In this document: one piece after another, positions 1 to 64,000 of the stretch
Numbering within the stretch: the stretch's first letter is position 1
Layout of the letters: each line of letters begins with the position of its first letter
DNA from: Rhodospirillales bacterium
GTDB lineage: Bacteria > Pseudomonadota > Alphaproteobacteria > Acetobacterales > Acetobacteraceae
Direction of reading: 5' to 3'
Length of the DNA stretch: 64,000 nt
NCBI GenBank assembly: GCA_025359905.1
Contig: JANYDF010000090.1
Coordinates: 1-64,000, forward strand
The notes under the pieces: model-generated
The model's input: the letters and a program-made list of their open reading frames with translations, nothing else
What the model was told of the DNA's origin: nothing
Database searches by the model: none
Translations under genes and position numbers: made by a program

Positions 1-109
1 CGGCCTCGCTGACTTCGACATGGCGCACGCTGTACGGCGAGGCTTTTAGGTTGGTCGCCAAGCGGTAGCCCATTTTGCCGCCCGCCCCGAACAGCGCAAT
101 CGTGGTCAT
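1..109 (-). CDS. apnO: D-apionate oxidoisomerase-like Rossmann protein (N-terminal fragment)
   Basis: Only the first ~36 residues are inside the window. They begin MTTIALFGAGGKMGYRLATN, a Rossmann dinucleotide-binding turn (GAGGKMG). This start is typical of the 6-phosphogluconate-dehydrogenase-like family that includes ApnO, which converts D-apionate to 3-oxo-isoapionate. The assignment leans on context: a RuBisCO-like protein and an OiaK-type kinase lie 3.5 kb away, as in described D-apionate loci. The gene reads off the window and has its own promoter region with an ACTGGTA-type motif at 167-188. A different 3-hydroxyacid dehydrogenase cannot be excluded from so short a piece. Confidence 0.6.
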   Translation of the reverse strand, partial: MTTIALFGAGGKMGYRLATNLKASPYSVRHVEVSEA

Positions 110-166
110 GGTTTGGTTCTCCGCATCCGGGGGGTGTTCCCGGGGTTAGCGGGGAGGTTAGGGGTA

Positions 167-188
167 ACTGGTATGATGAGTCAACCAG
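167..188. promoter_or_regulatory. Putative GntR operator upstream of apnO (site 1)
   Basis: The site reads ACTGGTATGATGAG followed by TCAACCAG. Its outer CTGGT/ACCAG arms form an inverted repeat. The first half recurs almost exactly at 3551-3570 and, on the other strand, at 3438-3455. The shared motif at both promoters of the apionate-type genes suggests an operator for the GntR/FadR-family regulator encoded between them. This is inference from sequence repetition; no binding data are implied. Confidence 0.55.
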
Positions 189-287
189 AGAGGTCCATTG
201 TCAGTGGTGTCGAAGCTGCCCGCGCGCCAGGCGCAGCTATATTGTCAGCTTGACGGCGATTTTCGGCTCCTGCCTTTGGGGGAAGTG

Positions 288-737
288 TTGACAGATACAC
301 TCACGCCACAACAGCGTCGTGAGCGCATGAGTCGCATTAGCGGCAAAAATAGCAAATGCGAATTTGCCGTGCGCAGCATGGTTCATTCCATGGGCTTTCT
401 TTTCAGGCTTCATGATCCAAGACTCCCCGGCAAGCCAGATTTGGTATTTCCAAAATTCAAGAAGGTCTTATTTGTTCATGGCTGCTTTTGGCACACGCAC
501 GATTGCCCATTTTGGCGAGTTCCGAAGTCAAGACTTGACTTCTGGTTGCCGAAGCTAGAGAAGAATCGCCGGAGAGATGAAGCGAATCGGATTGCTCTCT
601 CGGAGCTTGGCTGGGATCAATTTTTCGTTTGGGAGTGCGATCTTAGGGAAAAGGAAGCCCTTAGGGAGCGCCTGACACATTTTTTCGAGGAAGCACGATG
701 CGCTCGATTGAACTGTTCGCGGGAGCTGGAGGGCTAG
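288..737 (+). CDS. vsr: Very short patch repair endonuclease (Vsr)
   Basis: Vsr nicks next to T:G mismatches left by deamination of 5-methylcytosine, protecting methylated sites from mutation. The protein shows the family pattern: an N-terminal TPQQRRERMSRISGKN stretch, LPGKPDLVFP, the metal-site FVHGCFWHTHDCP and the C-terminal FVWECDLR. A TTG at 288 gives the usual start (TDTLTPQQR). A TTG at 198, preceded by AGAGAGG, would add 30 residues of unconserved sequence. The 3' end overlaps the methyltransferase gene by 40 nt, so the two are co-transcribed. Base composition is visibly less GC-rich than in the flanking catabolic genes, suggesting acquisition as part of the restriction cassette. Confidence 0.9.
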   Translation: MTDTLTPQQRRERMSRISGKNSKCEFAVRSMVHSMGFLFRLHDPRLPGKPDLVFPKFKKVLFVHGCFWHTHDCPFWRVPKSRLDFWLPKLEKNRRRDEANRIALSELGWDQFFVWECDLREKEALRERLTHFFEEARCARLNCSRELEG

Positions 738-1864
738 GGCTCGGCGCCTCGCGCGCAGGATTTCGACCGGAGGCGGTCATCGAGTGGGATCGCTATTGCT
801 GCGATACCATTCGTGAGAACAAGGCTCGCGGTCACGCCCAAGCCTCTCACTGGCCTCTGTTTCAAGGCGACGTGCGTGCATTCGATTACGGCACTATCGG
901 CGGGGAGATTGACCTTGTATCGGGCGGCCCGCCTTGTCAGCCCTTTTCCATCTGCGGGAAACACGCCGGGCCGCTAGACGCGCGGGACATGTTTCCTGAA
1001 ACGGTTCGAGCCATTCGCGAGATTCAACCGCGGGCGTTTATGGTTGAAAACGTCAAGGGGCTGACGCGCTCCGCTTTCGCAAGCTATCTCGAATATATCC
1101 GCTTGCAATTGACCTATCCCGAGATCGTTTCCCGGAGCCGGGAGGATTGGGCCGATCATCACAGCCGACTTGAGCGTCATCACATCCAGGGCAAGCCGAG
1201 CGGCCTGCATTACCGGCTTGTAATGCGCGTGCTGAATGCTGCGGATTACGGCGTGCCGCAAAAGCGTGAGCGTGTCTTCCTGGTGGGGTTTCGCGCGGAC
1301 CTAGACATAGAGTGGAATTTCCCTCCGCCGACGCATTCCGAGGGAGCGCTGATGTGGACGCAATGGCGCACAGGCGAATACTGGGAGCGCCATCGCGTTG
1401 CGAAGCATCAGCGACCGACCGATACAGCGGTTCGTGCGAGGCGCGGCAGGCTTGATGGCCCGCCAACAGTGCTGCCTTGGGCCACCGTGAGGGATGCGAT
1501 TAGCGGCTTGCCAGATCCGGAGAAACACCCGGTTGCCGCAGACAATTTCCCGAATCATCGTTTTCAGCCGGGGGCGCGTTCCTATCCAGGTCATACGGGA
1601 AGCCCCATCGATGAGCCAGCCAAGACGCTCAAGGCCGGCGATCATGGCGTGCCCGGCGGAGAAAACATGCTTCGTAGAAGCGACGGGTCGATCCGGTATT
1701 TTAGCGTGCGCGAGAGCGCGCGCTTGCAAACTTTCCCGGACGATTTTCTGTTTCATGGTTCATGGACGGAGACCATGCGCCAGCTTGGGAACGCAGTGCC
1801 GGTTCACCTTGCCGAGGTTGTCGCGGGCAGCATCCATAGCCAACTTCGAAGCGCTGCCCGATGA
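698..1864 (+). CDS. DNA (cytosine-5-)-methyltransferase
   Basis: A 388-residue C5-cytosine methyltransferase. The ordered motifs are visible: motif I FAGAGGLGLG (residues 6-15), motif IV GGPPCQPFS with the catalytic Cys (~77-85), motif VI VENVKG (~116), motif VIII QKRERVFLVG (~187-196) and motif X QLGNAVP (~366-372). It overlaps vsr upstream and the nuclease gene downstream (ATGA). This enzyme should protect the host at the site cut by that nuclease. If the nuclease is a true Eco29kI relative the site would be CCGCGG; that is inference from the partner, since the target-recognition region was not matched to a characterised enzyme. Confidence 0.95.
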   Translation: MRSIELFAGAGGLGLGASRAGFRPEAVIEWDRYCCDTIRENKARGHAQASHWPLFQGDVRAFDYGTIGGEIDLVSGGPPCQPFSICGKHAGPLDARDMFPETVRAIREIQPRAFMVENVKGLTRSAFASYLEYIRLQLTYPEIVSRSREDWADHHSRLERHHIQGKPSGLHYRLVMRVLNAADYGVPQKRERVFLVGFRADLDIEWNFPPPTHSEGALMWTQWRTGEYWERHRVAKHQRPTDTAVRARRGRLDGPPTVLPWATVRDAISGLPDPEKHPVAADNFPNHRFQPGARSYPGHTGSPIDEPAKTLKAGDHGVPGGENMLRRSDGSIRYFSVRESARLQTFPDDFLFHGSWTETMRQLGNAVPVHLAEVVAGSIHSQLRSAAR

Positions 1865-2514
1865 CGGATGGCCCCTATAATCCGCTCGACAAATTTAATC
1901 TTGGACGGAGCGTTGCCGAGGCCCTCTTGCTGCGGCCTGTAGCCCCGTTGTCCTCCCGAGCGGAGCTTGGGGGTGCTGGCGTTTACGCGATTTATTACAC
2001 TGGCGATTTTCCGCCTTACCGGCCAGTTGCGTCGAAGAACTGCGGAGATACCTACGACCAGCCCATTTATGTCGGAAAGGCCGTTCCGAAGGGTGCACGC
2101 AAGGGTGGACTTGGCTTCGACGCTTCGAAGGGCAATGCACTTCGCGACAGGCTGAGGAAGCATGCAAACTCTATCAACGATGCGCGGCATATCGAACTTA
2201 CCGATTTCCATTTTCGTTCACTTGTAGTGGAGGATATCTGGATTCCACTTGGTGAGAATATGATGATCGAACAGTTTCAGCCGATTTGGAACATTGTCAT
2301 TGATGGATTTGGTAATAATGATCCCGGAATGAGGCGTGCGACCCAATATCGCTCACCGTGGGATGTATTGCATCCGGGCCGTGCTTTCGCCGAAAAACTT
2401 GCGAATGGTGGAACCACTCCAGAAATGATCACCAAGCGTCTTGCTGACTATTTTGCAGGTCGTGCCATTCCGCTCGTCCGGCCCGAAGAACTCGACGATG
2501 GAGCCGAAGAATGA
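1861..2514 (+). CDS. Eco29kI-like GIY-YIG Type II restriction endonuclease
   Basis: A 217-residue protein with a GIY-YIG fold signature: GVYAIYYTG (~residues 39-47) and IYVGKAVPKGARKGG (~70-84), then ALRDRLRKH and a later ENMMIEQFQPIWN containing the glutamate expected to bind metal. This arrangement is that of the Eco29kI/NgoMIII group, which cleaves CCGCGG. Its ATG overlaps the methyltransferase stop (ATGA), so R follows M in one operon and should be made after protection begins. CCGCGG does occur elsewhere in the window (for example 2813-2818 and 13788-13793), so the sequence is not purged of the presumed site. Confidence 0.85.
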   Translation: MTDGPYNPLDKFNLGRSVAEALLLRPVAPLSSRAELGGAGVYAIYYTGDFPPYRPVASKNCGDTYDQPIYVGKAVPKGARKGGLGFDASKGNALRDRLRKHANSINDARHIELTDFHFRSLVVEDIWIPLGENMMIEQFQPIWNIVIDGFGNNDPGMRRATQYRSPWDVLHPGRAFAEKLANGGTTPEMITKRLADYFAGRAIPLVRPEELDDGAEE

Positions 2515-2622
2515 ACGCGCTGGCGGGCGGCGGATGGAACTGTCCATCGCACCGCATCTGGACATTCCCATCCAAACCAGTCTCAAGCATTTCGCGGCAG
2601 CGCTGGTTTCTAAAGCGATAGG

Positions 2623-3399
2623 TCAGGATTGAATCTTCCCCGAATCCTGTCCCACCGCCCCCATCAACGCCGAATACAACCGATTAGCCCGCGTCAAATG
2701 CTCCCCCATCGCCGCCGCCGCCGCCACTGAATCGCGCTCAGCGATGGCCTCCGCGATGCGCGCGTGTTCCGCCAAAGTCAGTTGCTCCGCGCCGCGCGCG
2801 GTCACCAGATCGCCGCGGAATTGGGTCATCCAGTCCAGCATGCCCTGACTAAGGGCGCGGATCAGCATGTTGCCGGACATCGCGGCGATTTGGCGGTGAA
2901 ACGCCATGTCTGCGGCGACGAAGCGTTGGTGGTCGCCTTGGGCTTGCGCGCAGGCCGCCTGGGCCGTGCGCAGGGCGGCGATGCTGTCCGGCGTGGCGCG
3001 CTGGGCGGCGACGCTCGCCAGTCCGGTTTCCAGTAGCAGCCGCGCGTCCTTCAACTGGTCCAGCCCGCCGGGATGGCGGCCGAGCAGTTGCACCATGGCG
3101 CCGGACACCTGGTCGATAATGGCGTCCGCCGTCGGCAGCGTCACGCGGGCGCGCTCGCCGTGGGCGATGTGGATCAGGCCCATTTGCTGCAAGCTCTGCA
3201 TCGCCTCGCGGATCGCCGGGCGGCCGACGCCGTAGCGCTGCATCAATTCGCGCTCGGACGGCAGCCGGTCGCCGGGGGCCAGTTCGCCGGATTGGATGCC
3301 GCGCACCAGCCGGTCGAACACCTCGTGCGACAGCTTGCGCCGCACCACCGGCTCGGCGGGTTCGGCTTGGGGGGCGGGCGGTGGTAGCATTTGGGGCAC
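2623..3399 (-). CDS. GntR/FadR-family transcriptional regulator (NanR-like)
   Basis: A 258-residue regulator. The N-terminal winged HTH contains LAPGDRLPSERELMQRYGVG and RPAIREAMQSL (~residues 40-70), followed by an FCD ligand-binding domain with the metal-type histidines in AFHRQIA and EHARIAEAI. The segment GERARVTLPTADAIIDQVSG closely resembles E. coli NanR. It is divergent from the RuBisCO-like protein/kinase pair and points towards apnO, so the most likely role is ligand-responsive control of the apionate-type genes through the ACTGGTA motifs. A role in controlling the nanE-nanK cluster at 9.2 kb is possible because of the NanR resemblance but less supported by position. Confidence 0.85.
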   Translation of the reverse strand: MPQMLPPPAPQAEPAEPVVRRKLSHEVFDRLVRGIQSGELAPGDRLPSERELMQRYGVGRPAIREAMQSLQQMGLIHIAHGERARVTLPTADAIIDQVSGAMVQLLGRHPGGLDQLKDARLLLETGLASVAAQRATPDSIAALRTAQAACAQAQGDHQRFVAADMAFHRQIAAMSGNMLIRALSQGMLDWMTQFRGDLVTARGAEQLTLAEHARIAEAIAERDSVAAAAAMGEHLTRANRLYSALMGAVGQDSGKIQS

Positions 3400-3437
3400 G
3401 GGCGCATCATTCGGCCGGGGCCGGGGTTGTCAAGAGG

Positions 3438-3455
3438 TCTGACCACTGTACCAGT
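3438..3455 (-). promoter_or_regulatory. Putative GntR operator near the regulator promoter (site 2)
   Basis: On the minus strand the site reads ACTGGTACAGTGGTCAGA, sharing the ACTGGTA core and a following TG with the sites at 167-188 and 3551-3570. It lies about 40 bp upstream of the regulator start, a position suited to autoregulation. It is the weakest match of the three. Confidence 0.4.
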
Positions 3456-3500
3456 TGCGCGCGGGGCTGTGATGTTGGGCGATATGCCATGCACTTCCCG

Positions 3501-3526
3501 CTCTCCGCCCCAAGCGGGGCGGAGAG
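3501..3526. repeat. Perfect 11-bp stem-loop in the divergent promoter region
   Basis: CTCTCCGCCCC (3501-3511), loop AAGC, and the exact complement GGGGCGGAGAG (3516-3526). It lies between two putative operators, 70 bp upstream of the RuBisCO-like gene. It has no T tract, so it is not a classical intrinsic terminator. It could act in the 5' leader or as a boundary between divergent transcripts. Confidence 0.6.
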
Positions 3527-3550
3527 GGGACGCTTTGGGGGAGCTTGCAA

Positions 3551-3570
3551 ACTGGTATGCTGAGATCATA
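3551..3570 (+). promoter_or_regulatory. Putative GntR operator upstream of the RuBisCO-like gene (site 3)
   Basis: The site reads ACTGGTATGCTGAGATCATA. Its first 14 bases match the apnO site at 167-180 at 13 positions. It ends 25 bp before the ATG of the RuBisCO-like gene, so a bound protein would block transcription or initiation there. Operator status is inferred from recurrence. Confidence 0.5.
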
Positions 3571-3595
3571 AGCTGCGACACTCGGAGGATCAGCC

Positions 3596-4849
3596 ATGCC
3601 GGATCGTTTGCGCGCCACCTATTTGCTTGAATCCGGCTATCCGCTCGACCGCGCAGCGGCCGTGATCGCGGGCGAGCAGTCCAGCGGCACCTTTGTCAGC
3701 GTGCCGGGCGAAACCGCCGAGTTGAAGGAACGCGCCGGTGCGCGGGTGGAACGCATCGAGGCGCTGGAAACGGTGGCGGCACCCTCATTGCCCGGCGCAG
3801 GCGGCGATGGCAGCGGGGTTTGGCGGCGCGGGATTGTTGAATTGTCCTGGCCGCTGGGCAATTTCGGCACCTCGCTGCCCAATCTGGCCGCCACCATCGC
3901 GGGCAATCTGTTCGAGTTGCGTGAGGTCAGCGGGCTGAAACTGCTCGATATTCAGGTGCCGGAAGCGTTCGCCGCCGCCAATCCCGGCCCGCAATTCGGC
4001 GTGGCGGGTACCCGCGCATTGGCCGGCGTGGCGCAGGGGCCGCTGATCGGCACCATCATCAAACCCAGCGTCGGGCTGTCGCCGGACGATACGGCAGCGC
4101 TGGTCGGCACGCTGTGCGCGGCGGGGATCGATTTCATCAAGGACGACGAATTGCAGGCCGATGGCCCGCATTGCCCGTTCGACGCCCGGGTGCGCGCGGT
4201 GATGCGGGTGGTGCGCCATCATGCTGACCGCAGCGGCAAGAAAGTGATGGTGGCGTTCAACCTGACCGGCGAAGTGGACGAGATGCGCGCCCGGCACGAT
4301 CTGGTGCGCGCCGAGGGTGGAACATGCGTGATGGCCAGCCTGAACAGCGTCGGTTTCACCGGCATGCTGGCGCTGCGCCGCCACGCCACGTTGGCCATTC
4401 ACGCCCACCGCAACGGCTGGGGCATGCTGTCGCGCCATCCGCTGCTCGGCTGGTCGTATGTGGCGTGGCAGAAAATGTGGCGGCTGGCCGGGGCGGACCA
4501 TTTGCATGTCAACGGATTACGCAACAAATTCTCCGAAGACGACGCGAGCGTGATCGCCTCGGCGCGGACGTGTTTAACGCCGCTGCTGGCCGCGCATCCG
4601 TGCATCGCCATGCCGGTGTTCTCCTCCGGCCAGACGGCGGCGCAGGCCGAGGGCACGTTCCAGGCGCTCGGCGCGGCGGACCTGATTTTCGCGGCGGGTG
4701 GCGGCATCATGGCGCATCCGGGCGGCCCGGCGGCGGGCGTGGCCGGGCTGCGGCAGGCGTGGGACGCGGCGGTGGCGGGCATTCCGGCGGAAGTTGCCGC
4801 GCGCGGCCACCGCGAATTGCGTGAGGCGCTGGCCGCTTATGGACGCTGA
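3596..4849 (+). CDS. RuBisCO-like protein, probable 3-oxo-isoapionate-4-phosphate processing enzyme
   Basis: A 417-residue RuBisCO large-subunit superfamily member. The region GTIIKPSVGLSPDD (~residues 149-162) carries the lysine equivalent to the active-site lysine of the GxxxKP motif. GIDFIKDDE (~177-185) supplies the carbamylatable lysine and the two acidic metal ligands, so it should be catalytically competent. Paired with an OiaK-type kinase and an apnO fragment, it fits OiaC (decarboxylase) or OiaX (transcarboxylase/hydrolase) of D-apionate catabolism. Sequence alone does not separate these two. A GGAGG at 3583-3587 precedes the ATG. The end overlaps the kinase start by 11 nt, so the pair is translationally coupled. 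It is not expected to fix CO2. Confidence 0.8.
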   Translation: MPDRLRATYLLESGYPLDRAAAVIAGEQSSGTFVSVPGETAELKERAGARVERIEALETVAAPSLPGAGGDGSGVWRRGIVELSWPLGNFGTSLPNLAATIAGNLFELREVSGLKLLDIQVPEAFAAANPGPQFGVAGTRALAGVAQGPLIGTIIKPSVGLSPDDTAALVGTLCAAGIDFIKDDELQADGPHCPFDARVRAVMRVVRHHADRSGKKVMVAFNLTGEVDEMRARHDLVRAEGGTCVMASLNSVGFTGMLALRRHATLAIHAHRNGWGMLSRHPLLGWSYVAWQKMWRLAGADHLHVNGLRNKFSEDDASVIASARTCLTPLLAAHPCIAMPVFSSGQTAAQAEGTFQALGAADLIFAAGGGIMAHPGGPAAGVAGLRQAWDAAVAGIPAEVAARGHRELREALAAYGR

Positions 4850-6203
4850 CACCGCGCTGCCGGAGGGGCGGCTGATCGCGTTTTACGGCGACGATTTCAC
4901 CGGCTCGACCGACGTGATGGAAGTGCTGGCGTTCGCCGGGCTGCCGACGGTGCTGTTTCTGGATGTGCCAGACGCGGACGATCTGCAGCGCTTCGCCGGA
5001 TATCGCGGCATCGGCATCGCCGGCACCGCGCGCAGCCGTGCGCCGGAGTGGATGCAGAAGCATCTGACGCCCGCGTTGCAGGCGCTCGATGCGCTGAACA
5101 CGCCAGTGATGCACTACAAGGTTTGCTCGACGTTCGATTCCAGCCCGACGGCCGGCTCGATCGGTTGTGCGCTCGACATTGGGCTGGCGGCGACGCGGCG
5201 GGCGTGGTGCCCGATGGTGGTGGGTGCGCCGAAACTGCGGCGCTATCAGGCGTTCGGCAATCTGTTTGCCGCAGTCGATGGCGTCGGCTACCGGCTGGAC
5301 CGGCATCCCACCATGGCCCGCCATCCGGTGACACCGATGGACGAAGCCGATTTGCGGCGGCATCTGGCGCGGCAGACGGCGGCGGCGATTGGGCTGGTGG
5401 ATGTGGTGGCGCTGACCACCGGGCGCGGCGAGGCGGCGCTGGCCGAGGCGCGGGCGGCGGGCCAGCGCGCGGTGCTGTTCGATGTGATCGACGACGCTAT
5501 GCTGATCGAGGTTGGGCGGATTATTTGGAACGCACGCGGCGGCGGGCTGTTCGCGGTGGCGTCGTCGGGGCTGACCTACGCGCTGGTGGCGTGGTGGCGC
5601 GCCGCCGGATTGCTGCCGCAAGCCGCACCGCCTGTATCGCGCGGGCCGGTCGACCGGCTGCTGGTGGTGTCGGGCAGTTGCTCGCCGGTGACCGAGGCGC
5701 AAATCGGCTGGGCGATGGCGAATGGTTTTGTTCCGGTGCGGCTGAATGTGGCCGCCGCGACCGGCCCGGATGCCGCCGCCGAAACGGCGCGGGTGACCGA
5801 AGCGGCGCGGGCTGCGCTGGACAATGGGCACGACGCCATCGTGTTTTCCGCCGAAGGGCCGGGCGATCCGGGCATCGCGCTATTGCACGCCATTGCCGCG
5901 CAAACCGGGCGGGCGGCGGGCGACCTGCAAGGCAGTTTGGCGGCGGCGCTCGGTGCGGTCGCGGCCAGCGTCACCGAACGCTGCGGCCTGACCCGGCTGG
6001 TGGTTGCGGGCGGCGATACCTCGGGCGAGGTGACGCAACGGCTGGGCATTCAGGCGCTGGAAGCCATCATGCCGGTGGCACCGGGCGGGCCGCTGTGCCT
6101 GGGGCATCGGCGCGGACAGGGGCCGTTGGAGATTTTGTTGAAGGGCGGGCAGATCGGCCGGGTGGATTTGTTCGGGCAGGTCAAGCGCGGCGCGCCGTCG
6201 TAG
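4839..6203 (+). CDS. oiaK: Four-carbon acid sugar kinase family protein, probable 3-oxo-isoapionate kinase
   Basis: A 454-residue DUF1537-family kinase. The N-terminal domain starts IAFYGDDFTGSTDVMEVL, the family's substrate-binding signature. The middle holds CSTFDSSPTAGSIG. The C-terminal nucleotide-binding domain has LVVAGGDTSGEVTQRLG and a GPLCLG turn. The family phosphorylates C4 sugar acids and related compounds. Coupling to a RuBisCO-like protein points to OiaK, which makes 3-oxo-isoapionate 4-phosphate. The ATG at 4839 lies inside the upstream gene (11-nt overlap); an upstream in-frame extension would be read out of frame through the RuBisCO-like gene and is not needed. Confidence 0.8.
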   Translation: MDADTALPEGRLIAFYGDDFTGSTDVMEVLAFAGLPTVLFLDVPDADDLQRFAGYRGIGIAGTARSRAPEWMQKHLTPALQALDALNTPVMHYKVCSTFDSSPTAGSIGCALDIGLAATRRAWCPMVVGAPKLRRYQAFGNLFAAVDGVGYRLDRHPTMARHPVTPMDEADLRRHLARQTAAAIGLVDVVALTTGRGEAALAEARAAGQRAVLFDVIDDAMLIEVGRIIWNARGGGLFAVASSGLTYALVAWWRAAGLLPQAAPPVSRGPVDRLLVVSGSCSPVTEAQIGWAMANGFVPVRLNVAAATGPDAAAETARVTEAARAALDNGHDAIVFSAEGPGDPGIALLHAIAAQTGRAAGDLQGSLAAALGAVAASVTERCGLTRLVVAGGDTSGEVTQRLGIQALEAIMPVAPGGPLCLGHRRGQGPLEILLKGGQIGRVDLFGQVKRGAPS

Positions 6204-6207
6204 CGGC

Positions 6208-6423
6208 CTACAACTGGAACGACAAATACGCGGCAGTGACGCAGCACAGGATCGCCACCGCGTATTCCACCACCACCAGTGCGGTCGGTTTCGCCGCGTA
6301 TTGCGCGCGCACCAGATTGCGGGCGGCGCTGCTGCGGGTGCGGCCGGCCAGCACCGGGTAGCGGTGCGCGGGCGCGTGGCGGAAGCTGGACGCGGAGCGG
6401 GCAACCTGGGCGGCGCTGGACAT
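6208..6423 (-). CDS. Small single-span membrane protein, unknown function
   Basis: A 71-residue protein with a basic, Ser/Ala-rich N-terminal half and one C-terminal hydrophobic helix (ALVVVEYAVAILCCVTAAYL, residues ~47-66). An AGGGAG sits 8 nt before the ATG on the minus strand, which supports this start over the longer upstream reading. It is convergent with the kinase gene, its stop lying 4 bp past that gene's stop. No family is recognised, and there is no contextual evidence for a role. Confidence 0.6.
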   Translation of the reverse strand: MSSAAQVARSASSFRHAPAHRYPVLAGRTRSSAARNLVRAQYAAKPTALVVVEYAVAILCCVTAAYLSFQL

Positions 6424-6587
6424 GGCGGGAACTCCCTGCTGGTGCGGCCGCTCACCGGCCGCGTCGTCTGCAGGTGTTGTCCCACCGGCCCGTGCCCGGC
6501 GTTGTGACCCCGGTAACGTGGCCGAACCGGCTTTGCGGGCGGACCAATCGGGGGTTAATGACCCCGCCACCACCTTGCGGAGCCTCG

Positions 6588-8318
6588 ATGGACGCCAGCA
6601 CGCACGCCGAATCGCCGCATCGGCCCGCGCCCGGCGAAGCGCCGATCCGCCGGTTGCGGCTGGCCAGCGGACTGACGCTGTTCACCTATGCCGGGCTGCA
6701 TCTGCTCAACCACGCGCTCGGCAACGTCTCGGTAGCGGCGATGGAAGCCGGGCTGCGGCTGCAAAAGTTTCTGTGGCAGGGCACCGGCGGCACCATCGTG
6801 CTGTATGCCGCGTTGACCACACATTTCGCGCTCGGCCTGTGGGCGTTCTACCAGCGCCGCCATTTCGGCTGGACGCGCGCCGAGGTGACGCAACTGGCCC
6901 TCGGCCTATCGATCCCGCCGATGCTGGCCAACCACTTGTATGTCACGCGGATTTCCCTGGCGGTATTCGGTACTGAGAAGGGCTACGCGCAGGAACTGTA
7001 TTCGTTTTGGGTGGCCTCACCGAATCTCGGTATCTTGCAGGTGTCGGTGCTGCTGGTGGCCTGGACGCACGGCTGCATCGGAGTGAATTTCTGGCTGCGG
7101 CTGAAACGCTTTTATCCGCGCGCGGTGTCGTATTTGCTGTGCGCCGCCGTTGTGCTGCCGCTGCTGGCGCTGCTGGGGTTCTACCAGGGCGGTCGCACCG
7201 TGCTGGCACTTGCATCGGACCCTTCGTGGCAGGCGGCGAATCTGGCATCGGGGCAGATTGGACTACCGGCGCAGAATGCGGCGTTACGCCACTGGCGCGA
7301 CCTGAGCGTAGCCGCGTGCGGCGGTCTGTTCGTGTTGATCCTGCTGGCGCGCGGCGTGCGGGCGCTGCGCGAGCGGCGCGGCGCGGCGATTCAGGTGCGC
7401 TATCCCAGCGGGCGCGTGGTCACGGTGCCGCGCGGCTTTTCGGTGCTGGAAGCCAGCCGCGCCGCGCGGGTGCCACATGCCTCGGTGTGCGGCGGGCGCG
7501 GGCGCTGTTCCACCTGCCGGGTGCGGATCATCGACGGACCGCCGCCGCCTGCCGCGAGTGCGGGCGAAGCGGCGCTGCTACACGCCGTATCGGCGGGGCC
7601 GGGCGTGCGGCTCGCCTGCCAGTACCGCCCGCACGGCAATGTCACCGTGGTGCCGCTGTTGCGCCCCGGCCCCGGCGTCGCGGCGCTGCGCCATCTGCCG
7701 CAGCGCGTGCAGGGCGAGGAGCGGTTTATAGCAGCATTGGTGGTGGACATGCGCGATTCGTCGCGGCTGGCGGAAACCAGGCTGCCGTTCGATGCCGTGT
7801 TCATCATCGACCGTTTCGTAGCCGGGATCGCGCAAGCCGTGACGGCGTCCGGCGGACGGGTGACGCATTTCACCGGCGATGGGCTGATCGCCACCTTCGG
7901 ACTGGCCTGCGCCCCGCCGCTGGCTTGCCGGCAGGCGTTGGTGGCGCTGGTCGGCATCGCGCGCAACATGGCGGCCCTCAACGCGCTGCTGCACGCCGAA
8001 GCCTCCGAGGCGATCCGCTTCGGTGCCGGCCTGCATGGCGGCGTCGCGGTGGTCGGCGAGATCGGGCTGGCCGATACGCGAGTGTTCACCACGCTGGGCG
8101 ACGCCACCAACGCCGCCGCCCGGCTGGAGGAACTGTGCAAAACCTATCGTTGCGAGGCGGTGGTGTCCGAGGAGGTCTGCGCCTTGGCGGGCGCCGATCT
8201 GTCCGGCTTTGCGCTGCATGAAACAAGTCTGCGCGGCCGCAGTGCCACGCTGGCGGTGCGCGCGGTGCCGCAAGCCGCCGATCTAGCGGCGGTGCTGAAG
8301 GCGGTGGCGGCCAGTTAA
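6588..8318 (+). CDS. cyaC: Membrane-anchored 2Fe-2S class III adenylate cyclase (CyaC-like)
   Basis: A 576-residue fusion. Residues ~25-270 form a succinate-dehydrogenase-like membrane anchor of several hydrophobic helices with conserved histidines (LHLLNHALG, TTHFALG, ANHLYV, WTHGCIG) suited to binding haem b. Residues ~285-370 are a ferredoxin domain with CGGRGRCSTC and a fourth Cys in LACQYRP. Residues ~380-576 are a class III cyclase with metal aspartates in VVDMRDS and FTGDGLIATFG and the TTLGDATNAAARLEE motif. This layout matches the quinone-responsive CyaC of Sinorhizobium, which couples cAMP synthesis to redox state. It is tail to tail with a CRP-type gene, overlapping it by 4 bp. The ATG at 6588 follows GCGGAG; longer readings add non-conserved sequence. 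Confidence 0.85.
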   Translation: MDASTHAESPHRPAPGEAPIRRLRLASGLTLFTYAGLHLLNHALGNVSVAAMEAGLRLQKFLWQGTGGTIVLYAALTTHFALGLWAFYQRRHFGWTRAEVTQLALGLSIPPMLANHLYVTRISLAVFGTEKGYAQELYSFWVASPNLGILQVSVLLVAWTHGCIGVNFWLRLKRFYPRAVSYLLCAAVVLPLLALLGFYQGGRTVLALASDPSWQAANLASGQIGLPAQNAALRHWRDLSVAACGGLFVLILLARGVRALRERRGAAIQVRYPSGRVVTVPRGFSVLEASRAARVPHASVCGGRGRCSTCRVRIIDGPPPPAASAGEAALLHAVSAGPGVRLACQYRPHGNVTVVPLLRPGPGVAALRHLPQRVQGEERFIAALVVDMRDSSRLAETRLPFDAVFIIDRFVAGIAQAVTASGGRVTHFTGDGLIATFGLACAPPLACRQALVALVGIARNMAALNALLHAEASEAIRFGAGLHGGVAVVGEIGLADTRVFTTLGDATNAAARLEELCKTYRCEAVVSEEVCALAGADLSGFALHETSLRGRSATLAVRAVPQAADLAAVLKAVAAS

Positions 8319-9022
8319 CCGCGCTCTGCCGGAATTTCCTCCAGCACATCGGGCCGCAGCACGGTCATGCGCCCGCCGTCGCGGCCGATGGCGCCGCTGT
8401 CCTCCCACAGCCGCAACTGCCGGTTCACCTTCTCGCGTGAGCCGCCGACGATGGCGCCGAGATCTTTCTGCGACAGCCGCACTTCGATGCGCGTGCCCCC
8501 CGGCACTGGCGTGCCGTATTCGCTGGCCAGCCGCAGCAACACCCGGCCGAGCCGCACCGGCAGCGGCAGCAGCATCATGTCTTCCAGTGCTGCATTGGAC
8601 CGGCGCAGGCGGCGCGTCAGCACCGCCATCAGCCGCAGGCACAAATCGGCGCTGCCGCGCAGTTGGCGCAGAAACCGGCCGCGTTCGATGGCCAGCAGCA
8701 CGCAGGCTTCCAGCGCCGTGGCGTCGGCGCTGACCGGTTCGCCGTCGATCAAAGACATTTCGCCGATCACGTCGCCGGGGCCGAGCACCACCAGCGTGAC
8801 CTCGCGCCCGTCCTCGGACGTGGTGGCAATGCGGATTTGCCCTTCGATCACCACGAACGCGCCGGGGCTTTCCGCGCCACGCCGCAGCAGGACGGCCCCG
8901 CGCGCCAGCCGCTTGAGCGTGGCTTGCGCTAGCACCGCCTCCAACTCGGCTGGCTGCATGGCCTGAAACAGCGGGCTGCGCGCCAGCACCGCGCGGCGGG
9001 CGGAGGCATCGGTGCCGCTCAT
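8315..9022 (-). CDS. CRP/FNR-family transcriptional regulator
   Basis: A 235-residue CRP-type activator. Residues ~15-125 form the cyclic-nucleotide-binding beta-roll (GDVIGEMSLIDGEP). A dimerisation helix follows, then a C-terminal HTH around LSQKDLGAIVGGSREKVNRQ (~183-202). At the position where cAMP-binding relatives have Arg-Ser (the phosphate-binding Arg82 of E. coli CRP) this protein reads Val-Ser. The Thr127-Ser128 pair aligns with Ser-Asn. Ligand specificity may therefore differ from canonical cAMP binding. The gene faces the redox cyclase and overlaps its 3' end by 4 bp, which suggests a sensor-effector pair. AGGG precedes the ATG. Confidence 0.85.
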   Translation of the reverse strand: MSGTDASARRAVLARSPLFQAMQPAELEAVLAQATLKRLARGAVLLRRGAESPGAFVVIEGQIRIATTSEDGREVTLVVLGPGDVIGEMSLIDGEPVSADATALEACVLLAIERGRFLRQLRGSADLCLRLMAVLTRRLRRSNAALEDMMLLPLPVRLGRVLLRLASEYGTPVPGGTRIEVRLSQKDLGAIVGGSREKVNRQLRLWEDSGAIGRDGGRMTVLRPDVLEEIPAERG

Positions 9023-9235
9023 GCGCCCTGCACCGGCAAAGGGTTCGGCGCGGGCATTCGGCGGTGTGGCATGGCGGTCTCCTGCGGGCGCCGCATTTTG
9101 GGCGGCATGGCAATCAGCTAGCGCGATTCTGCGTGTTGCAAAGGGAACATTGGGCCGCGCCGAACGACCTGCGTTGCGCTGTTGCGGCTGGCGTCACAGA
9201 CCGCTAGCGTTTCGTCATGGTGCGAGGAGCAAATG

Positions 9236-9928
9236 ATGCTGCCGCTTCCCGAACGCAGCCAATGCGTCGAATCTCTCCGAGGCGGCCTCATCGTCTCGTG
9301 CCAGCCAGTGATCGGCGGACCCATGGACGCGCCGGCGTTTGTCGCGGCGATGGCCCTGGCGGCGCTGGCCGGTGGGGCGGCGGGCCTGCGCATCGAGGGG
9401 TTGGCCAATCTGCGCGCGGTGCGGGCTGCCACCAGCGCGCCAGTCATCGGGCTGATCAAGCGCAGCGTGCCGGATAGCGACATTTATATTACCCCCACTG
9501 AGGCCGATGTGGCGGCGCTATGCGAAGCCGGGGCCGATATCGTTGCCTTCGATGCGACGCTGCGCCCGCGCCCGGTGACGGTCGCCGCCTTGGTGGCGGT
9601 GGCCCATGCGGCTGGCAAGTTGGCGATGGCCGATTGCGCAAGGGCGGCGGATGGGGCGGCGGCGGTTGCCGCAGGCGTCGATGTCGTGGGCTCCACGCTG
9701 TCGGGCTACACCGGCGGCCCGGTTTCCGACGTGCCGGACTTGGGGCTGGTGACGGCGCTGGCCGGGTTGGGCTGCCCGGTATTCGCTGAAGGCCGCTACC
9801 GCACGCCGGAACAAGCGCAGTCCGCGATGCTGGCGGGGGCTTCGGCGGTGGTGGTTGGCTCGGCGATTACCCGCATCGAGCATATCGCGGCATGGTTTGC
9901 CGATGCCGTGCGGGCGGCGGCCGTATGA
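9236..9928 (+). CDS. nanE: N-acylglucosamine-6-phosphate 2-epimerase (NanE)
   Basis: A 230-residue TIM-barrel protein of the NanE family, converting ManNAc-6-phosphate to GlcNAc-6-phosphate. Family landmarks are GGLIVSCQP near the N-terminus, LRIEGLANLRAV, GLIKR (catalytic Lys region), PDSDIYITPT, ADIVAFDAT, STLSGYT and FAEGRYRTPEQA. GAGGAG at 9224-9229 favours the second of two adjacent ATGs. The stop overlaps nanK (ATGA). It opens a five-gene operon with nanK and an ABC importer, so the imported sugar is probably ManNAc or a precursor of it. Confidence 0.92.
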   Translation: MLPLPERSQCVESLRGGLIVSCQPVIGGPMDAPAFVAAMALAALAGGAAGLRIEGLANLRAVRAATSAPVIGLIKRSVPDSDIYITPTEADVAALCEAGADIVAFDATLRPRPVTVAALVAVAHAAGKLAMADCARAADGAAAVAAGVDVVGSTLSGYTGGPVSDVPDLGLVTALAGLGCPVFAEGRYRTPEQAQSAMLAGASAVVVGSAITRIEHIAAWFADAVRAAAV

Positions 9929-10809
9929 CGGATGCGGCGCCGGTGCTCGGCATCGATCTGGGCGGCACCAAGATGCTCCTCGGGCTCGTGCGCAGCGGCG
10001 TGTGCGATGCGCCAGTGCGTATCCCAACGCCGGCTGAGGCCAATCCGCATCGCTGGCTCGATGCGCTCGCCGCGGCGGCGGCACCGTGGCGCGGGCAATA
10101 TAAGGCCGCCGCCATCGCCGCGAGCGGTTTGATTGCGAACGGCTGTTGGTGGGCGGTCAATCCGGCGGTGTTGCCGGTGCCCGCCGGGTTTCCGCTGGTG
10201 GACGAATTGCAGCGCCGCCTGGGCGTGCCGGTGTGCGCGGTCAATGACGGTCAGGCGGCGGCCTGGGGCGAGTTCCGGTTTGGGGCTGGGCAGGGCTGCG
10301 ATCTTGTGTTCATCACGGTCTCCACCGGCGTCGGCGGCGGCATTGTGCTGGGCGGCCGCTTGCTGACCGGGCATCGCGGGTTGGCCGGGCATGTTGGCCA
10401 ATATCGTGGCGGCGAGACATTATCGATGCCGATTGTCGAAGATCGGGCGTCCGGCACGGCGTTAGCCGAGGCAGCAGCGGCATTGGGCCATATGCCGGAT
10501 GCAGCGGCGGTGTTCACGTCGGCGGCAAATGGGGCTGGGTGGGCGGAGCGATTGCTGAACGAGGTGTCCGGCCGTTTGGCGCCGGCGCTGGCGTGCTTGC
10601 AGGCCTTGCTGGACCCTGATTGCATTGTCATCGGCGGCGGCGTTGGGCTGGCGCCAGGCTATATCGACCGTTTGCGGCGGCATGTGGCCGGGCTGCCGGA
10701 CTTGCTGCGTCCCGAACTGCGGCCCGCCGCACTCGGGGCAATGGCCGGGCTGCTCGGGGCAGCCGACTACGGAGCGAGTGCACGAAACCACCAGGGGGCA
10801 ACAACATGA
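9925..10809 (+). CDS. nanK: ROK-family kinase, probable N-acetylmannosamine kinase
   Basis: A 294-residue ROK kinase starting GIDLGGTKMLLG (phosphate-binding motif), with NDGQAAAWGE (catalytic Asp) and STGVGGGIVLGGRLL. NanK makes ManNAc-6-phosphate, the substrate of the preceding gene product. The usual ROK zinc motif CxCGxxGCxE is absent; after GLAGHVGQYRGGE the chain passes straight into ASGTALAEA. It therefore belongs to the non-zinc branch or has lost the site. It overlaps nanE upstream and the binding-protein gene downstream by 4 nt each (ATGA). Confidence 0.82.
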   Translation: MTDAAPVLGIDLGGTKMLLGLVRSGVCDAPVRIPTPAEANPHRWLDALAAAAAPWRGQYKAAAIAASGLIANGCWWAVNPAVLPVPAGFPLVDELQRRLGVPVCAVNDGQAAAWGEFRFGAGQGCDLVFITVSTGVGGGIVLGGRLLTGHRGLAGHVGQYRGGETLSMPIVEDRASGTALAEAAAALGHMPDAAAVFTSAANGAGWAERLLNEVSGRLAPALACLQALLDPDCIVIGGGVGLAPGYIDRLRRHVAGLPDLLRPELRPAALGAMAGLLGAADYGASARNHQGATT

Positions 10810-12125
10810 AATCGATTGTGCAGGCACTATGCAGCGCAGCGGCGCTGCTAGCGTTGAGCGGCGCTGCGGCGAGGGCCGAGGTGACGGTGTTGGGCTGGCC
10901 CGGCGGGCCGGAAGAAGTGTCGCTGCGCGCCAGCGCGGAAGTTTACAACAAGACCGCTGCGGCGGACGATCAGGTGAAGCTGATCTTCTTCAACCGCGAC
11001 AACTTCTTCGACAAGCTGCAAACCGATCTGGCCGCCGGCACCACCGAATTCGACGCCAATCTCACCGCGACGTACGCCGTCGGCCGCTATGCGCCGTTCA
11101 TGGACCCGCTGGAATTGCCCGCTGCTGCGCACGAGACCTTTAGCGATGGCGTGCTGAAGACCATGCAGTTCGAAGGTAAGCAGTACGGGATACCCACCGA
11201 CCTGTCGATGCACTTCATGTATTACCGCAGCGACCTGATCGCCAAGTTGCTGTCCGATCCGGCATGGCAGGCCAAATACAGCGAGATCGCCAAGGCCAAA
11301 CTTGGCAAGGATTTGAAGCCGAAAGACCCGGACCAGTGGAACTGGGACGACTGGGCGGCGACCGCGCTGTTCTTCACCAAGAGCGTCAATAGCGATAGCC
11401 CGACGCGCTACGGCACCGTGTTGCAGATGAAGAATCTGCTGTTCAACATGATGGTGTGGCACTCCACGGCACGTTCGTTCGGCGGCAACTGGACCGACGC
11501 TTCAGGCAAGGTGATCGTCGATGGGCCCGGCTACCGCGCCGGATTGCAGTTGTACAAGATGCTGTACGACGCAGGCACGTCGCCGAAAGACTCGCTGTCG
11601 TACGAATACGCCGAAGCCAACGCGGCCTTCGGTTCCGGGCAGGCGGCGACCATGCTGCAATGGAACGCAGCACTCGGCGATTTGGACAGTAAGGAAAAGA
11701 CGCCTGCGGTGGCTGGCAAGATCGGCACCGTGGCACCCCCGGCCGGACCGGATGGGCGCTTTACCCATATCCACGGCTTGGGCCTCGGCATCAATGCGTC
11801 GTCCAAGCACAAGGCGGGCGCTTTGAAGTTCCTCAACTGGCTGGCCACGCCGGATGCGATGCTGGGCTATGCCCGATCCGGCGGCTCGCCTGCGCTACAA
11901 TCGGCACTGGTGGACAAGATCGCCAAGGAACGCCCGGATCTGGTCAAGATCGGCACGTTCGCTGGGCAATACGGCTTCGTGATGAATGGCGCCACATCGG
12001 CCAAGACGCTGCCGATCTACGAACTGCAAGCCAAACAGTTCACCGGCTATTGGGCGGGCACGCAATCGTTGGATGATGCGTTGAAGGCGGTGTCGGCTGG
12101 TATGACGGACCTGTTGAAGAAGTAG
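10806..12125 (+). CDS. ABC transporter sugar-binding protein
   Basis: A 439-residue periplasmic solute-binding protein of the family-1 (maltose/UgpB-like) type. A Sec signal peptide ends ALSGAAARA (~residue 24). The mature chain begins with EVTVLGWPGGPEE and carries the family's YGIPTDLSMHFMYYRSD and a C-terminal GTQSLDDALKAV stretch. AGGGGG precedes the ATG, which overlaps the nanK stop. The ligand is unknown; coupling to nanEK suggests an N-acetylated hexosamine or an oligomer that contains it. Confidence 0.88.
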   Translation: MKSIVQALCSAAALLALSGAAARAEVTVLGWPGGPEEVSLRASAEVYNKTAAADDQVKLIFFNRDNFFDKLQTDLAAGTTEFDANLTATYAVGRYAPFMDPLELPAAAHETFSDGVLKTMQFEGKQYGIPTDLSMHFMYYRSDLIAKLLSDPAWQAKYSEIAKAKLGKDLKPKDPDQWNWDDWAATALFFTKSVNSDSPTRYGTVLQMKNLLFNMMVWHSTARSFGGNWTDASGKVIVDGPGYRAGLQLYKMLYDAGTSPKDSLSYEYAEANAAFGSGQAATMLQWNAALGDLDSKEKTPAVAGKIGTVAPPAGPDGRFTHIHGLGLGINASSKHKAGALKFLNWLATPDAMLGYARSGGSPALQSALVDKIAKERPDLVKIGTFAGQYGFVMNGATSAKTLPIYELQAKQFTGYWAGTQSLDDALKAVSAGMTDLLKK

Positions 12126-12185
12126 GATCGAGATGGCGGCTATCGCCATTCGCACCCCATCACGGCCGGAGCAAATCCGGCCGTG

Positions 12186-13064
12186 ATGGCTGCTGCGCGC
12201 CGCAGCCTGAACAGCCGCCGCGACGGCTGGTTCATGGTGTCGCCGATCACGGCATTCCTGATTGTCGTGCTGGCGATTCCGCTCGTGGTGGACTGCATCT
12301 ACGCCGTCTCGCGGGTTCGCTTCGAGACCTTGCGGGCGCCGGAGTTCATCGGATTCGGCAATTTCGCCAAGGTGCTGTTCGACCACGAATTCTGGGGCGC
12401 GATGCTGTTTTCGCTGCGCTTCGGCCTGTTGGTAACGGCGGCCGAAGTGTTGCTCGCCTTGGTCTTGGCGATCTTTCTGGCGCCATTGCTGGCCAAGCGG
12501 TCTTGGCTAATCGCGCCGTTGATGCTGCCGATGATGGTGGCCCCCGCGCTGGTAGGTTTGATGTACCGGCTGGCGTTGCACGAATTTGTTGGGCCTATTC
12601 CGTACTACTTTGTGCTGCTGACTGGCGATAGCCCGTCGTTCCTCGGCCCGGACAACGTGTTCTGGACGCTGGTGACCATCGAGACGCTGCAATGGACGCC
12701 GTTCGCGCTGCTGATTTTGTATACCGCGTATCAGTCGATCGCCACCGACGTGCGTGAGGCCGCCGAACTCGATGGCCCAAGTACGTGGCAAATGCTGCGC
12801 TATATCGAACTGCCGTTGATGCGCCCGACCATCCTGGCGGTTGGATTCATCCGCTTCATCGACAGTTTCCGGGTGTTCGACAACGTGTTCACGTTGACCG
12901 GCAGCGGGGCGGGCGGCAACACGATGAGCATCAGCATTTACATCTACGAAGTGTTTTTTCGCCGCAACGACATCGGCGTCGCGGTTGCCGCCTCCATCGT
13001 GCTGCTTGCGGTCTCGTTCGGGCTGCTCACGCTGTTGTTGCGCTGGTCGGAGCGGCAGGCGTGA
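12186..13064 (+). CDS. ABC transporter permease (MalF/UgpA-like)
   Basis: A 292-residue permease with about six membrane helices, the first at residues ~17-40. The cytoplasmic EAA loop reads DVREAAELDGPSTWQMLRYI, the contact for the ATPase. The ATG at 12186 directly follows an in-frame GTG at 12183; either may be used. The stop overlaps the next permease start (GTGA). It is the partner of the following gene in a heterodimeric importer. Confidence 0.9.
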   Translation: MAAARRSLNSRRDGWFMVSPITAFLIVVLAIPLVVDCIYAVSRVRFETLRAPEFIGFGNFAKVLFDHEFWGAMLFSLRFGLLVTAAEVLLALVLAIFLAPLLAKRSWLIAPLMLPMMVAPALVGLMYRLALHEFVGPIPYYFVLLTGDSPSFLGPDNVFWTLVTIETLQWTPFALLILYTAYQSIATDVREAAELDGPSTWQMLRYIELPLMRPTILAVGFIRFIDSFRVFDNVFTLTGSGAGGNTMSISIYIYEVFFRRNDIGVAVAASIVLLAVSFGLLTLLLRWSERQA

Positions 13065-13891
13065 AGCGGGCCATCGCAGCGCTGCGCTGGATGGTGCTGA
13101 TTGTGGCCATCATGGTGCTGAATGCGCCGGTGATCATCACGCTGATCACCTCGTTCAAGAGCGATGCCGAGATTGTCAGCAACGCCTCGCTGCTTGTCGA
13201 GGCGCCGACGCTAGTCAATTACGTGCATATCTTCGCCATGTCGGACCGCTTCGACATTCTGCATTTCCTGTGGAACAGCGTCGTCGAGGCCAGCCTCGGC
13301 ACCGCGTTCGCGCTGGCGCTATCGCTGCCCGCCGCTTACGGCATCGTGCGGTTTCGCGTTGGGCTGCACTGGCTGTTTCCGCAGGTGGTCAACCAGCGCG
13401 CCATTCCGCTGATCATTTTCGCCATCCCGCTATACCTGATGTATCAGGCGACCGGGCTGCTCGACACCAAGCTTGGCATGGCGATCATCGTCTGCTGGGT
13501 GAACTTGCCGCTGGTGCTGGTGTTGCTGGTCAATGCGGTGCGCGACGTGCCGATCGAAATGGACGAGGCGGCGCGCATCGACGGGGCCAGTTCATGGACC
13601 ATCGTGCGGCTGGTGATCCTGCCGCTGGTGCGCCAAACCATCGCCTCGGCCGCAGTGCTGGCCTTCGTGTATGCCTGGAACGAGTTCCTGTTCTCGCTGA
13701 TCCTGACCACCCGTGCTGCGGTGCCGGTCACGGTCGGCGCGTCGTTCTTCTTTTCGGCCAGCGGCGGCGGCGTGCAATGGGGCGTGGCCGCGGCGGTGAT
13801 GATGTTGAGCACGCTGCCGCCGTTGTTGCTGGGGTTGTTCGCCTATCGCCACATCGGCCGCTCGATGACCAGCGGGGCAATCAAGGGGTAG
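13061..13891 (+). CDS. ABC transporter permease (MalG/UgpE-like)
   Basis: A 276-residue permease that begins at a GTG overlapping the upstream stop. It has an N-terminal helix (MVLIVAIMVLNAPVIITLIT) and the EAA loop EMDEAARIDGASSWTIVRLV. It completes the two-permease channel. No ATP-binding subunit follows: the next gene is on the opposite strand and belongs to the nos cluster. The importer must therefore borrow an ATPase encoded elsewhere, as some CUT1 systems do. Confidence 0.9.
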   Translation: MKRAIAALRWMVLIVAIMVLNAPVIITLITSFKSDAEIVSNASLLVEAPTLVNYVHIFAMSDRFDILHFLWNSVVEASLGTAFALALSLPAAYGIVRFRVGLHWLFPQVVNQRAIPLIIFAIPLYLMYQATGLLDTKLGMAIIVCWVNLPLVLVLLVNAVRDVPIEMDEAARIDGASSWTIVRLVILPLVRQTIASAAVLAFVYAWNEFLFSLILTTRAAVPVTVGASFFFSASGGGVQWGVAAAVMMLSTLPPLLLGLFAYRHIGRSMTSGAIKG

Positions 13892-13896
13892 TGCGT

Positions 13897-13917
13897 GGCC
13901 GGACGTGGTGACCGGCC
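13897..13917. terminator. Stem-loop between convergent operons
   Basis: GGCCGG (13897-13902) and CCGGCC (13912-13917) form a 6-bp perfect stem with a 9-nt loop, just after the permease stop and before the end of nosX. It has no T tract. It is the only obvious candidate for ending transcription between the two convergent operons. Confidence 0.4.
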
Positions 13918-13961
13918 GGAACTCCACGATCCAGAGCGCCGCTGGCCGGTTCGCTGAACTG

Positions 13962-14945
13962 TCAGCCCCTTAGCGACAACCGCGCGCCGTCCGGCGCCAC
14001 GAAATGCGCCACTACGCTGCGCGCCCGCACAATAGGGGCCACGGCCTCGGCGGGCATCACCGCGAAGGCGTTGGACAGCGCGTTGGCCTCGGTGGCGGTG
14101 GCCGCTTCCACCGAGACCGACAGCCAGCGCCAACTGGTGCGCCCGCTCCAGGGTTCGAAGATATGGTTGAAGCGCCCGGCCGCGTCGAACACCGTGCCGT
14201 AACCGCCAGCGGTGGCCAGCGAGCGGTCGCGCAGTTCGACATATTCGCTGCACGTGCCCGGCGCCTTGGGGTTTTCCAGCCCGGCCGACCACGGCCCGCC
14301 ATCCGGATGCCCGCCAATGGCGCGGGTTTTGCCCATATCGACCAGCGCGTGTTCGACGCCATTGGCACGCAGCAATTCCACCACGCGGTCGGTGATATAG
14401 CCCTGGCCGATGCCGTTCAGCGTGATGCCCATGCCGGGCTTGGCAAATTCCAGCCGCGCCGGATCGATGATCAAGCTGTCCTCGCCAACACGGGCGACGG
14501 CGGCGGCGATGGTCTCGGCCGCTGGGCCATCCGGCGATGCGCCGGGCTGCGCGAAATGCGCCGCGTAGGTATGCCACAGCGGCTGCACCGTCACGTCAAA
14601 CGCGCCACCGGACATCGCATTGTAGCGCCGCGCTTCGGCCAGTACGCGCACGAGATCGAGCGGCGGCGTGTCCAGCGCGCCGTCGCGGTTCAGCCGGCAC
14701 AGTGCGCTGCCGGGCCGGTACAGGCTCATCACCTGCTCCAGCCGTTCCACTTCGTCCAGACAGGCCGCGATCAGGCGGCGGGCGGCGGCTGGGTCCGGGT
14801 GATAGATTTGCAGCACCGCATCGCAGCCTAAAGCCGCCCCGGTCCAGACCTGCAATTGGCTGGACGCCCGAGCGGCGTGCAACGGCAGCAACGGCAGGCC
14901 AGCGGCGGCGGTGATGCCGATGAAACGGCGGCGATTGAGGCGCAT
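13962..14945 (-). CDS. nosX: FAD:protein FMN transferase (NosX/ApbE family)
   Basis: A 327-residue ApbE-family protein with a Tat-type signal (RRRFIGITAAAG, residues 5-16). Core motifs are TLNGIGQGYITD and ALVDMGKTRAIGG. In nos clusters this enzyme attaches FMN to a threonine of NosR in the periplasm, and NosR here has a matching SGAT site. It is the last gene of a minus-strand operon starting with nosR, 2 bp after nosL. Its export signal agrees with periplasmic action. Confidence 0.9.
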   Translation of the reverse strand: MRLNRRRFIGITAAAGLPLLPLHAARASSQLQVWTGAALGCDAVLQIYHPDPAAARRLIAACLDEVERLEQVMSLYRPGSALCRLNRDGALDTPPLDLVRVLAEARRYNAMSGGAFDVTVQPLWHTYAAHFAQPGASPDGPAAETIAAAVARVGEDSLIIDPARLEFAKPGMGITLNGIGQGYITDRVVELLRANGVEHALVDMGKTRAIGGHPDGGPWSAGLENPKAPGTCSEYVELRDRSLATAGGYGTVFDAAGRFNHIFEPWSGRTSWRWLSVSVEAATATEANALSNAFAVMPAEAVAPIVRARSVVAHFVAPDGARLSLRG

Positions 14946-14947
14946 GG

Positions 14948-15451
14948 TCAGTTTCCTGCCGAGGCGGTGAGGATGTAGCCGGGCGGCATGTCGGCGAAGC
15001 CGACCAATTGGCCGCCATTGGCGTCGGCGAACCGGCGCGCGGCGGCGGCGTCGCCGAACGGGATGGCCTCACCGGTGTCCATGCCGCTGCGGCGGCGGCT
15101 GCCGATGACGAAGGTGGCGGCGTGCGCCTCCACCCAGGTGCCCGGCTCTGGCTGGTCCCAGTTCTGCGCGCGGCCCATGTCGTTGACGTAGATGGCGTCG
15201 ATGGCTTTCGGCATTTCCGGCAGCAGCGCGAAAGCGAAGGCGTCGCGCACGGTGGCGAACCAGTACGGGTCTGGCAGGCCGCGCACGAAAATCTGCCCCT
15301 TCGGTCCGGCATGCTCTGACAGCGCCATGCCGCAGAACTGCCCGACCGAGGCATCGGTGATCTCGCGTGGCGCTGGCAGGGCGGCGGCGGTTTTGTCCTG
15401 CTTGCAGGACGCCAGGGCGAGCAGCCCCAGCAATAATGCGCGGCGGTTCAT
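14948..15451 (-). CDS. nosL: Nitrous oxide reductase accessory lipoprotein NosL
   Basis: A 167-residue lipoprotein. The signal peptide ends in the lipobox LASC (Cys ~16). The copper-binding CGM motif of NosL appears in GQFCGMALSEH (~residues 38-48). NosL delivers Cu(I) for assembly of the catalytic copper-sulfide centre of NosZ. The gene overlaps nosY upstream by 4 nt. Confidence 0.93.
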   Translation of the reverse strand: MNRRALLLGLLALASCKQDKTAAALPAPREITDASVGQFCGMALSEHAGPKGQIFVRGLPDPYWFATVRDAFAFALLPEMPKAIDAIYVNDMGRAQNWDQPEPGTWVEAHAATFVIGSRRRSGMDTGEAIPFGDAAAARRFADANGGQLVGFADMPPGYILTASAGN

Positions 15452-16275
15452 ACCTGCCTCCGGGTAAACAGCGCCATTGCGGCGGTCAGCGGCAGCACGA
15501 TCCAGGCTAGCAATGCGCCGAGCAGGGCGGCGGCGCCAAGCCCGGTGCTAGCCCCAAGCCCGGCCACACCGGCAAACCCGCTGACCGCCTGCGATCCGGC
15601 CAGATTGAGCAGCCGGTAAGCATCCGCCGGATTGAGCAACAGCAGCACATTCAGCGTGCTGGCGGTCAGTGTGCGGCCCTGGTCGGCCACCAGCACGCCG
15701 AGCAGCGCCATGTCATACAACAGCACGAACAGCAGCCACACCCCGATGGCGATGCCGCCGGCCGTGCCACGGTCGCGCACCAGCGTGCTGATCAGATAGC
15801 CGATGGCGATAAACACGCCGCCGAGCAGCACCGACGAGCCGATCATGGCGGCGAACGCGGCCCAGGCGCCAGGGTCGCCGCTGCCGGTGAGTTGCAGTGC
15901 CAGCCCGGCGATACCGTAACCGGCCACGGTGGCAAAGCCGAGGATGCAGAGATGGCCGGCGAACTTGCCCAGCACCACCTGCCAGCGCGCCACCGGATAG
16001 GTCAGCAGCAACGCCATGGTGCCGCGATCCACCTCGCCCACGATCGCGTCGTACGACAGCAGCAGCGCGATCAGCGGCACCAGGAAAATTGTCAGGCTGG
16101 ACAGGCTGACGATGGTCACCGCGAGCGGGTCCACATTCACCGAACCGGTGGGCGCCGCGCCGAGAAACGCCAGCGTGAGCGCGAGGGCGGCCAGCAACCC
16201 GGTGGTGGCCACGACCCAGCGATTGCGCAAACCGTCGCGCAATTCTTTGGCGGCGATAATCAGGATCTGTCTCAT
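15448..16275 (-). CDS. nosY: ABC transporter permease NosY
   Basis: A 275-residue inner-membrane protein with about six hydrophobic segments. It begins MRQILIIAAKELRDGLRNRW, typical of NosY. It pairs with NosF and NosD to form the complex that serves copper-sulfide centre maturation of nitrous oxide reductase. It overlaps nosF and nosL by 4 nt each, so the four genes are tightly coupled. Confidence 0.93.
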   Translation of the reverse strand: MRQILIIAAKELRDGLRNRWVVATTGLLAALALTLAFLGAAPTGSVNVDPLAVTIVSLSSLTIFLVPLIALLLSYDAIVGEVDRGTMALLLTYPVARWQVVLGKFAGHLCILGFATVAGYGIAGLALQLTGSGDPGAWAAFAAMIGSSVLLGGVFIAIGYLISTLVRDRGTAGGIAIGVWLLFVLLYDMALLGVLVADQGRTLTASTLNVLLLLNPADAYRLLNLAGSQAVSGFAGVAGLGASTGLGAAALLGALLAWIVLPLTAAMALFTRRQV

Positions 16276-17177
16276 GCGGCACCCGTTTGGAACGCGGCGT
16301 ACAACTCATCGAGCGACGGCCGCAGTATTTCGATGTCCCGCGCAGTGGCGGGCAGGCCGCGCAGCACGCCGGAGAGCTCGTCCTCGGCGCAACTCAGTTC
16401 CATCGCACCGCCCGGGGCGGCTGCCCAGCCCGCCCACGGGTCGGCGCCATTCACCACCGCGCGCGGCGCCATGGGCAGATGCAGCCGGATGCGCGGGCGG
16501 ATGGCGGCGAGGCGGCGCAGGTCGGCGATGCTGCCATCGGCCACTTTGCGGCCTTGGTTCATCACCACGACGCGGTCAACCTGGCCCTCCAACTCGGCCA
16601 GCGCGTGCGACGACAGCAGCACCATTGTGCCGTTGCGGCGCAGCTCGCCGATGATTTCGTAGAAGTGCTGGCGCAACGCCGGATCGAGGCCGGAGGTGGG
16701 TTCGTCGAGCAGCAGCGCGCGCGGATTGCCGAGCAGCGCCTGCGCCAGCCCAAGCCGCTGGCGCATGCCCTTGGAATAGGTGCCGACCCGGCGATGGGCG
16801 GCCTGCGCGATGCCGGCCCGTTCCAGCAGTGCCGCGTTGGCGGCAACCGGCTGGCGCTTCAGCCTGGCATAGAATGCCAAGGTCTCTGCCCCAGTCATCG
16901 ACGGGTGCAGGGCCACGTTCTCCGGCAAGTACCCCAATTCGCGCCGGGCGCGCGCGGCGGCCCCGGCGGCGGGGTCCTCGCCGAACACCCGCACGCTGCC
17001 TTCGCTCGGCCGGATAAGCCCCAGCATCAGTTTCATCAGCGTGGATTTGCCTGCCCCATTGTGGCCGACGAGGCCGATGCACTCGCCCGCCCGCAGGGTC
17101 AGATCGACCGCGTTGACCGCCACTTGGTGGCCATAGCGGCGGGATACGCCGAGCAGTTGAACCGTTTCGGCACTCAT
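16272..17177 (-). CDS. nosF: ABC transporter ATP-binding protein NosF
   Basis: A 301-residue ATPase with Walker A GHNGAGKST (~residues 38-46), signature YSKGMRQRLG (~132-141) and Walker B ALLLDEPTSGLDP (~151-163). It is the energy-providing subunit of NosDFY. It overlaps nosD and nosY by 4 nt. Confidence 0.95.
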   Translation of the reverse strand: MSAETVQLLGVSRRYGHQVAVNAVDLTLRAGECIGLVGHNGAGKSTLMKLMLGLIRPSEGSVRVFGEDPAAGAAARARRELGYLPENVALHPSMTGAETLAFYARLKRQPVAANAALLERAGIAQAAHRRVGTYSKGMRQRLGLAQALLGNPRALLLDEPTSGLDPALRQHFYEIIGELRRNGTMVLLSSHALAELEGQVDRVVVMNQGRKVADGSIADLRRLAAIRPRIRLHLPMAPRAVVNGADPWAGWAAAPGGAMELSCAEDELSGVLRGLPATARDIEILRPSLDELYAAFQTGAA

Positions 17178-18457
17178 GGCGTCAGCCTCGTGGCAGCTTG
17201 CGGGTGCGGCGCGGCCATCAGCGGCGCGCTGTCGATCACGCCGCCGGGGTGGATCGCCGGGAACTGCGCCTGCGCCCAGCGTACTACTTGTACCGCCGGG
17301 CTGTTGAGCAGCAACTTGGCGGCAGGCGCGCGCCAGATCACCTGGTCCATCAAATCATTGGGGCGGTACGGCGTGTCGGCAATACCGTCGCCGTTCAGGT
17401 CGAACGCCGGGTTGTCACTGTAGTAGTTACCGCGCCCGCGCGACGACCAGTCCAGCAATCGCGTGCCGACATACATCACCTGCGAACGATTGGCGACGAA
17501 GGCGTTGCCGGTGATCTCGTTGCGCTCCGACCCGGCGGTGAAATGGATGCCGATTTGGCAGCCTTCGAACCAATTGCCGGCGAGGCGGTTCTTGTTGGCG
17601 TTGTAGATGAACACGCATTTCTCGGCGCCGCGTACCGCGTTGTTTTCGATGCGCGACTCGTTGGCGTAGTTCAGCAGCAGGCCGTGATCGCGGTCGCGGT
17701 CGGACACGTTGTCGTGCAGATTGAGCCGGTCCGAATACATCATGACGTAGCCGACATCGTTGCCAACCGAAGTGTTGCCGCCGACTTCGCTGTCGTTGGT
17801 GTACATGAAGTGCACCGCAAAGCGCAGGTCGCGGAAGCTGTTGCCACGTACTGTGTTGCGGCTGCTCGACACCGAAAACACGCCGTCGCGCCCGGAAACG
17901 ATCTCGTTGCCGATAATCTGCGAGCCCGGCGTGTTCCACAGCGATATTGCCGGACCGCGTTCGCTGCGCCGCAATGTGCGCAAGCCATGAATTGCGTTGC
18001 CGCGCACCATCGCGTCGTGCGGTCCGTCGAGATAGATCGAGATCAGATCATCATCGAAGCGATTGGCTTCGATGCGCAGGCGATGCGCATCACGGCCGGC
18101 GAAGATGCCGGAATCCTTGTCGATCAGCGTCATTCCCGAGCCGCGAATCGTCAGCCCGCGAACGGTGATGTCCGGCGCCGCCACGCGAATGACATTGCCG
18201 GTGCCGCTGCCTTGCAGCACCGCGCCCGGTTCGCCTTGCAAGGTCACGCCCGGCCGGTCGAGCACCAAGTCGCCCTGATATATGCCGGCCGCGAGCACAA
18301 CTGTGTCGCCGGGGGCCGCCAGAGCAAGCGCCTGCGCGGCGTCTTGCCCCGGCTGGACCAGGATCTCCGCCGCCCGCGCACCCGCCGCCGGCCATCCGGC
18401 ACCGATCGCAATCGAGGCCAACCAAAGTAAGGCAAGCTGGGTGCGCAGGCGTTTCAT
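17174..18457 (-). CDS. nosD: Periplasmic copper-binding/maturation protein NosD
   Basis: A 427-residue protein with a Sec signal peptide ending ~residue 30 (AAGARAAE) and repeated right-handed beta-helix rungs such as NNAVRGAEKCVFIYNANKN and TGNAFVANRS. NosD works with NosFY on sulfur or copper supply for NosZ. The ATG at 18457 follows the nosZ stop by 4 bp. A longer upstream reading would run through nosZ in another frame. Confidence 0.93.
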   Translation of the reverse strand: MKRLRTQLALLWLASIAIGAGWPAAGARAAEILVQPGQDAAQALALAAPGDTVVLAAGIYQGDLVLDRPGVTLQGEPGAVLQGSGTGNVIRVAAPDITVRGLTIRGSGMTLIDKDSGIFAGRDAHRLRIEANRFDDDLISIYLDGPHDAMVRGNAIHGLRTLRRSERGPAISLWNTPGSQIIGNEIVSGRDGVFSVSSSRNTVRGNSFRDLRFAVHFMYTNDSEVGGNTSVGNDVGYVMMYSDRLNLHDNVSDRDRDHGLLLNYANESRIENNAVRGAEKCVFIYNANKNRLAGNWFEGCQIGIHFTAGSERNEITGNAFVANRSQVMYVGTRLLDWSSRGRGNYYSDNPAFDLNGDGIADTPYRPNDLMDQVIWRAPAAKLLLNSPAVQVVRWAQAQFPAIHPGGVIDSAPLMAAPHPQAATRLTP

Positions 18458-18461
18458 CGTG

Positions 18462-20375
18462 TTAGGCCTTCTTCGGATGCACCAGCATCCGCCCGGCCAT
18501 TTCCATGTGCAATGCATGGCAGAACCACTGGCAATACCACCAGTGTACGCCCGGCCGGTCGGCAATGAAGGTGACAGAGGCGGTGGCCTGCGGCCCGATC
18601 TCCATGGCGATGCCATGGCGGATCAACGTGAAGCCATGCGTTAGATTTTCGATGTCATCCATGTTGGTTAGGAAGATGGTGACCTCGTCGCCCTCGTTCA
18701 CATCGAATTTCTCCAGGCTATAGGCCGGAGCATTCGAGTGCATGTAGACCCGCACCTTGTTGCCGTCGCGGATCACATCGGCGGCTTCTTCAAGTTTGAC
18801 CTTGTCCTTGGCCGCCCACTGACGGGCATCCTCCCACATCGGGTCGTCGCGCTTGTAGATGCTGATTGGGTTGATCTTGGAGCGGTGTACGATGCAGGTG
18901 TCGTGCGGTTCGGCAAAGGCGGGGCCATCGTGCACGACCTTCATCACGTCGCCGGAGATGTCGATGAGCTGGTCATTGTTCGGCTTCAGCGGACCGACAT
19001 TGATGAACCGGTCCTTGGAGAATTTATTCAGCGACACCAGCCACTTGCCATCGGCTTCCTTGGTCTCGCCCATCGATGTGTGATTGTGGCCCGGCTGGTA
19101 GTGCACATCGAGCTTCTGGATGATCGGATCGACCTTCTCGCCGGCAAATGCGCGGCGGGCCTTGTCAATGTTCCACTTCACCATTTGGCTGTCGATGAAC
19201 AGCGTGGTGTAGGCGTTGCCTTTGCCGTCGAACGCGGTGTGTAGCGGACCAAGGCCGAGTTGCGGCTCGGCGACGATCACGTCACGTTCCTTGATCTTGC
19301 TCTCGAACAAGTCGTCGAGTTTGCGCACGTCGATCACGCTGACGGTCGGCGACAGCTTGCCGTTGATGACGACATGGATGCCGTCCGGGCAGGTGTTGAC
19401 ACCATGCGGCGAGTTCGGGATTGGGATGTAGCGCGTATACTTGCTGCCGTGTTTGCCATCGACAACCTTGACGCCGTTGATCAGCTTGAAGTCGCCGCTG
19501 GCGACCGCCTGCTCGATGCGCTTGATGTTGAACACCACCGCCCAGGCCTGCTCATGGTCGGTCATCTCGGCGACCGTGGTGCCCTTGGTCGGATTGTAGC
19601 ACGACGAAAACGCGTACTTGCCCTGATAGTCGGCATCGGTGTTGTCGAGGTTGCCATCGACCAAAACCTGCCACGCCACCTCCATCTTGTCGCCATCGAC
19701 AGCGGTGAACACCGACCAGTAATTCTTCGGGTCGTCGAGCACGCTGCCGTCGTTCGGGATCGGGATGATGTGCTCGCTGTTGGCGAACACGTAGCCGGTG
19801 CGGGGATATTTCTGCGGGCGCAGGCCGTGAATGTCGGATGCGTTCGGGATCTCGATGATCTTGTCGGTCTTGAAGATGTCCAGGCGAATACGCGCCACGC
19901 GGCAGTTCGCTTTGTCGTTCACGAACAAATAGCGGCCGTCGTACGTACCGTCGGTGAACGAGACGTGCGGATGGTGCAGGTCGCCGTTATGGTAGACGCC
20001 CAGACGCGATTCCAGAAACTTCTTGGTCGCGGGCATCAGCCCTTCAGTCATAATCTTGCGGCTCTCGTTGGTGATGCCCCAACCGGTCGCGCTATCGCGG
20101 TTGAACACCGGAATGCGCACCAGTTCGCGCATCGACGGCATGCCGATGACACGCACTTCACCGGTTTGGCCCGAGCTGCTGAAGCTGTAGTATTCGTCGA
20201 GATCGCCTGGCTTGACCTCGGAACTTTGCGCCGCGCTGGCCGCCGCACGGGCCTGCTGCACGAAGCCGAGATAGGCCGCCCCGCCTGCCAATGCGGCCGC
20301 GCTGAGGGCGGCGGTGCCACCCAGAAGCCCGCGCCGGCCGACACCGGGGGCGTTGTTGTCGTGTGTATCAGTCAT
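18462..20375 (-). CDS. nosZ: Nitrous oxide reductase NosZ, clade I
   Basis: A 637-residue periplasmic enzyme that reduces N2O to N2. The Tat signal contains RRGLLGG (~residues 14-20), marking clade I. The beta-propeller has [13 protein letters not shown] and histidines of the tetranuclear copper site, such as those in DLHHPHVSF and NSPHGVN. The C-terminal cupredoxin domain holds the dinuclear CuA motif [14 protein letters not shown] (~residues 612-625). Full length with no disruption. It follows nosR by 63 bp in the operon. Confidence 0.97.
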
Positions 20376-20438
20376 AAGTTCCTCCTGAAACGGACCCCGC
20401 GGCGCGGAGCCGGACGAATAGGCGGCTGTGCGAGGCGC

Positions 20439-22643
20439 TCATCCCGGCGCGTTCGCATCAGTCTGCCGAGCCGAAACCTTCGGACGCGGCGGCAGGGCGG
20501 GCGGTGTTGACGGAGTGGCGGCGTATTTCTCCCGCTTCAGCCGCTTCTGGATCATCACCGGGCATTTTTGGTCGTGGTGGTAGAGCACCTGACAGTTCAG
20601 GCACTGGATGCATTCGTTGGGGTTGATGTTTCCCTCGGGATGAATGGCCTGCACCGGGCATTCGTTGGCGCAGCGCTGGCACGGATTGCCGCATTCGCGG
20701 TAGCGGCGCAGCCAGTCGAACAGCCGCAGCCGCGCCGGGATCGCCATCGCGGCTCCCATCGGGCATAGATAGCGGCAGAATGCCCGCTCCACGAACAGGC
20801 TGGAGGCGATCATCGCCCCGGCATACAGCACGAACGGCCAGCCACGAGCGAAGCGCAGGATGATCGCGGTCTTGAACGGCTCCACTTCGGCGATTTGTTC
20901 GGCGGTGCCAAGCGCGCTCAATGAGATGCCGAACAATACCAGGAAGGCGATGTATTTCAGCGCGGTCAGCCGCTGGTGCACGCCGAACGGGATCTTCAGC
21001 TGCGGGATTTTCAGTGTCCGCGCCAAACGGTTGGTGAGTTCCTGCAACGCGCCGAACGGGCACAGCCAGCCGCAGTAAGCGCCGCGATTCCAGAACAGCA
21101 GCGAGGCGGCGGTGGCGAACCACAGAATGAAGATCAGCGGCGCCATCAGGAAGTAATCCCAACGGAAGTCGGTGCGCAGCGCGTTGCTGAACGCCAGCAC
21201 ATTGACCACTGAAAGCTGCGCCTGGGCGTACCAGCCGATCCAGACCAGGGTGAACAGCATGAAGCCGAGCCGTAGCCGGTCGTAGAACACCGGGCGGCGC
21301 ACCAGCCAATCCTGGAAGAAGAAGATCAGCGTCAGCAACCCGAGCGCGCCCAGCAGCACACCAATCTGCCCGGTCTTAGCGCGCCACATGCCTTGCCACA
21401 TCGGCGGTTCGGCGGCGTCGGGCGCAGCGCTTTGCGCGGGCGCGGCCACCGGGGCGGGCTTCAGATAGCCCTGCGGCAGTTCATAGCCGAGCTCGAAGGT
21501 CAGGAAGGCCTTGTCGCGCGCCGCGAAGCCGCGTTGCACCAGCAGTTGCAGCCGCCACGGTTGCGTGATGTCCAGCGTGCTGCCGTCCGGCACGCGAAAC
21601 AGGTCGGTGTCGCGGAAAGCGGGCGCACCCACTGCCGCGATGCCGCCAATCCGGGTGTGCTGCCGGTCACGGAAATGGATGCTGCCGTCGCCTTGCAGCA
21701 CCTCGAACCGGTCGAATATGCCGCCGCGCACGTATCCGGAGCCTTTGAAAGAATAGGCGCCGTTGCCAGCCACCAGGATCGCTTGCTGACCGGGCTTGAG
21801 GCTTTGCTGCAAGGCGGCAAACCCCGCTTCGCCGAGCAGTCGCTTGCCGATGGCGGGCACCGAGACGGGGGCTGCATACAAATCGATGAATGACGCCGCC
21901 GGATCGGCGTCTTCCGGATGCTCGGCGGCTTCTTGGTTGCCGGCGCGCTTGAACGCCTCGGTCACGTCGCCGACCGACAGGCTGAGCCGGCGCACCGAAC
22001 CGTCGCCGAGCAGCGCGAGCCAGTTTTCCGGCGCGCCGTGCGCCGGGTCGAGCGCGCGAACCACTGCGGTTTCCACCGGCGCGGGTCCGCCGATGCCCTC
22101 GGCGCGGGCGACCCGTGTCGCGGAGCGCATCATGCTTTCGGCAATGACCGTCACCGTCACGGTGGCGCCGCTCACAATATCAACCGCCGGGCGTTCGGAC
22201 GGCGCGGCATGGCTCAAATTCAGCACGTCGCGCCCGGCGTAGCCGCGAATGAAGGCGGTGATCCGCTCGGGCGGGATGCCGATCAGCACGATCGGCTCAT
22301 GGTGCGCCATCAAGCGCGCGCCGCCAATTTTGCCGTCGGCGGTCAGGCCGGTGAGGATCTGGATCGGCTGGCCGGAATAGCCGGTCGAATTCACCCAATC
22401 GGCATTGACGAAGGCGTAGCCCGCTAACTTGTCACCGGCGAATAGCTTCATCACCGGCGGGCTGCCTTGCGGCGGGCCATAGTGATCGGCGCCGGGCACT
22501 ATTTCCCCGGCGGGCACCTGGGCGGCAAACTCGGCCAACCGGCTGGGTTGCGCGCCGCCCGGCGTCAAGAGTGCCCCCCCGAGCAAGATCAGGAGCGACA
22601 TGAACGCAGTGCGAATTCCAAATTTCATAACCGTCACCGTCAT
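20439..22643 (-). CDS. nosR: Membrane flavo-iron-sulfur regulator/electron donor NosR
   Basis: A 734-residue membrane protein. It has an N-terminal signal helix, a periplasmic FMN-binding domain with the flavinylation motif DIVSGATVT, several membrane helices, two CP motifs (YCGWLCP and CRYLCP) and two C-terminal 4Fe-4S motifs (CGNPCQRCANECP and CIQCLNC). NosR passes electrons towards NosZ and is needed for nos expression. The ATG at 22643 (TVTVMKF) is preferred to a TTG 30 nt upstream; ATG 22628 is also possible. Its promoter lies in the 128-bp gap to the divergent ferritin-like gene. No canonical TTGAT-N4-ATCAA box was found there. Confidence 0.93.
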   Translation of the reverse strand: MTVTVMKFGIRTAFMSLLILLGGALLTPGGAQPSRLAEFAAQVPAGEIVPGADHYGPPQGSPPVMKLFAGDKLAGYAFVNADWVNSTGYSGQPIQILTGLTADGKIGGARLMAHHEPIVLIGIPPERITAFIRGYAGRDVLNLSHAAPSERPAVDIVSGATVTVTVIAESMMRSATRVARAEGIGGPAPVETAVVRALDPAHGAPENWLALLGDGSVRRLSLSVGDVTEAFKRAGNQEAAEHPEDADPAASFIDLYAAPVSVPAIGKRLLGEAGFAALQQSLKPGQQAILVAGNGAYSFKGSGYVRGGIFDRFEVLQGDGSIHFRDRQHTRIGGIAAVGAPAFRDTDLFRVPDGSTLDITQPWRLQLLVQRGFAARDKAFLTFELGYELPQGYLKPAPVAAPAQSAAPDAAEPPMWQGMWRAKTGQIGVLLGALGLLTLIFFFQDWLVRRPVFYDRLRLGFMLFTLVWIGWYAQAQLSVVNVLAFSNALRTDFRWDYFLMAPLIFILWFATAASLLFWNRGAYCGWLCPFGALQELTNRLARTLKIPQLKIPFGVHQRLTALKYIAFLVLFGISLSALGTAEQIAEVEPFKTAIILRFARGWPFVLYAGAMIASSLFVERAFCRYLCPMGAAMAIPARLRLFDWLRRYRECGNPCQRCANECPVQAIHPEGNINPNECIQCLNCQVLYHHDQKCPVMIQKRLKREKYAATPSTPPALPPRPKVSARQTDANAPG

Positions 22644-22771
22644 AGATCTCTGAAACACGCGTTGTTTATACAAACTATATCAACTAAAACATGGACAATA
22701 TTACGTGATTGGCGATAGCGTTGCTGCATACGGCCATCAGAAGGGTCGGTCTTAACGGTCGGTGATTGCAA

Positions 22772-23650
22772 ATGAGTGGAACAGGACAAGTGCCAGGGCG
22801 TATCGGTTCTGCGGCAGATTTGCTTGCGGTGGCGCATGCGTTGGAGCAAGCGGCGGCGGCGCGGTATCGCGCGCTGGCGGCCGGCATGGCGCGGCAGGGC
22901 GATACCGAACTGGCCGCCTTGTTCGCCGAACTCGCGGCGCTGGAGGATCGCCACGCAGCCCAGGTCACGGCGCGCAGCGGCGCGCTGCTCGGCCACCCGC
23001 CCGGTCGGCAAGGCGCAGGGTGGGCGCAAGGCGCTGGGTGGGAGGTGCCGGAGGGCGATGACGTCGCTGCGGCGACGCTGAACGCCTATCAGGCGCTCGC
23101 CTACGCGGTACGCAACGAGGAGCGTGCCTTCGCCTTCTTCACATACGTCGCCGCCGAGGCGGCGCACCAAGCTGTTCGTGTTCTGGCTGAAGAATTGGCC
23201 CGCGACGAACTGCGCCATGCGGCCATGCTGCGTCATTGGCGGCGTCAGGCGTTTCATGCCGACCGCCCCGAAATGCTGGAATTGCCGCAGACCGTGGACC
23301 GCTTGCGCGCCCAGGCCCAGCAGCGTGACGCCCAGGCGGCGGCGCACGCCGCCCTGGCCGCAAGCCTTGCGGCAAATGGCGAGACGGACGATGCGGCGAT
23401 CTTTCAGCGCCTTGCCGCCGAGGAGCGCGCTGCCGCCGCAGGGGCGCAGCCCGGCGCTGCGGCGGTGCTCAGCAGTGCTGCCGCCGGCTTGCGGTTGCTC
23501 GAAGCCGCGTTCGAGGACTATGCGCGGATCGGCGACCGGTCGCAGGACGCGGGCGTGGTGGCGGAGGCGCAGCGTTTGGCCGGCGTGATCGTGACGCGGC
23601 TTGCGCGGGCGGGGGGCGCCCGCCGCAACCCTATGCTGGGCGGCGGCTGA
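22772..23650 (+). CDS. Ferritin-like (rubrerythrin-fold) diiron protein
   Basis: A 292-residue protein rich in Ala helices. Two helical pairs carry the diiron pattern of rubrerythrin-like four-helix bundles: an early Glu (HALEQAAAARY), EDRH (~residue 53), a second Glu (RNEERAFAFF) and DELRH (~145). It lacks a rubredoxin Cys4 site. Such proteins detoxify peroxide or store iron. Its position divergent from nosR suggests a role in iron/oxidant handling during N2O respiration, but no specific function is proven. Residues ~180-290 form a second helical region without recognised motifs. Confidence 0.65.
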   Translation: MSGTGQVPGRIGSAADLLAVAHALEQAAAARYRALAAGMARQGDTELAALFAELAALEDRHAAQVTARSGALLGHPPGRQGAGWAQGAGWEVPEGDDVAAATLNAYQALAYAVRNEERAFAFFTYVAAEAAHQAVRVLAEELARDELRHAAMLRHWRRQAFHADRPEMLELPQTVDRLRAQAQQRDAQAAAHAALAASLAANGETDDAAIFQRLAAEERAAAAGAQPGAAAVLSSAAAGLRLLEAAFEDYARIGDRSQDAGVVAEAQRLAGVIVTRLARAGGARRNPMLGGG

Positions 23651-23676
23651 CGCCGGGCGGGGGGGCGGGCGCATAC

Positions 23677-24129
23677 TCAAGCCTGCCCGGCCCGCAGTGT
23701 GGCGACGGGCAAAGGCGTGATCGGTTCGCGGCCGTCGATCAATGGGTCGTGCGGGAAGCGGACGCGCGCCAGCGCCGCGTCCAGCACCCGGGCGCGCAAC
23801 AGGTAGGGCTGGCGATTCAGCACGGCGGCCAGCAGCAGAAAGTCGATGGCCTGTACGAACTCGACCGGGGTTTCCTCGCTGCCGCGCACGCCCAGCAGAT
23901 CGACGCTGCCAGAGGTCAGCAGCAGCGCGAAGGTGGGCATCTCGCCTTGCTCGAACATCAGGCTGCCGGGCGGCACGCGGTGGAGCACCGCAGCGTTGGC
24001 CAGCCCGTCGAGCGTGACGCCGGGCACCGCCGACAGCCACGGCGTGGCGGCCAGCACGGCGCGTGCGGCCGAACCGATCTCGCCCGCGGGCGGGGCTGGC
24101 TGGGCGTCGAAAGGGGGCGAGGCAGACAT
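23677..24129 (-). CDS. Stand-alone cyclic-nucleotide-binding-domain protein (CRP N-terminal domain only)
   Basis: A 150-residue protein that matches only the sensory beta-roll half of CRP/FNR regulators (VPPGSLMFEQGEMPTFALLL then TSGSVDLLG). It ends before any dimerisation-helix/HTH, and no HTH-coding sequence follows in any frame before the ferritin-like gene. It could be a genuine regulator-sequestering or sensory protein, or a truncated DNR/NNR-type regulator. A TTG 9 nt upstream is an alternative start. A strong CRP-type palindrome lies 15 bp upstream of the chosen start. Confidence 0.6.
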   Translation of the reverse strand: MSASPPFDAQPAPPAGEIGSAARAVLAATPWLSAVPGVTLDGLANAAVLHRVPPGSLMFEQGEMPTFALLLTSGSVDLLGVRGSEETPVEFVQAIDFLLLAAVLNRQPYLLRARVLDAALARVRFPHDPLIDGREPITPLPVATLRAGQA

Positions 24130-24143
24130 TTCGGCCAATCAGA

Positions 24144-24159
24144 TGTGATCTATATCACG
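24144..24159. promoter_or_regulatory. CRP-type palindrome
   Basis: TGTGATCTATATCACG matches nine of ten defined positions of the CRP consensus TGTGA-N6-TCACA, with a perfect GTGAT/ATCAC core. It lies between the divergent binding-domain gene (start 24129) and the globin gene (24290). The CRP-type regulator at 8315-9022 is one candidate ligand-dependent protein for it. Confidence 0.65.
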
Positions 24160-24188
24160 CAGACTACTGCTTCAAATTACGGTAGGCC

Positions 24189-24202
24189 TTGACCTAAATC
24201 AA
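24189..24202. promoter_or_regulatory. FNR/DNR-type box upstream of the truncated haemoglobin
   Basis: TTGACCTAAATCAA fits TTGAT-N4-ATCAA at nine of ten positions. Its centre is about 95 bp before the globin ATG, compatible with activation under low oxygen or nitric oxide. A globin under such control next to nos genes makes physiological sense. Confidence 0.7.
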
Positions 24203-24212
24203 CGATGGCCGA

Positions 24213-24233
24213 CCAGCATTGCGCCAATGCTGG
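24213..24233. repeat. Perfect 8-bp inverted repeat in the globin leader
   Basis: CCAGCATT (24213-24220), spacer GCGCC, then AATGCTGG (24226-24233). It lies between the FNR-type box and the globin ATG. It may be a second operator or a hairpin in the 5' leader. It does not match the NsrR or NorR consensus known to me. Confidence 0.5.
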
Positions 24234-24289
24234 CGCGACCATCTGATTGAAATCTGTTCACTATCAATGTCTTGCAGGAGTACCGCCGC

Positions 24290-24754
24290 ATGAGCGTGCC
24301 ATCCGCCGCAATTCCCGAAACCCCACGCGACCGCGCGGCTCTGACCCGCGACATCGAGACGGCCACCGGGCTGGACGAGGCAGTGCTAGAGCGGCTGCTG
24401 CGCGCGTTCTATGCCGCCGCGCGAGCCGACGCGGAGCTTGGCCCGCTATTCGCCCATGTCGAGGATTGGGAGGCGCATATCGCGCGGATCGGCGCGTTCT
24501 GGTCGTCAGTGGCGCTGATGACCGGTCGCTATCACGGCCAGCCGCTAGCCGCGCACGCGCCGCTCGATCTGCATCCGGCGCATTTCACGCGCTGGCTGGC
24601 GCTGTTCGAGGCGACGGCGGGGCAGCACTGCACGCCTGCGGGCGCCGCCTATCTGATGGAGCGGGCTTGCCGCATTGCCCGCAGCCTGGAATACGGCACG
24701 GCGGCGCTTCGCGGTGAATTGCCGTCCATTCACCGCGCGGCGCCGAACACGTAA
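24290..24754 (+). CDS. Group III truncated haemoglobin
   Basis: A 154-residue globin of the group III truncated type. Features are LLRAFYAAARADAELGPLF, WEAHIARIGAFWSSVALMTG, YHGQPLAAH and the proximal histidine region LHPAHFTRWLALF (~residues 86-98). Group III globins are linked to nitric oxide or oxygen chemistry in microaerobic bacteria. CAGGAG precedes the ATG at 24290, which replaces an earlier in-frame codon at 24272. The upstream region has an FNR/DNR-type box and a CRP-type palindrome, so expression is probably tied to low oxygen. Confidence 0.88.
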   Translation: MSVPSAAIPETPRDRAALTRDIETATGLDEAVLERLLRAFYAAARADAELGPLFAHVEDWEAHIARIGAFWSSVALMTGRYHGQPLAAHAPLDLHPAHFTRWLALFEATAGQHCTPAGAAYLMERACRIARSLEYGTAALRGELPSIHRAAPNT

Positions 24755-24765
24755 GGTTCGGACGT

Positions 24766-25674
24766 CTAGCCCCTCGTGCGCCGCCCGGTGCGACGCCCGG
24801 CGCCCTCGCCTTGGTTGGCGTCCGGAGCCGGAACTTCGCGGTATTTGCGAATCCAGGCGCCGCAATTCGGATCGCAGCCCATCACCACGTCAGCACCCAG
24901 AATGGCCTGCATGTCTTCCGGGTGCAGCGGGTTCATGATGGCGCTGGTCATGCCCGCGCCGATCATCATCGGCAGGAACGCCGCATTCAGCCCGCGCCGG
25001 TTCGGCAGCCCGAAAGAGAAATTCGACGCGCCGCAGGAGGTGTTGACCTTCAACTCCTCGCGCAGGCGGCGCAGCAGATAGATCAGCCGGCGGCCGGCAT
25101 CGTTGATCGCTCCCACCGGCATCACCAGCGGATCGACCACCACATCCTCGCGCGGGATGCCATAATCGGCGGCGCGCTCGACGATCTTTTTCGCCACCGC
25201 GAAGCGCACGTCCGGATCTTCGGAGATGCCGGTTTCGTCGTTGGAGATGGCGATCACCGCAGCACCGTATTTCTTCACCAGCGGCAGCACCACTTCCAGC
25301 CGCTCCTCCTCGCCGGTGACGGAGTTCACCAGCGGCTTGCCGCGATACACCGCAAGGCCCGCTTCCAGCGCGGCGACAATCGAGCTGTCGATGGACAGCG
25401 GCACATCCACCGTGTCCTGCACCAGCTTGATGCACTCGGCGAGGATGCGCGGCTCATCGGCCAGCGGGATGCCGGCGTTCACATCGAGCATCTGCGCGCC
25501 AGCTTCCACCTGCGCCACCGCGTCGGCCACCACCCGGCTGTAGTCGCCAGCCGCCATGGCGGCCGCCAGCAGCTTGCGCCCGGTTGGGTTGATGCGCTCG
25601 CCGATCATGACGAAACGGCGTTCGAAGCCGATGATGACTTCGCGCTTGTGAGACGATAGTACGGTATCGGTCAT
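24766..25674 (-). CDS. Methyltetrahydrofolate:corrinoid protein methyltransferase
   Basis: A 302-residue pterin-binding TIM-barrel protein (DHPS/MetH-like family). The start MIGERINPTGR and AQMLDVNAGIPLADE, SIDSS, NSVTGEE and ISNDETG are family signatures. It would move the methyl group from the methylated corrinoid protein to THF, giving methyl-THF. It is the last gene of the minus-strand run mttB-like, corrinoid protein, metV, metF, this gene, which matches the set needed for methyl transfer from a quaternary amine to folate. The Arg/Gly-rich C-terminal tail (~20 residues) is unusual. Confidence 0.88.
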   Translation of the reverse strand: MTDTVLSSHKREVIIGFERRFVMIGERINPTGRKLLAAAMAAGDYSRVVADAVAQVEAGAQMLDVNAGIPLADEPRILAECIKLVQDTVDVPLSIDSSIVAALEAGLAVYRGKPLVNSVTGEEERLEVVLPLVKKYGAAVIAISNDETGISEDPDVRFAVAKKIVERAADYGIPREDVVVDPLVMPVGAINDAGRRLIYLLRRLREELKVNTSCGASNFSFGLPNRRGLNAAFLPMMIGAGMTSAIMNPLHPEDMQAILGADVVMGCDPNCGAWIRKYREVPAPDANQGEGAGRRTGRRTRG

Positions 25675-25695
25675 GGCCGTGTTCCTCGTAACTTT

Positions 25696-26727
25696 TTACA
25701 GAGCGCCCTGCGACTCAACAGCCTGTGTCGTCGCCACCAAATCGCGCCGCCATGGCGTGCGCCCACTCAGCACACCGCTCTGGCGGACAATTTCAGCGAT
25801 CGATTCTTCCTGCTTATAGGCCATCAGATGAATGCCGGAGACCCCCGGCATCGCCCGCAATTGCTGGATCAACTCCACGCAAATGCGTTTGCCCTCGGTC
25901 TTCTGGTTCTTAGCGCCCTCCATGCGGGCGATCACCTCGTCCGGGATATGCACGCCCGGCACGTTGGCGCGTATCCATTTCGCCGCTTTGGCCGAGGCGA
26001 GCGGGCCGACCCCGGCGAGAATGAAGCATTGTTTGTCCAGCCCCATGTCGCACGCCCGCGTCATGAAACGCTGCATCAGCGGAATATCGTAACAATACTG
26101 GGTTTGGATGAATTGCGCCCCGGCGGCAATTTTTTTCGCCAGCCGGATCGGCCGGAAATCGTACGGCAGCGCAAACGGATTTTCCGCCGCACCCACGAAC
26201 ACCTGCGGCGGGCCGGTGATCTTGCGGCCAGATAGGAATTTGCCTTCGTCGCGCATCATGCGGATGGTTTGCAGCAGTGCCGTGGAATCGAGGTCGAACA
26301 CCGGCTTGGCTTCCGGATGATCGCCCGCCTGCACCCCGTCGCCGGTCAGGCACAGAATATTCGCCACCCCCAGGGCCGCCGCCCCCAGCACATTGCCCTG
26401 AATGGCGATGCGGTTGTGGTCGCGGCAGGATATCTGCGTCACCGGCGAGTAGCCGAGCCGGATCAGCAGCGCCGAGACTGCAACGCTCGACATATGGCAG
26501 TTCGCCCCGCTGCCGTCAGTCGCGTTGATTGCGTCCACCCAGCCTTCGAACGGTTTCACCCGCAGTTCGATTTCGTCCGGGTCGGCCGAGTCGGGCGGGT
26601 TGATCTCGGCGGTGACGGCGAATTCGCCGCGCCGCAGCACCCGCTCCAGCCGCCCGCGTGAGACGTGGCCGGGCAGCGGCGGCAGCGGGGCCGAGGGAAC
26701 TGGGCCGACGTCGTCAGGATGCGGCAT
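25696..26727 (-). CDS. metF: Methylenetetrahydrofolate reductase
   Basis: A 343-residue MetF-family flavoprotein. FAVTAEINPPDSADPDE is at the N-terminus, then ISCRDHNRIAIQGNVLGAAALG, NILCLTGDG and AQFIQTQYCYD. In this operon it most likely works in the oxidative direction, taking methyl-THF made by the corrinoid system to methylene-THF. Its start overlaps the end of the MetV-like gene by 14 nt. The CxxC-type MetV partner next door suggests a two-subunit enzyme, as in acetogens. Confidence 0.88.
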   Translation of the reverse strand: MPHPDDVGPVPSAPLPPLPGHVSRGRLERVLRRGEFAVTAEINPPDSADPDEIELRVKPFEGWVDAINATDGSGANCHMSSVAVSALLIRLGYSPVTQISCRDHNRIAIQGNVLGAAALGVANILCLTGDGVQAGDHPEAKPVFDLDSTALLQTIRMMRDEGKFLSGRKITGPPQVFVGAAENPFALPYDFRPIRLAKKIAAGAQFIQTQYCYDIPLMQRFMTRACDMGLDKQCFILAGVGPLASAKAAKWIRANVPGVHIPDEVIARMEGAKNQKTEGKRICVELIQQLRAMPGVSGIHLMAYKQEESIAEIVRQSGVLSGRTPWRRDLVATTQAVESQGAL

Positions 26728-27217
26728 GGGCTTTAGCCGCCTGGAGCCACGTGGACTTGCCGGACTTGCGCTGGTCGATCGGCGGCAGCGCCTCGCCCAT
26801 TTTGGCGACCGATCCCATCAGTTCGGCGCCTTTGAAGGCTTGCACCCAAACGCACGGCATCGCCGGATGCACTTCGCAATTGCCATTGGCGCGCACCCCA
26901 CCGCAGGGGCCGTTGCGCAGGCCCTTCGGGCAATTCATCGGGCAGGACAGCCCGGTGGAGGACAGCACGCATTGCCCGCACATGCGGCAGTCGAACAGCT
27001 TGGCTTTCACCGCGCGTTCCAGTGTGGCCATCGGCTTTTCCATCTGGTCGTAGCCGATCCAGCGGAAAATCGGGTCAAGCTTGCCGAGAAATCGCTCGAA
27101 CTTGCGGTAGAACGACGCCAGTCCGGCGGCGTGGCTCACGCTCCACAGCCGTAGGGAGCCGGGCGGCAGCGGGGCGCGGGCGACACCGGTATGGGCGAAC
27201 GCGTCCTGCGGGCGCAT
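26714..27217 (-). CDS. MetV-like methylene-THF reductase-associated iron-sulfur protein
   Basis: A 167-residue protein with a dense cysteine region: CRMCGQCVLSSTGLSCPMNC followed by NGPCGG and NCEV (~residues 80-125). This is the MTHFR C-terminal/MetV domain, thought to bind iron-sulfur or zinc and to support MetF. AAGGAG precedes the ATG at 27217; a longer reading into the corrinoid gene is unnecessary. Coupled to metF by overlap. Confidence 0.82.
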   Translation of the reverse strand: MRPQDAFAHTGVARAPLPPGSLRLWSVSHAAGLASFYRKFERFLGKLDPIFRWIGYDQMEKPMATLERAVKAKLFDCRMCGQCVLSSTGLSCPMNCPKGLRNGPCGGVRANGNCEVHPAMPCVWVQAFKGAELMGSVAKMGEALPPIDQRKSGKSTWLQAAKAHAAS

Positions 27218-27236
27218 CGGGCGGCTCCTTCGAAAT

Positions 27237-27938
27237 CTAGTGGCTGGCGAGCGCCGAACCCTGCTTGCGGGCCATATATTTCTTGGCCGTTTCCACCGCC
27301 ACGGCGGCATCACGGCAATAGGCGTCGGCCCCGATGGCGTCGGCAAACGCTTCGTTCAGCGGCGCGCCGCCGACCAGGACGATATAGTCGTTGCGCATGC
27401 CTTTTTCCTTCAGCGTGTCGATCACCACCTTCATGTACGGCATGGTGGTGGTCAGCAGCGCCGACATGCCCAGAATGTCAGGCTGATGTTCCTCGATGGC
27501 GGCGAGGTACTTTTCCACGCCGTTATTGATGCCCAGATCGATCACCTCGAATCCGGCGCCTTCCATCATCATCGACACCAGGTTCTTGCCGATGTCGTGA
27601 ATGTCGCCCTTGACGGTGCCGATCACCATCTTGCCGACCTTCGGCGCGCCGGTTTCGGCCAGCAGCGGGCGCAGGATGAACATGCCGGCCTTCATCGCGT
27701 TGGCCGACAGCAGCACTTCCGGCACGAACAGGATGCCGTCGCGGAAATCGATGCCGACGATCCGCATGCCCTCAACCAGCGCCTGGGTCAGAATGTCATA
27801 CGGCGTCCAGCCGCGGCCGAGCAGGATGTTGACGGCCTGGGTGATCTCGTCCTTCAGGCCGTCGTACAGGTCATCATGCATCTGGCCGACGAGGTCTTCG
27901 TCGCTCAGGGCGTTCAGATCGAGTTCTTCGTCGGCCAT
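27237..27938 (-). CDS. Corrinoid (B12-binding) methyl-carrier protein, MtgC/MttC-like
   Basis: A 233-residue protein. The N-terminal cap domain (residues ~1-95) is helical. The C-terminal Rossmann domain has the cobalamin-binding DIHDIGKN motif (His is the lower cobalt ligand, ~residue 116), GMSALLTTTM and VLVGGAPL. It carries the methyl group between the substrate methyltransferase encoded directly upstream and the methyl-THF-forming enzyme downstream. The gap to the methyltransferase gene is 111 bp, the largest in this operon. Confidence 0.92.
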   Translation of the reverse strand: MADEELDLNALSDEDLVGQMHDDLYDGLKDEITQAVNILLGRGWTPYDILTQALVEGMRIVGIDFRDGILFVPEVLLSANAMKAGMFILRPLLAETGAPKVGKMVIGTVKGDIHDIGKNLVSMMMEGAGFEVIDLGINNGVEKYLAAIEEHQPDILGMSALLTTTMPYMKVVIDTLKEKGMRNDYIVLVGGAPLNEAFADAIGADAYCRDAAVAVETAKKYMARKQGSALASH

Positions 27939-28049
27939 GTCAGTCTCCGCATCGGTCGGTCAGGGATCGTTGAGACAGGGGTTACTCCAGCGCCCGTCAG
28001 GTCGCCACCCCTCCCCAGGCTCCTCCCGGGACCGGAGGGGGGCAGACAG

Positions 28050-29612
28050 CTAAATATTCGAATCGGGGAAGCTGGCTTTGCGCTGGGCCACATAGTCGCG
28101 CAGTGCCTCGTCGACGCCGGGGTCGATCGCCGGGGCCTCGTAGTCGTGCAGCAATTTCTTCCATAGCGCATTGGCGCGCTGGGCCATGTCGAGTTGCCCC
28201 TCGGCAAGCCATTGCTCATAGCTGTTGTTGTCGGCGAGCGCCGAAGGGAAGAAAGCGGTTTCAAAGTTCGCCTGGGTGTGCGCGCAGCCGAGGAAGTGCT
28301 TGCCGGGTCCGACCTCACGAATGGCGTCCATCGCCTGGCCGCTTTCGCTGAGATCGACGCCGCCGAGCATGGTCTGGAACATGCCAGCCTGATCGACGTC
28401 CATCACAAATTTCTCATAGCCCATTGCCAAACCGCCTTCGAGCCAGCCAGCGGTGTGCAGCACGAAGTTGGTGCCGGCCAGCACGGCGGGCAGCATGGTG
28501 CCAGCACTTTCGAACGCCGCCTGCGCGTCCGGCACCTTGGAAGCGCACAGCCCGCCGCCGGAGCGGAACGGCACGCCGAGGCGCCGCGCGAGCGCGGCCA
28601 TGGTGTACAGCACCAGCGCCGGTTCCGGGGTGCCGAAGGTTGGCGCACCGGACTTCATCGACATCGACGACGCAAAACTGCCGAAAATCACCGGCGCGCC
28701 GGGGTTGACCAACTGCACGAACGCCATGCCGGACAGCGCCTCGGCCAGCGTCTGCGTGGCGGTGCCCGCGACCGTGACCGGCGACATCGCGCCGGCCAGG
28801 ATGAACGGCGTCATCAGGCAGGCCTGGTTGGCGCGGGCGTATTCCTTGGCCGCGCCCAGCATCGTGGAATCCCAGGTCAACGGCGAATTGGCGTTGATCA
28901 GGCTGGTCACCACGGTTTTCGGCCGCCCGGTGGCCTCATCCATCCACGCATCGCCGAATAGGATTTTGGACATATTCACCGTGTCGGCGGCGCGTTCCGG
29001 CTGGGTCACGCTGCCCATGTACGGCTTGTCGCTGTAACGCATATGCGCGTACACCATGTCGAAGTGCCGCTTGTTCACCGGCAGATCGACCGGCTCGCAC
29101 ACGGTGCCGCCGGAATGATGCAAATACGGCGTGCTGTACGCAAGTTTCACGAAGTTCTGGAAATCCTCGATGGTGCCATAACGGCGGCCGCGCTCGATGT
29201 CGTGCACGAACGGCGAGCCGTACGCGGGGGCGAACACGGTGTTCTTGCCGCCGATCACCACGCTGCGCGCCGGATTGCGGGCGTGCTGCACGTATTCGCG
29301 CGGAGCGGTCGCCTGCACGATGCTGCGGCACAGGCCGCGCGGAAAATGCACCCGCTCGCCGCGCACATCGGCCCCGGCGTTGCGCCAAATCTCCAGCGCT
29401 TCCTCGTCGCCCTTGAAGTCGATGCCGGTTTCTTCCAGCACCGTGTCGGCGTTCCACTCGATCAGCGCCAAACCTTCTTCGGACACCACTTCGAAGAACG
29501 GAATCTTGCGGGTGATGAACGCCACCGTCGAGACCGCCGGGGCCATGCGGGCGGCGCGCTTGGCGGCGCGTCCGGCGCCGCTGCGGCGGCCTTGGGTTTC
29601 GGTCTCAGACAT
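28050..29612 (-). CDS. MttB-family (non-pyrrolysine) corrinoid methyltransferase, probable betaine-type substrate
   Basis: A 520-residue trimethylamine-methyltransferase superfamily protein with no in-frame amber codon, so it belongs to the pyrrolysine-free branch that includes the glycine betaine methyltransferase MtgB. Blocks include GGKNTVFAPAYGSPFVHD, LHHSGGTVCEP, SKILFGDAWMDEATGRPKTV, FGSFASSMSMKSGAP and HTAGWLEGGLAMGYEKFV. It should transfer a methyl from a quaternary amine to the adjacent corrinoid protein. Nearby choline transport, choline dehydrogenase and sarcosine oxidase genes make glycine betaine or dimethylglycine the best guess. GGGAGGA precedes the ATG; the start overlaps the regulator gene by 8 nt. 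The basic Ala/Arg-rich N-terminus is not conserved. Confidence 0.85.
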   Translation of the reverse strand: MSETETQGRRSGAGRAAKRAARMAPAVSTVAFITRKIPFFEVVSEEGLALIEWNADTVLEETGIDFKGDEEALEIWRNAGADVRGERVHFPRGLCRSIVQATAPREYVQHARNPARSVVIGGKNTVFAPAYGSPFVHDIERGRRYGTIEDFQNFVKLAYSTPYLHHSGGTVCEPVDLPVNKRHFDMVYAHMRYSDKPYMGSVTQPERAADTVNMSKILFGDAWMDEATGRPKTVVTSLINANSPLTWDSTMLGAAKEYARANQACLMTPFILAGAMSPVTVAGTATQTLAEALSGMAFVQLVNPGAPVIFGSFASSMSMKSGAPTFGTPEPALVLYTMAALARRLGVPFRSGGGLCASKVPDAQAAFESAGTMLPAVLAGTNFVLHTAGWLEGGLAMGYEKFVMDVDQAGMFQTMLGGVDLSESGQAMDAIREVGPGKHFLGCAHTQANFETAFFPSALADNNSYEQWLAEGQLDMAQRANALWKKLLHDYEAPAIDPGVDEALRDYVAQRKASFPDSNI

Positions 29613-30666
29613 GGTGGTCCTCCCTGTGAGCGGCCGCGAGCGCCGGGGTGCTGCGGGGCTGCGGCGTGCGCTCGCTGCGCGGGGCGTGGCCGAAGCGGGT
29701 GCGGTAAGCGGTGCTGAAATGCGATGCCGAGGTGAACCCGCAGGCAATGCCCACGTCGGTCACCGGCATGGCGGTCTGCCGCAGCAGCGCGCGTGCCCGG
29801 TCCAGCCGGGCGGCGGCGGCGAAGGCGGCGGGCGAGATGCCGAGATGGCGGCGGAACAGCCGCTCCAACTGGCGGGTTGAGATGTTCACCGACTTCGCCA
29901 CGTCCTCGGTCGATAGCGGCGCTTCGATGGAATCCTCGATCAGCCGCACCGCATCACTCACCGGGCGGGGGGCGGCGCGGTTGCTGGCCGAGGCCTGCTT
30001 CGGCTGGCGCTCGTCGGCGGCGCGATTGCGCTCCATCAAGAACTGCGCGGAAACCTGCGAGGCGACCCGCACGCCGAGCCGCGCGCGCACGATGGCCATC
30101 ATCAAATCCAGCGGCGCGATGCCGCCGGTGCAGGTGATGCGGTCGCGGTCGATGCAATACATGTCCTCGACGAAATCCACGTCGGGGAATTCCTCGCGGA
30201 TCGCCGACAGGTTTTCCCAGTGGATCGCGCAGCGGTAGCCGTGCAGCAGCCGGGCTTCGGCCAGCGCGAACGTGCCGGTGCAAAGTGCGCCGAGCGCCAC
30301 GCCGTCGCGCGCCAGTTTACGCAAAGCGGCGGCCACGTTGCGGTCCACCGCGTTGCGCACGTCCACCCCGCCGACCACGAACACCACGTCGAACCGGTCG
30401 GCCGCCGACAGCATGGCGCACGGCGTCAGCATCAGGCCGTTGCTGGCCGCCGCCGGATGGCCGTCCAGCGTCACGGTCTGCCAGGAATACACCGCCGTTC
30501 CCGCCACCCGATTGGCCATGCGCAACGCCTCGATGGCGTTGGCGCAGGCGATCATCGAGTAGCTGGGCAGGGTGAGGAAGCCGAAGCGGCTGAGGCTTTC
30601 GAGGCGCACGGACATGGCGGCACGGGCCGATGAATTGTGGGGCAGTGAAAACAGCCTGCGCTGCAC
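29605..30666 (-). CDS. GlxA/GbdR-type AraC-family transcriptional regulator
   Basis: A 353-residue regulator. The N-terminal DJ-1/glutamine-amidotransferase-like domain covers residues ~25-190 (FGFLTLPSYSMIACANAIEAL, GALCTGTFALAEA). The C-terminal double HTH of AraC type covers ~230-330 (STEDVAKSVNISTRQLERLF and ACGFTSASHFSTAYRTRFG). GbdR, which controls betaine and sarcosine breakdown in Pseudomonas, has this architecture. The gene overlaps the methyltransferase gene, so it is probably in the operon it controls. The GTG at 30666 follows a GAAGG; ATG 30615 (17 residues shorter) is an alternative without a clear ribosome-binding site. Confidence 0.85.
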   Translation of the reverse strand: MQRRLFSLPHNSSARAAMSVRLESLSRFGFLTLPSYSMIACANAIEALRMANRVAGTAVYSWQTVTLDGHPAAASNGLMLTPCAMLSAADRFDVVFVVGGVDVRNAVDRNVAAALRKLARDGVALGALCTGTFALAEARLLHGYRCAIHWENLSAIREEFPDVDFVEDMYCIDRDRITCTGGIAPLDLMMAIVRARLGVRVASQVSAQFLMERNRAADERQPKQASASNRAAPRPVSDAVRLIEDSIEAPLSTEDVAKSVNISTRQLERLFRRHLGISPAAFAAAARLDRARALLRQTAMPVTDVGIACGFTSASHFSTAYRTRFGHAPRSERTPQPRSTPALAAAHREDHHV

Positions 30667-30707
30667 CGGACGCCTTCGCTTATGGATTCACGCCATATTA
30701 TTCAAAA

Positions 30708-30731
30708 TATGCGCCAGATTATGCGGCGATA
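30708..30731. promoter_or_regulatory. Tandem 12-bp direct repeat in the glxA-traB intergenic region
   Basis: TATGCGCCAGAT (30708-30719) is followed directly by TATGCGGCGATA (30720-30731), and then by TGTCGCATG. Direct repeats spaced by about one helical turn are typical AraC-family binding arrangements. The repeat lies 42 bp upstream of the regulator start in the gap between divergent genes. The assignment is speculative. Confidence 0.35.
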
Positions 30732-30821
30732 TGTCGCATGTTGGCAATCCGCCGAGGTCGCGCTGGGCGGCGCAGTGTGGGAGAGTGATCGGCTACCTGC
30801 GCCATTCCCGGAGGACTCGCT

Positions 30822-31703
30822 TTGTTGCTGCGCCGTCGCTGTTTCGCGTTGTTCGCCTGCGTGCTGGCCGCTCTGGCCGCCAGCCCCGCCGCCTGGGCCG
30901 ATCCGGCGCTTTGGGTCGCACGCAGCGCCTCGGCAACAGTGTATTTGTTCGGCACAATCCATGTGTTGCCGCCAGGGACCGGATGGGAGACTCCCAAGGT
31001 CCGCCGCGCCTTCGATTCCGCCGGCGAATTGTTGTTGGAAGTGCCGGATGCCGACAACGCCGAGTCGCAAATGACCCTCATCCAGCGCTACGGCCTCGAC
31101 CCCGAGCATCCGCTGTCCTCCAAACTGCCGCAGGACGATCTTGCCCGGCTTGATGCCGCCTTGCATTTGATCGGCCAGGATGGCGGCGCTGCTTCCGCCG
31201 AGCCGTTGCGGCCGTGGCTGGTGGGCATGATGCTGTCGCTGGCGCCGATCCGTGCCGCTGGGCTCGACCCATCCAGCGGGGTTGACTTGGTACTGAAAGC
31301 CCAGGCGGCGCAGGCGGGCAAGCCGGTGCGCGGGCTGGAAACCAGCGAGCAGCAGATCCGCATGTTTGCCAGCATGCCGCCAAAGGACGAGGTGGAGTTT
31401 CTGCAATCGGCCATCGATGACGCCACCACCGGTGCCGCCAAACTGCGCGCCTTGATGACGGCGTGGCAGAACGGCGACGCCGAGACGCTGGGCAAGCTGG
31501 CCGCCGACAAGGACGCCAAGGGTGCGGACGCCCAGTACAAAATGCTGTTCATCGACCGCAATATCGCCTGGGCCAAGCAATTGGCGGCGCGGTTGCGGGA
31601 GCGCGGCGTGATCTTCGTCGCGGTCGGCGCGGGGCATCTGGCCGGGCCGGACAGCGTGCAGGTGCAGTTGGCCAAGCTCGGGGTGGCGGTGACGCGGGAG
31701 TAG
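30822..31703 (+). CDS. TraB/GumN family protein
   Basis: A 293-residue exported protein. A signal peptide ends ~residue 27 (PAAWADPALW). The family block TVYLFGTIHVLPPG (~residues 38-51) carries the GTIH histidine, and a later EVPD supplies an acidic residue. The C-terminal part has VAVGAGHLAGPDSV. TraB/GumN proteins share a presumed metal-dependent hydrolase fold, but substrates are generally unknown. It starts at a TTG behind GGAGG. Divergent from the GlxA-type regulator; no functional link is evident. Confidence 0.8.
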   Translation: MLLRRRCFALFACVLAALAASPAAWADPALWVARSASATVYLFGTIHVLPPGTGWETPKVRRAFDSAGELLLEVPDADNAESQMTLIQRYGLDPEHPLSSKLPQDDLARLDAALHLIGQDGGAASAEPLRPWLVGMMLSLAPIRAAGLDPSSGVDLVLKAQAAQAGKPVRGLETSEQQIRMFASMPPKDEVEFLQSAIDDATTGAAKLRALMTAWQNGDAETLGKLAADKDAKGADAQYKMLFIDRNIAWAKQLAARLRERGVIFVAVGAGHLAGPDSVQVQLAKLGVAVTRE

Positions 31704-31768
31704 CCGGCTGGTTGCGCATCGACAATGCGCATTATTCCAAGGGCTTGATCGGCTCTCGGAGGGTCTCA

Positions 31769-32032
31769 ATGGCCACGCTCTACGATTCCGGGGCGCACCG
31801 CCGCGCAGTCAATCTGAGCCTGAATGCTGATCTTATCGCCAAGGCCCGCGCGGAACAGCTCAATCTGTCCGCCATCGCCGAAGAAGCCATCTGCCGGGCG
31901 CTAGGACTTGCGGCCAAACGCCGGTTCGAGGCCGAGATCGCCCGCAGCGTGACCGAGTACGAGGAATATTTGGCCGCATACGGCAGTTTTGCCGATGCCG
32001 TTCTAGCCATGGAAGCCGGTGGCGATTCGTAG
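31769..32032 (+). CDS. ccdA: CcdA-like antitoxin
   Basis: An 87-residue protein with the CcdA layout: an N-terminal ribbon-helix-helix DNA-binding part (RRAVNLSLNADLIAKARAEQ), then a charged C-terminal toxin-binding arm (RRFEAEIARSVTEYEEYLAAYG). CcdA neutralises the gyrase poison CcdB and represses the operon. GGAGGG precedes the ATG. The toxin gene follows with a 14-nt overlap but is broken by a repeat, so this antitoxin appears to be an orphan. Confidence 0.8.
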   Translation: MATLYDSGAHRRAVNLSLNADLIAKARAEQLNLSAIAEEAICRALGLAAKRRFEAEIARSVTEYEEYLAAYGSFADAVLAMEAGGDS

Positions 32033-32449
32033 GTCGGCCGGCGCGCCGCAATGGCTGCACGTTTGCCGGCACCGGGTGCGGGCGCTCAACGTGCCATATG
32101 TATTGATCCTGCAACACCATATTGTCGCGAGATCTTCGCAAATTGTGGCACCAATCCTCCTGGCGGGCACTGATACCAAATCTCTTGGGCGAGAACCCAT
32201 GATCCATTCAATCGTCATCGCCGGGCTTGACCCGGCGATCCATGCCAACGCTCGGTGTTAGACGCGAGATGCTCTGTGCGGCGCCATGGATTGCCGGGTC
32301 AGGCCCGGCAACGACAATGAGTTTTGGTCAGCGAGATTTAATACGAGTCAGCGACCTTGCTTGCTCCGCGCGTCACCATTCGTGCGCTGAGCTATCGCGC
32401 GATGTTGCTGAACATGGTTGCCGTGCCGGTCGCGCTGCCGTTGACGTGA
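32019..32449 (+). pseudogene. ccdB-like toxin gene interrupted by a palindromic element
   Basis: The 5' part starts at GTG 32019, overlapping ccdA. It encodes HVCRHRVRALNVPYVLILQH and VAPILL, the N-terminal half of a CcdB-like toxin, up to about 32171. It then runs into the palindromic repeat and reads junk ending AGLDPAIHA. The 3' part resumes about 32348 in a different frame, encoding APRVTIRALSYRAMLLNMVA and VPVALPLT with a stop at 32447-32449. This resembles the CcdB C-terminal region. The two parts together are about as long as an intact CcdB (~100 residues). The toxin should be non-functional. The match is by eye from conserved family spacing. Confidence 0.6.
32172..32347. repeat. Palindromic intergenic element (AGLDPAIHA type)
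   Basis: The element has an outer imperfect inverted repeat: GATACCAAATCTC at the left end and GAGATTTAATACGAG at the right. An inner pair of 31-nt arms lies at 32214-32244 and 32285-32315, with GCCGGG/CCCGGC clusters and only a few mismatches. The transcript would fold into a long hairpin. Short palindromic repeats whose translation reads AGLDPAIHA are common between genes in alphaproteobacteria. Here the element sits inside a ccdB-like gene. The exact insertion boundaries are inferred. Confidence 0.75.
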
Positions 32450-32565
32450 GCTATCGGCCCGCTGGATCGTCCGAATGATATAATTGCGGGATTAACCCGC
32501 TCTTAGCCTGCTTCTGCGAGGCTTCACTGCCCGGCCGTGTTCGGGGATCGCCCAGTGGAGGACCC

Positions 32566-34266
32566 ATGCCGATTGTCTCAACGCCTCGCGTGCCCGGTGC
32601 GATGGGGGTGCGTGGCCGGTTATACGCCGGGTTCGGCCTGCTGGCGCTGCTGTGGCTGAGCGGCGCGATCACCGCGCTGGCCTGGGTGCGTGCCAGCGAT
32701 CTCTCGACGCAGGAAAAGCTGCTCAGCGCCGGGGATGCGCTGCGCGCCACCGAAACCGCGCGTTTGCACATGATCACCATGAGCGACGCGATGCGCGGCT
32801 TTCTGCTCGACCCATCCAACGACAGTGAAATGCAGCGCAAGCGGCTGGCCGATGAGGCTTTGACGATCGCGCTGAAAGACGTGGAGGCGCGTATCGCTGA
32901 ATCGCCAGATCAATTGGCCCAGTTGAAGGCCATTGAGGACTTCGACAACAAAGATCTGAATCCGCTGGAGGATCAGATGCTGGAACTGGTGCGCCACGAC
33001 GCTGTGGCTGGGGCGCATTTCTATGGCGATTCCTATCTGCCGGTACGCGCCATCGAAAGCCGCATGGTCGATAAGCTGGTCGAATCGGTGGCGGCAACCC
33101 GCGATGCCACGGCAGCCGCAGCGGCGTTGGCGTGGCGCACGCAAACGTGGGCCGGCGCCGCCGCACTTGCCGTGATCACCCTGATCAGCGGGATGATGGC
33201 CTGGTTGCTGGGGCGCGCCGTGGCTGCACCTGTGCTGGGTATGAGCCAAGTGCTGGACCGGCTGGCCGCCCGCGACCTCGATGCCGACATCCCCGGCGCC
33301 GGACGGCGCGACGAAATCGGCCGGATGGCGCGGTCCGCCATCGCCCTGCGCGATGGCTTGCTCGACGGGGTGCGGCTGACGGAAGCGCAGGAGACCGACC
33401 GGAAGGCCAAGGAAGTGCGCGCTGCCCGGCTGGATACGCTGATGCAAAGCTTCGAGCGCGGCACCGCCCAGGTTGCCGCAGCGCTGTCGTCGTCGGCCAA
33501 CGACCTGACCGCCACATCGCAGGCGATGTCCGGCACAGCGGCATTGACCCGCCAGCAGGCCAGCGCGGTCGCCAGCGCGGCGCGGGAATCGAGCGGCAGC
33601 GTGCAAATGGTCGCCTCGGCCGCCGAGGAAATGTCTAGCTCGGTCGCGGAAATTGCCCGGCAAGTCGCCGAATCAGGCCGCATCACACAAAAAGCAGTCG
33701 AGGACACACGCCGTACCGACGCCACGGTGCGAGCCTTGGCGGAGGGGGCGCAGAAGATCGGCCAAGTGGTTGAACTGATCGCCGGGATCGCCGGGCAAAC
33801 CAATCTGCTGGCGCTGAATGCCACCATCGAGGCAGCGCGGGCGGGCGACGCTGGCAAGGGCTTCGCCGTGGTGGCGTCGGAAGTCAAAAGCCTCGCGAGC
33901 CAAACCGCCAAAGCCACCGAGGATATCGCCGCCCAGATTGCCCAAATTCAGGCGTCGACCCGCGACGCGGTGGACGCCATTCGCGGCATTACCCGGACCA
34001 TCGAGGATATCGGCACCATCGCTGGCACGGTCGCTGCCGCGATTGGTCAGCAGGGTGTGGCGACAGCAGAGATTGCCCATAGCGCCCAGCAAACCGCCGC
34101 ATATACGCAGGATGTATCGGCCAATATCGGCGGCGTTAGCGAAGCGGCGGCCAAAGCGGGTGAGGCGGCTGGCGGGGTATTGACGGCAGCGGCTGGCGTG
34201 TCCGAGCACGCGGCGCGGCTGTCGCGCGAAGTGGCCGAATTCATTAGCTCGGTGCGGGCCGCGTGA
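32566..34266 (+). CDS. Methyl-accepting chemotaxis protein
   Basis: A 566-residue chemoreceptor. TM1 is at residues ~20-40, a ~150-residue helical periplasmic sensor follows, and TM2 is at ~190-212. Then come HAMP ([21 protein letters not shown]) and a long cytoplasmic coiled coil. The signalling tip reads [20 protein letters not shown], with [16 protein letters not shown] after it. GGAGG precedes the ATG. There is no CheB/CheR-binding pentapeptide at the C-terminus. The ligand is unknown; its place in the choline/betaine region could suggest sensing of such compounds but nothing in the sequence shows this. Confidence 0.95.
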
Positions 34267-34272
34267 CGCGGC

Positions 34273-35646
34273 TCAACACTCCGGAAACGCCACCGCCAGC
34301 CCGCCCTGCGACGTTTCCTTGTACTTGGCGTGCATGTCCGCCCCGGTCTGCCGCATCGTGGTAATCACCTGATCGAGCGACACGTAGTGCGAGCCGTCGC
34401 CGCGCATCGCCAGCGATGCCGCGTTGATGGCCTTCACCGCCCCGAAGGCGTTGCGTTCGATGCACGGGATTTGCACCAGCCCGCCGACCGGATCGCAGGT
34501 CATGCCAAGGTGATGCTCCATACCGATTTCGGCAGCGTTCTCGATCTGCGCGTTGCTGGCCCCCAGCGCCGCCGCCAGCCCGGCGGCGGCCATCGAACAG
34601 GCCACGCCCACTTCGCCCTGGCAGCCGACTTCGGCACCGGAGATCGAGGCATTCAGTTTGAACAGCGCGCCGATGGCGGTGGCGGTCAGCAGGAACACCC
34701 GCATTCCGGCGGGCGACGCGCCTGGACAGAAGTCGCGGTAGTAGCGCAGCACGCTGGGCAGCACGCCGGCCGCGCCATTGGTCGGTGCAGTCACCACCCG
34801 GCTGCCGGCGGCGTTTTCCTCGTTCACCGCGATGGCGAACAGGCTGACATGGTCCATCATCTCATGCGGGTTGCGCACGTTGCGGAACCGGTCGGCTTCC
34901 AGATGCTCGCGCAAAGCGGCGGCGCGGCGCTTGACTTTCAGGCGGCCGGGCAAAATGCCCTCGGTGCGCATACCGCGTTCGACGCAGTCCATCATGGTGT
35001 CGCGCACGCGGGCGATATGGGCTTCCACCTCATGCGCCGGGCGGCGGGCGCATTCGTTGGCGAACACGATCTCGGCGATGCTCAGCCCGGTGCGTGTGCC
35101 AATGCGCAGCAGCTGGCCGCCCGAGGTAAACGGGTGCGGCACCGCAGCGCCGGTGTCCGGCAATGGCTGGCCGGCTTCGGCCTCCGGCACCACGAAGCCG
35201 CCGCCGACCGAACACCAGCGCTCGCTGACCAGCAGGCTGCCATCCTCGGCAAAGGCGGTGAAGGCCAGCGTGTTGGGATGCGCCGGGGCCGGGCTGAGCC
35301 GGTCGAAAATCAAGTCGGTCGCCGCATTGAAGCCGATGGCGTTACGCCCGGCGAGCAACAGGCGCTGCTGGTCCTGCGCCTCGGCGAGGATGGCGGCGGC
35401 GTGGTCGGGGGCCACGGTTTCCGGAGCCTCCCCGGCCAGTCCCAAAATCACCGCTGGTCCGGTGCCGTGGCCGTCGCCGGTCCAGGCCAGCGAGCCGAAC
35501 AGGTCCACGCGCACCCGCGCCACGTCGGACAATTGCAACCGCTCGCGCAGTCCATGAGCGAAAGCAAGGGCTGCTTTCATGGGGCCGACGGTGTGGGATG
35601 AGGACGGGCCGATGCCGATCTTGAACAGCTCGAAGATGCTGATAAT
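34273..35646 (-). CDS. sdaA: L-serine ammonia-lyase (iron-sulfur type), with apparent ATT start codon
   Basis: Converts L-serine to pyruvate and ammonia using a 4Fe-4S cluster. The chain contains SSSHTVGPMKAA, TNGAAGVLPSV, GCQGEVGVACSMA and the cluster region CDPVGGLVQIPCIERNAFG. From the first ATG (35580) the protein would lose the essential SSSHT region. Reading back in frame gives ISIFELFKIGIGPSSSHT, preceded by an ATT codon with GGAGGG 7 nt upstream; the next stop upstream leaves no ATG, GTG or TTG. With ATT as Met the start aligns with E. coli MISLFDMFKVG and the length (457) is normal. It ends the soxBDAG operon, linking demethylation of sarcosine to central metabolism through serine. 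Confidence 0.88.
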   Translation of the reverse strand: MISIFELFKIGIGPSSSHTVGPMKAALAFAHGLRERLQLSDVARVRVDLFGSLAWTGDGHGTGPAVILGLAGEAPETVAPDHAAAILAEAQDQQRLLLAGRNAIGFNAATDLIFDRLSPAPAHPNTLAFTAFAEDGSLLVSERWCSVGGGFVVPEAEAGQPLPDTGAAVPHPFTSGGQLLRIGTRTGLSIAEIVFANECARRPAHEVEAHIARVRDTMMDCVERGMRTEGILPGRLKVKRRAAALREHLEADRFRNVRNPHEMMDHVSLFAIAVNEENAAGSRVVTAPTNGAAGVLPSVLRYYRDFCPGASPAGMRVFLLTATAIGALFKLNASISGAEVGCQGEVGVACSMAAAGLAAALGASNAQIENAAEIGMEHHLGMTCDPVGGLVQIPCIERNAFGAVKAINAASLAMRGDGSHYVSLDQVITTMRQTGADMHAKYKETSQGGLAVAFPEC

Positions 35647-35673
35647 GGCCGCGCCCTCCGGTTTTATGGCAGC

Positions 35674-36246
35674 CTAGACCAAAAATTCCCGCGCCGCCTC
35701 CTGCAAGAATTGCCAGACATACGGCAGGAAGCTGCGCCATGCCTCAATGTGGAACGTTGTCTCGCTCGTGCGCCATAACGTGATGTCGGCCTTGCCCAGC
35801 AACGTGCGGGTGCACATGCCAACCGGGAAGGCGGCAAGGTCGAGATCGAGCGCGCAGCCGGTGTTGAGCACGGTGGCGGCCTGCGGGCCGCTCAGGCTGA
35901 GGCCCGATTGGCGGTGGCTGATATCGACCAGCGAATAGGGCGCGCCCTCCGCCGCCACTGCGAACGCAGCCGGCAACGTCTCGGCGCCGCCGTCCGGCAG
36001 CAGCAACAGCACCAGCCACTCATCCGGGCCGAGCCACAACGCGGCACGGTTGCCGGCCACATTGGCGCGGCACACCAGGGTGGGCAGCGCCACGCCGAGC
36101 GCTTGGCCGATGGCCGCTTGTGCGGCCGGGCGGGCGCGCAGCACGAAGCGGGCCTGCGGCAGCAGCGGGGCCATGCTGAGTGCCGTGGCCGCGAGCGGGG
36201 GCACGTCCGCCAGCGGCAGGCGGCGGGCGGAGATCAGGTCAACCAT
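35674..36246 (-). CDS. soxG: Sarcosine oxidase gamma subunit
   Basis: A 190-residue SoxG-type protein. It contains LWLGPDEWLVLL, YSLVDISHRQSGLSLSGPQA, LNTGCALDLD and FPVGMCTRTLLGKA, typical of gamma subunits and the GcvT-like fold. It is part of the heterotetramer that oxidises sarcosine to glycine with methylene-THF. The start overlaps the soxA stop by 8 nt. An in-frame start 18 nt upstream is possible. Confidence 0.92.
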   Translation of the reverse strand: MVDLISARRLPLADVPPLAATALSMAPLLPQARFVLRARPAAQAAIGQALGVALPTLVCRANVAGNRAALWLGPDEWLVLLLLPDGGAETLPAAFAVAAEGAPYSLVDISHRQSGLSLSGPQAATVLNTGCALDLDLAAFPVGMCTRTLLGKADITLWRTSETTFHIEAWRSFLPYVWQFLQEAAREFLV

Positions 36247-39220
36247 CCAGACGCGCTCCCTCACGGTCGTAGAACACCGGATCGACGATTTTCACCTTAA
36301 TCGCGCCCTGCGGCATCGGCACGAACAGCGATGTGCCGATACGCGCCCGCCCGCCGGACAGCATGGCCAGTGCGATGGAATGGCCGAGATTGGCCGAGTG
36401 GTACGACGAGGTGACGTGGCCCAGCAGCGTCATCGGCACCGGCTGTTTCGGGCCGGCGACCAGTTGCGCGCCTTCCTCCAGCACGGTGGCCGGGTTTTCG
36501 GTCAACAGGCCAACCAGTTGCTTGCGGTCAGCGCCCTTCATCGACGCACGATCCAACGAGCGTTTGCCGACGAAATCCTTCTTGGCCTTGCCGATGGCCC
36601 AGGTCAGCCCGGCATCGTCCGGCGTTGCGGTGCCGTCGGTTTCCTGGCCGACGATGATGAAGCCCTTCTCGGCGCGCAGCACGTGCATGGTCTCGGTGCC
36701 GTACGGGGTGATGCCGTACTGCTGGCCGGAAGCATAAATCGCTTCCCACACCGCGCGGCCGTAATCGGCCGGCACGTTGACCTCGAAGCCGAGTTCGCCG
36801 CTGAACGATACGCGGAACAGCCGTGTGGGCACGCCCGCGATGCGGCCCTCGGCGACGCTCATGTGCGGGAAGGCCTTGGCGGAGATGTCGATGCCTTCAA
36901 CCAGCGGGGCAAGCACGTCGCGGGCGCGCGGACCCTGCACCGCAATGACGGCCCACTGCTCGGTGGTCGAGGTGAGCCAAACGTCCAGGTCCGGCCACTC
37001 GGTTTGCAGATAGTCTTCCATCAGCGCCAGCACACGCGGCGCGCCGCCGGTGGTGGTGGTGACATGGAAGCGATCCGCCGCCATGCGGCCAACCACGCCG
37101 TCGTCCATCACGAAACCGTCTTCGCGGCACATGATGCCGTAGCGGCACTTGCCAACGCCCAGCTTGGTCCAGGCGTTGATGTACATGCGGTTCATGAACT
37201 CGGCGGCGTCCGGGCCAACCACTTCGATCTTGCCGAGCGTGGAGGCGTCGAAGATCCCAACCGATTGGCGGACGGCCACGCATTCGCGGTCTACCGCCTT
37301 GTGCAAATCCTCGCTGGATTTCGGGAAGTAGTGCGCCCGCTTCCATAGGCCGACATCCTCGAACACCGCGCCGTTTTCTGCGGCCCAATCATGCATCGGC
37401 GTCTGCCGCGCCGGGTCGAACAGGCCGTCGCGCGACAAAGCGGCGAACGCGCCGAATGTCACCGGTGTGTATGGCATGCGGAAGGTGGTGTGGCCCACTT
37501 GCGGGATCGGCGTATCGAGCGCGCCCGAGGCCACGCCCAGCGCGTTCATGTTCGACGTCTTGCCCTGGTCGGTCGCCATGCCGGTGGTGGTGTAGCGCTT
37601 GATGTGCTCGATCGAGCGCATCCCCTCGCGCACCGCCAGCTTGATATCCTTGGCTGTCACGTCGTTCTGGAAATCGAGGAACGCTTTCACCGGCGATGCG
37701 CCCGGCACCAGCCCGAGCCAGCCGCCGGTGCCCGCCTCGCCACCCACGGCGCTCGCCGGATTGGCGCGGGCGCTGGCGTAGCCTGCGGCTTTGGCCGCTG
37801 CCGCGCCTGCCTGCGCGCCATCTTGCAGAGCGGCCGCCAAACCGAACACGCCACGGCAAGCGCCCGCCGAGCGTTCGCGCTCCACCGACTGGCCGGGCAC
37901 ATAGGCTTGCAACGCCTCGTCGAAACGCAGCCTGCCGCGCGACTGGCTGAACAGATGCACGCTCGGTGTCCAGCCGCCCGACATCAGCAGCGTGTCGCAC
38001 ACCACAGGCTCGGAACTGACACCGTTGGAGGACAGCGACACCCAGCGCACGCGGGTGCCGCCGCCGGTGCCGGTTACCGATGTGCCAACCCGCAGTGGAA
38101 TCCCGGCATCGCGCACCGCGTCGATCAGCGGTCCGGACGGGCTAGGCCGCTGATCGGCAAGGGTGACGATCTTGACGCCGGCTGCATGCAAGTCGAGAGC
38201 CGCGCGATACGCCGAGTCGTGCGCGGTCGCCACCACCACAAGATTGCCCGGCTTGACGCCATAGCGATTGACATACGTGCGTGCCGAATCGGCCAGCATC
38301 ACGCCTGGCCGGTCGTTGTGCGGAAACACCAGCGGGCGTTCCAGCGCACCGGCGGCGATGACAACTTCCGTTGCCCGCACTTGCCATAACCGTTCACGCG
38401 GCAAATGCGCGGCGGGTTCGGCCATATGGTCGGTGATGCGCTCGCTGAGCCCCACCATGTTGTGGGCGAAATAGCCGAACGCCGTGGTGCGGGGCAGCAG
38501 TTGCACGCGCGGGTGCCGCGCCAGCGTGGCCAGCGCCCCGGCCAGCCACGCCTGCGCCGGTTGGTCATCGATGTTAGCTTGCACGTCGCTCAGTAGCGAG
38601 CCACCGAGTTCGGCCTGCTCGTCGCATAAAATCACCCGCGCGCCGCTTTCGGCGGCGGCCAGTGCCGCCGACACACCGGCTGGGCCGCTGCCGACCACAA
38701 GCACATCGCAATGCGCCCAGCGATTGTCGTAGCGATCCGGGTCGGCCAGCGTTGGCGACCGGCCGAGACCGGCGGCGGCGCGAATGAACGGCTCGTAGTA
38801 TTTCTTCCAGGCGAACGCGGGCCACTTGAAAGTTTTGTAGTAGAACCCGGCTGGCAGGAGCGGCGACAGCGCGTCGTTGATAATCCCGATATCCCAGCGC
38901 AGGCTCGGCCAGCGATTCTGGCTGTCGGCCATCAGGCCATTGTACAGCTCGACACATGGCGCCCGCAGGTTCGGCGTGTAGCGCGCTTTGTCGCGGTACA
39001 GGCCAACCAGCGCGTTCGGCTCGTCCGAGCCTGCCGACAGTACGCCGCGCGGGCGATGATATTTGTACGAGCGGCCCATCAGGTGCACGCCGTTGGCGAG
39101 CAGGGCGGAGGCGAGCGTGTCGCCCTGCACACCCTCGTAAACCACGTCGTCGAAGCTAAACAGCAGCTTTTGCGCGCGGTCGATACGGCCGCCCTTGGCG
39201 GTGCGGAATTGCCCGGTCAT
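36239..39220 (-). CDS. soxA: Sarcosine oxidase alpha subunit
   Basis: A 993-residue subunit, normal length. The N-terminal 2Fe-2S-like fold (FSFDDVVYEGVQGDTLASAL) is followed by an NAD-binding Rossmann domain with DVLVVGSGPAGVSAALAAAE (~residue 170) and a disulfide-reductase-like core. A C-terminal GcvT domain (~600-990) with GPDAAEFMNRMY and FSGELGFEVNVPADYG binds THF. This subunit accepts the formaldehyde-level carbon on folate. The ATG at 39220 overlaps the soxD stop (ATGA). Confidence 0.95.
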   Translation of the reverse strand: MTGQFRTAKGGRIDRAQKLLFSFDDVVYEGVQGDTLASALLANGVHLMGRSYKYHRPRGVLSAGSDEPNALVGLYRDKARYTPNLRAPCVELYNGLMADSQNRWPSLRWDIGIINDALSPLLPAGFYYKTFKWPAFAWKKYYEPFIRAAAGLGRSPTLADPDRYDNRWAHCDVLVVGSGPAGVSAALAAAESGARVILCDEQAELGGSLLSDVQANIDDQPAQAWLAGALATLARHPRVQLLPRTTAFGYFAHNMVGLSERITDHMAEPAAHLPRERLWQVRATEVVIAAGALERPLVFPHNDRPGVMLADSARTYVNRYGVKPGNLVVVATAHDSAYRAALDLHAAGVKIVTLADQRPSPSGPLIDAVRDAGIPLRVGTSVTGTGGGTRVRWVSLSSNGVSSEPVVCDTLLMSGGWTPSVHLFSQSRGRLRFDEALQAYVPGQSVERERSAGACRGVFGLAAALQDGAQAGAAAAKAAGYASARANPASAVGGEAGTGGWLGLVPGASPVKAFLDFQNDVTAKDIKLAVREGMRSIEHIKRYTTTGMATDQGKTSNMNALGVASGALDTPIPQVGHTTFRMPYTPVTFGAFAALSRDGLFDPARQTPMHDWAAENGAVFEDVGLWKRAHYFPKSSEDLHKAVDRECVAVRQSVGIFDASTLGKIEVVGPDAAEFMNRMYINAWTKLGVGKCRYGIMCREDGFVMDDGVVGRMAADRFHVTTTTGGAPRVLALMEDYLQTEWPDLDVWLTSTTEQWAVIAVQGPRARDVLAPLVEGIDISAKAFPHMSVAEGRIAGVPTRLFRVSFSGELGFEVNVPADYGRAVWEAIYASGQQYGITPYGTETMHVLRAEKGFIIVGQETDGTATPDDAGLTWAIGKAKKDFVGKRSLDRASMKGADRKQLVGLLTENPATVLEEGAQLVAGPKQPVPMTLLGHVTSSYHSANLGHSIALAMLSGGRARIGTSLFVPMPQGAIKVKIVDPVFYDREGARLDG

Positions 39221-39510
39221 GCGCTGGCCTTTTTCGTCGCATCTGGCCGGGCTTCGCCGGTCTTGTAGGTGGTCACGAAGAAGTCGCTCACGGTATCGCG
39301 CACCGCGTTGAAGAACCGCCCGCAGCCGCGCGCATGGCGCCAGCGTTCGGCGTGCAGGCCCTTCGGGTTGGTGCGCGCGTACAGGAAGGCCGCCCACTCT
39401 TCGTCATTCAGCGCCGCAGGGTCGAGCGGGCGGGCGATATGCGCCTCACCGCCATAGGAGAATTCGATCTCCGGGCGTTTGCCGCAATACGGGCAGTCGA
39501 TGATCAGCAT
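39217..39510 (-). CDS. soxD: Sarcosine oxidase delta subunit
   Basis: A 97-residue protein with the SoxD zinc site: CPYCGKRPE near the N-terminus and a later His/Cys pair in RHARGCGRFF. It also carries EWAAFLYARTNPKG, a family landmark. It is the small structural subunit of heterotetrameric sarcosine oxidase, 10 bp after soxB and overlapping soxA. Confidence 0.95.
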   Translation of the reverse strand: MLIIDCPYCGKRPEIEFSYGGEAHIARPLDPAALNDEEWAAFLYARTNPKGLHAERWRHARGCGRFFNAVRDTVSDFFVTTYKTGEARPDATKKASA

Positions 39511-39520
39511 GCGACGCTCC

Positions 39521-40774
39521 TCAATGCGCGACAGCGGCGGCGGCGGCTTCGTCGATCATCACGCCGTCGCGGAAGCGTTCCAGCGTAAACGGCGCGTTGA
39601 TCGGGTGCGGCTCGTCGCGCGCCATGGTGTGGGCGAAAACGTTGGCCGAGCCGGGCGTTGCCTTGAAGCCGCCGGTGCCCCAGCCGCAATTGACATACAA
39701 GCCCGGCACTGGGGTTTTCGAGATGATCGGCGAGCGGTCCGGTGTGGTATCGACGATGCCGCCCCAGTTGCGCAGCATCCGCATCCGGCGGAACATCGGG
39801 AACAATTCGCAAATCGCGTCCAGCGTGTGGGACGGAATATGCAGCCCGCCGCGCTGGCTGTAGCTGACAAATGCGTCGGTGCCAGCCCCGATCACAAACT
39901 CGCCCTTGTCGGACTGGCTGATATAGGCATGCACGGTGTTGGACATCACCACGCAGGGGAACACCGGCTTGACCGGTTCGCTGACCAGGGCTTGCAGCGG
40001 AAAGCTTTCCAGCGGCAGCCGCATTCCGGCCATCGCCATCACCACGCTGGTATGCCCAGCGGCGACCACGCCCACCTTTTTCGCGCCGATGAAGCCCTTG
40101 GCGGTATCCACGCCCATCACCGCGCCGCTGGCGTCGCGGCGAATACCGGTGACTTCGCAGTTCTGGATGATATCGACGCCCATGTCGTCGGCCCCGCGCG
40201 CGTAGCCCCAGGCCACCGCATCGTGCCGCGCGGTACCGCCGCGCCGCTGGAGCGCCGCGCCCAGCACCGGATAGCGCAAGTTGGGAGAAATATTCAGCGG
40301 CGGGCAGAATTCCTTGGCCTGCTCGGCGGTCAGCCATTCGTTGTCCACGCCGTTGGCGCGGTTGGCGTGCACGTGGCGCTTGAACACCTGAATATCGTGG
40401 ATGGTGTGCGCCAGCATCATCACGCCGCGCGCACTGTACATCACGTTGTAATTCAATTCCTCGGACAGCGTTTCCCACAGCTTCACCGAGTGGTCGTACA
40501 GCGCGGCACTTTCGTCGAACAAATAGTTCGAGCGGATGATGGTGGTGTTGCGCCCGGTATTGCCGCCGCCCAGCCAGCCGCGCTCGATCACCGCGATGTT
40601 GCGCATCCCGTGTTCTTTGGCGAGGTAGTAGGCGGTGCCCAGCCCATGGCCGCCGGCGCCGACAATGATGGCGTCGTACGAGGCTTTCGGCTCCGGCGTG
40701 CGCCATTGCGGCTGCCAGGACGAATGACCGCCGAAGGCGCGGCGGAGCAGGGCGAAGGCGGAGAAATTCTGCAT
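39521..40774 (-). CDS. soxB: Sarcosine oxidase beta subunit
   Basis: A 417-residue FAD-dependent subunit holding the sarcosine oxidation site. The N-terminal FAD fold is [20 protein letters not shown] (~residues 35-54). [20 protein letters not shown] follows at ~64-83, and a C-terminal [19 protein letters not shown] closes the FAD site. The start [14 protein letters not shown] after the ATG at 40774 is typical; a GTG four codons earlier is possible. First gene of soxBDAG-sdaA. Confidence 0.95.
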
Positions 40775-40888
40775 GGCGGCTTCCACCGTGAGGGGGGCAG
40801 TGTGGCGGAGCGTGGCGGGGTCAGGCGAGCATGGTTCCGTCCGGGGCGTTGAACGGATACGACGCGGCGTCGGTTGGAGACAAGGCGG

Positions 40889-42556
40889 CTAACGCTGCGC
40901 CGTCTGCCAGTTCTCTGCAACATAGGCCGGCGCGTTGGACGGGGCGAGCATCGGGCGTTGCAACACGTGGTCGGCGCCCTTTTCGCCGATCATAATGGTC
41001 GGCGCGTTCAAATTGCCGGTGGTCACCGTCGGCATGATCGAACTGTCGATCACCCGCAGTCCTTCGACGCCGATCACCCGGCAATGCGAATCCACCACCG
41101 CCATCGGGTCGGTTTGGCGGCCGATTTTGCAGGTGCAGGATGGGTGGTAGGCGCTTTCGACTTTATGGCGGACGAATTCGTCGATCTGCGCGTCGGTCTG
41201 CACCGAATCGCCGGGCTGCAACTCGGTGCCCCGGTAGCGGTCGAAGGCCGGTTGCGCGAAGATTTCCCGGGTCAGCCGCACGCAGGCGCGCATTTCCGCC
41301 CAGTCGTCCGGGTGGCTCATGTAATTGAAGCGAATGCTTGGCTTGTCCGCCGGGTTGGCCGAGGCGAGGCGGACCCAGCCGCGGCTTTTTGAGCGCATCG
41401 GGCCGACATGGGCTTGAAAGCCATGGCCTTTCGCCAGCGAGGAGCCGTCGTAGGTGACTGCCAGCGGCAGGAAGTGGTACTGAATATTCGGATAGCGCAT
41501 CCCGGCGTGGCTGCGAATGAAGCCGCAGCTTTCGAAGTGGTTGGTCGCCCCCAGGCCGCCCTTGGTCAGCACCCATTCGACGCCGATTTTCAATTTGGCC
41601 AGCGGGTTCATCGCCGAATACAGCGTGACCGGCTCTTTGCTTTCGATCTGGAAGTAGAATTCCAGATGATCCTGCAAGTTCTCGCCCACCCCTGGCCGGT
41701 TGGCCACCACGGCGATCCCGTGCGACTGCAATTCGCCGGCCGGGCCGATGCCGGACAGCTTGAGCAATTGCGGGCTGTTGATCGGCCCGCCCGACAGGAT
41801 CACCTCGCGCGCCGCCCGCGCGATATGCTCGGCGCCGCCCTGGCGATAGGCGACGCCGACGGCGCGCGTGCCCTCGAACAGGATGCGGCTGGCCAGCGCG
41901 TGGGTGACGACGGTGAGGTTCTTGCGGGCGAGTGCAGGTTTCAGATAGGCATTGGCGGTGCTCCAGCGGCGGCCCTGGTGGACCGACATGCCCATGCGGC
42001 CGAAGCCTTCCTGCTGGAAGCCATTGTAATCGCTGGTTGCCGGGTAGCCTGCTTGCTGTGCTGCGGCGAGCCAGGCGGCGTGCAGCGGATTTTCCAGCGT
42101 GCCGTATTGGTTGTGCAGCGGGCCTTCGGCGCTGCGGTATGCGGCGTCGCCTTCGGCATGGCCGTCGGCGCGCTGGAAATACGGCAGCACATCGGCATAC
42201 GCCCAGCCATCGGCGCCTTGTTCGGCCCAATGATCGAAATCCAGCGGATTGCCGCGCACCCACACCATGCCGTTGATCGACGACGAGCCGCCCAGCACCT
42301 TGCCGCGCGGCGTGTGCAGGCGGCGGCCGCCAAGGTAAGGCTCGGGGTCGGTTTCGTAGTGCCAATTGTACTTCGGCATATTCATCGGGATCGACAGCGC
42401 GCTGGGCATCTGGATCAGCACGGATTTGTCCGAGCCGCCGAATTCCAGCAGCAGCACGCGATGAGCGGCGTCCGCCGACAACCGGTTGGCCAGCACGCAA
42501 CCGGCGGAGCCGGCGCCAACGATGATGAAATCGAACTCGCTCGGGGATTGGGGCAT
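40889..42556 (-). CDS. betA: Choline dehydrogenase-like GMC oxidoreductase
   Basis: A 555-residue GMC flavoenzyme. It has the FAD fold DFIIVGAGSAGCVLANRL at the N-terminus, the GMC signatures RGKVLGGSSSINGMVWVRG (~residue 80) and GGPINSPQLLKLSGIGP (~265), and a C-terminal ESAYHPSCTCKIG with the active-site histidine, plus NLNAPTIMIGEKGAD. The length and these motifs match BetA, which oxidises choline to betaine aldehyde. Betaine aldehyde dehydrogenase is not in the window. It is divergent from the choline transporter genes (150-bp gap), supporting a choline role. The ATG at 42556 gives the family N-terminus. Confidence 0.87.
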   Translation of the reverse strand: MPQSPSEFDFIIVGAGSAGCVLANRLSADAAHRVLLLEFGGSDKSVLIQMPSALSIPMNMPKYNWHYETDPEPYLGGRRLHTPRGKVLGGSSSINGMVWVRGNPLDFDHWAEQGADGWAYADVLPYFQRADGHAEGDAAYRSAEGPLHNQYGTLENPLHAAWLAAAQQAGYPATSDYNGFQQEGFGRMGMSVHQGRRWSTANAYLKPALARKNLTVVTHALASRILFEGTRAVGVAYRQGGAEHIARAAREVILSGGPINSPQLLKLSGIGPAGELQSHGIAVVANRPGVGENLQDHLEFYFQIESKEPVTLYSAMNPLAKLKIGVEWVLTKGGLGATNHFESCGFIRSHAGMRYPNIQYHFLPLAVTYDGSSLAKGHGFQAHVGPMRSKSRGWVRLASANPADKPSIRFNYMSHPDDWAEMRACVRLTREIFAQPAFDRYRGTELQPGDSVQTDAQIDEFVRHKVESAYHPSCTCKIGRQTDPMAVVDSHCRVIGVEGLRVIDSSIMPTVTTGNLNAPTIMIGEKGADHVLQRPMLAPSNAPAYVAENWQTAQR

Positions 42557-42706
42557 GGGGCGGAGGAACACCCACGCTGGCCGCCGCGTCAAGCGCGGCC
42601 GCGTCAGTTGGCGCTGTTCAGCGGCGGGCAAATATGTATCCATCGGGTATCAGCCACGCGCCGGGGGCCAAGCTCGGGCCGCGGGCATCGATGAGGGAGG
42701 AAAGTG

Positions 42707-43645
42707 ATGCGTCATACCTATCTGGCGGCGACCGCTGGCGTGCTGCTCGGGCTGGCGGCGAGTGCTGCGAGTGCTGCCGATCCGGCTTCGTGCAAGGCGG
42801 TTCGCTTCTCGGACATCGGCTGGACCGACGTGACCGCGACCACCGCGCTGACCAGCCTGATCCTGAAGGATCTGGGCTACGCACCGAAGATCACCGTGCT
42901 GTCGGTGCCGGTGACCTATCAGTCGCTGAAGAACAAGGACTTAGACGTGTTCCTCGGCAACTGGATGCCGAGCATGGAGGCGGACCGCAAGCCGTTCACC
43001 GACGATAAGTCGATCAACGTGCTGGGCGCCAATCTGGAAGGCGCCAAGTACACCTTGGCGGTGCCGCAATACTCCTACGACAAGGGCCTGAAGGATTTCG
43101 CCGACATTCAGAAGTTCGGCAAGGATCTGAACTTCAAGATCTACGGCATCGAGCCGGGCAACGACGGCAACCGGCATGTTCTTGACCTGATCAAGGACAA
43201 GAAGATGGGCTTTGAGAAGTTCGCGCTGGTCGAGTCGAGCGAGCAGGGCATGCTGTCGCAGGTTGAAAAGGACTATCGCGGCAAGAAGCCGATCGTGTTC
43301 CTCGGCTGGGAACCGCATCCGATGAACAAGAAGTTCAAGATGCAGTACCTGACCGGCGGCGATGACACGTTCGGCCCCAACTTCGGCGGCGCGACGGTGT
43401 TCACCAACACGCGCGTGGGCTACGTCACCGAATGCCCGAATGTTGGCAAGCTGCTGTCCAACCTGAAGTTCGATCTCGCGGGCGAAGACGCAATGATGGA
43501 CAGCATCCTGAACAAGAACATGGACCCCGCCAAAGCCGCAGCGCTGTGGCTGAAGGCCAACAAGGCCGTGCTGACCGGCTGGCTCGACGGCGTGACCACG
43601 CTGGACGGCAAGCCCGGCCTCGCGGCCGTGCAGGGCAAGCTGTAA
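42707..43645 (+). CDS. choX: Choline/betaine ABC transporter substrate-binding protein (ChoX-like)
   Basis: A 312-residue periplasmic binding protein with a Sec signal peptide ending ~residue 23 (ASAASAAD). It has the aromatic residues expected to cage a quaternary ammonium: Trp in SDIGWTD, Trp in LGNWMPSM, Tyr in VPQYSYD and Trp in FLGWEPHPM. This pattern is that of ChoX rather than ProX. GGGAGG lies 7 nt before the ATG; an in-frame GTG directly upstream is less likely. First gene of a three-gene importer. Confidence 0.9.
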   Translation: MRHTYLAATAGVLLGLAASAASAADPASCKAVRFSDIGWTDVTATTALTSLILKDLGYAPKITVLSVPVTYQSLKNKDLDVFLGNWMPSMEADRKPFTDDKSINVLGANLEGAKYTLAVPQYSYDKGLKDFADIQKFGKDLNFKIYGIEPGNDGNRHVLDLIKDKKMGFEKFALVESSEQGMLSQVEKDYRGKKPIVFLGWEPHPMNKKFKMQYLTGGDDTFGPNFGGATVFTNTRVGYVTECPNVGKLLSNLKFDLAGEDAMMDSILNKNMDPAKAAALWLKANKAVLTGWLDGVTTLDGKPGLAAVQGKL

Positions 43646-43655
43646 CAACCACGAC

Positions 43656-43684
43656 GCCCCCTGCCTGCACGGCAGGCGGGGGGC
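43656..43684 (+). promoter_or_regulatory. Stem-loop between choX and choW
   Basis: GCCCCCTGCCTG (43656-43667), loop CACGG, and CAGGCGGGGGGC (43673-43684) form a 12-bp stem with one G-U pair. It begins 11 bp after the choX stop and precedes choW. Such hairpins after binding-protein genes often stabilise the upstream mRNA or partly terminate transcription, raising the ratio of binding protein to membrane parts. Confidence 0.65.
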
Positions 43685-43705
43685 CTTGGCGCCGGGGGGC
43701 AAGCG

Positions 43706-44563
43706 ATGGAGCGGTTGGTGGCGTTCATCACCGACAACAAAGTGCCGGTGGGCGACTGGATGGCCGACATTGTCGAGTTCATCAAGGACAACACGCTCAG
43801 CCTGTTCGACATCGTCACCGCGAGCATCAGCTTCGTGGTGGATAGCTTCACCGGCGCGCTGGAATGGATGCCTGAGCCGATCCTGATCGTGCTGCTGGCG
43901 GGGGCAACCTATGTGCTGCGGCGGTCCTGGAGTCTGGCCGGCTTTGTAGCCTTCGCGTTGTTGTTCGTGCTCAACCAGGGCTACTGGACCGAGACTATGG
44001 AGACGCTGACGCTGGTGTTGTTCGCGACACTCGCCTCGGCGCTGATCGGCGTGCCGCTCGGCATCGCCGCGGCACATCGGCCCTGGCTGTATCAGGCGCT
44101 GCGCCCGGTGCTGGATTTGATGCAGACGCTGCCGACCTTCGTGTATTTGCTGCCAACGCTGGTGCTGTTCGGGCTCGGCGTGGTGCCCGGCCTGATTTCG
44201 ACGGTGATTTTCGCGCTGCCGGCGCCGGTGCGGCTGACCCATCTGGGCATCACCTCGGTACCGCGTCCGCTGATCGAAGCGGGTGAGGCGTTCGGCGCCA
44301 CCAAGCGGCAATTGCTGTGGAAAGTGGAACTCCCCGCCGCCCGCGCGACGATCTTTGCCGGGATCACGCAATGCATCATGCTGTCGCTGTCGATGGTGGT
44401 GATCGCCGCGCTGGTGGGTGCAGGCGGGCTTGGCGTGCCAGTGGTGCGCGCGCTCAATCAGGTGAAGGTCGGTATGGGGTTCGAAGCCGGATTCGCCATC
44501 GTGCTGGTCGCCATCGTGCTTGACCGGGTCTGCCGCCCCGCCGAACAGAACGTGCCGCGATGA
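43706..44563 (+). CDS. choW: Choline/betaine ABC transporter permease (ChoW/ProW-like)
   Basis: A 285-residue permease with five to six membrane helices. It contains the family loop GEAFGATKRQLLWKVELPAA (the ATPase contact) and QTLPTFVYLLP. It works with ChoX and ChoV. The stop overlaps the ATPase gene (ATGA). A G-rich ribosome site precedes the ATG. Confidence 0.92.
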   Translation: MERLVAFITDNKVPVGDWMADIVEFIKDNTLSLFDIVTASISFVVDSFTGALEWMPEPILIVLLAGATYVLRRSWSLAGFVAFALLFVLNQGYWTETMETLTLVLFATLASALIGVPLGIAAAHRPWLYQALRPVLDLMQTLPTFVYLLPTLVLFGLGVVPGLISTVIFALPAPVRLTHLGITSVPRPLIEAGEAFGATKRQLLWKVELPAARATIFAGITQCIMLSLSMVVIAALVGAGGLGVPVVRALNQVKVGMGFEAGFAIVLVAIVLDRVCRPAEQNVPR

Positions 44564-45774
44564 GCCACGCAGTCGCGTTCGAGAATGTCGATATCGTCTT
44601 CGGGTCCGGCAACGGCGGCAAGCGGCGCAAGCAGCGCGAGGAAGCATTGCGGCTGCTCGACGCAGGCAAAACCCGCAGCGAGATCGCGGCCGCCACCGGG
44701 GCGGTGGTCGGCGTGGCGGGCGCCAACCTGACCGTGCGGCCCGGCGAAATTTGCGTGCTGATGGGGCTGTCCGGCTCCGGCAAATCCACGCTGCTGCGCG
44801 CGGCGAACGGTTTGAATCAAGCCACGCGCGGCAGAATTTTGGTGCGCGACGGCGCGGCGCAGGTCGATGTGGTGAGTTGCGACGCAGCCACGTTGCGCCG
44901 GGTGCGGATGCAGCGCGTAGCGATGGTGTTCCAGCAATTCGCGCTGTTGCCGTGGCGCACCGTGCGGGAGAATGTTGGCTTCGGGTTGGAACTGCGTGGC
45001 ATGGCGGTGGCCGAGCGGCGGCAAATCGTCGATGAAAAATTGAAATTGGTCGGCCTGGAAACCTGGGGCGACCGCTATGCCAGCGAACTTTCAGGCGGCA
45101 TGCAGCAGCGCGTCGGGCTGGCGCGGGCGTTTGCCACCGATGCCGATATTCTGCTGATGGATGAGCCATTTTCGGCGCTTGACCCGTTGATCCGCACCAA
45201 GTTGCAGGACGAGTTGCTGGCGCTGCAGGCCGCAGTGAAAAAGACCATTCTGTTCGTCAGTCACGACCTGGATGAGGCGCTGAAGCTCGGCAACACCATC
45301 TCGATCATGGAAGGCGGCCGGATCGTGCAAACCGGCACGCCGGAAGACATCGTGCTGCGTCCGGCGGATGCGTATGTGGCGGAGTTCGTGCAACACATGA
45401 ACCCGCTGAACGTGCTGAAGGGTGGCACGGTGATGCGCGCTGCCAGCGTGCTGCGCACGGACGGCGATAGCCTGCTGCTGGATGCGGCCGGGCACTATGC
45501 GGTGACGCTGGATGATCGCGGCGCGCCGCAATCGGCCCGCTGCGGCCGGACTGCGCTGCCCGTTTTGCCAGTGGACAGCTTCGATCCGTCGAATAGCGCC
45601 CTGGCGGCGGGCATTGTGCTGGTGCCACGCGACATGCCGCTGCGCATGGTCGTGCAGTTGCGGCAGGCCAGCGGCCATCCCGTGCTGCTGCACGAGGCGG
45701 GGCGGTTTGCCGGCGTGTGCGACGACGCGGAAATGCTGCGCGCCCTAAGCGGGGTTGCCCGTACCGGCACGTAG
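44560..45774 (+). CDS. choV: Choline/betaine ABC transporter ATP-binding protein (ChoV/ProV-like)
   Basis: A 404-residue ATPase with Walker A GLSGSGKST (~residues 69-77), Q-loop VFQQFALLPWRT, signature LSGGMQQRV (~180-188) and Walker B ILLMDEPFSALDP (~200-212). A ~110-residue C-terminal extension resembles a regulatory (CBS-like) region. N-terminal insertion LLDAGKTRSEIAAATGA is typical of glycine-betaine/choline ATPases. The 3' end overlaps the convergent photolyase gene by 30 bp. Confidence 0.93.
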   Translation: MSHAVAFENVDIVFGSGNGGKRRKQREEALRLLDAGKTRSEIAAATGAVVGVAGANLTVRPGEICVLMGLSGSGKSTLLRAANGLNQATRGRILVRDGAAQVDVVSCDAATLRRVRMQRVAMVFQQFALLPWRTVRENVGFGLELRGMAVAERRQIVDEKLKLVGLETWGDRYASELSGGMQQRVGLARAFATDADILLMDEPFSALDPLIRTKLQDELLALQAAVKKTILFVSHDLDEALKLGNTISIMEGGRIVQTGTPEDIVLRPADAYVAEFVQHMNPLNVLKGGTVMRAASVLRTDGDSLLLDAAGHYAVTLDDRGAPQSARCGRTALPVLPVDSFDPSNSALAAGIVLVPRDMPLRMVVQLRQASGHPVLLHEAGRFAGVCDDAEMLRALSGVARTGT

Positions 45775-47292
45775 CGTGCGCAACGCCGCCGCCTGCGTCC
45801 GGATTGCCGCGAGCTGCGGCGCGGCCAGACGCGCAAGGTTGCGCACCTGCATCGCCATCCGCTGATTGCCGCGCAGCGCGGTTTCATGCCGCGCCAGATA
45901 ATCCCAATACAGCGTGGTGAACGGACAGGCGCCGGCTCCCGTGGCCTGCGCTGGATCGAACGGGCAAGTAGTGCAATAATTGCTCATGCGCTGGATGTAT
46001 TTGCCGCTGGCCACATACGGTTTGCTGGCCATCATCCCGGCATCGGCGTACTGGCTCATGCCCAGCGTGTTGGGCAGTTCCACCCATTCCACCGCATCGA
46101 CGTACACGGCCAAATACCATTCATGCATCGCGCGCGGGTGCACGCCCAGCAGCAGTGCGTACAGTCCGGTCACCATCAGGCGCTGGATGTGATGCGCGTA
46201 GCCCAGGCGCAGCGTCTGCCTGATGGTCTCACTCAGGCAGGCCATGGGCGTGTCGCCGGTCCAGTAGAAGTCCGGCAGCGCCGCGTGCGCCTGCATGGCG
46301 TTGCGTTCCAGATAGCCCGGCATCTGGGTCCAGTAGATGCCGCGCACATATTCGCGCCAGCCGAGAATCTGGCGGATGAAACCCTCCACGGCGGCCAGCG
46401 GTGCGCGCCCTGCGTGGTAGGCGGCCTCGGCGGCTTCCACCACTTCTCGCGCGGACAACAGTTTCAGATTCAGCGAAGACGCCAGCAGCGCGTGATAGAG
46501 GAACGGCTCGCCTTGCCAGATCGCATCCTGATACTGCCCAAACAGCGGCAGGCGCTGGGTGACGAAGGCGCCCAGCGCCTGCAGTGCCTGCGGGCGGGTC
46601 ACCGGCCAGTTGAAACTGTCCAGCGTGCCGGGGTGGGCAGCGAAGCGGTCGTTGACCAGATCGATCACCGCGCTGGTGATGGCATCGGGCGGGAAATTGG
46701 GCGGGGCTGGCACGGCACCGGGGCCGGCGTGGCCGAAGCTGCCCCGGTTTTCGGCATCGAAATTCCATGCGCCGCCAACCGGCTCGCCGTTGTGCATCAA
46801 CACGCCGGTGCGGCGGCGTAATTCACGGTACCAGTATTCCAGCCGGATTTGCTTGCGCCCTCCGGTGTGGGCCGCGAAGTCGCGCACGGTGCTGAAGAAA
46901 TGCCGGTCGTCGCGGATATCGAGCGTCAAACCGGCGTCGTGCGCCACGCCGCGCAGGCTGTGCAACACCCGCCAGTCGCCGGGCGCGGTCAGCACCAGCC
47001 CAACAGGTTGCATTTGCGCTATAGCAGCGCGCAGTTCTCTGGCCAGCGTGGCGCGATTGTCCGGCGCGTCCATCGCGGTGTAGCGAACGTCAATCCCGCG
47101 CTCACGCAGTCCGGCGGCGAAGTGGCGCATGGCGCTGAGAAACAGCACGATGCGCTGTTTGGCGGACGGCACGTGGGTGGCTTCCTCGGCCACTTCGGCC
47201 ATCCACACCGCATCCTGCGCAGGGTCGAACCCGTCGAACGCAGCGGCGTGAGCGTCCAGTTGGTCGCCGAGGATCAGGATCAGGTGGCGCAT
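45745..47292 (-). CDS. Iron-sulfur bacterial cryptochrome/(6-4) photolyase family protein
   Basis: A 515-residue protein of the FeS-BCP photolyase group. The N-terminal alpha/beta domain begins MRHLILILGDQLDAHAAAFDGFD. The FAD-binding helical domain contains GFIRQILGWREYVRGIYW and NTLGMSQYADAGMMASKPY. A 4Fe-4S cluster is supported by CTTCPFDPAQATGAGACPF and an earlier Cys. Relatives repair (6-4) photoproducts or act as light sensors. The ATG at 47292 gives the family start. It overlaps the DUF2256 gene by 13 nt, a common pairing. Confidence 0.9.
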   Translation of the reverse strand: MRHLILILGDQLDAHAAAFDGFDPAQDAVWMAEVAEEATHVPSAKQRIVLFLSAMRHFAAGLRERGIDVRYTAMDAPDNRATLARELRAAIAQMQPVGLVLTAPGDWRVLHSLRGVAHDAGLTLDIRDDRHFFSTVRDFAAHTGGRKQIRLEYWYRELRRRTGVLMHNGEPVGGAWNFDAENRGSFGHAGPGAVPAPPNFPPDAITSAVIDLVNDRFAAHPGTLDSFNWPVTRPQALQALGAFVTQRLPLFGQYQDAIWQGEPFLYHALLASSLNLKLLSAREVVEAAEAAYHAGRAPLAAVEGFIRQILGWREYVRGIYWTQMPGYLERNAMQAHAALPDFYWTGDTPMACLSETIRQTLRLGYAHHIQRLMVTGLYALLLGVHPRAMHEWYLAVYVDAVEWVELPNTLGMSQYADAGMMASKPYVASGKYIQRMSNYCTTCPFDPAQATGAGACPFTTLYWDYLARHETALRGNQRMAMQVRNLARLAAPQLAAIRTQAAALRTLRAGTGNPA

Positions 47293-47444
47293 CGCGCTGC
47301 CTTGCGTTTGCGGCACGCGGCCGAACAATAGCGCACACTGTCCCAGGTGCGCGCCCATGCCTTGCGCCACGTCATTGCCCGCCCACAGGCCGCGCAGGGT
47401 TTGCTGGGCAGCGCCTGTTTATTGCCCTTGAAGCCAGATTTCAT
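47280..47444 (-). CDS. DUF2256 zinc-ribbon-like small protein
   Basis: A 54-residue protein: KPCAACGRAMTWRKAWARTW followed by DSVRYCSAACRKRK. Two CxxC-type pairs (CAAC and CSAAC) suggest zinc binding. DUF2256 genes are often next to iron-sulfur photolyases, as here with a 13-nt overlap, and their function is unknown. No ribosome site is obvious before the ATG at 47444. Confidence 0.85.
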   Translation of the reverse strand: MKSGFKGNKQALPSKPCAACGRAMTWRKAWARTWDSVRYCSAACRKRKAARCAT

Positions 47445-47550
47445 CTGCCTTTTATGGGGTCGCGGCTGCCCCTGCAAAGGTGCGGGTTGCCGCGCCGCGC
47501 AGTTCGCGGGACAAATCTGCAAGGATTGATCATAAGGCGGAACCGCCCTC

Positions 47551-48759
47551 ATGTACGCGCTGCTCAAATCTTGGCGGGTGTTAGAGGCCGCCGCTTTCGT
47601 TGCGGCACCGCTGGCCGGCATGACGCTGGCGCAACTGGGGTGCGAGGTCATCCGGCTGGACCCGCCCGGCGGCGGACTGGACGCGCAGCGCTGGCCGGTG
47701 GATCGGCATGGCAACAGCCTGTACTGGGCCGGGCTGAACAAGGGTAAGAAGTCGGTCGTGGTGGATACGCAGCGCGCCGAGGGACGCGAGCTGGCGCAGG
47801 CGCTGGCGACGGCGCCCGGGCCCAACGCGGGATTGCTGCTGACCAATATGCCGCAGCGCGGCTGGCTGGAATTCGCCGCCCTGGCGGCCAGGCGCCCGGA
47901 CGTGATTCTGGCGCAGGTGAAGGGCAATCGGGATGGATCGAGCGCGCTGGACTACACGGTGAACTGCGCCGTGGGCTTCCCGCTTGCCACCGGCCCGGCG
48001 GGCTGGAGTGCCCCGATCAACCATGTCCTGCCAGCCTGGGATGCGATCACCGGCGTTACCGCCGCACTTGGGCTGGTGGTGGCGGCGCAGCAACGGCAGG
48101 CGGATGGCAAGGGGCGGATGCTGTCGGTGGCGCTGTCCGATGTGGCGATCGCCATGGCCGGTAACCTGGGCCATATCGCCGAAGCCGAGATCAACGGCGA
48201 GTCGCGCGCCCGGCACGGCAACGATCTGTTCGGCGCATTCGGCGGCGATTTCGCCGATGTCGATGGGCGGCGGCTGATGGTGGTGGCGCTCACCCCACGG
48301 CAATGGCGCGCACTCGGCGTGGCCACCGGACTGGCGGAAAAATTCACCGCCCTCGGCGCGTTGCTCGGGCTCGATCTCGACAGCGAGGGCGACCGCTTCA
48401 AGGCGCGTGACGCTATTGCGCTGCTGCTGCGGCCGTGGTGCGCCGAGCGGACGTTTCAGGAAATTTGCGAGGCATTCGACAATGCCGGAGTTTGCTGGGG
48501 GCCGTACCAGACCTTCGCCGAAATGGTGGCGCACGACCCGCGCTGCTCGCCGCTGAACCCGATGATGCAGCACGTGATGCAGCCGGGGATCGGGCAATAT
48601 CTGATGCCCGGCTCGCCGTTGGAATTCGATGGCGTGGCGCGCGAGAAGATCGTGCCAGCCCCGCGCCTGGGCCAGCATACCGATGAAGTTTTGGCGAATG
48701 TGCTCGGGTTGCCCGCCCACGCTATCGGGAAGCTGCACGATAGCGGGGTGATCGCCTGA
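47551..48759 (+). CDS. Class III CoA-transferase family protein resembling 2-methylfumaryl-CoA isomerase
   Basis: A 402-residue CaiB/BaiF-family protein. VLEAAAFVAAPLAGMTLAQL near the N-terminus, SLYWAGLNKGKKSVVVD, ALDYTVNCAVGFP and INHVLPAWDAITG resemble Mct, the intramolecular CoA transferase (2-methylfumaryl-CoA isomerase) of the 3-hydroxypropionate cycle. No other gene of that cycle is nearby, so the true substrate may differ. It stands alone, divergent from the photolyase pair. Confidence is high for the family and moderate for the isomerase assignment. Confidence 0.75.
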   Translation: MYALLKSWRVLEAAAFVAAPLAGMTLAQLGCEVIRLDPPGGGLDAQRWPVDRHGNSLYWAGLNKGKKSVVVDTQRAEGRELAQALATAPGPNAGLLLTNMPQRGWLEFAALAARRPDVILAQVKGNRDGSSALDYTVNCAVGFPLATGPAGWSAPINHVLPAWDAITGVTAALGLVVAAQQRQADGKGRMLSVALSDVAIAMAGNLGHIAEAEINGESRARHGNDLFGAFGGDFADVDGRRLMVVALTPRQWRALGVATGLAEKFTALGALLGLDLDSEGDRFKARDAIALLLRPWCAERTFQEICEAFDNAGVCWGPYQTFAEMVAHDPRCSPLNPMMQHVMQPGIGQYLMPGSPLEFDGVAREKIVPAPRLGQHTDEVLANVLGLPAHAIGKLHDSGVIA

Positions 48760-48854
48760 TTGCGCCGTCGCTCGTCGCCTGGCGGCGCTTGGCCATGCTG
48801 TTGCCGTATGCCCTGCTGCCCCGCGAAATGCCCTGCTGTTCGAGGCGCGATCCG

Positions 48855-49640
48855 TCAGCCCAGAACTGCCACCAACTGTTCAAATACCCCCGGCCCGCCG
48901 CCGACGACCGGGTTGCCCTTGGTCAGCCCGTCGCCGGCGAGGAAATCATTGGTGCGCCCGCCCGCCTCGGTGATCATAAGCAGCGCCGCGAGGCAGTCCC
49001 ACGAGTTGATGTGCGCCTCGACATAGCCGAGCAGCCGCCCGGCGGCGACGTAGCACAGGCTGATGGCGCCAGAGCCGTTGCGGTGGAACATGCCGCCAGC
49101 TTCTAGCAGCCGAGTCATGGCCGGGATCAATTGCTTGGGGCCAATGCGGACCGAATACCCCATGCTGGTAATGCCGTCGCGCAACGTGGCGCCCTGGTGC
49201 ACCTGGATCGGCCGGCCGTTCAGCGTCGCGCCATGGCCGCGCCGGGCAAGGAACAATTCGCCGCTCGCTGGGCCGCAGACCAGCCCCAGTTCGGTGACGC
49301 CGTCGGCCACGAAGGCAATCGAGATGCACCAGTTGGCCATGCCGCACAGGAACGGCTGGGTGCCGTCGATCGGGTCGACCACCCAGATGCCGCGCGCACC
49401 TTCCAACGCAGTGGGGCCGGTTTCCTCGCCGAAGAAGGCGTCCTCAGGAAAGCGCTGCTTCAGGCTGTTCTGGATCAGCAATTCGGTTTGCACGTCGGCC
49501 TCGCTGGCCATGTCTTGCACGCCTTTGGACGTGATGGTCAGGGCTGCGAGGTTGTTGAAATAGCCGAGCGCCAGCGCGCTTGCCTTGGTCATCAGGTCCT
49601 GGGCAAAGGCGAAACGCTCGGCGAGTTCTTGATCGGTCAC
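48855..49640 (-). CDS. Inositol monophosphatase family protein
   Basis: A 261-residue Mg-dependent phosphatase. Metal-site motifs are visible: GEETG (~residue 70), WVVDPIDGTQPF (~86-97) and SWDCLAALLMITEAGG (~212-227). Substrates in the family include inositol phosphates, PAP and sugar phosphates. A GTG start overlaps the ROK kinase stop (GTGA), so the two form an operon and may act on the same sugar. An upstream in-frame start is possible but would extend into the kinase gene. Confidence 0.88.
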   Translation of the reverse strand: MTDQELAERFAFAQDLMTKASALALGYFNNLAALTITSKGVQDMASEADVQTELLIQNSLKQRFPEDAFFGEETGPTALEGARGIWVVDPIDGTQPFLCGMANWCISIAFVADGVTELGLVCGPASGELFLARRGHGATLNGRPIQVHQGATLRDGITSMGYSVRIGPKQLIPAMTRLLEAGGMFHRNGSGAISLCYVAAGRLLGYVEAHINSWDCLAALLMITEAGGRTNDFLAGDGLTKGNPVVGGGPGVFEQLVAVLG

Positions 49641-50539
49641 GATGCATCCTTCCACAGCCAAGCCGCCCCGCGCACACCGCTGGCGTCGCCGTGCTTGGCT
49701 TTGACAATCGGCGTGTCGAACACCGGGCTGAACGTGTAGCCAGCCAGCGCCGCCGGCAGTTCGCTATACAATTCCTCGACATTGGACATGCCGCCGCCCA
49801 TGACAAAAATGTCCGGGTCGAGAATGTTCACCACCATCGACAGGCCGCGCCCCACCCGGTCGACGTAGCGTTTCCACAACATTCCGGCCAGCCGGTCGCC
49901 CGCGCGCATCAAGCCGATGATCTCGGCCGAGCGCAGGGATTGCCCGGTGTGGCGCAGGTATTCGTTCTGAAAGCCGGTGCCGGAGACCCAGGTTTCCATG
50001 CAACCATGGCGGCCGCAATAACAAGGCTGACCGGGAATTTCCGTCACATCCGGCCAGGGCAGCGGCGAGTGGCCCCATTCGCCGGGCGTGTTGTTCGGCC
50101 CGTGATGCGCCCGCCCGCCGGTGGCGACCCCGCCGCCGGCGCCGGTGCCGAGAATGACCGCGAACACCACGTTGTAACCGGCGCCCGCACCGTCATGCGC
50201 CTCGGACGCGGCGAGGCAATCGGCGTCGTTTTCGACGATGATCTCGCGGCCGATGGCGGCGCGCAGATCGGCTTCGACCGGCTTGTTCAGAATCCAGGTC
50301 GCACTGGCGCCCTTGGCAAGCCGGGATTTCGGCGCCAGCGAGCCGGGAATGCCAATGCCGATCTGGCCGCGCTGGCCGGTCTGGGTTTCCAGATCGGCGA
50401 TCACTTGCGCCACGGCCTGGATGCAGGCGGCATAGTCCTCGCGCGGCGTGTCGCGGCGCAGGCGCAGCAGTTCCACCCCGTCCGGGCGCATCGCCACGCC
50501 TTCGATCTTGGTGCCGCCCCAGTCGATGCCGATGAACAC
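49637..50539 (-). CDS. ROK-family sugar kinase
   Basis: A 300-residue kinase with FIGIDWGGTKIEG at the N-terminus, VENDADCLAASEA (catalytic Asp), GTGAGGGVATGGRAHHG and the zinc-binding CYCGRHGCMETWVSG. The zinc motif separates it from the NanK-like protein at 9925-10809, which lacks it. Likely substrates are glucose, fructose or N-acetylglucosamine. The GTG at 50539 follows GGAGG at 5-nt spacing. It is co-transcribed with the phosphatase gene. Confidence 0.88.
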   Translation of the reverse strand: MFIGIDWGGTKIEGVAMRPDGVELLRLRRDTPREDYAACIQAVAQVIADLETQTGQRGQIGIGIPGSLAPKSRLAKGASATWILNKPVEADLRAAIGREIIVENDADCLAASEAHDGAGAGYNVVFAVILGTGAGGGVATGGRAHHGPNNTPGEWGHSPLPWPDVTEIPGQPCYCGRHGCMETWVSGTGFQNEYLRHTGQSLRSAEIIGLMRAGDRLAGMLWKRYVDRVGRGLSMVVNILDPDIFVMGGGMSNVEELYSELPAALAGYTFSPVFDTPIVKAKHGDASGVRGAAWLWKDAS

Positions 50540-50638
50540 ATCCGCCTCCGCCAAGCCGCAGCACCCTAAACGCGCGGCCAAGCCGGCGGCAACCGGCTGG
50601 CTTGCGGGGCATGGCTGCGCTGTGCTTGGAGGGGTGCG

Positions 50639-51169
50639 ATGCGCAAAGGAACCGCCGTGCCCGACGATAGCAACGAAATTTCGCCCGGCCGTGCCCGGCT
50701 GTATCGACTGGCCGCCGAACTTGGCATCGAGATGCCGGAGGTGAGCCACCCCGCCGTGTTCACCGTCGAGGAAGCCGAGGCGCATCCGCATGGGCTGCCG
50801 GGGCTGGACACCAAGAACCTGTTCCTGAAGGACGCCAAGGGCCAGTTGTTCCTGCTGACCGCACGCGCCGACCGGCGCGTCGACATGAAGGCGCTGCCCG
50901 CCATCATCGGCAGCAAGCGGCTGTCGTTCGGCAGCGCAGATGCGCTGTTCGACGCGCTGGGCGTGCTGCCCGGATCGGTGACGCCGCTGGCGATGATCAA
51001 CGACACCGCGCACCGGGTGAGCTTCTCGCTCGACCGCGCGCTGGCTGAGGCGGAGCACGTGGTGTGTCATCCGCTGGTGAACACGGCCAGCGTGTCGTTG
51101 CGCGCGGCGGATTTGCTGCGGCTGCTGGCGGCGATGGGTGTTGATGTGCGGATTGCCGATCTGGACTGA
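50639..51169 (+). CDS. Prolyl-tRNA editing protein (ProXp-ala/YbaK family)
   Basis: A 176-residue free-standing editing domain that hydrolyses mischarged Ala-tRNA(Pro). The conserved TKNLFLKDAKGQLFLL (~residues 58-73) holds the catalytic Lys region, and SPGSVTPLA-like GSVTPLAMIND follows (~118-128). It lacks synthetase domains. GGAGG is 6 nt before the ATG. Convergent with the following unknown gene. Confidence 0.9.
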   Translation: MRKGTAVPDDSNEISPGRARLYRLAAELGIEMPEVSHPAVFTVEEAEAHPHGLPGLDTKNLFLKDAKGQLFLLTARADRRVDMKALPAIIGSKRLSFGSADALFDALGVLPGSVTPLAMINDTAHRVSFSLDRALAEAEHVVCHPLVNTASVSLRAADLLRLLAAMGVDVRIADLD

Positions 51170-51179
51170 GGCCGCGCGC

Positions 51180-52331
51180 TCAGCCGGTATTGCCCGGCAC
51201 GTAGTGGCTGGCCCGCATGCCGCGTTCCAGTTGCCAGCAGGTGGAATGCACGCGGGTTCCGGGCGGGCCGGCCGCGCACAACGTCAGGTTGGCGTTGTGC
51301 ATGCCGTCCGGCACCCGCATTGCCACCCACACGCGCTGCCACGCGCCACGGATCGACAGCTCGGCGGCGCGGGCGCGGATCGATGGGTAGCCGTCGAATT
51401 GCGCCGAGACCTCCTGCCCGGTGAAGTCCGGCTCGATCCAGACATGCATCGACCCGGTGTAGACTTCGCCCTCGGTCAACCCGTCCTCTATATAATGCGA
51501 TTGCACCGTAACGCGGCCCTCGCCGCCTTGCAGCAGCCGGGTGGCGATGGCGGCGGCCGGGTGCAGGCGCGGCACGCCGCCCGGATCGGCACCGATCGCG
51601 CTATCGCTGCCGCGCCAGCCGGGGCCGTCCATACTGTCCGGGTTGGCGACGCAATTGGCCGCCCGGTCGGTGTTCAGCGTGCGGGTGATGCGGGTGCCGG
51701 GCAGGCAGCCGCCGCGCCACAGCGCATAGGCGTGGCGGCAGATGTCGTACCACTGGCCCGGCGCGCTCGCAGGCGGCTGTTCGGGGGCGAAGCGGTCGAT
51801 ATAGGCCTTCAACAAGCCTTCCCCCAGCACGCGCACCATGCCCGCCGGATGTGCCGGATCTTCTGGCACCACCCATAGCAGAGTGGCTGGGCCGTAGCGG
51901 CGCAGCGCGCGCAGCAGCGTGCGGGCGTCGTTGTCGCTGGCGGCCCCCGGCGCCTTGCGCACAAAGACTTTGCAGTCCGCCGCAAGATCTTGCCGCAGCC
52001 GCCGCAGCAGGAAGCCCGACGCCACCACTTGTTGCGCCAGCAATCGCTCGGGCGCGATCTGCGCCTGATACTTCCCGGTGGGATAGCTGATTTTGGTATC
52101 GCCGATCTCGGCAGCGTACTCGCCGTTTTGCATCACCGTCAGCTTTAGGTGCTCCGGTGCGTCCATCCCGGCGAAATCGCTGTCCAGCGCACGCAGCAGC
52201 GACGGCAGCGGCGTGTTGCCGTTCCTGAAAAAGCCGAGCGGATCGCTGCCCACGGCGCGCTGCGCCAAGGCAAATTCGCTGTCGCCGCCGAGGCTTTCGA
52301 AGCAATCCATGATGCTGGTCAGGGTCGGCAA
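51180..52331 (-). CDS. Conserved protein of unknown function (SLG-EFxLxQR domain)
   Basis: A 383-residue protein. The N-terminal third has ESLGGDSEFALAQRAVGSDP and LGFFR, resembling a domain seen in polysaccharide-related proteins of this bacterial group, where a Cys usually stands in place of the Ser before EF. The C-terminal half looks beta-rich, with Trp/Gly-rich stretches such as GSMHVWIEPDFTG. No signal peptide or membrane segment is seen. A TTG at 52331, 8 bp past the adenine deaminase stop, follows AGGTGG; ATG 52310 is an alternative. Function is not recognised. Confidence 0.6.
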   Translation of the reverse strand: MPTLTSIMDCFESLGGDSEFALAQRAVGSDPLGFFRNGNTPLPSLLRALDSDFAGMDAPEHLKLTVMQNGEYAAEIGDTKISYPTGKYQAQIAPERLLAQQVVASGFLLRRLRQDLAADCKVFVRKAPGAASDNDARTLLRALRRYGPATLLWVVPEDPAHPAGMVRVLGEGLLKAYIDRFAPEQPPASAPGQWYDICRHAYALWRGGCLPGTRITRTLNTDRAANCVANPDSMDGPGWRGSDSAIGADPGGVPRLHPAAAIATRLLQGGEGRVTVQSHYIEDGLTEGEVYTGSMHVWIEPDFTGQEVSAQFDGYPSIRARAAELSIRGAWQRVWVAMRVPDGMHNANLTLCAAGPPGTRVHSTCWQLERGMRASHYVPGNTG

Positions 52332-52338
52332 ATTCCAC

Positions 52339-54048
52339 CTATGCGGCGATGAGTTCGAAGCGGTCCACGTCGACCAAGCCCATATCAGTAATCTTTAGAT
52401 GCGGGATCACCGGCAGCGCCAGGAAGGCTAGTTGCAGGAACGGCTCGGCAAGCGGGCAGCCCATGCCCCGCACGGCGTCGCGCAAGACTGCAAGGTGATG
52501 CGACACGCTTTCAAACGGCTGCACGCTCATCAGGCCCGCCACCGGCAATGCCATTTCGGCCAACACCGCGCCGTCGCGCACCGCGACGAAGCCGCCGCCG
52601 CTGGCGATCAGCCGGTTGGCGGCCAGCGCCATATCGGCGTCATTGGCGCCAACCACGCAGATATTGTGGCAATCATGCCCGACTGATGAGGCCAGCGCGC
52701 CGCCGCGCAGTCCGAAGCCGCGCACGAAGCCGCGTCCGACATTGCCGTTGCGGCCGTGCCGCTCCAGCACACACACTTTGAGCAAATCACGCGCCGGATC
52801 GGCATGCCGCGCCCCATCACGATAGGGCAATTCGGCGTATTCGCGCGGGGTGATAATTTTTCCCGGCGTTATGCCAATCACCGGCGTTCCGGGCCCGGCG
52901 GCGGGGGCGCGGAATGTTTCGGCGGTCACCGGCGGGCGGCGCATCGAGTTGTGCAGCGGCGGTAAGGGCAGCGCCCGCCCGGCAAAGCTTTCAGCCCCAA
53001 CCACGCGGCCACGCCGCAGCACCAGCGACACCGCGCAACTGTCGAGATCGTCGAGCAGCACAATGTCAGCCAAGTATCCCGGGGCCACCAAGCCACGGTC
53101 GCGCAGCCCGAAGCCGCGCGCCGCCGACCAGCTTGCGGCGCGATACACCGATGCGGCGGGTGCGCCCTGCGCGATGGCGTGGCGGATCAAGAAGTCCATA
53201 TGGCCCTGCTCGGCGATGTCGAGCGGGTTACGGTCGTCGGTGCAGAGCCCGAGGAACGGCGAACTGAAGGCGTCGATCAGCGGCGCCAGTGTTGCGACGT
53301 CTTTCGAGACGGTGCCTTCGCGGATCAGCACCTGCATACCTTTGGCGAGCTTCTCGCGGCCTTCGGCGAGCGTGGTGGTTTCGTGGCAGTTGCGCACGCC
53401 GCAGGATAAGTAGGCGTTGAGTTTGCGGCCGGACAACAACGGCGAATGGCCGTCGATCACGATGTCCTGAAACGCCGCCAGTTTATCCAGGCATTCTGGA
53501 TTTTTGCTGAGTACGCCGGGCACGTTCATGAACTCGGCCAGCCCGAATGCTTGCGGGTGGCCGCGCTGCGCCACCAGATCGGCCGCCGTCAGCCGCGCGC
53601 CGGAGGTTTCCAGTTCGGTGGACGGGACGCACGATGAAAGCTGCACCCGCAGATCCATCGCCGTGGCGCTAGCGCAGTCGAGGAAATATTGCAGGCCGCT
53701 GAGGCCAAGCACGTTGCAGATTTCGTGCGGGTCGCAAATCGCCGTGGTGGTGCCGCGCGGCAGCACGCAGCGATCGAACTCGCCAGGTAGCACCAGCGTG
53801 CTTTCGCAATGCACATGGCTGTCGATGAAGCCGGGCACTGCGATGCGGCCGCGCGCGTCGATTTCCTGCGCGCCGCTGTAGCTGTCGTAGGTGCCAACGA
53901 TGGTGTCGCCGCAGACGGCGATGTCGCCTTGGGTGGCTTCGCCGGTGGCCAGATTCAGGATGCGCGCGTTCTTGATCACGAGGTCGGCGGGCGCGGTGCC
54001 GAGCGCCTGATCGATGCGCCGCTCCAGGCGTTGGCGGACGCTCTGCAT
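52339..54048 (-). CDS. ade: Adenine deaminase
   Basis: A 569-residue amidohydrolase that converts adenine to hypoxanthine and ammonia. It has the N-terminal metal motif GFIDSHVHCES (~residues 88-98), VIDGHSPLLSG, CTDDRNPLDIAEQGH and GFGLRDRGLVAPGYLADIVL. The C-terminal domain with GHDCHNICVVGANDADMALA is specific to Ade. Full length. It is followed by the unknown gene with an 8-bp gap, and pcaB lies just upstream on the same strand. Confidence 0.95.
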   Translation of the reverse strand: MQSVRQRLERRIDQALGTAPADLVIKNARILNLATGEATQGDIAVCGDTIVGTYDSYSGAQEIDARGRIAVPGFIDSHVHCESTLVLPGEFDRCVLPRGTTTAICDPHEICNVLGLSGLQYFLDCASATAMDLRVQLSSCVPSTELETSGARLTAADLVAQRGHPQAFGLAEFMNVPGVLSKNPECLDKLAAFQDIVIDGHSPLLSGRKLNAYLSCGVRNCHETTTLAEGREKLAKGMQVLIREGTVSKDVATLAPLIDAFSSPFLGLCTDDRNPLDIAEQGHMDFLIRHAIAQGAPAASVYRAASWSAARGFGLRDRGLVAPGYLADIVLLDDLDSCAVSLVLRRGRVVGAESFAGRALPLPPLHNSMRRPPVTAETFRAPAAGPGTPVIGITPGKIITPREYAELPYRDGARHADPARDLLKVCVLERHGRNGNVGRGFVRGFGLRGGALASSVGHDCHNICVVGANDADMALAANRLIASGGGFVAVRDGAVLAEMALPVAGLMSVQPFESVSHHLAVLRDAVRGMGCPLAEPFLQLAFLALPVIPHLKITDMGLVDVDRFELIAA

Positions 54049-54072
54049 GGCGAGTCTCCGTTTCGGTGCGTG

Positions 54073-55431
54073 CTAGGCGATGTCTATCTGTGCGGCGGCA
54101 AGCGCCCTGTCGATGAAATTTTGCGTGGCGCCGAGGTAATTGGCCGGGCCGGTCAAACGCGCGATGCCGTCCGCGTCGAGCAATGCCGTAACCGCCGCCT
54201 CGCGCGCCAACGCTGCGGCCAGCGAGACGCCATCGCGCCGGGCCACGTCGCAGGCATGATGCACCACATCGTGCGCCACGCCGCGCCCAAGGTGCGGGGC
54301 GAGGCCCATCATCACCGCCTCGGCCATGATCAGCCCGCCGGTGGCATCCAGATTGCGCGCCATGCGTGCCGGGTCGACCACCAAGCCTTCGGCCAGCCAT
54401 CGGGCATGGGTCAGCGCGCCATGCGCCAGCACAAAGGCCTGCGGCAACGCCAGCAACTCGGCTTGCCACGGGCCGGTGGCGCGTTCCTGGTCCTGTGCCA
54501 TGGCGTTCTGCATCAGCGGCACCAGCGCCTGCACGCCCCGGCTGGCGGCCAGGATGTATTCGCTGGCAATCGGGTTGCGCTTCTGCGGCATGGTGGACGA
54601 TCCGCCGCGCCCTTCGGCGTGCGGTTCGGACACTTCGGCGACTTCGGTTTGCGCCAGCAAAATCACGTCGGTGGCGAATTTTGCCAGACTGCCGCACAGC
54701 AGGCCGAGGAAGCTCACCGCCTCGGCCACGCCGTCGCGCGCCACATGCCACGGCAACGGCGGCGCGCCGAGACCGAGTTCCGCCGCCAATCCCTGCATGA
54801 CCGCCAGCCCGTCCGCGCCGAGCGAAGCCAGTGTGCCCACCGCGCCGCCGAATTGCACCAACGCGACGCGCGGGCGCAGTTGGTCCAGCCGCTCCACATG
54901 CGCCGCCAGTGGCGCCAGCCAGACCGCGCATTTCAGCCCGAAGGTGATCGGCAGCGCGTGCTGCAAATGCGTCCGCCCGGCCATCGCGGTCTCCCGGTGC
55001 GTCACGGCGAGACCGGCGAGGGCGGCGATGGTGCCGCGCAGATCGGCGCGCAGCAGCGCCAGCGCCGCCTGCATTTGCAGCGCCTGCGCGGTGTCCATGA
55101 TGTCCTGGGTGGTGGCCCCCCAGTGCGTCCAGCGCCCAGCTTCGGGACCGGCGGCGCGGGATAACGCTTTCACAACGGCAATGACCGGATAGCCAACATT
55201 GCGCACGCTGTTGGCGAGGTCTGCGGGGTCGAGCACCGTTGCGGGCACCGCCGCCGAGATCGCGTCCGCTGCCTCGGCCGGGATCAGCCCAAGGCGGGCT
55301 TGCACGCGCGCAAGGGCGGCTTCCACGTCGAGCATCCGGCGGAAAAATACGGCGTCGCCGAAGATCGCGCGCATCGCATCGCTGCCGTACAGCGTGCCGA
55401 ACACCGCGCTGTCGGCCGGGTTTACCGCCAC
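54073..55431 (-). CDS. pcaB: 3-carboxy-cis,cis-muconate cycloisomerase
   Basis: A 452-residue fumarase/aspartase-superfamily enzyme of the protocatechuate branch of the beta-ketoadipate pathway. Superfamily motifs are present: WTHWGATTQDIMDTAQALQM, the catalytic loop GGSSTMPQKRNP (~residues 274-285) and AGRTHLQHALP. A GTG start at 55431 overlaps the pcaD stop, so the genes are coupled. A longer upstream reading would run through pcaD in another frame. Confidence 0.93.
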   Translation of the reverse strand: MAVNPADSAVFGTLYGSDAMRAIFGDAVFFRRMLDVEAALARVQARLGLIPAEAADAISAAVPATVLDPADLANSVRNVGYPVIAVVKALSRAAGPEAGRWTHWGATTQDIMDTAQALQMQAALALLRADLRGTIAALAGLAVTHRETAMAGRTHLQHALPITFGLKCAVWLAPLAAHVERLDQLRPRVALVQFGGAVGTLASLGADGLAVMQGLAAELGLGAPPLPWHVARDGVAEAVSFLGLLCGSLAKFATDVILLAQTEVAEVSEPHAEGRGGSSTMPQKRNPIASEYILAASRGVQALVPLMQNAMAQDQERATGPWQAELLALPQAFVLAHGALTHARWLAEGLVVDPARMARNLDATGGLIMAEAVMMGLAPHLGRGVAHDVVHHACDVARRDGVSLAAALAREAAVTALLDADGIARLTGPANYLGATQNFIDRALAAAQIDIA

Positions 55432-56216
55432 GGATCGAGCGCCAGTCCGGCCAGGAAGCCGTGGATGGCCCCGGTGACCGCATCGGGGGTTTGCACAGTG
55501 GGGATATGCGCGGCACCCGGCAGTACCACGAATTCCGATCCCACGATCGCCGCTTGCAGCGCCTGGGCGGCGGCGAGCGGGGTGGCGAGGTCGTGCTCGC
55601 CCACCATAATCAGCGTTGGCTGGCGCAATGTGGCGGTGGGTGCGCGCAGGTCTGCATCCGCCAACGCCTCGGCAGCCCCGGCGTAACCCTGCGGATCGGT
55701 GCGCCGCAGCATGGCACGCAGGCCGTGCGCCTGCGGCGTCCCGAGAAAATCGGCCGTCACCCAGCGCGCCAGCACCGGCTCGATCAGCGGCACCATGCCC
55801 TGCTCCCGCGCCAATGCGGCGCGTTCGCGCCACAGGGCGGGCGGCGGCAATATCATGGCGGTGTCGGCCAGCATCAGCGCCCGCACCCGCGCGGGCGCCA
55901 TCGCCGCAATGGCTTGCGCGATCAGGCCGCCAATCGACAAGCCGCCGAGCAGCACCGGTCCTTCGCCCAGGCAGTCCAGCGCGGTTAGCACGTCGTCTGC
56001 CATTTGGGCCGCGCTATACGGGCCGGGCGTGACACTGGTCAGGCCGTGGCCGCGCAGATCGGGGCGGATCACCCGGTAGCGCCGCGCGAGGCCGCGCGCC
56101 GTTGCGTCCCACACGTGCAAGCTTGTGCCGAGCGAATGGAGCAGCACCAGCGGCGGCGCCTCCGCCGGGCCATCGATCTGCACATGCATAGTCAGTTCGT
56201 TTACTTTGAGGAACAT
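55422..56216 (-). CDS. pcaD: 3-oxoadipate enol-lactonase
   Basis: A 264-residue alpha/beta-hydrolase. It starts MFLKVNELTMHVQIDGPAEA, with LLHSLGTSLHVWD, RGHGLTS, the nucleophile elbow GGLSIGG (Ser ~92), GEHDLATP (acid) and GAAHIP (His). It hydrolyses beta-ketoadipate enol-lactone. It shares an operon with pcaB and is divergent from pobA, 122 bp away. pcaC, pcaG, pcaH, pcaI and pcaJ are not in the window. Confidence 0.9.
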   Translation of the reverse strand: MFLKVNELTMHVQIDGPAEAPPLVLLHSLGTSLHVWDATARGLARRYRVIRPDLRGHGLTSVTPGPYSAAQMADDVLTALDCLGEGPVLLGGLSIGGLIAQAIAAMAPARVRALMLADTAMILPPPALWRERAALAREQGMVPLIEPVLARWVTADFLGTPQAHGLRAMLRRTDPQGYAGAAEALADADLRAPTATLRQPTLIMVGEHDLATPLAAAQALQAAIVGSEFVVLPGAAHIPTVQTPDAVTGAIHGFLAGLALDPWR

Positions 56217-56287
56217 GAACGGCAACCTACTGAGGCAGGCGATGCTAGCCGCACCGGCCATGCCGCGTCACGCGAGCAGGATATTGA

Positions 56288-57511
<1,224 letters not shown>

Positions 57512-57736
57512 GCCCACAGTGGCGGCCGCCGCGCAGTCTCGTGAAGCAGCGCGGCGTTACATCTGCAAATCGCCGAGCTGATATGCGGTAACGCTGCAAT
57601 AAGGCCCGAGTCATGACCATGAGCGCTACAATAGGACGGTTGGTTCAATAGTTATCATGAAACATACGGGCCACTTTGTTCGGTAGTGCTCGCACGTTAG
57701 TTGTCGTGTGCATTGTCATGTTTGGGGAATACATAA
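57512..57736. other. Intergenic leader with an inverted repeat
   Basis: This AT-richer 225-bp gap precedes the beta-propeller gene. It holds a 7-bp inverted repeat (GCGTTAC near 57552, GTAACGC near 57590) that may end pobA transcription or be an operator. No RNA gene is recognised. Confidence 0.4.
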
Positions 57737-58933
57737 ATGAGCAAGGCTTTATCTTTTGGCAAGCTGGTCTGCCTGACAACTGCGCTGGTCGGCTCGGCGC
57801 TGTTAGCCGCGCCTGCCAGGGCAGCGGACCCTTCGAACCTGCTCTATGTCGAGAGCAACAACCCGGCGAGTGGCCAGAATGCGGTGATCGGCTACCAGCG
57901 CCTGCTCGACGGCACGCTGAAGCTGCTGCCGGGTTCGCCGTTTTTGACCGGCGGCACCGGCCTTTATAATTTGGCGAACGGGGCGATCTTCGACGGCGAT
58001 AACATCATGGTGTACGACCGCTTCAACCGTACTTTGTATGTCCCGAACGGCGGTTCGAACACCATCGCCGGCCTGCATGTCGGATCGCGCGGCAACCTGA
58101 CGCCAGCCGCCGGGTCGCCATTCGCCACCGCTGGGCAGACGCCGAATGCGCTCGGCCTCAGTGGCAACTCGCTGGTTGTGGTCAGCAATGCTGGCGCGGT
58201 GCCGGGCGGGGTTTCCAGCTATAATTCCGGGCACGCGACGGCGGCTGGCGGCTACGTTGAAAGCACCCGTTCTCAGCAAATACTGGGCGCGGTGAACCCG
58301 ACTGAGGCGGTTCCGGTTCCGGGCACCCACTACGTCGTGACCGTGGAGATGGCGGGCGGCACCATCTCGTCGCAATACGTCGACACAGGGCACAAGCTGC
58401 ACCTCGTGCAGTCGATCAAAGCGCCGATCCAAGGCACGACGCAGCCGGTGCAACTTGGCCTCGCCGCCAACCCGATCGCGCCGTACATCTATGTCGGCCT
58501 GCCGAACGTGGCGCAGTTGGCCACGTACAGCATCGACGGCACCGGCCACCTCACCTTCGTCGGCACGTCGCCGAACAGCGGGCGGGCGATTTGCTGGGTG
58601 CAAGTGGCACCCGACGGCAAGCACGCCTATTCGACCAATCCGGGCGACGGTTCGGTTTCGGAGTACGACCTGTCCAACCCGGCCAGCCCCGTGGAAGTGG
58701 CGCATGTCGCGCTGCATCCGAACGGGGCGCTGTTCCAGTTCAAAATCTCGCCGGATAACCAGTTCTTATATGCGTTGGAATCGGAAAGCTCGGCGGCGAG
58801 CGTGGGTTTGAGCAACAAGATCCACATTCTGCAACTGGCACCGTCCACCGGCACTCCGACGGAGTTGCCGAGCTCGCCGGTCGCCTTGCCGCTCGCCGGC
58901 GGCACCCGCGCCCAGGGTGTTCTGGTCTTCTAA
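57737..58933 (+). CDS. Secreted beta-propeller (lactonase-like) protein
   Basis: A 398-residue exported protein. A Sec signal peptide ends ~residue 29 (AAPARAAD). Repeated blades follow with patterns such as GYQRLLDGTLKLLPGSPF, GNLTPAAGSPFATAG and GHLTFVGTSP, then ISPDNQFLYALESES near the end. This resembles the 6-phosphogluconolactonase/YVTN beta-propeller group. Secretion makes an intracellular lactonase role unlikely. It has its own AT-rich leader and no operon partners. Confidence 0.75.
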   Translation: MSKALSFGKLVCLTTALVGSALLAAPARAADPSNLLYVESNNPASGQNAVIGYQRLLDGTLKLLPGSPFLTGGTGLYNLANGAIFDGDNIMVYDRFNRTLYVPNGGSNTIAGLHVGSRGNLTPAAGSPFATAGQTPNALGLSGNSLVVVSNAGAVPGGVSSYNSGHATAAGGYVESTRSQQILGAVNPTEAVPVPGTHYVVTVEMAGGTISSQYVDTGHKLHLVQSIKAPIQGTTQPVQLGLAANPIAPYIYVGLPNVAQLATYSIDGTGHLTFVGTSPNSGRAICWVQVAPDGKHAYSTNPGDGSVSEYDLSNPASPVEVAHVALHPNGALFQFKISPDNQFLYALESESSAASVGLSNKIHILQLAPSTGTPTELPSSPVALPLAGGTRAQGVLVF

Positions 58934-58945
58934 GCCTCGCCACTC

Positions 58946-58978
58946 CGGCCGGCGTGGGCCTAACCGCCCCGCCGGCCG
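58946..58978. terminator. Stem-loop between convergent genes
   Basis: CGGCCGGCG (58946-58954) and CGCCGGCCG (58970-58978) form a perfect 9-bp stem with a 15-nt loop, between the propeller gene and the convergent hydrolase gene. It includes the last codons of the hydrolase. A bidirectional terminator is likely, although a T tract is absent. Confidence 0.55.
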
Positions 58979-59643
58979 ATGGCCGTGACGACATCCGCCG
59001 ACTGTCCGACCCAGCCGAAAATGCCGCCCTGCGCCCGGATCATCGCCAGCCCGGCGGCGTGGAAATCGGGGAAATACGAGCCGGTGCAATCCTCCAGCAC
59101 GAGACAGTCGTAACCCCGGTCGTTGGCCTCGCGCACCGTGGTGTTGACGCAGACTTCGGTGGTGACGCCGGTGACCACCAACTGGGTGATGCCGCGATTT
59201 TGCAGAATGGCGTGCAGGTCGGTGGCGTGGAACGCGCCTTTGCCCGGCTTGTCGATCACTGGCTCGCCTGGTGCCGGATACAGTTCAGGGATGATGTCGT
59301 GGCCCGGCTCGCCGCGCACCAGAATGCGGCCCATCGGCCCGGCGTCGCCGATGGTGACCGGCCCGCGCCCGCGTACCCGCTTGGCCTCCGGTAAATCCGA
59401 CAGGTCGGGGCGATGGCCCTCGCGGGTATGGATCGCCAGCAGCCCGGCCGCGCGCCAAGCGGTGAGCAGGCGAATGCTGGGAGCGATGGTGCGGCGCAGC
59501 AGCGACACGTCGTTGCCCAGCGCCTCGCCGAAGCCGCCGGGCTCCAGGAAGTCGCGCTGCATGTCGATCATCAGCAACGCGCAATGTGCTGGGTCGAAGT
59601 CGAACGCGTAGGGCAGGGCGGCAATCGCGGTGATATCGGGCAT
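58960..59643 (-). CDS. Cysteine hydrolase, isochorismatase/biuret-amidohydrolase-like
   Basis: A 227-residue cysteine hydrolase. The catalytic triad is visible: Asp in [11 protein letters not shown] (~residue 27), Lys in [11 protein letters not shown] and Cys in [19 protein letters not shown] (~residue 169). [13 protein letters not shown] follows. This pattern is close to biuret amidohydrolases and similar amidases, but isochorismatase-type enzymes have diverse substrates. Single gene; the substrate cannot be inferred from its neighbours. Confidence 0.8.
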
Positions 59644-59944
59644 GCGGTGGCTCCGGTCCGGGCGATTTGTTTAAGCAAACGGCGGACCAGGGCTTTCGGA
59701 GCCGTGCACGGACCGATTGCCGCTATTTTGGGCAGCATGGGCAAGCCGTGCGGCAAATCCATGACAGGGCTGCATCCGCGCGCGGCCCCGGCGGGCTTTG
59801 CGGGCGGCATCGGTCATGGCACCGCAGGCAAGCCGCTGCTATATCCGCCCGGCGCCACCGGCACGCGGCGGCGCGGCATACCGTTGCGCCCTTTGCGTGA
59901 CGCGTCGGGGAGACCCCCCGAGGAACCGCGACAGGAACCGCCCG
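59644..59944. other. Intergenic region upstream of purC
   Basis: A 301-bp stretch between divergent cysteine hydrolase and purC genes. Short open frames here are GC-driven and unconserved in appearance. The region must carry both promoters. No riboswitch, PurR-type box or RNA gene was recognised. Confidence 0.4.
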
Positions 59945-60709
59945 ATGGCCCGCCGCCGCCAGCTTTACGAAGGCAAAGCGAAGATCCTGTTCGAGGGCCC
60001 AGAGCCCGGCACCCTGGTACAGTACTTCAAGGACGACGCCACCGCGTTCAACGCCCAGAAAAAGGGCGTCATCACCGGCAAGGGCGTGCTGAACAACCGC
60101 ATCAGCGAGTACCTGATGCTGCGGCTGGCCGAGATCGGCGTGCCGACGCATTTCGTACGCCGCCTGAACATGCGCGAGCAGTTGATCCGCGAAGTCGAAA
60201 TCATCCCGATCGAGGTGGTGGTCCGCAACGTCGCCGCCGGCAGTCTGTCGACCCGGCTCGGCATCCCGGAAGGCACCCGCCTGCCGCGCTCGATCCTGGA
60301 GTACTATTACAAGAACGACCAACTCGGCGACCCGATGGTCAGCGAGGAGCACATCACCGCGTTCGGCTGGGCCAACACCCAGGACCTGGACGACGTCGTG
60401 GCGCTGACCCTGCGGATCAACGATTTCCTGACTGGGCTGTTCCTTGGCGTCGGCATCACGCTGGTGGACTTCAAGGTGGAATTCGGCCGCCTGTGGGAAA
60501 ACGAGGAAATGCGCATCGTTCTGGCCGACGAAATCAGCCCGGACAATTGCCGCCTGTGGGACACCAAGACCAACGAGAAGATGGATAAGGACCGCTTCCG
60601 CCGCGATCTGGGCAAGGTTGAGGAGGCGTACCAGGAAGTGGCCAAGCGGCTGGGGATTTTGCCCGAGGCTGGGATTCGCGACCTGAAGGGGCCGGAGGCG
60701 ATGCAGTAA
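59945..60709 (+). CDS. purC: Phosphoribosylaminoimidazole-succinocarboxamide synthase
   Basis: A 254-residue SAICAR synthetase joining CAIR and aspartate in purine synthesis. It begins [18 protein letters not shown], with [25 protein letters not shown] and [15 protein letters not shown] (the family signature). The ATG at 59945 gives the standard N-terminus. First gene of the pur run, separated from purS by an inserted two-gene module. Confidence 0.96.
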
Positions 60710-60769
60710 TGTCCGGAATTAGGTTGGCCAGGGGAGTGCCACGATTGGCCAACGGTCAAGGGGCGAAGC

Positions 60770-61300
60770 GTGAGCGACCTTGATGGGAGCGCCCATCGTG
60801 CCCAATCGCGCTATTGGAGCCAACTCGTTGAGCTTAAATTGCTTGCTGTATTTGCGCGGCTATATCGTGACGATCAGGCGAGATGGATACGGCGGATTGG
60901 CATTGGCAAGGCCATCGCGACCAGCAGCACCATAGCTGGATGGAGCATCTGGAAGGACTACGCCCTGATTTGGGGTGTCATTTTGGCGCTTTCACAGCTT
61001 TTAGATGCCACTAAAGAATATTTACCTCAACAAAAACACCAGCGAGCTGCTAGCGATTTGACGGCTGCGGCCGAAAGTCTCTTCATTGATGCACAAATCG
61101 ACTGGGACGGGGTATTCGACGGTCAGCTTGGAAATGACGAGATACTGAATCGTTGGAAAAAGCTAGCGAAGCTGCAACTTGAGGCGGAACGAAAGTACTT
61201 CCCCGATGGCGTCGCACGGCCGGACAAGTTGGTGGCTCTGGCAAAACGAGAGGTCGATGCATATTTCCGAGCGACATACGGCGTAGGAGACCAACCATGA
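60770..61300 (+). CDS. Hairpin membrane protein of unknown function inserted in the pur operon
   Basis: A 176-residue protein. It has an N-terminal helix (YWSQLVELKLLAVFARLYRD), two closely spaced hydrophobic helices (~residues 43-60 and 64-82, SIWKDYALIWGVILALSQLL) and a charged helical C-terminal domain (NDEILNRWKKLAKLQLEAER). This 2TM-plus-cytoplasmic-helix layout recalls SLATT-type effector proteins but no family is firmly recognised. It starts with GTG. Codon use is markedly more A/T-ended than in purC or purS, so it is probably acquired. It is coupled to the next gene by ATGA. Confidence 0.65.
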   Translation: MSDLDGSAHRAQSRYWSQLVELKLLAVFARLYRDDQARWIRRIGIGKAIATSSTIAGWSIWKDYALIWGVILALSQLLDATKEYLPQQKHQRAASDLTAAAESLFIDAQIDWDGVFDGQLGNDEILNRWKKLAKLQLEAERKYFPDGVARPDKLVALAKREVDAYFRATYGVGDQP

Positions 61301-61500
61301 ACGATCTTCGCAACAAGCCGGCATTCCCGCCTAGCGGGGCGATTGGCAAAAGCACGTTGTTCGCGAACACACTCAATATACCGATGCCGCCCGGCGCGGC
61401 TGTCCCTGGCCAGCCGATGGGTTCTCCAAATCACCCAAGCGGCGCGCTGCATTCGGAGGCGAATCCCCCTGCTCAACCCGCTAAGAGCAAGAACTCCTGA
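61297..61500 (+). CDS. Small Pro/Ser-rich protein coupled to the hairpin membrane protein
   Basis: A 67-residue protein, mostly Pro, Ser, Ala and Asn, lacking hydrophobic core segments and likely disordered (NIPMPPGAAVPGQPMGSPNH). The ATG overlaps the upstream stop (ATGA), so the two are translated together. No homologue is recognised. As the partner of a membrane protein of effector-like shape, it may be a regulator or substrate; this is speculation. Confidence 0.55.
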   Translation: MNDLRNKPAFPPSGAIGKSTLFANTLNIPMPPGAAVPGQPMGSPNHPSGALHSEANPPAQPAKSKNS

Positions 61501-61582
61501 TGGATTGCGCAATAATCTCCATGCGCCATTTTTGGCTTGCGACCTCAAAATTGGGATTGAGTTATAGGGCCGGAGCGACTCC

Positions 61583-61822
61583 ATGAAAGCCACCGTCACC
61601 GTCATGCTCAAGCCCGGCGTGCTGGACCCGCAGGGCAAAGCCATCGGCCAGGCCCTGCACGGGCTGGGGTTTGCCGGCGTCGGCGAAGTGCGCGCCGGCA
61701 AGATCATCGAACTGGAACTGACCGAATCGGACCCTGCCGCCGCCCGCGCGCAGGCGGAGGACATGGCGCGCAAGCTGCTCGCCAATATGGTGATCGAGAG
61801 TTTTCGGGTGGAAGTCGCCTAG
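61583..61822 (+). CDS. purS: Phosphoribosylformylglycinamidine synthase subunit PurS
   Basis: A 79-residue PurS: MKATVTVMLKPGVLDPQGKA, then ALHGLGFAGVGEVRAGKIIE and ARKLLANMVIESFRVEV. It bridges PurQ and PurL in the FGAM synthase complex. The stop is directly followed by the purQ ATG. GCCGGAG lies upstream of the start. Confidence 0.96.
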   Translation: MKATVTVMLKPGVLDPQGKAIGQALHGLGFAGVGEVRAGKIIELELTESDPAAARAQAEDMARKLLANMVIESFRVEVA

Positions 61823-62506
61823 ATGCGCGCAGGCATCGTCGTCTTCCCCGGCATCAACCGCGAGCGCGACATGGCGATCGCGCTGGAAATCAGCGGCGCC
61901 AAGCCGCGCATGATCTGGCACCGCGAGACCGATTTGTCGGGCCTGGACCTGATCGTCATTCCGGGCGGCTTCAGCTACGGCGATTATCTGCGTTGCGGCG
62001 CGATGGCGGCGCAGTCGCCGGTGATGCGCGCGGTGCGCGAGCATGCCGCACGCGGTGGCTACGTGCTCGGCGTGTGCAACGGCTTTCAGATTTTGACCGA
62101 GATGGGGATGCTGCCGGGCGTGCTGCTGCGCAACGCCAGCCTGCGCTTCCTGTCGATGGACTGCTATCTGCGGGTCGAACGGGTCACCCCGGCCTACACG
62201 TCGAAATTCGCCCAAGGTGCGGTGTTCCGGGCCCCGATGGCGCATGGCGACGGCAATTATTTCGCCAACGACGCGACGCTGGACCGCCTGGAAGGCGAGG
62301 GGCTGGTGGCGTTCCGCTACGTCACGCCGCATGGTGAACCCACCCTGGCTGCCAATCGTAACGGTAGCGCGCGCAACATCGCGGGCATCTACTCGGAAAA
62401 TCTACGGGTGCTCGGCCTGATGCCGCACCCCGAGGATCTGGTGGACAAGCTGATGGGCGGCACCGACGGCAAACCCCTCTTCGACAGCATCGCGGCGGCC
62501 GCCTGA
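61823..62506 (+). CDS. purQ: Phosphoribosylformylglycinamidine synthase glutaminase subunit PurQ
   Basis: A 227-residue class I glutamine amidotransferase. [19 protein letters not shown] is at the start, [12 protein letters not shown] follows, the nucleophile Cys is in VLGVCNGFQ (~residue 87), and His-Glu are in GLMPHPEDL (~202-210). It provides ammonia to PurL. Directly abuts purS and overlaps purL by 1 nt (TGATG). Confidence 0.97.
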
Positions 62507-64000
62507 TGGCAAAGATAGTGGACGAGGCCCTGGCCCGCAGCTTCGGGCTGAGTGCTGAGGAATATGCGCGCGTTTTGGCCATCATGGGGCGGACCCCGTC
62601 GCTGACCGAGCTTGGCGTGTTTTCGGTGATGTGGTCGGAACACTGTTCCTACAAATCCTCCCGCGTGTGGCTGAAAACCCTGCCGACCAAGGCCCCCTGG
62701 GTCATCCACGGGCCGGGCGAAAACGCCGGCGTGGTGGATATCGGCGACGGGCTGGCCGCCATCTTCAAGATGGAAAGCCACAACCACCCGAGCTTCATCG
62801 AGCCGCACCAGGGGGCCGCCACCGGCGTCGGCGGCATTCTGCGCGACGTGTTCACCATGGGCGCGCGCCCGGTGGCCAACCTGAACGCGCTGCGCTTTGG
62901 CGACCCGAACCATCCGCGCACCAAACGCACCGTCGATGGCGTGGTGCGCGGCGTCGGCGGCTACGGCAACTGCGTGGGGGTGCCGACAGTGGGCGGGGAG
63001 GTGAATTTCCACCCGGCCTATAACGGCAACCCGCTGGTCAATGCGATGACGGTCGGCATTGCGCGGCAGGACCGCATTTTCCTGTCTGCCGCCGCCGGCA
63101 TCGGCAACCCGGTGGTCTATGTCGGCTCGAAAACCGGCCGCGACGGCATCCATGGCGCGACCATGGCCAGCACCGAATTCGGCAAGGATTCCGAGGAAAA
63201 GCGCCCGACGGTTCAAGTCGGCGATCCGTTCACCGAGAAACTGCTGATCGAAGCCTGCCTGGAACTGATGGCGACCGACGCTATCATCGCCATTCAGGAC
63301 ATGGGGGCTGCCGGCCTGACCAGTTCCTCGGTCGAGATGGCGGGCAAGGGCGATGTTGGCATCGAGCTTGATCTCGATGCCGTGCCGCAGCGCGAAACCG
63401 GCATGACCGCCTATGAGATGATGCTGTCGGAAAGCCAGGAGCGGATGCTGATCGTCATCCGCCCGGACCGGCAAGACATGGCGCGGGCGATCTTCGACAA
63501 GTGGGAGTTGGATTTCGCCGTCATCGGCCATCTGACCGACACCGGCCATATCGTGGTCAAGCACAAAGGCGTGGTGGAAGCCGATATTCCGCTGGCCCCG
63601 CTGGCCGACCAAGCGCCGCTGTATCACCGCCCGATTGCCGAAACGCCGAAGCGCGCGCCGCTCGGCTACGTGGCGTCACCGCTCGGTATGGCCGACGCGG
63701 TGATGCAGTTGATTGCCTGCCCGGACCTGTGTTCGCGCGCCTGGATTTGGGACCAGTACGACAGCACCGTGGGCGGGCAGACCGTCAAGCGGCCCGGTGC
63801 GGCCGATGCCGCCGTAGTTAAGGTCGACGGTTTCGCCCGCGCGCTGGCGCTGACCACCGACTGCACGCCGCGCTACTGCGCCGCCGATGCCGAAGCCGGG
63901 GCGGCGCAGGCGGTGGCCGAGGCGTGGCGCAACATCACCGCCGTTGGGGCCCGGCCGCTGGCGATCACCGACAACATGAACTTCGGCAACCCGGAAAAGC
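62506..64000 (+). CDS. purL: Phosphoribosylformylglycinamidine synthase subunit PurL (3' end beyond the window)
   Basis: The first 498 residues of the small-type PurL (full length usually ~740). Visible are [13 protein letters not shown] (~residues 43-55), [20 protein letters not shown] (ATP and substrate site), [34 protein letters not shown] and [16 protein letters not shown]. It makes FGAM from FGAR, ATP and ammonia. No frameshift is seen up to the window end. Confidence 0.97.

What the first reader, a model, noticed from the sequence alone, without database searches (positions are those of the whole stretch)
34273..35646. L-serine dehydratase gene apparently starting at an AUU codon
The conserved SdaA N-terminus (ISIFELFKIGIGPSSSHT) is encoded upstream of the first ATG. 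Between it and the in-frame stop there is no ATG, GTG, TTG or CTG. An ATT with GGAGGG 7 nt upstream sits exactly where E. coli SdaA has Met. AUU starts are known for infC and are subject to IF3 discrimination, so SdaA output may respond to initiation fidelity. Automated annotation from 35580 would drop the essential SSSHT motif.
Basis: partly seen in the sequence, partly recalled or inferred. Interest (0 to 1): 0.6.

Follow-up and report, generated by a model that had tools for sequence, protein, structure and literature searches.

The report
Serine dehydratase starting at AUU codon
A serine-degrading enzyme gene in a relative of the acetic acid bacteria lacks any normal start codon and very probably starts at AUU behind a strong ribosome-binding site; a related genus has AUC at the same spot, so this is a rare but known kind of weak start signal that probably keeps the enzyme scarce.

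Summary
sdaA (34273-35646, minus) encodes a full-length L-serine dehydratase (TIGR00720). Between the in-frame TAG, which is also the stop of soxG, and the conserved SSSHT motif there is no ATG, GTG or TTG; GGAGGG lies 7 nt before an ATT where relatives have Met. Both genomes held of a related genus, with the same soxA-soxG-sdaA order, have ATC at that codon and no usual start upstream of it; the window's one congener has ATG. Of 195 distinct N-termini read (the window's included), 191 have ATG/GTG/TTG at that codon or within 12 codons upstream; three of the other four are these. Their ribosome-binding sites rank 1, 9 and 10 of 154. Read-through from soxG is unlikely: the spacer is not conserved and is out of frame in the ATG congener. 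infC starts with ATA in all 9 genomes where it was found, 10 searched. Best reading: inefficient near-cognate initiation keeps SdaA low relative to sarcosine oxidase. Control by IF3 is untested, and drift is a serious rival on meaning. New member of a known kind (infC, pcnB, sigR, cvfC1, ccpN).

The parts
34273..35646 (-). sdaA: L-serine dehydratase (L-serine ammonia-lyase), 457 codons from ATT
   Evidence: TIGR00720 644 bits, residues 2-453; PF03315 and PF03313; aligns to PDB 4rqo over residues 2-457
35644..35646 (-). ATT, inferred start codon
   Evidence: aligned with ATG of the congener and ATC of the related genus; no canonical start in frame upstream
35654..35659 (-). GGAGGG Shine-Dalgarno sequence, 7 nt before ATT
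   Evidence: duplex with anti-SD -10.0 kcal/mol, rank 9 of 154
35674..35676 (-). TAG stop of soxG, in frame with sdaA, 27 nt before ATT
35578..35580 (-). first in-frame ATG (Met23 of sdaA), a rival start; hardly any SD (-1.7 kcal/mol)
35590..35604 (-). codons of the conserved SSSHT motif, upstream of that ATG
   Evidence: the motif search read 226 of 229 loci
35674..36246 (-). soxG, sarcosine oxidase gamma subunit; ATG at 36246 overlaps the soxA stop
   Evidence: TIGR01375 146 bits on the frame from GTG 36264; start at ATG 36246 inferred from the overlap with soxA
36239..39220 (-). soxA, sarcosine oxidase alpha subunit
   Evidence: TIGR01372 1476 bits; start inferred from the ORF translation
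39521..40888 (-). soxB, sarcosine oxidase beta subunit (stop-to-stop frame)
   Evidence: TIGR01373 717 bits

Best explanation
sdaA is the last gene of a soxB-soxA-soxG-sdaA run and is translated from AUU (AUC in the related genus). A strong Shine-Dalgarno sequence 7-9 nt upstream places the 30S subunit; initiator fMet-tRNA reads AUU/AUC with a third-position mismatch, so the protein still begins with fMet-Ile-Ser. Ribosomes ending soxG 27-30 nt upstream may help by re-initiating. Because near-cognate starts are disfavoured by IF3, SdaA should be made at a fraction of the level an AUG would give, below that of the sarcosine oxidase subunits of the same gene run. Shown: the sequence anatomy, its presence in three genomes, and a conserved ATA at the start of infC in the family. 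Inferred: use of AUU/AUC in the cell, low output, coupling to soxG, IF3 sensitivity, and any benefit such as avoiding loss of serine made from sarcosine-derived glycine and one-carbon units. The confidence given is for AUU/AUC as the working start; for a selected, rate-setting role I would give about 0.4.
For: No ATG/GTG/TTG from the soxG stop to SSSHT. AUC at the same codon, with no usual start upstream, in both genomes held of genus g28 (G028, G138). Same gene order and a 27-35 nt gap in the four clade members. SD energies of the three non-AUG genes rank 1, 9 and 10 of 154. The four-way DNA alignment is gapless from GGCCAT[T/C/G]ATCAGC on, but upstream has gaps not divisible by three when the ATG congener is included. 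Anti-SD GGATCACCTCCTTT found in G028. infC has ATA after GGAG in all 9 genomes where it was found, 10 searched, the window's own among the 9. Precedents: S. aureus cvfC1 AUU and ccpN AUA with extended SDs, about 10% of AUG reporter output in poor medium, up to 30% for ccpN in rich medium (PMC13009471, passages); sigR GTC limited by IF3 (PMC5472188, abstract and discussion); in a reconstituted system more IF3 lowered the share of full-length product for AUU read by a CAU anticodon while it rose for matched pairs (PMC10158994, passages).
Against: The nearest congener (G001) has ATG, so the weak start is not needed for the gene run to work. The window's ATT itself is seen in one assembly only, a draft in 162 contigs. 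No proteome, ribosome profile or reporter was available. The ATG congener also has a strong SD (rank 8 of 154), so the strong SD is no proof of compensation. The predicted folds around the start are ordinary (z 1.07 in the window; 0.78, 1.30 and -0.31 in the other three). G138 has a TTG, and the window and G028 have CTG, at codon 7, which could start a protein six residues shorter, though far from the SD. The fMet tRNA and the rRNA 3' end were not found in the window's assembly.
Confidence: 0.83

Rival explanations
1. The ATT is an assembly or sequencing error for ATG in the window.
For: One draft assembly; the congener G001 has ATG.
Against: Two further assemblies have ATC at the same codon with no usual start upstream, so the clade does carry near-cognate codons here; the rest of the frame is intact.
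Confidence: 0.06
2. SdaA is made as a SoxG-SdaA fusion by read-through of the in-frame TAG.
For: The soxG stop is TAG and in frame with sdaA in all three non-AUG genomes.
Against: The spacer peptides are not conserved (AAIKPEGAA, ARARQGRTAA, TAPATRRAAA). In G001 the gap is 35 nt and out of frame. 30 of 59 soxG-linked loci are in frame, 27 of these 30 with ATG at codon 1, so the frame coincidence is common.
Confidence: 0.04
3. Translation starts inside the conserved N-terminus (TTG or CTG at codon 7, or ATG 35580 = Met23) and the first residues are not made, or the gene is decaying.
For: ATG 35580 is the first ATG/GTG/TTG in the window's frame; codon 7 is CTG in the window and G028 and TTG in G138.
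Against: Hardly any SD before Met23 (-1.7 kcal/mol), and codon 7 lies 18 nt further from the strong SD than codon 1; a start at Met23 drops SSSHT and the first part of the SDH_beta domain, which begins at residue 3; codons 2-22 are largely conserved in the four clade members; no stop inside the gene.
Confidence: 0.05
4. The weak start has no regulatory meaning: with a strong SD and coupling to soxG the third base of the start codon is nearly free to drift.
For: Three different third bases (T, C, G) in four genomes; strong SD also in the ATG member.
Against: Switches from AUG to AUU are extremely rare in published reconstructions (1 of 61,358, PMC5622118, passage), which speaks against such freedom in general. 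This rival concerns meaning, not the start itself, and cannot be decided with four genomes.
Confidence: 0.4

Closest known systems
E. coli infC and pcnB (AUU starts)
   Same: AUU as start codon, output limited by an inefficient start; a passage in PMC9410913 calls them the only two E. coli genes starting with AUU
   Different: There the products are IF3 itself and (recalled) poly(A) polymerase; here an amino-acid catabolic enzyme at the end of a gene run. IF3 control was not tested here.
Streptomyces sigR (GTC start repressed by IF3)
   Same: Non-canonical start with an extensive SD in an operon where relative amounts of partners matter (PMC5472188)
   Different: GTC, not AUU/AUC; sigR is upstream of its partner; IF3 control was shown there by mutants, not here.
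S. aureus cvfC1 (AUU) and ccpN (AUA)
   Same: Conserved non-canonical starts with extended SD sequences; reporter output well below AUG (PMC13009471, passages)
   Different: A small protein and a transcriptional repressor in S. aureus; here the start varies between AUU, AUC and AUG within four genomes.
one-chain iron-sulfur L-serine dehydratases such as SdaA (PDB 4rqo)
   Same: Homology over residues 2-457, SSSHT included
   Different: 191 of the 195 distinct N-termini read have ATG, GTG or TTG at codon 1 or within 12 codons upstream; the window, G028 and G138 do not.

Membership tests
one-chain iron-sulfur L-serine dehydratase (TIGR00720) | full-length match above the curated cut-off | tested here: met
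   644 bits against a cut-off of 345.1, residues 2-453 on profile positions 1-449 of 450
one-chain iron-sulfur L-serine dehydratase (TIGR00720) | both SDH_beta and SDH_alpha domains in one chain | tested here: met
   PF03315 residues 3-156 and PF03313 residues 186-451
one-chain iron-sulfur L-serine dehydratase (TIGR00720) | iron-sulfur cluster binding and serine deaminase activity | not testable with these tools
   the stretches CQGEVG and TCDPV.GLVQIPC align with PDB 4rqo; that these cysteines bind the cluster is recalled
genes with a near-cognate (AUU/AUC/AUA) start | no canonical start between the in-frame stop and the conserved N-terminus | tested here: met
   none upstream of codon 1 in the window, G028 and G138; G138 has a TTG at codon 7, inside the conserved N-terminus
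genes with a near-cognate (AUU/AUC/AUA) start | strong, well-spaced SD before the near-cognate codon | tested here: met
   -10.0 to -11.5 kcal/mol, ranks 1, 9, 10 of 154
genes with a near-cognate (AUU/AUC/AUA) start | start kept in relatives | tested here: inconclusive
   near-cognate in 3 of the 4 clade genomes, ATG in G001
genes with a near-cognate (AUU/AUC/AUA) start | initiation there shown by peptides or ribosome profiling | not testable with these tools
   the tools hold no such data for these genomes
IF3-regulated genes (infC, sigR type) | output changes with IF3 level or IF3 mutants | not testable with these tools
   inference from PMC5472188, PMC13009471 and PMC10158994 only

The most novel reading that the evidence does not exclude
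The near-cognate start is a metabolic sensor: SdaA, which removes serine, a main one-carbon donor, is translated in proportion to initiation fidelity, and fidelity itself depends on one-carbon supply (tRNA formylation, rRNA methylation; PMC7949028, passages). When sarcosine breakdown floods the cell with one-carbon units, or IF3 changes, SdaA output would shift relative to sarcosine oxidase without any dedicated regulator. The family's initiator tRNA, with an A-U pair in place of the first of the three G-C pairs, could make this discrimination unusual.
Probability: 0.07. Interest if true: 0.75.

Novelty: new member of a known kind. Interest (0 to 1): 0.42.

Why it matters
Few genes are known to start at AUU or AUC, and annotation limited to usual starts misses them; here it would remove the first 22 residues. 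This case adds a central metabolic enzyme, two different near-cognate codons at one site in related genera, and an ATG congener as a natural control. It makes a simple test possible: does a weak start set the ratio between enzymes of one gene run, and does it respond to IF3 or to one-carbon supply?

Tried and rejected
Read-through of the soxG TAG: rejected on spacer divergence and frame. Internal start at Met23: rejected on SD and conservation. Lone sequencing error: made unlikely by ATC in two other genomes.

A habit of the whole genome: one search chose 54 stop-to-stop frames in the window; in 18 of them, sdaA included, the first ATG/GTG/TTG lies 57 nt or more into the frame. The other 17, plus betA for the gene run, were sent to NCBIfam; nine of these 18 also to Pfam, with sdaA as tenth protein. 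The remaining frames were not sent, except soxG and soxA. sdaA is the only one whose family match begins clearly before the first usual start. Against this: two frames had no match (14951-15547, 60710-61297); several matches begin too far inside to judge; a Crp-like frame (8318-9193) has two weak matches starting 2 and 4 residues, and a permease frame (12126-13061) one weak match starting 1 residue, before the first usual start; the ApbE frame (13965-15068) is undecided.

An RNA structure around the start: nothing unusual in four sequences. Initiator tRNA and rRNA end in the window's own genome: patterns not found in the assembly.

Limits of the census: not all of the 181 family matches were examined. 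N-termini were read for the 129 loci and for 100 fetched stretches, the last 40 of them chosen partly because the match began at residue 1, 3 or 4. Three of these 229 loci gave no readable N-terminus (L023, L065, L188). The fourth N-terminus without a near start, L216 (Asn at codon 1), has CTG 3, GTG 18 and ATG 34 codons up and looks like a longer N-terminus.

Paper searches 'sdaA / start codon / serine dehydratase', 'AUU start codon' sets, 'AUC start codon' and 'non-canonical start codon': the listings showed no report of a non-AUG sdaA, but I saw listings only for most papers, and most subscription papers are not in that library.

Full report
What is there. On the minus strand the window carries soxB (39521-40888 as an open frame), soxA (36239-39220), soxG (35674-36246) and sdaA, with betA (40889-42649, minus) and, on the plus strand, a choline transporter permease (43646-44563) nearby. 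sdaA is a complete one-chain L-serine dehydratase: TIGR00720 at 644 bits against a cut-off of 345.1, both Pfam domains, and alignment over residues 2-457 with PDB 4rqo. Its frame opens right after the TAG of soxG. Nine codons follow, none a usual start, then ATT ATC AGC ATC TTC GAG. The first ATG in the frame is codon 23, beyond SSSHT.

Is it real. The same protein was sought in 60 relatives, the genus, the family and the class and in named genomes. In 195 distinct N-termini, the window's included, 145 have ATG, GTG or TTG at the aligned first codon and 46 more have one within 12 codons upstream; four have neither. One (L216) has Asn there and possible starts further up. The other three are the window (ATT), G028 (ATC) and G138 (ATC). 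G028 and G138 are the only two genomes held of their genus. G001, the only other genome held of the window's genus, has ATG. The tree of 32 proteins places the four in one clade (99/96), the two ATC genomes together (100/99) and the window with G001 (86/65); genomes of the nearest outgroup genus, where 3 of 5 have the gene, have ATG, ATG and GTG. The best tree needs two changes of the label, though its well-supported branches alone force only one: either two independent losses of AUG or one loss and one return. Since losses to AUU are very rare (1 of 61,358 ancestral AUG starts) and returns from GUG to AUG are far commoner (202 of 5,080) in PMC5622118 (passage), one loss with a return in G001 seems likelier; this is inference.

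How it is read. GGAGGG stands 7 nt before ATT; the predicted duplex with the anti-SD is -10.0 kcal/mol. Among 154 distinct loci the three non-AUG genes rank 1, 9 and 10; the ATG congener ranks 8; the median is -4.0. The relatives are not independent, so this is a description, not a test. The anti-SD pattern was found in 3 of 7 assemblies searched, G028 among them but not the window's. The alignment of the four junctions is gapless from GGCCAT[T/C/G]ATCAGC onward and has gaps before it, which marks where coding begins. The three in-frame spacers read AAIKPEGAA, ARARQGRTAA and TAPATRRAAA, without conservation, and in G001 the gap is 35 nt and out of frame, so a SoxG-SdaA fusion is not supported; in-frame gaps occur in 30 of 59 soxG-linked loci anyway. 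The start at Met23 has hardly any SD (-1.7 kcal/mol). Codon 7 is CTG in the window and G028 and TTG in G138; it lies 18 nt further from the SD.

Positive control. infC was found in 9 of 10 genomes searched (not in G138). In all nine, ATA followed by GCC or GCT stands a few nt after GGAG (six, three), including the window's own genome. The ATA start is itself inferred: several have an ATG or CTG a few codons later, and in L135 the frame is open further upstream. The family therefore probably does use near-cognate starts in the known way.

Mechanism. Near-cognate starts give low output and are disfavoured by IF3. In S. aureus, non-canonical starts with extended SDs gave about 10% of AUG reporter output in poor medium and up to 30% for ccpN in rich medium (PMC13009471, passages). 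In Streptomyces a GTC start with an extensive SD, limited by IF3, sets the ratio of SigR to its partner (PMC5472188, abstract and discussion). Re-initiation after an upstream gene is inhibited by excess IF3, less so when an SD is present (PMC2268962, passages). By analogy, AUU/AUC probably keeps SdaA low relative to the sarcosine oxidase subunits. The metabolic reason is inference: sarcosine gives glycine and one-carbon units, which make serine; too much SdaA would drain it to pyruvate. Drift under cover of a strong SD and coupling is a serious rival on meaning.

Novelty. AUU starts are known (infC, pcnB, cvfC1). I found no report of a non-AUG sdaA in the searches named under Tried and rejected. 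This is a new member of a known kind, with the attraction that two related genera carry two different near-cognate codons and one congener carries ATG.

Noticed in passing
L136 (own genome, G000:C90 near 8139) and L130-L135, L137, L138: infC (IF3) appears to start with ATA, with GGAG a few nt upstream and GCC or GCT next, in all 9 genomes where it was found, of 10 searched; a usual-start caller would misplace the start.
   Followed up: partly
L239-L253 (G019, G023, G026, G028, G116, G217): The initiator-type tRNA in 6 of 10 genomes searched has AGG/CCT in the anticodon stem, an A-U pair in place of the first of the three G-C pairs. The GGG/CCC form was absent from 7 of 7 genomes searched. G000, G001, G138 and G174 show neither form, perhaps through assembly gaps.
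   Followed up: partly
window 32566-34275: sdaA and a methyl-accepting chemotaxis protein gene converge with only 6 nt between their stop codons.
   Followed up: no
window 13962-20438: Nitrous-oxide reductase nosZ (18465-20438) with an ABC-transporter ATPase and an ApbE-family gene nearby, perhaps a nos cluster.
   Followed up: no
window 39280-39510: Between soxB and soxA a frame opens at ATG 39510 that looks like soxD (name from position, recalled; no family search made).
   Followed up: no
L022/L024 (G031:C10): A second sdaA gene with about 38 extra residues near query residue 310 in one open frame of 500, in a genome that also has a normal copy.
   Followed up: no
G028 lies in family f1, in which other genomes have contig lengths equal to those of Gluconobacter and Asaia records, so the record name looks wrong.
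   Followed up: no
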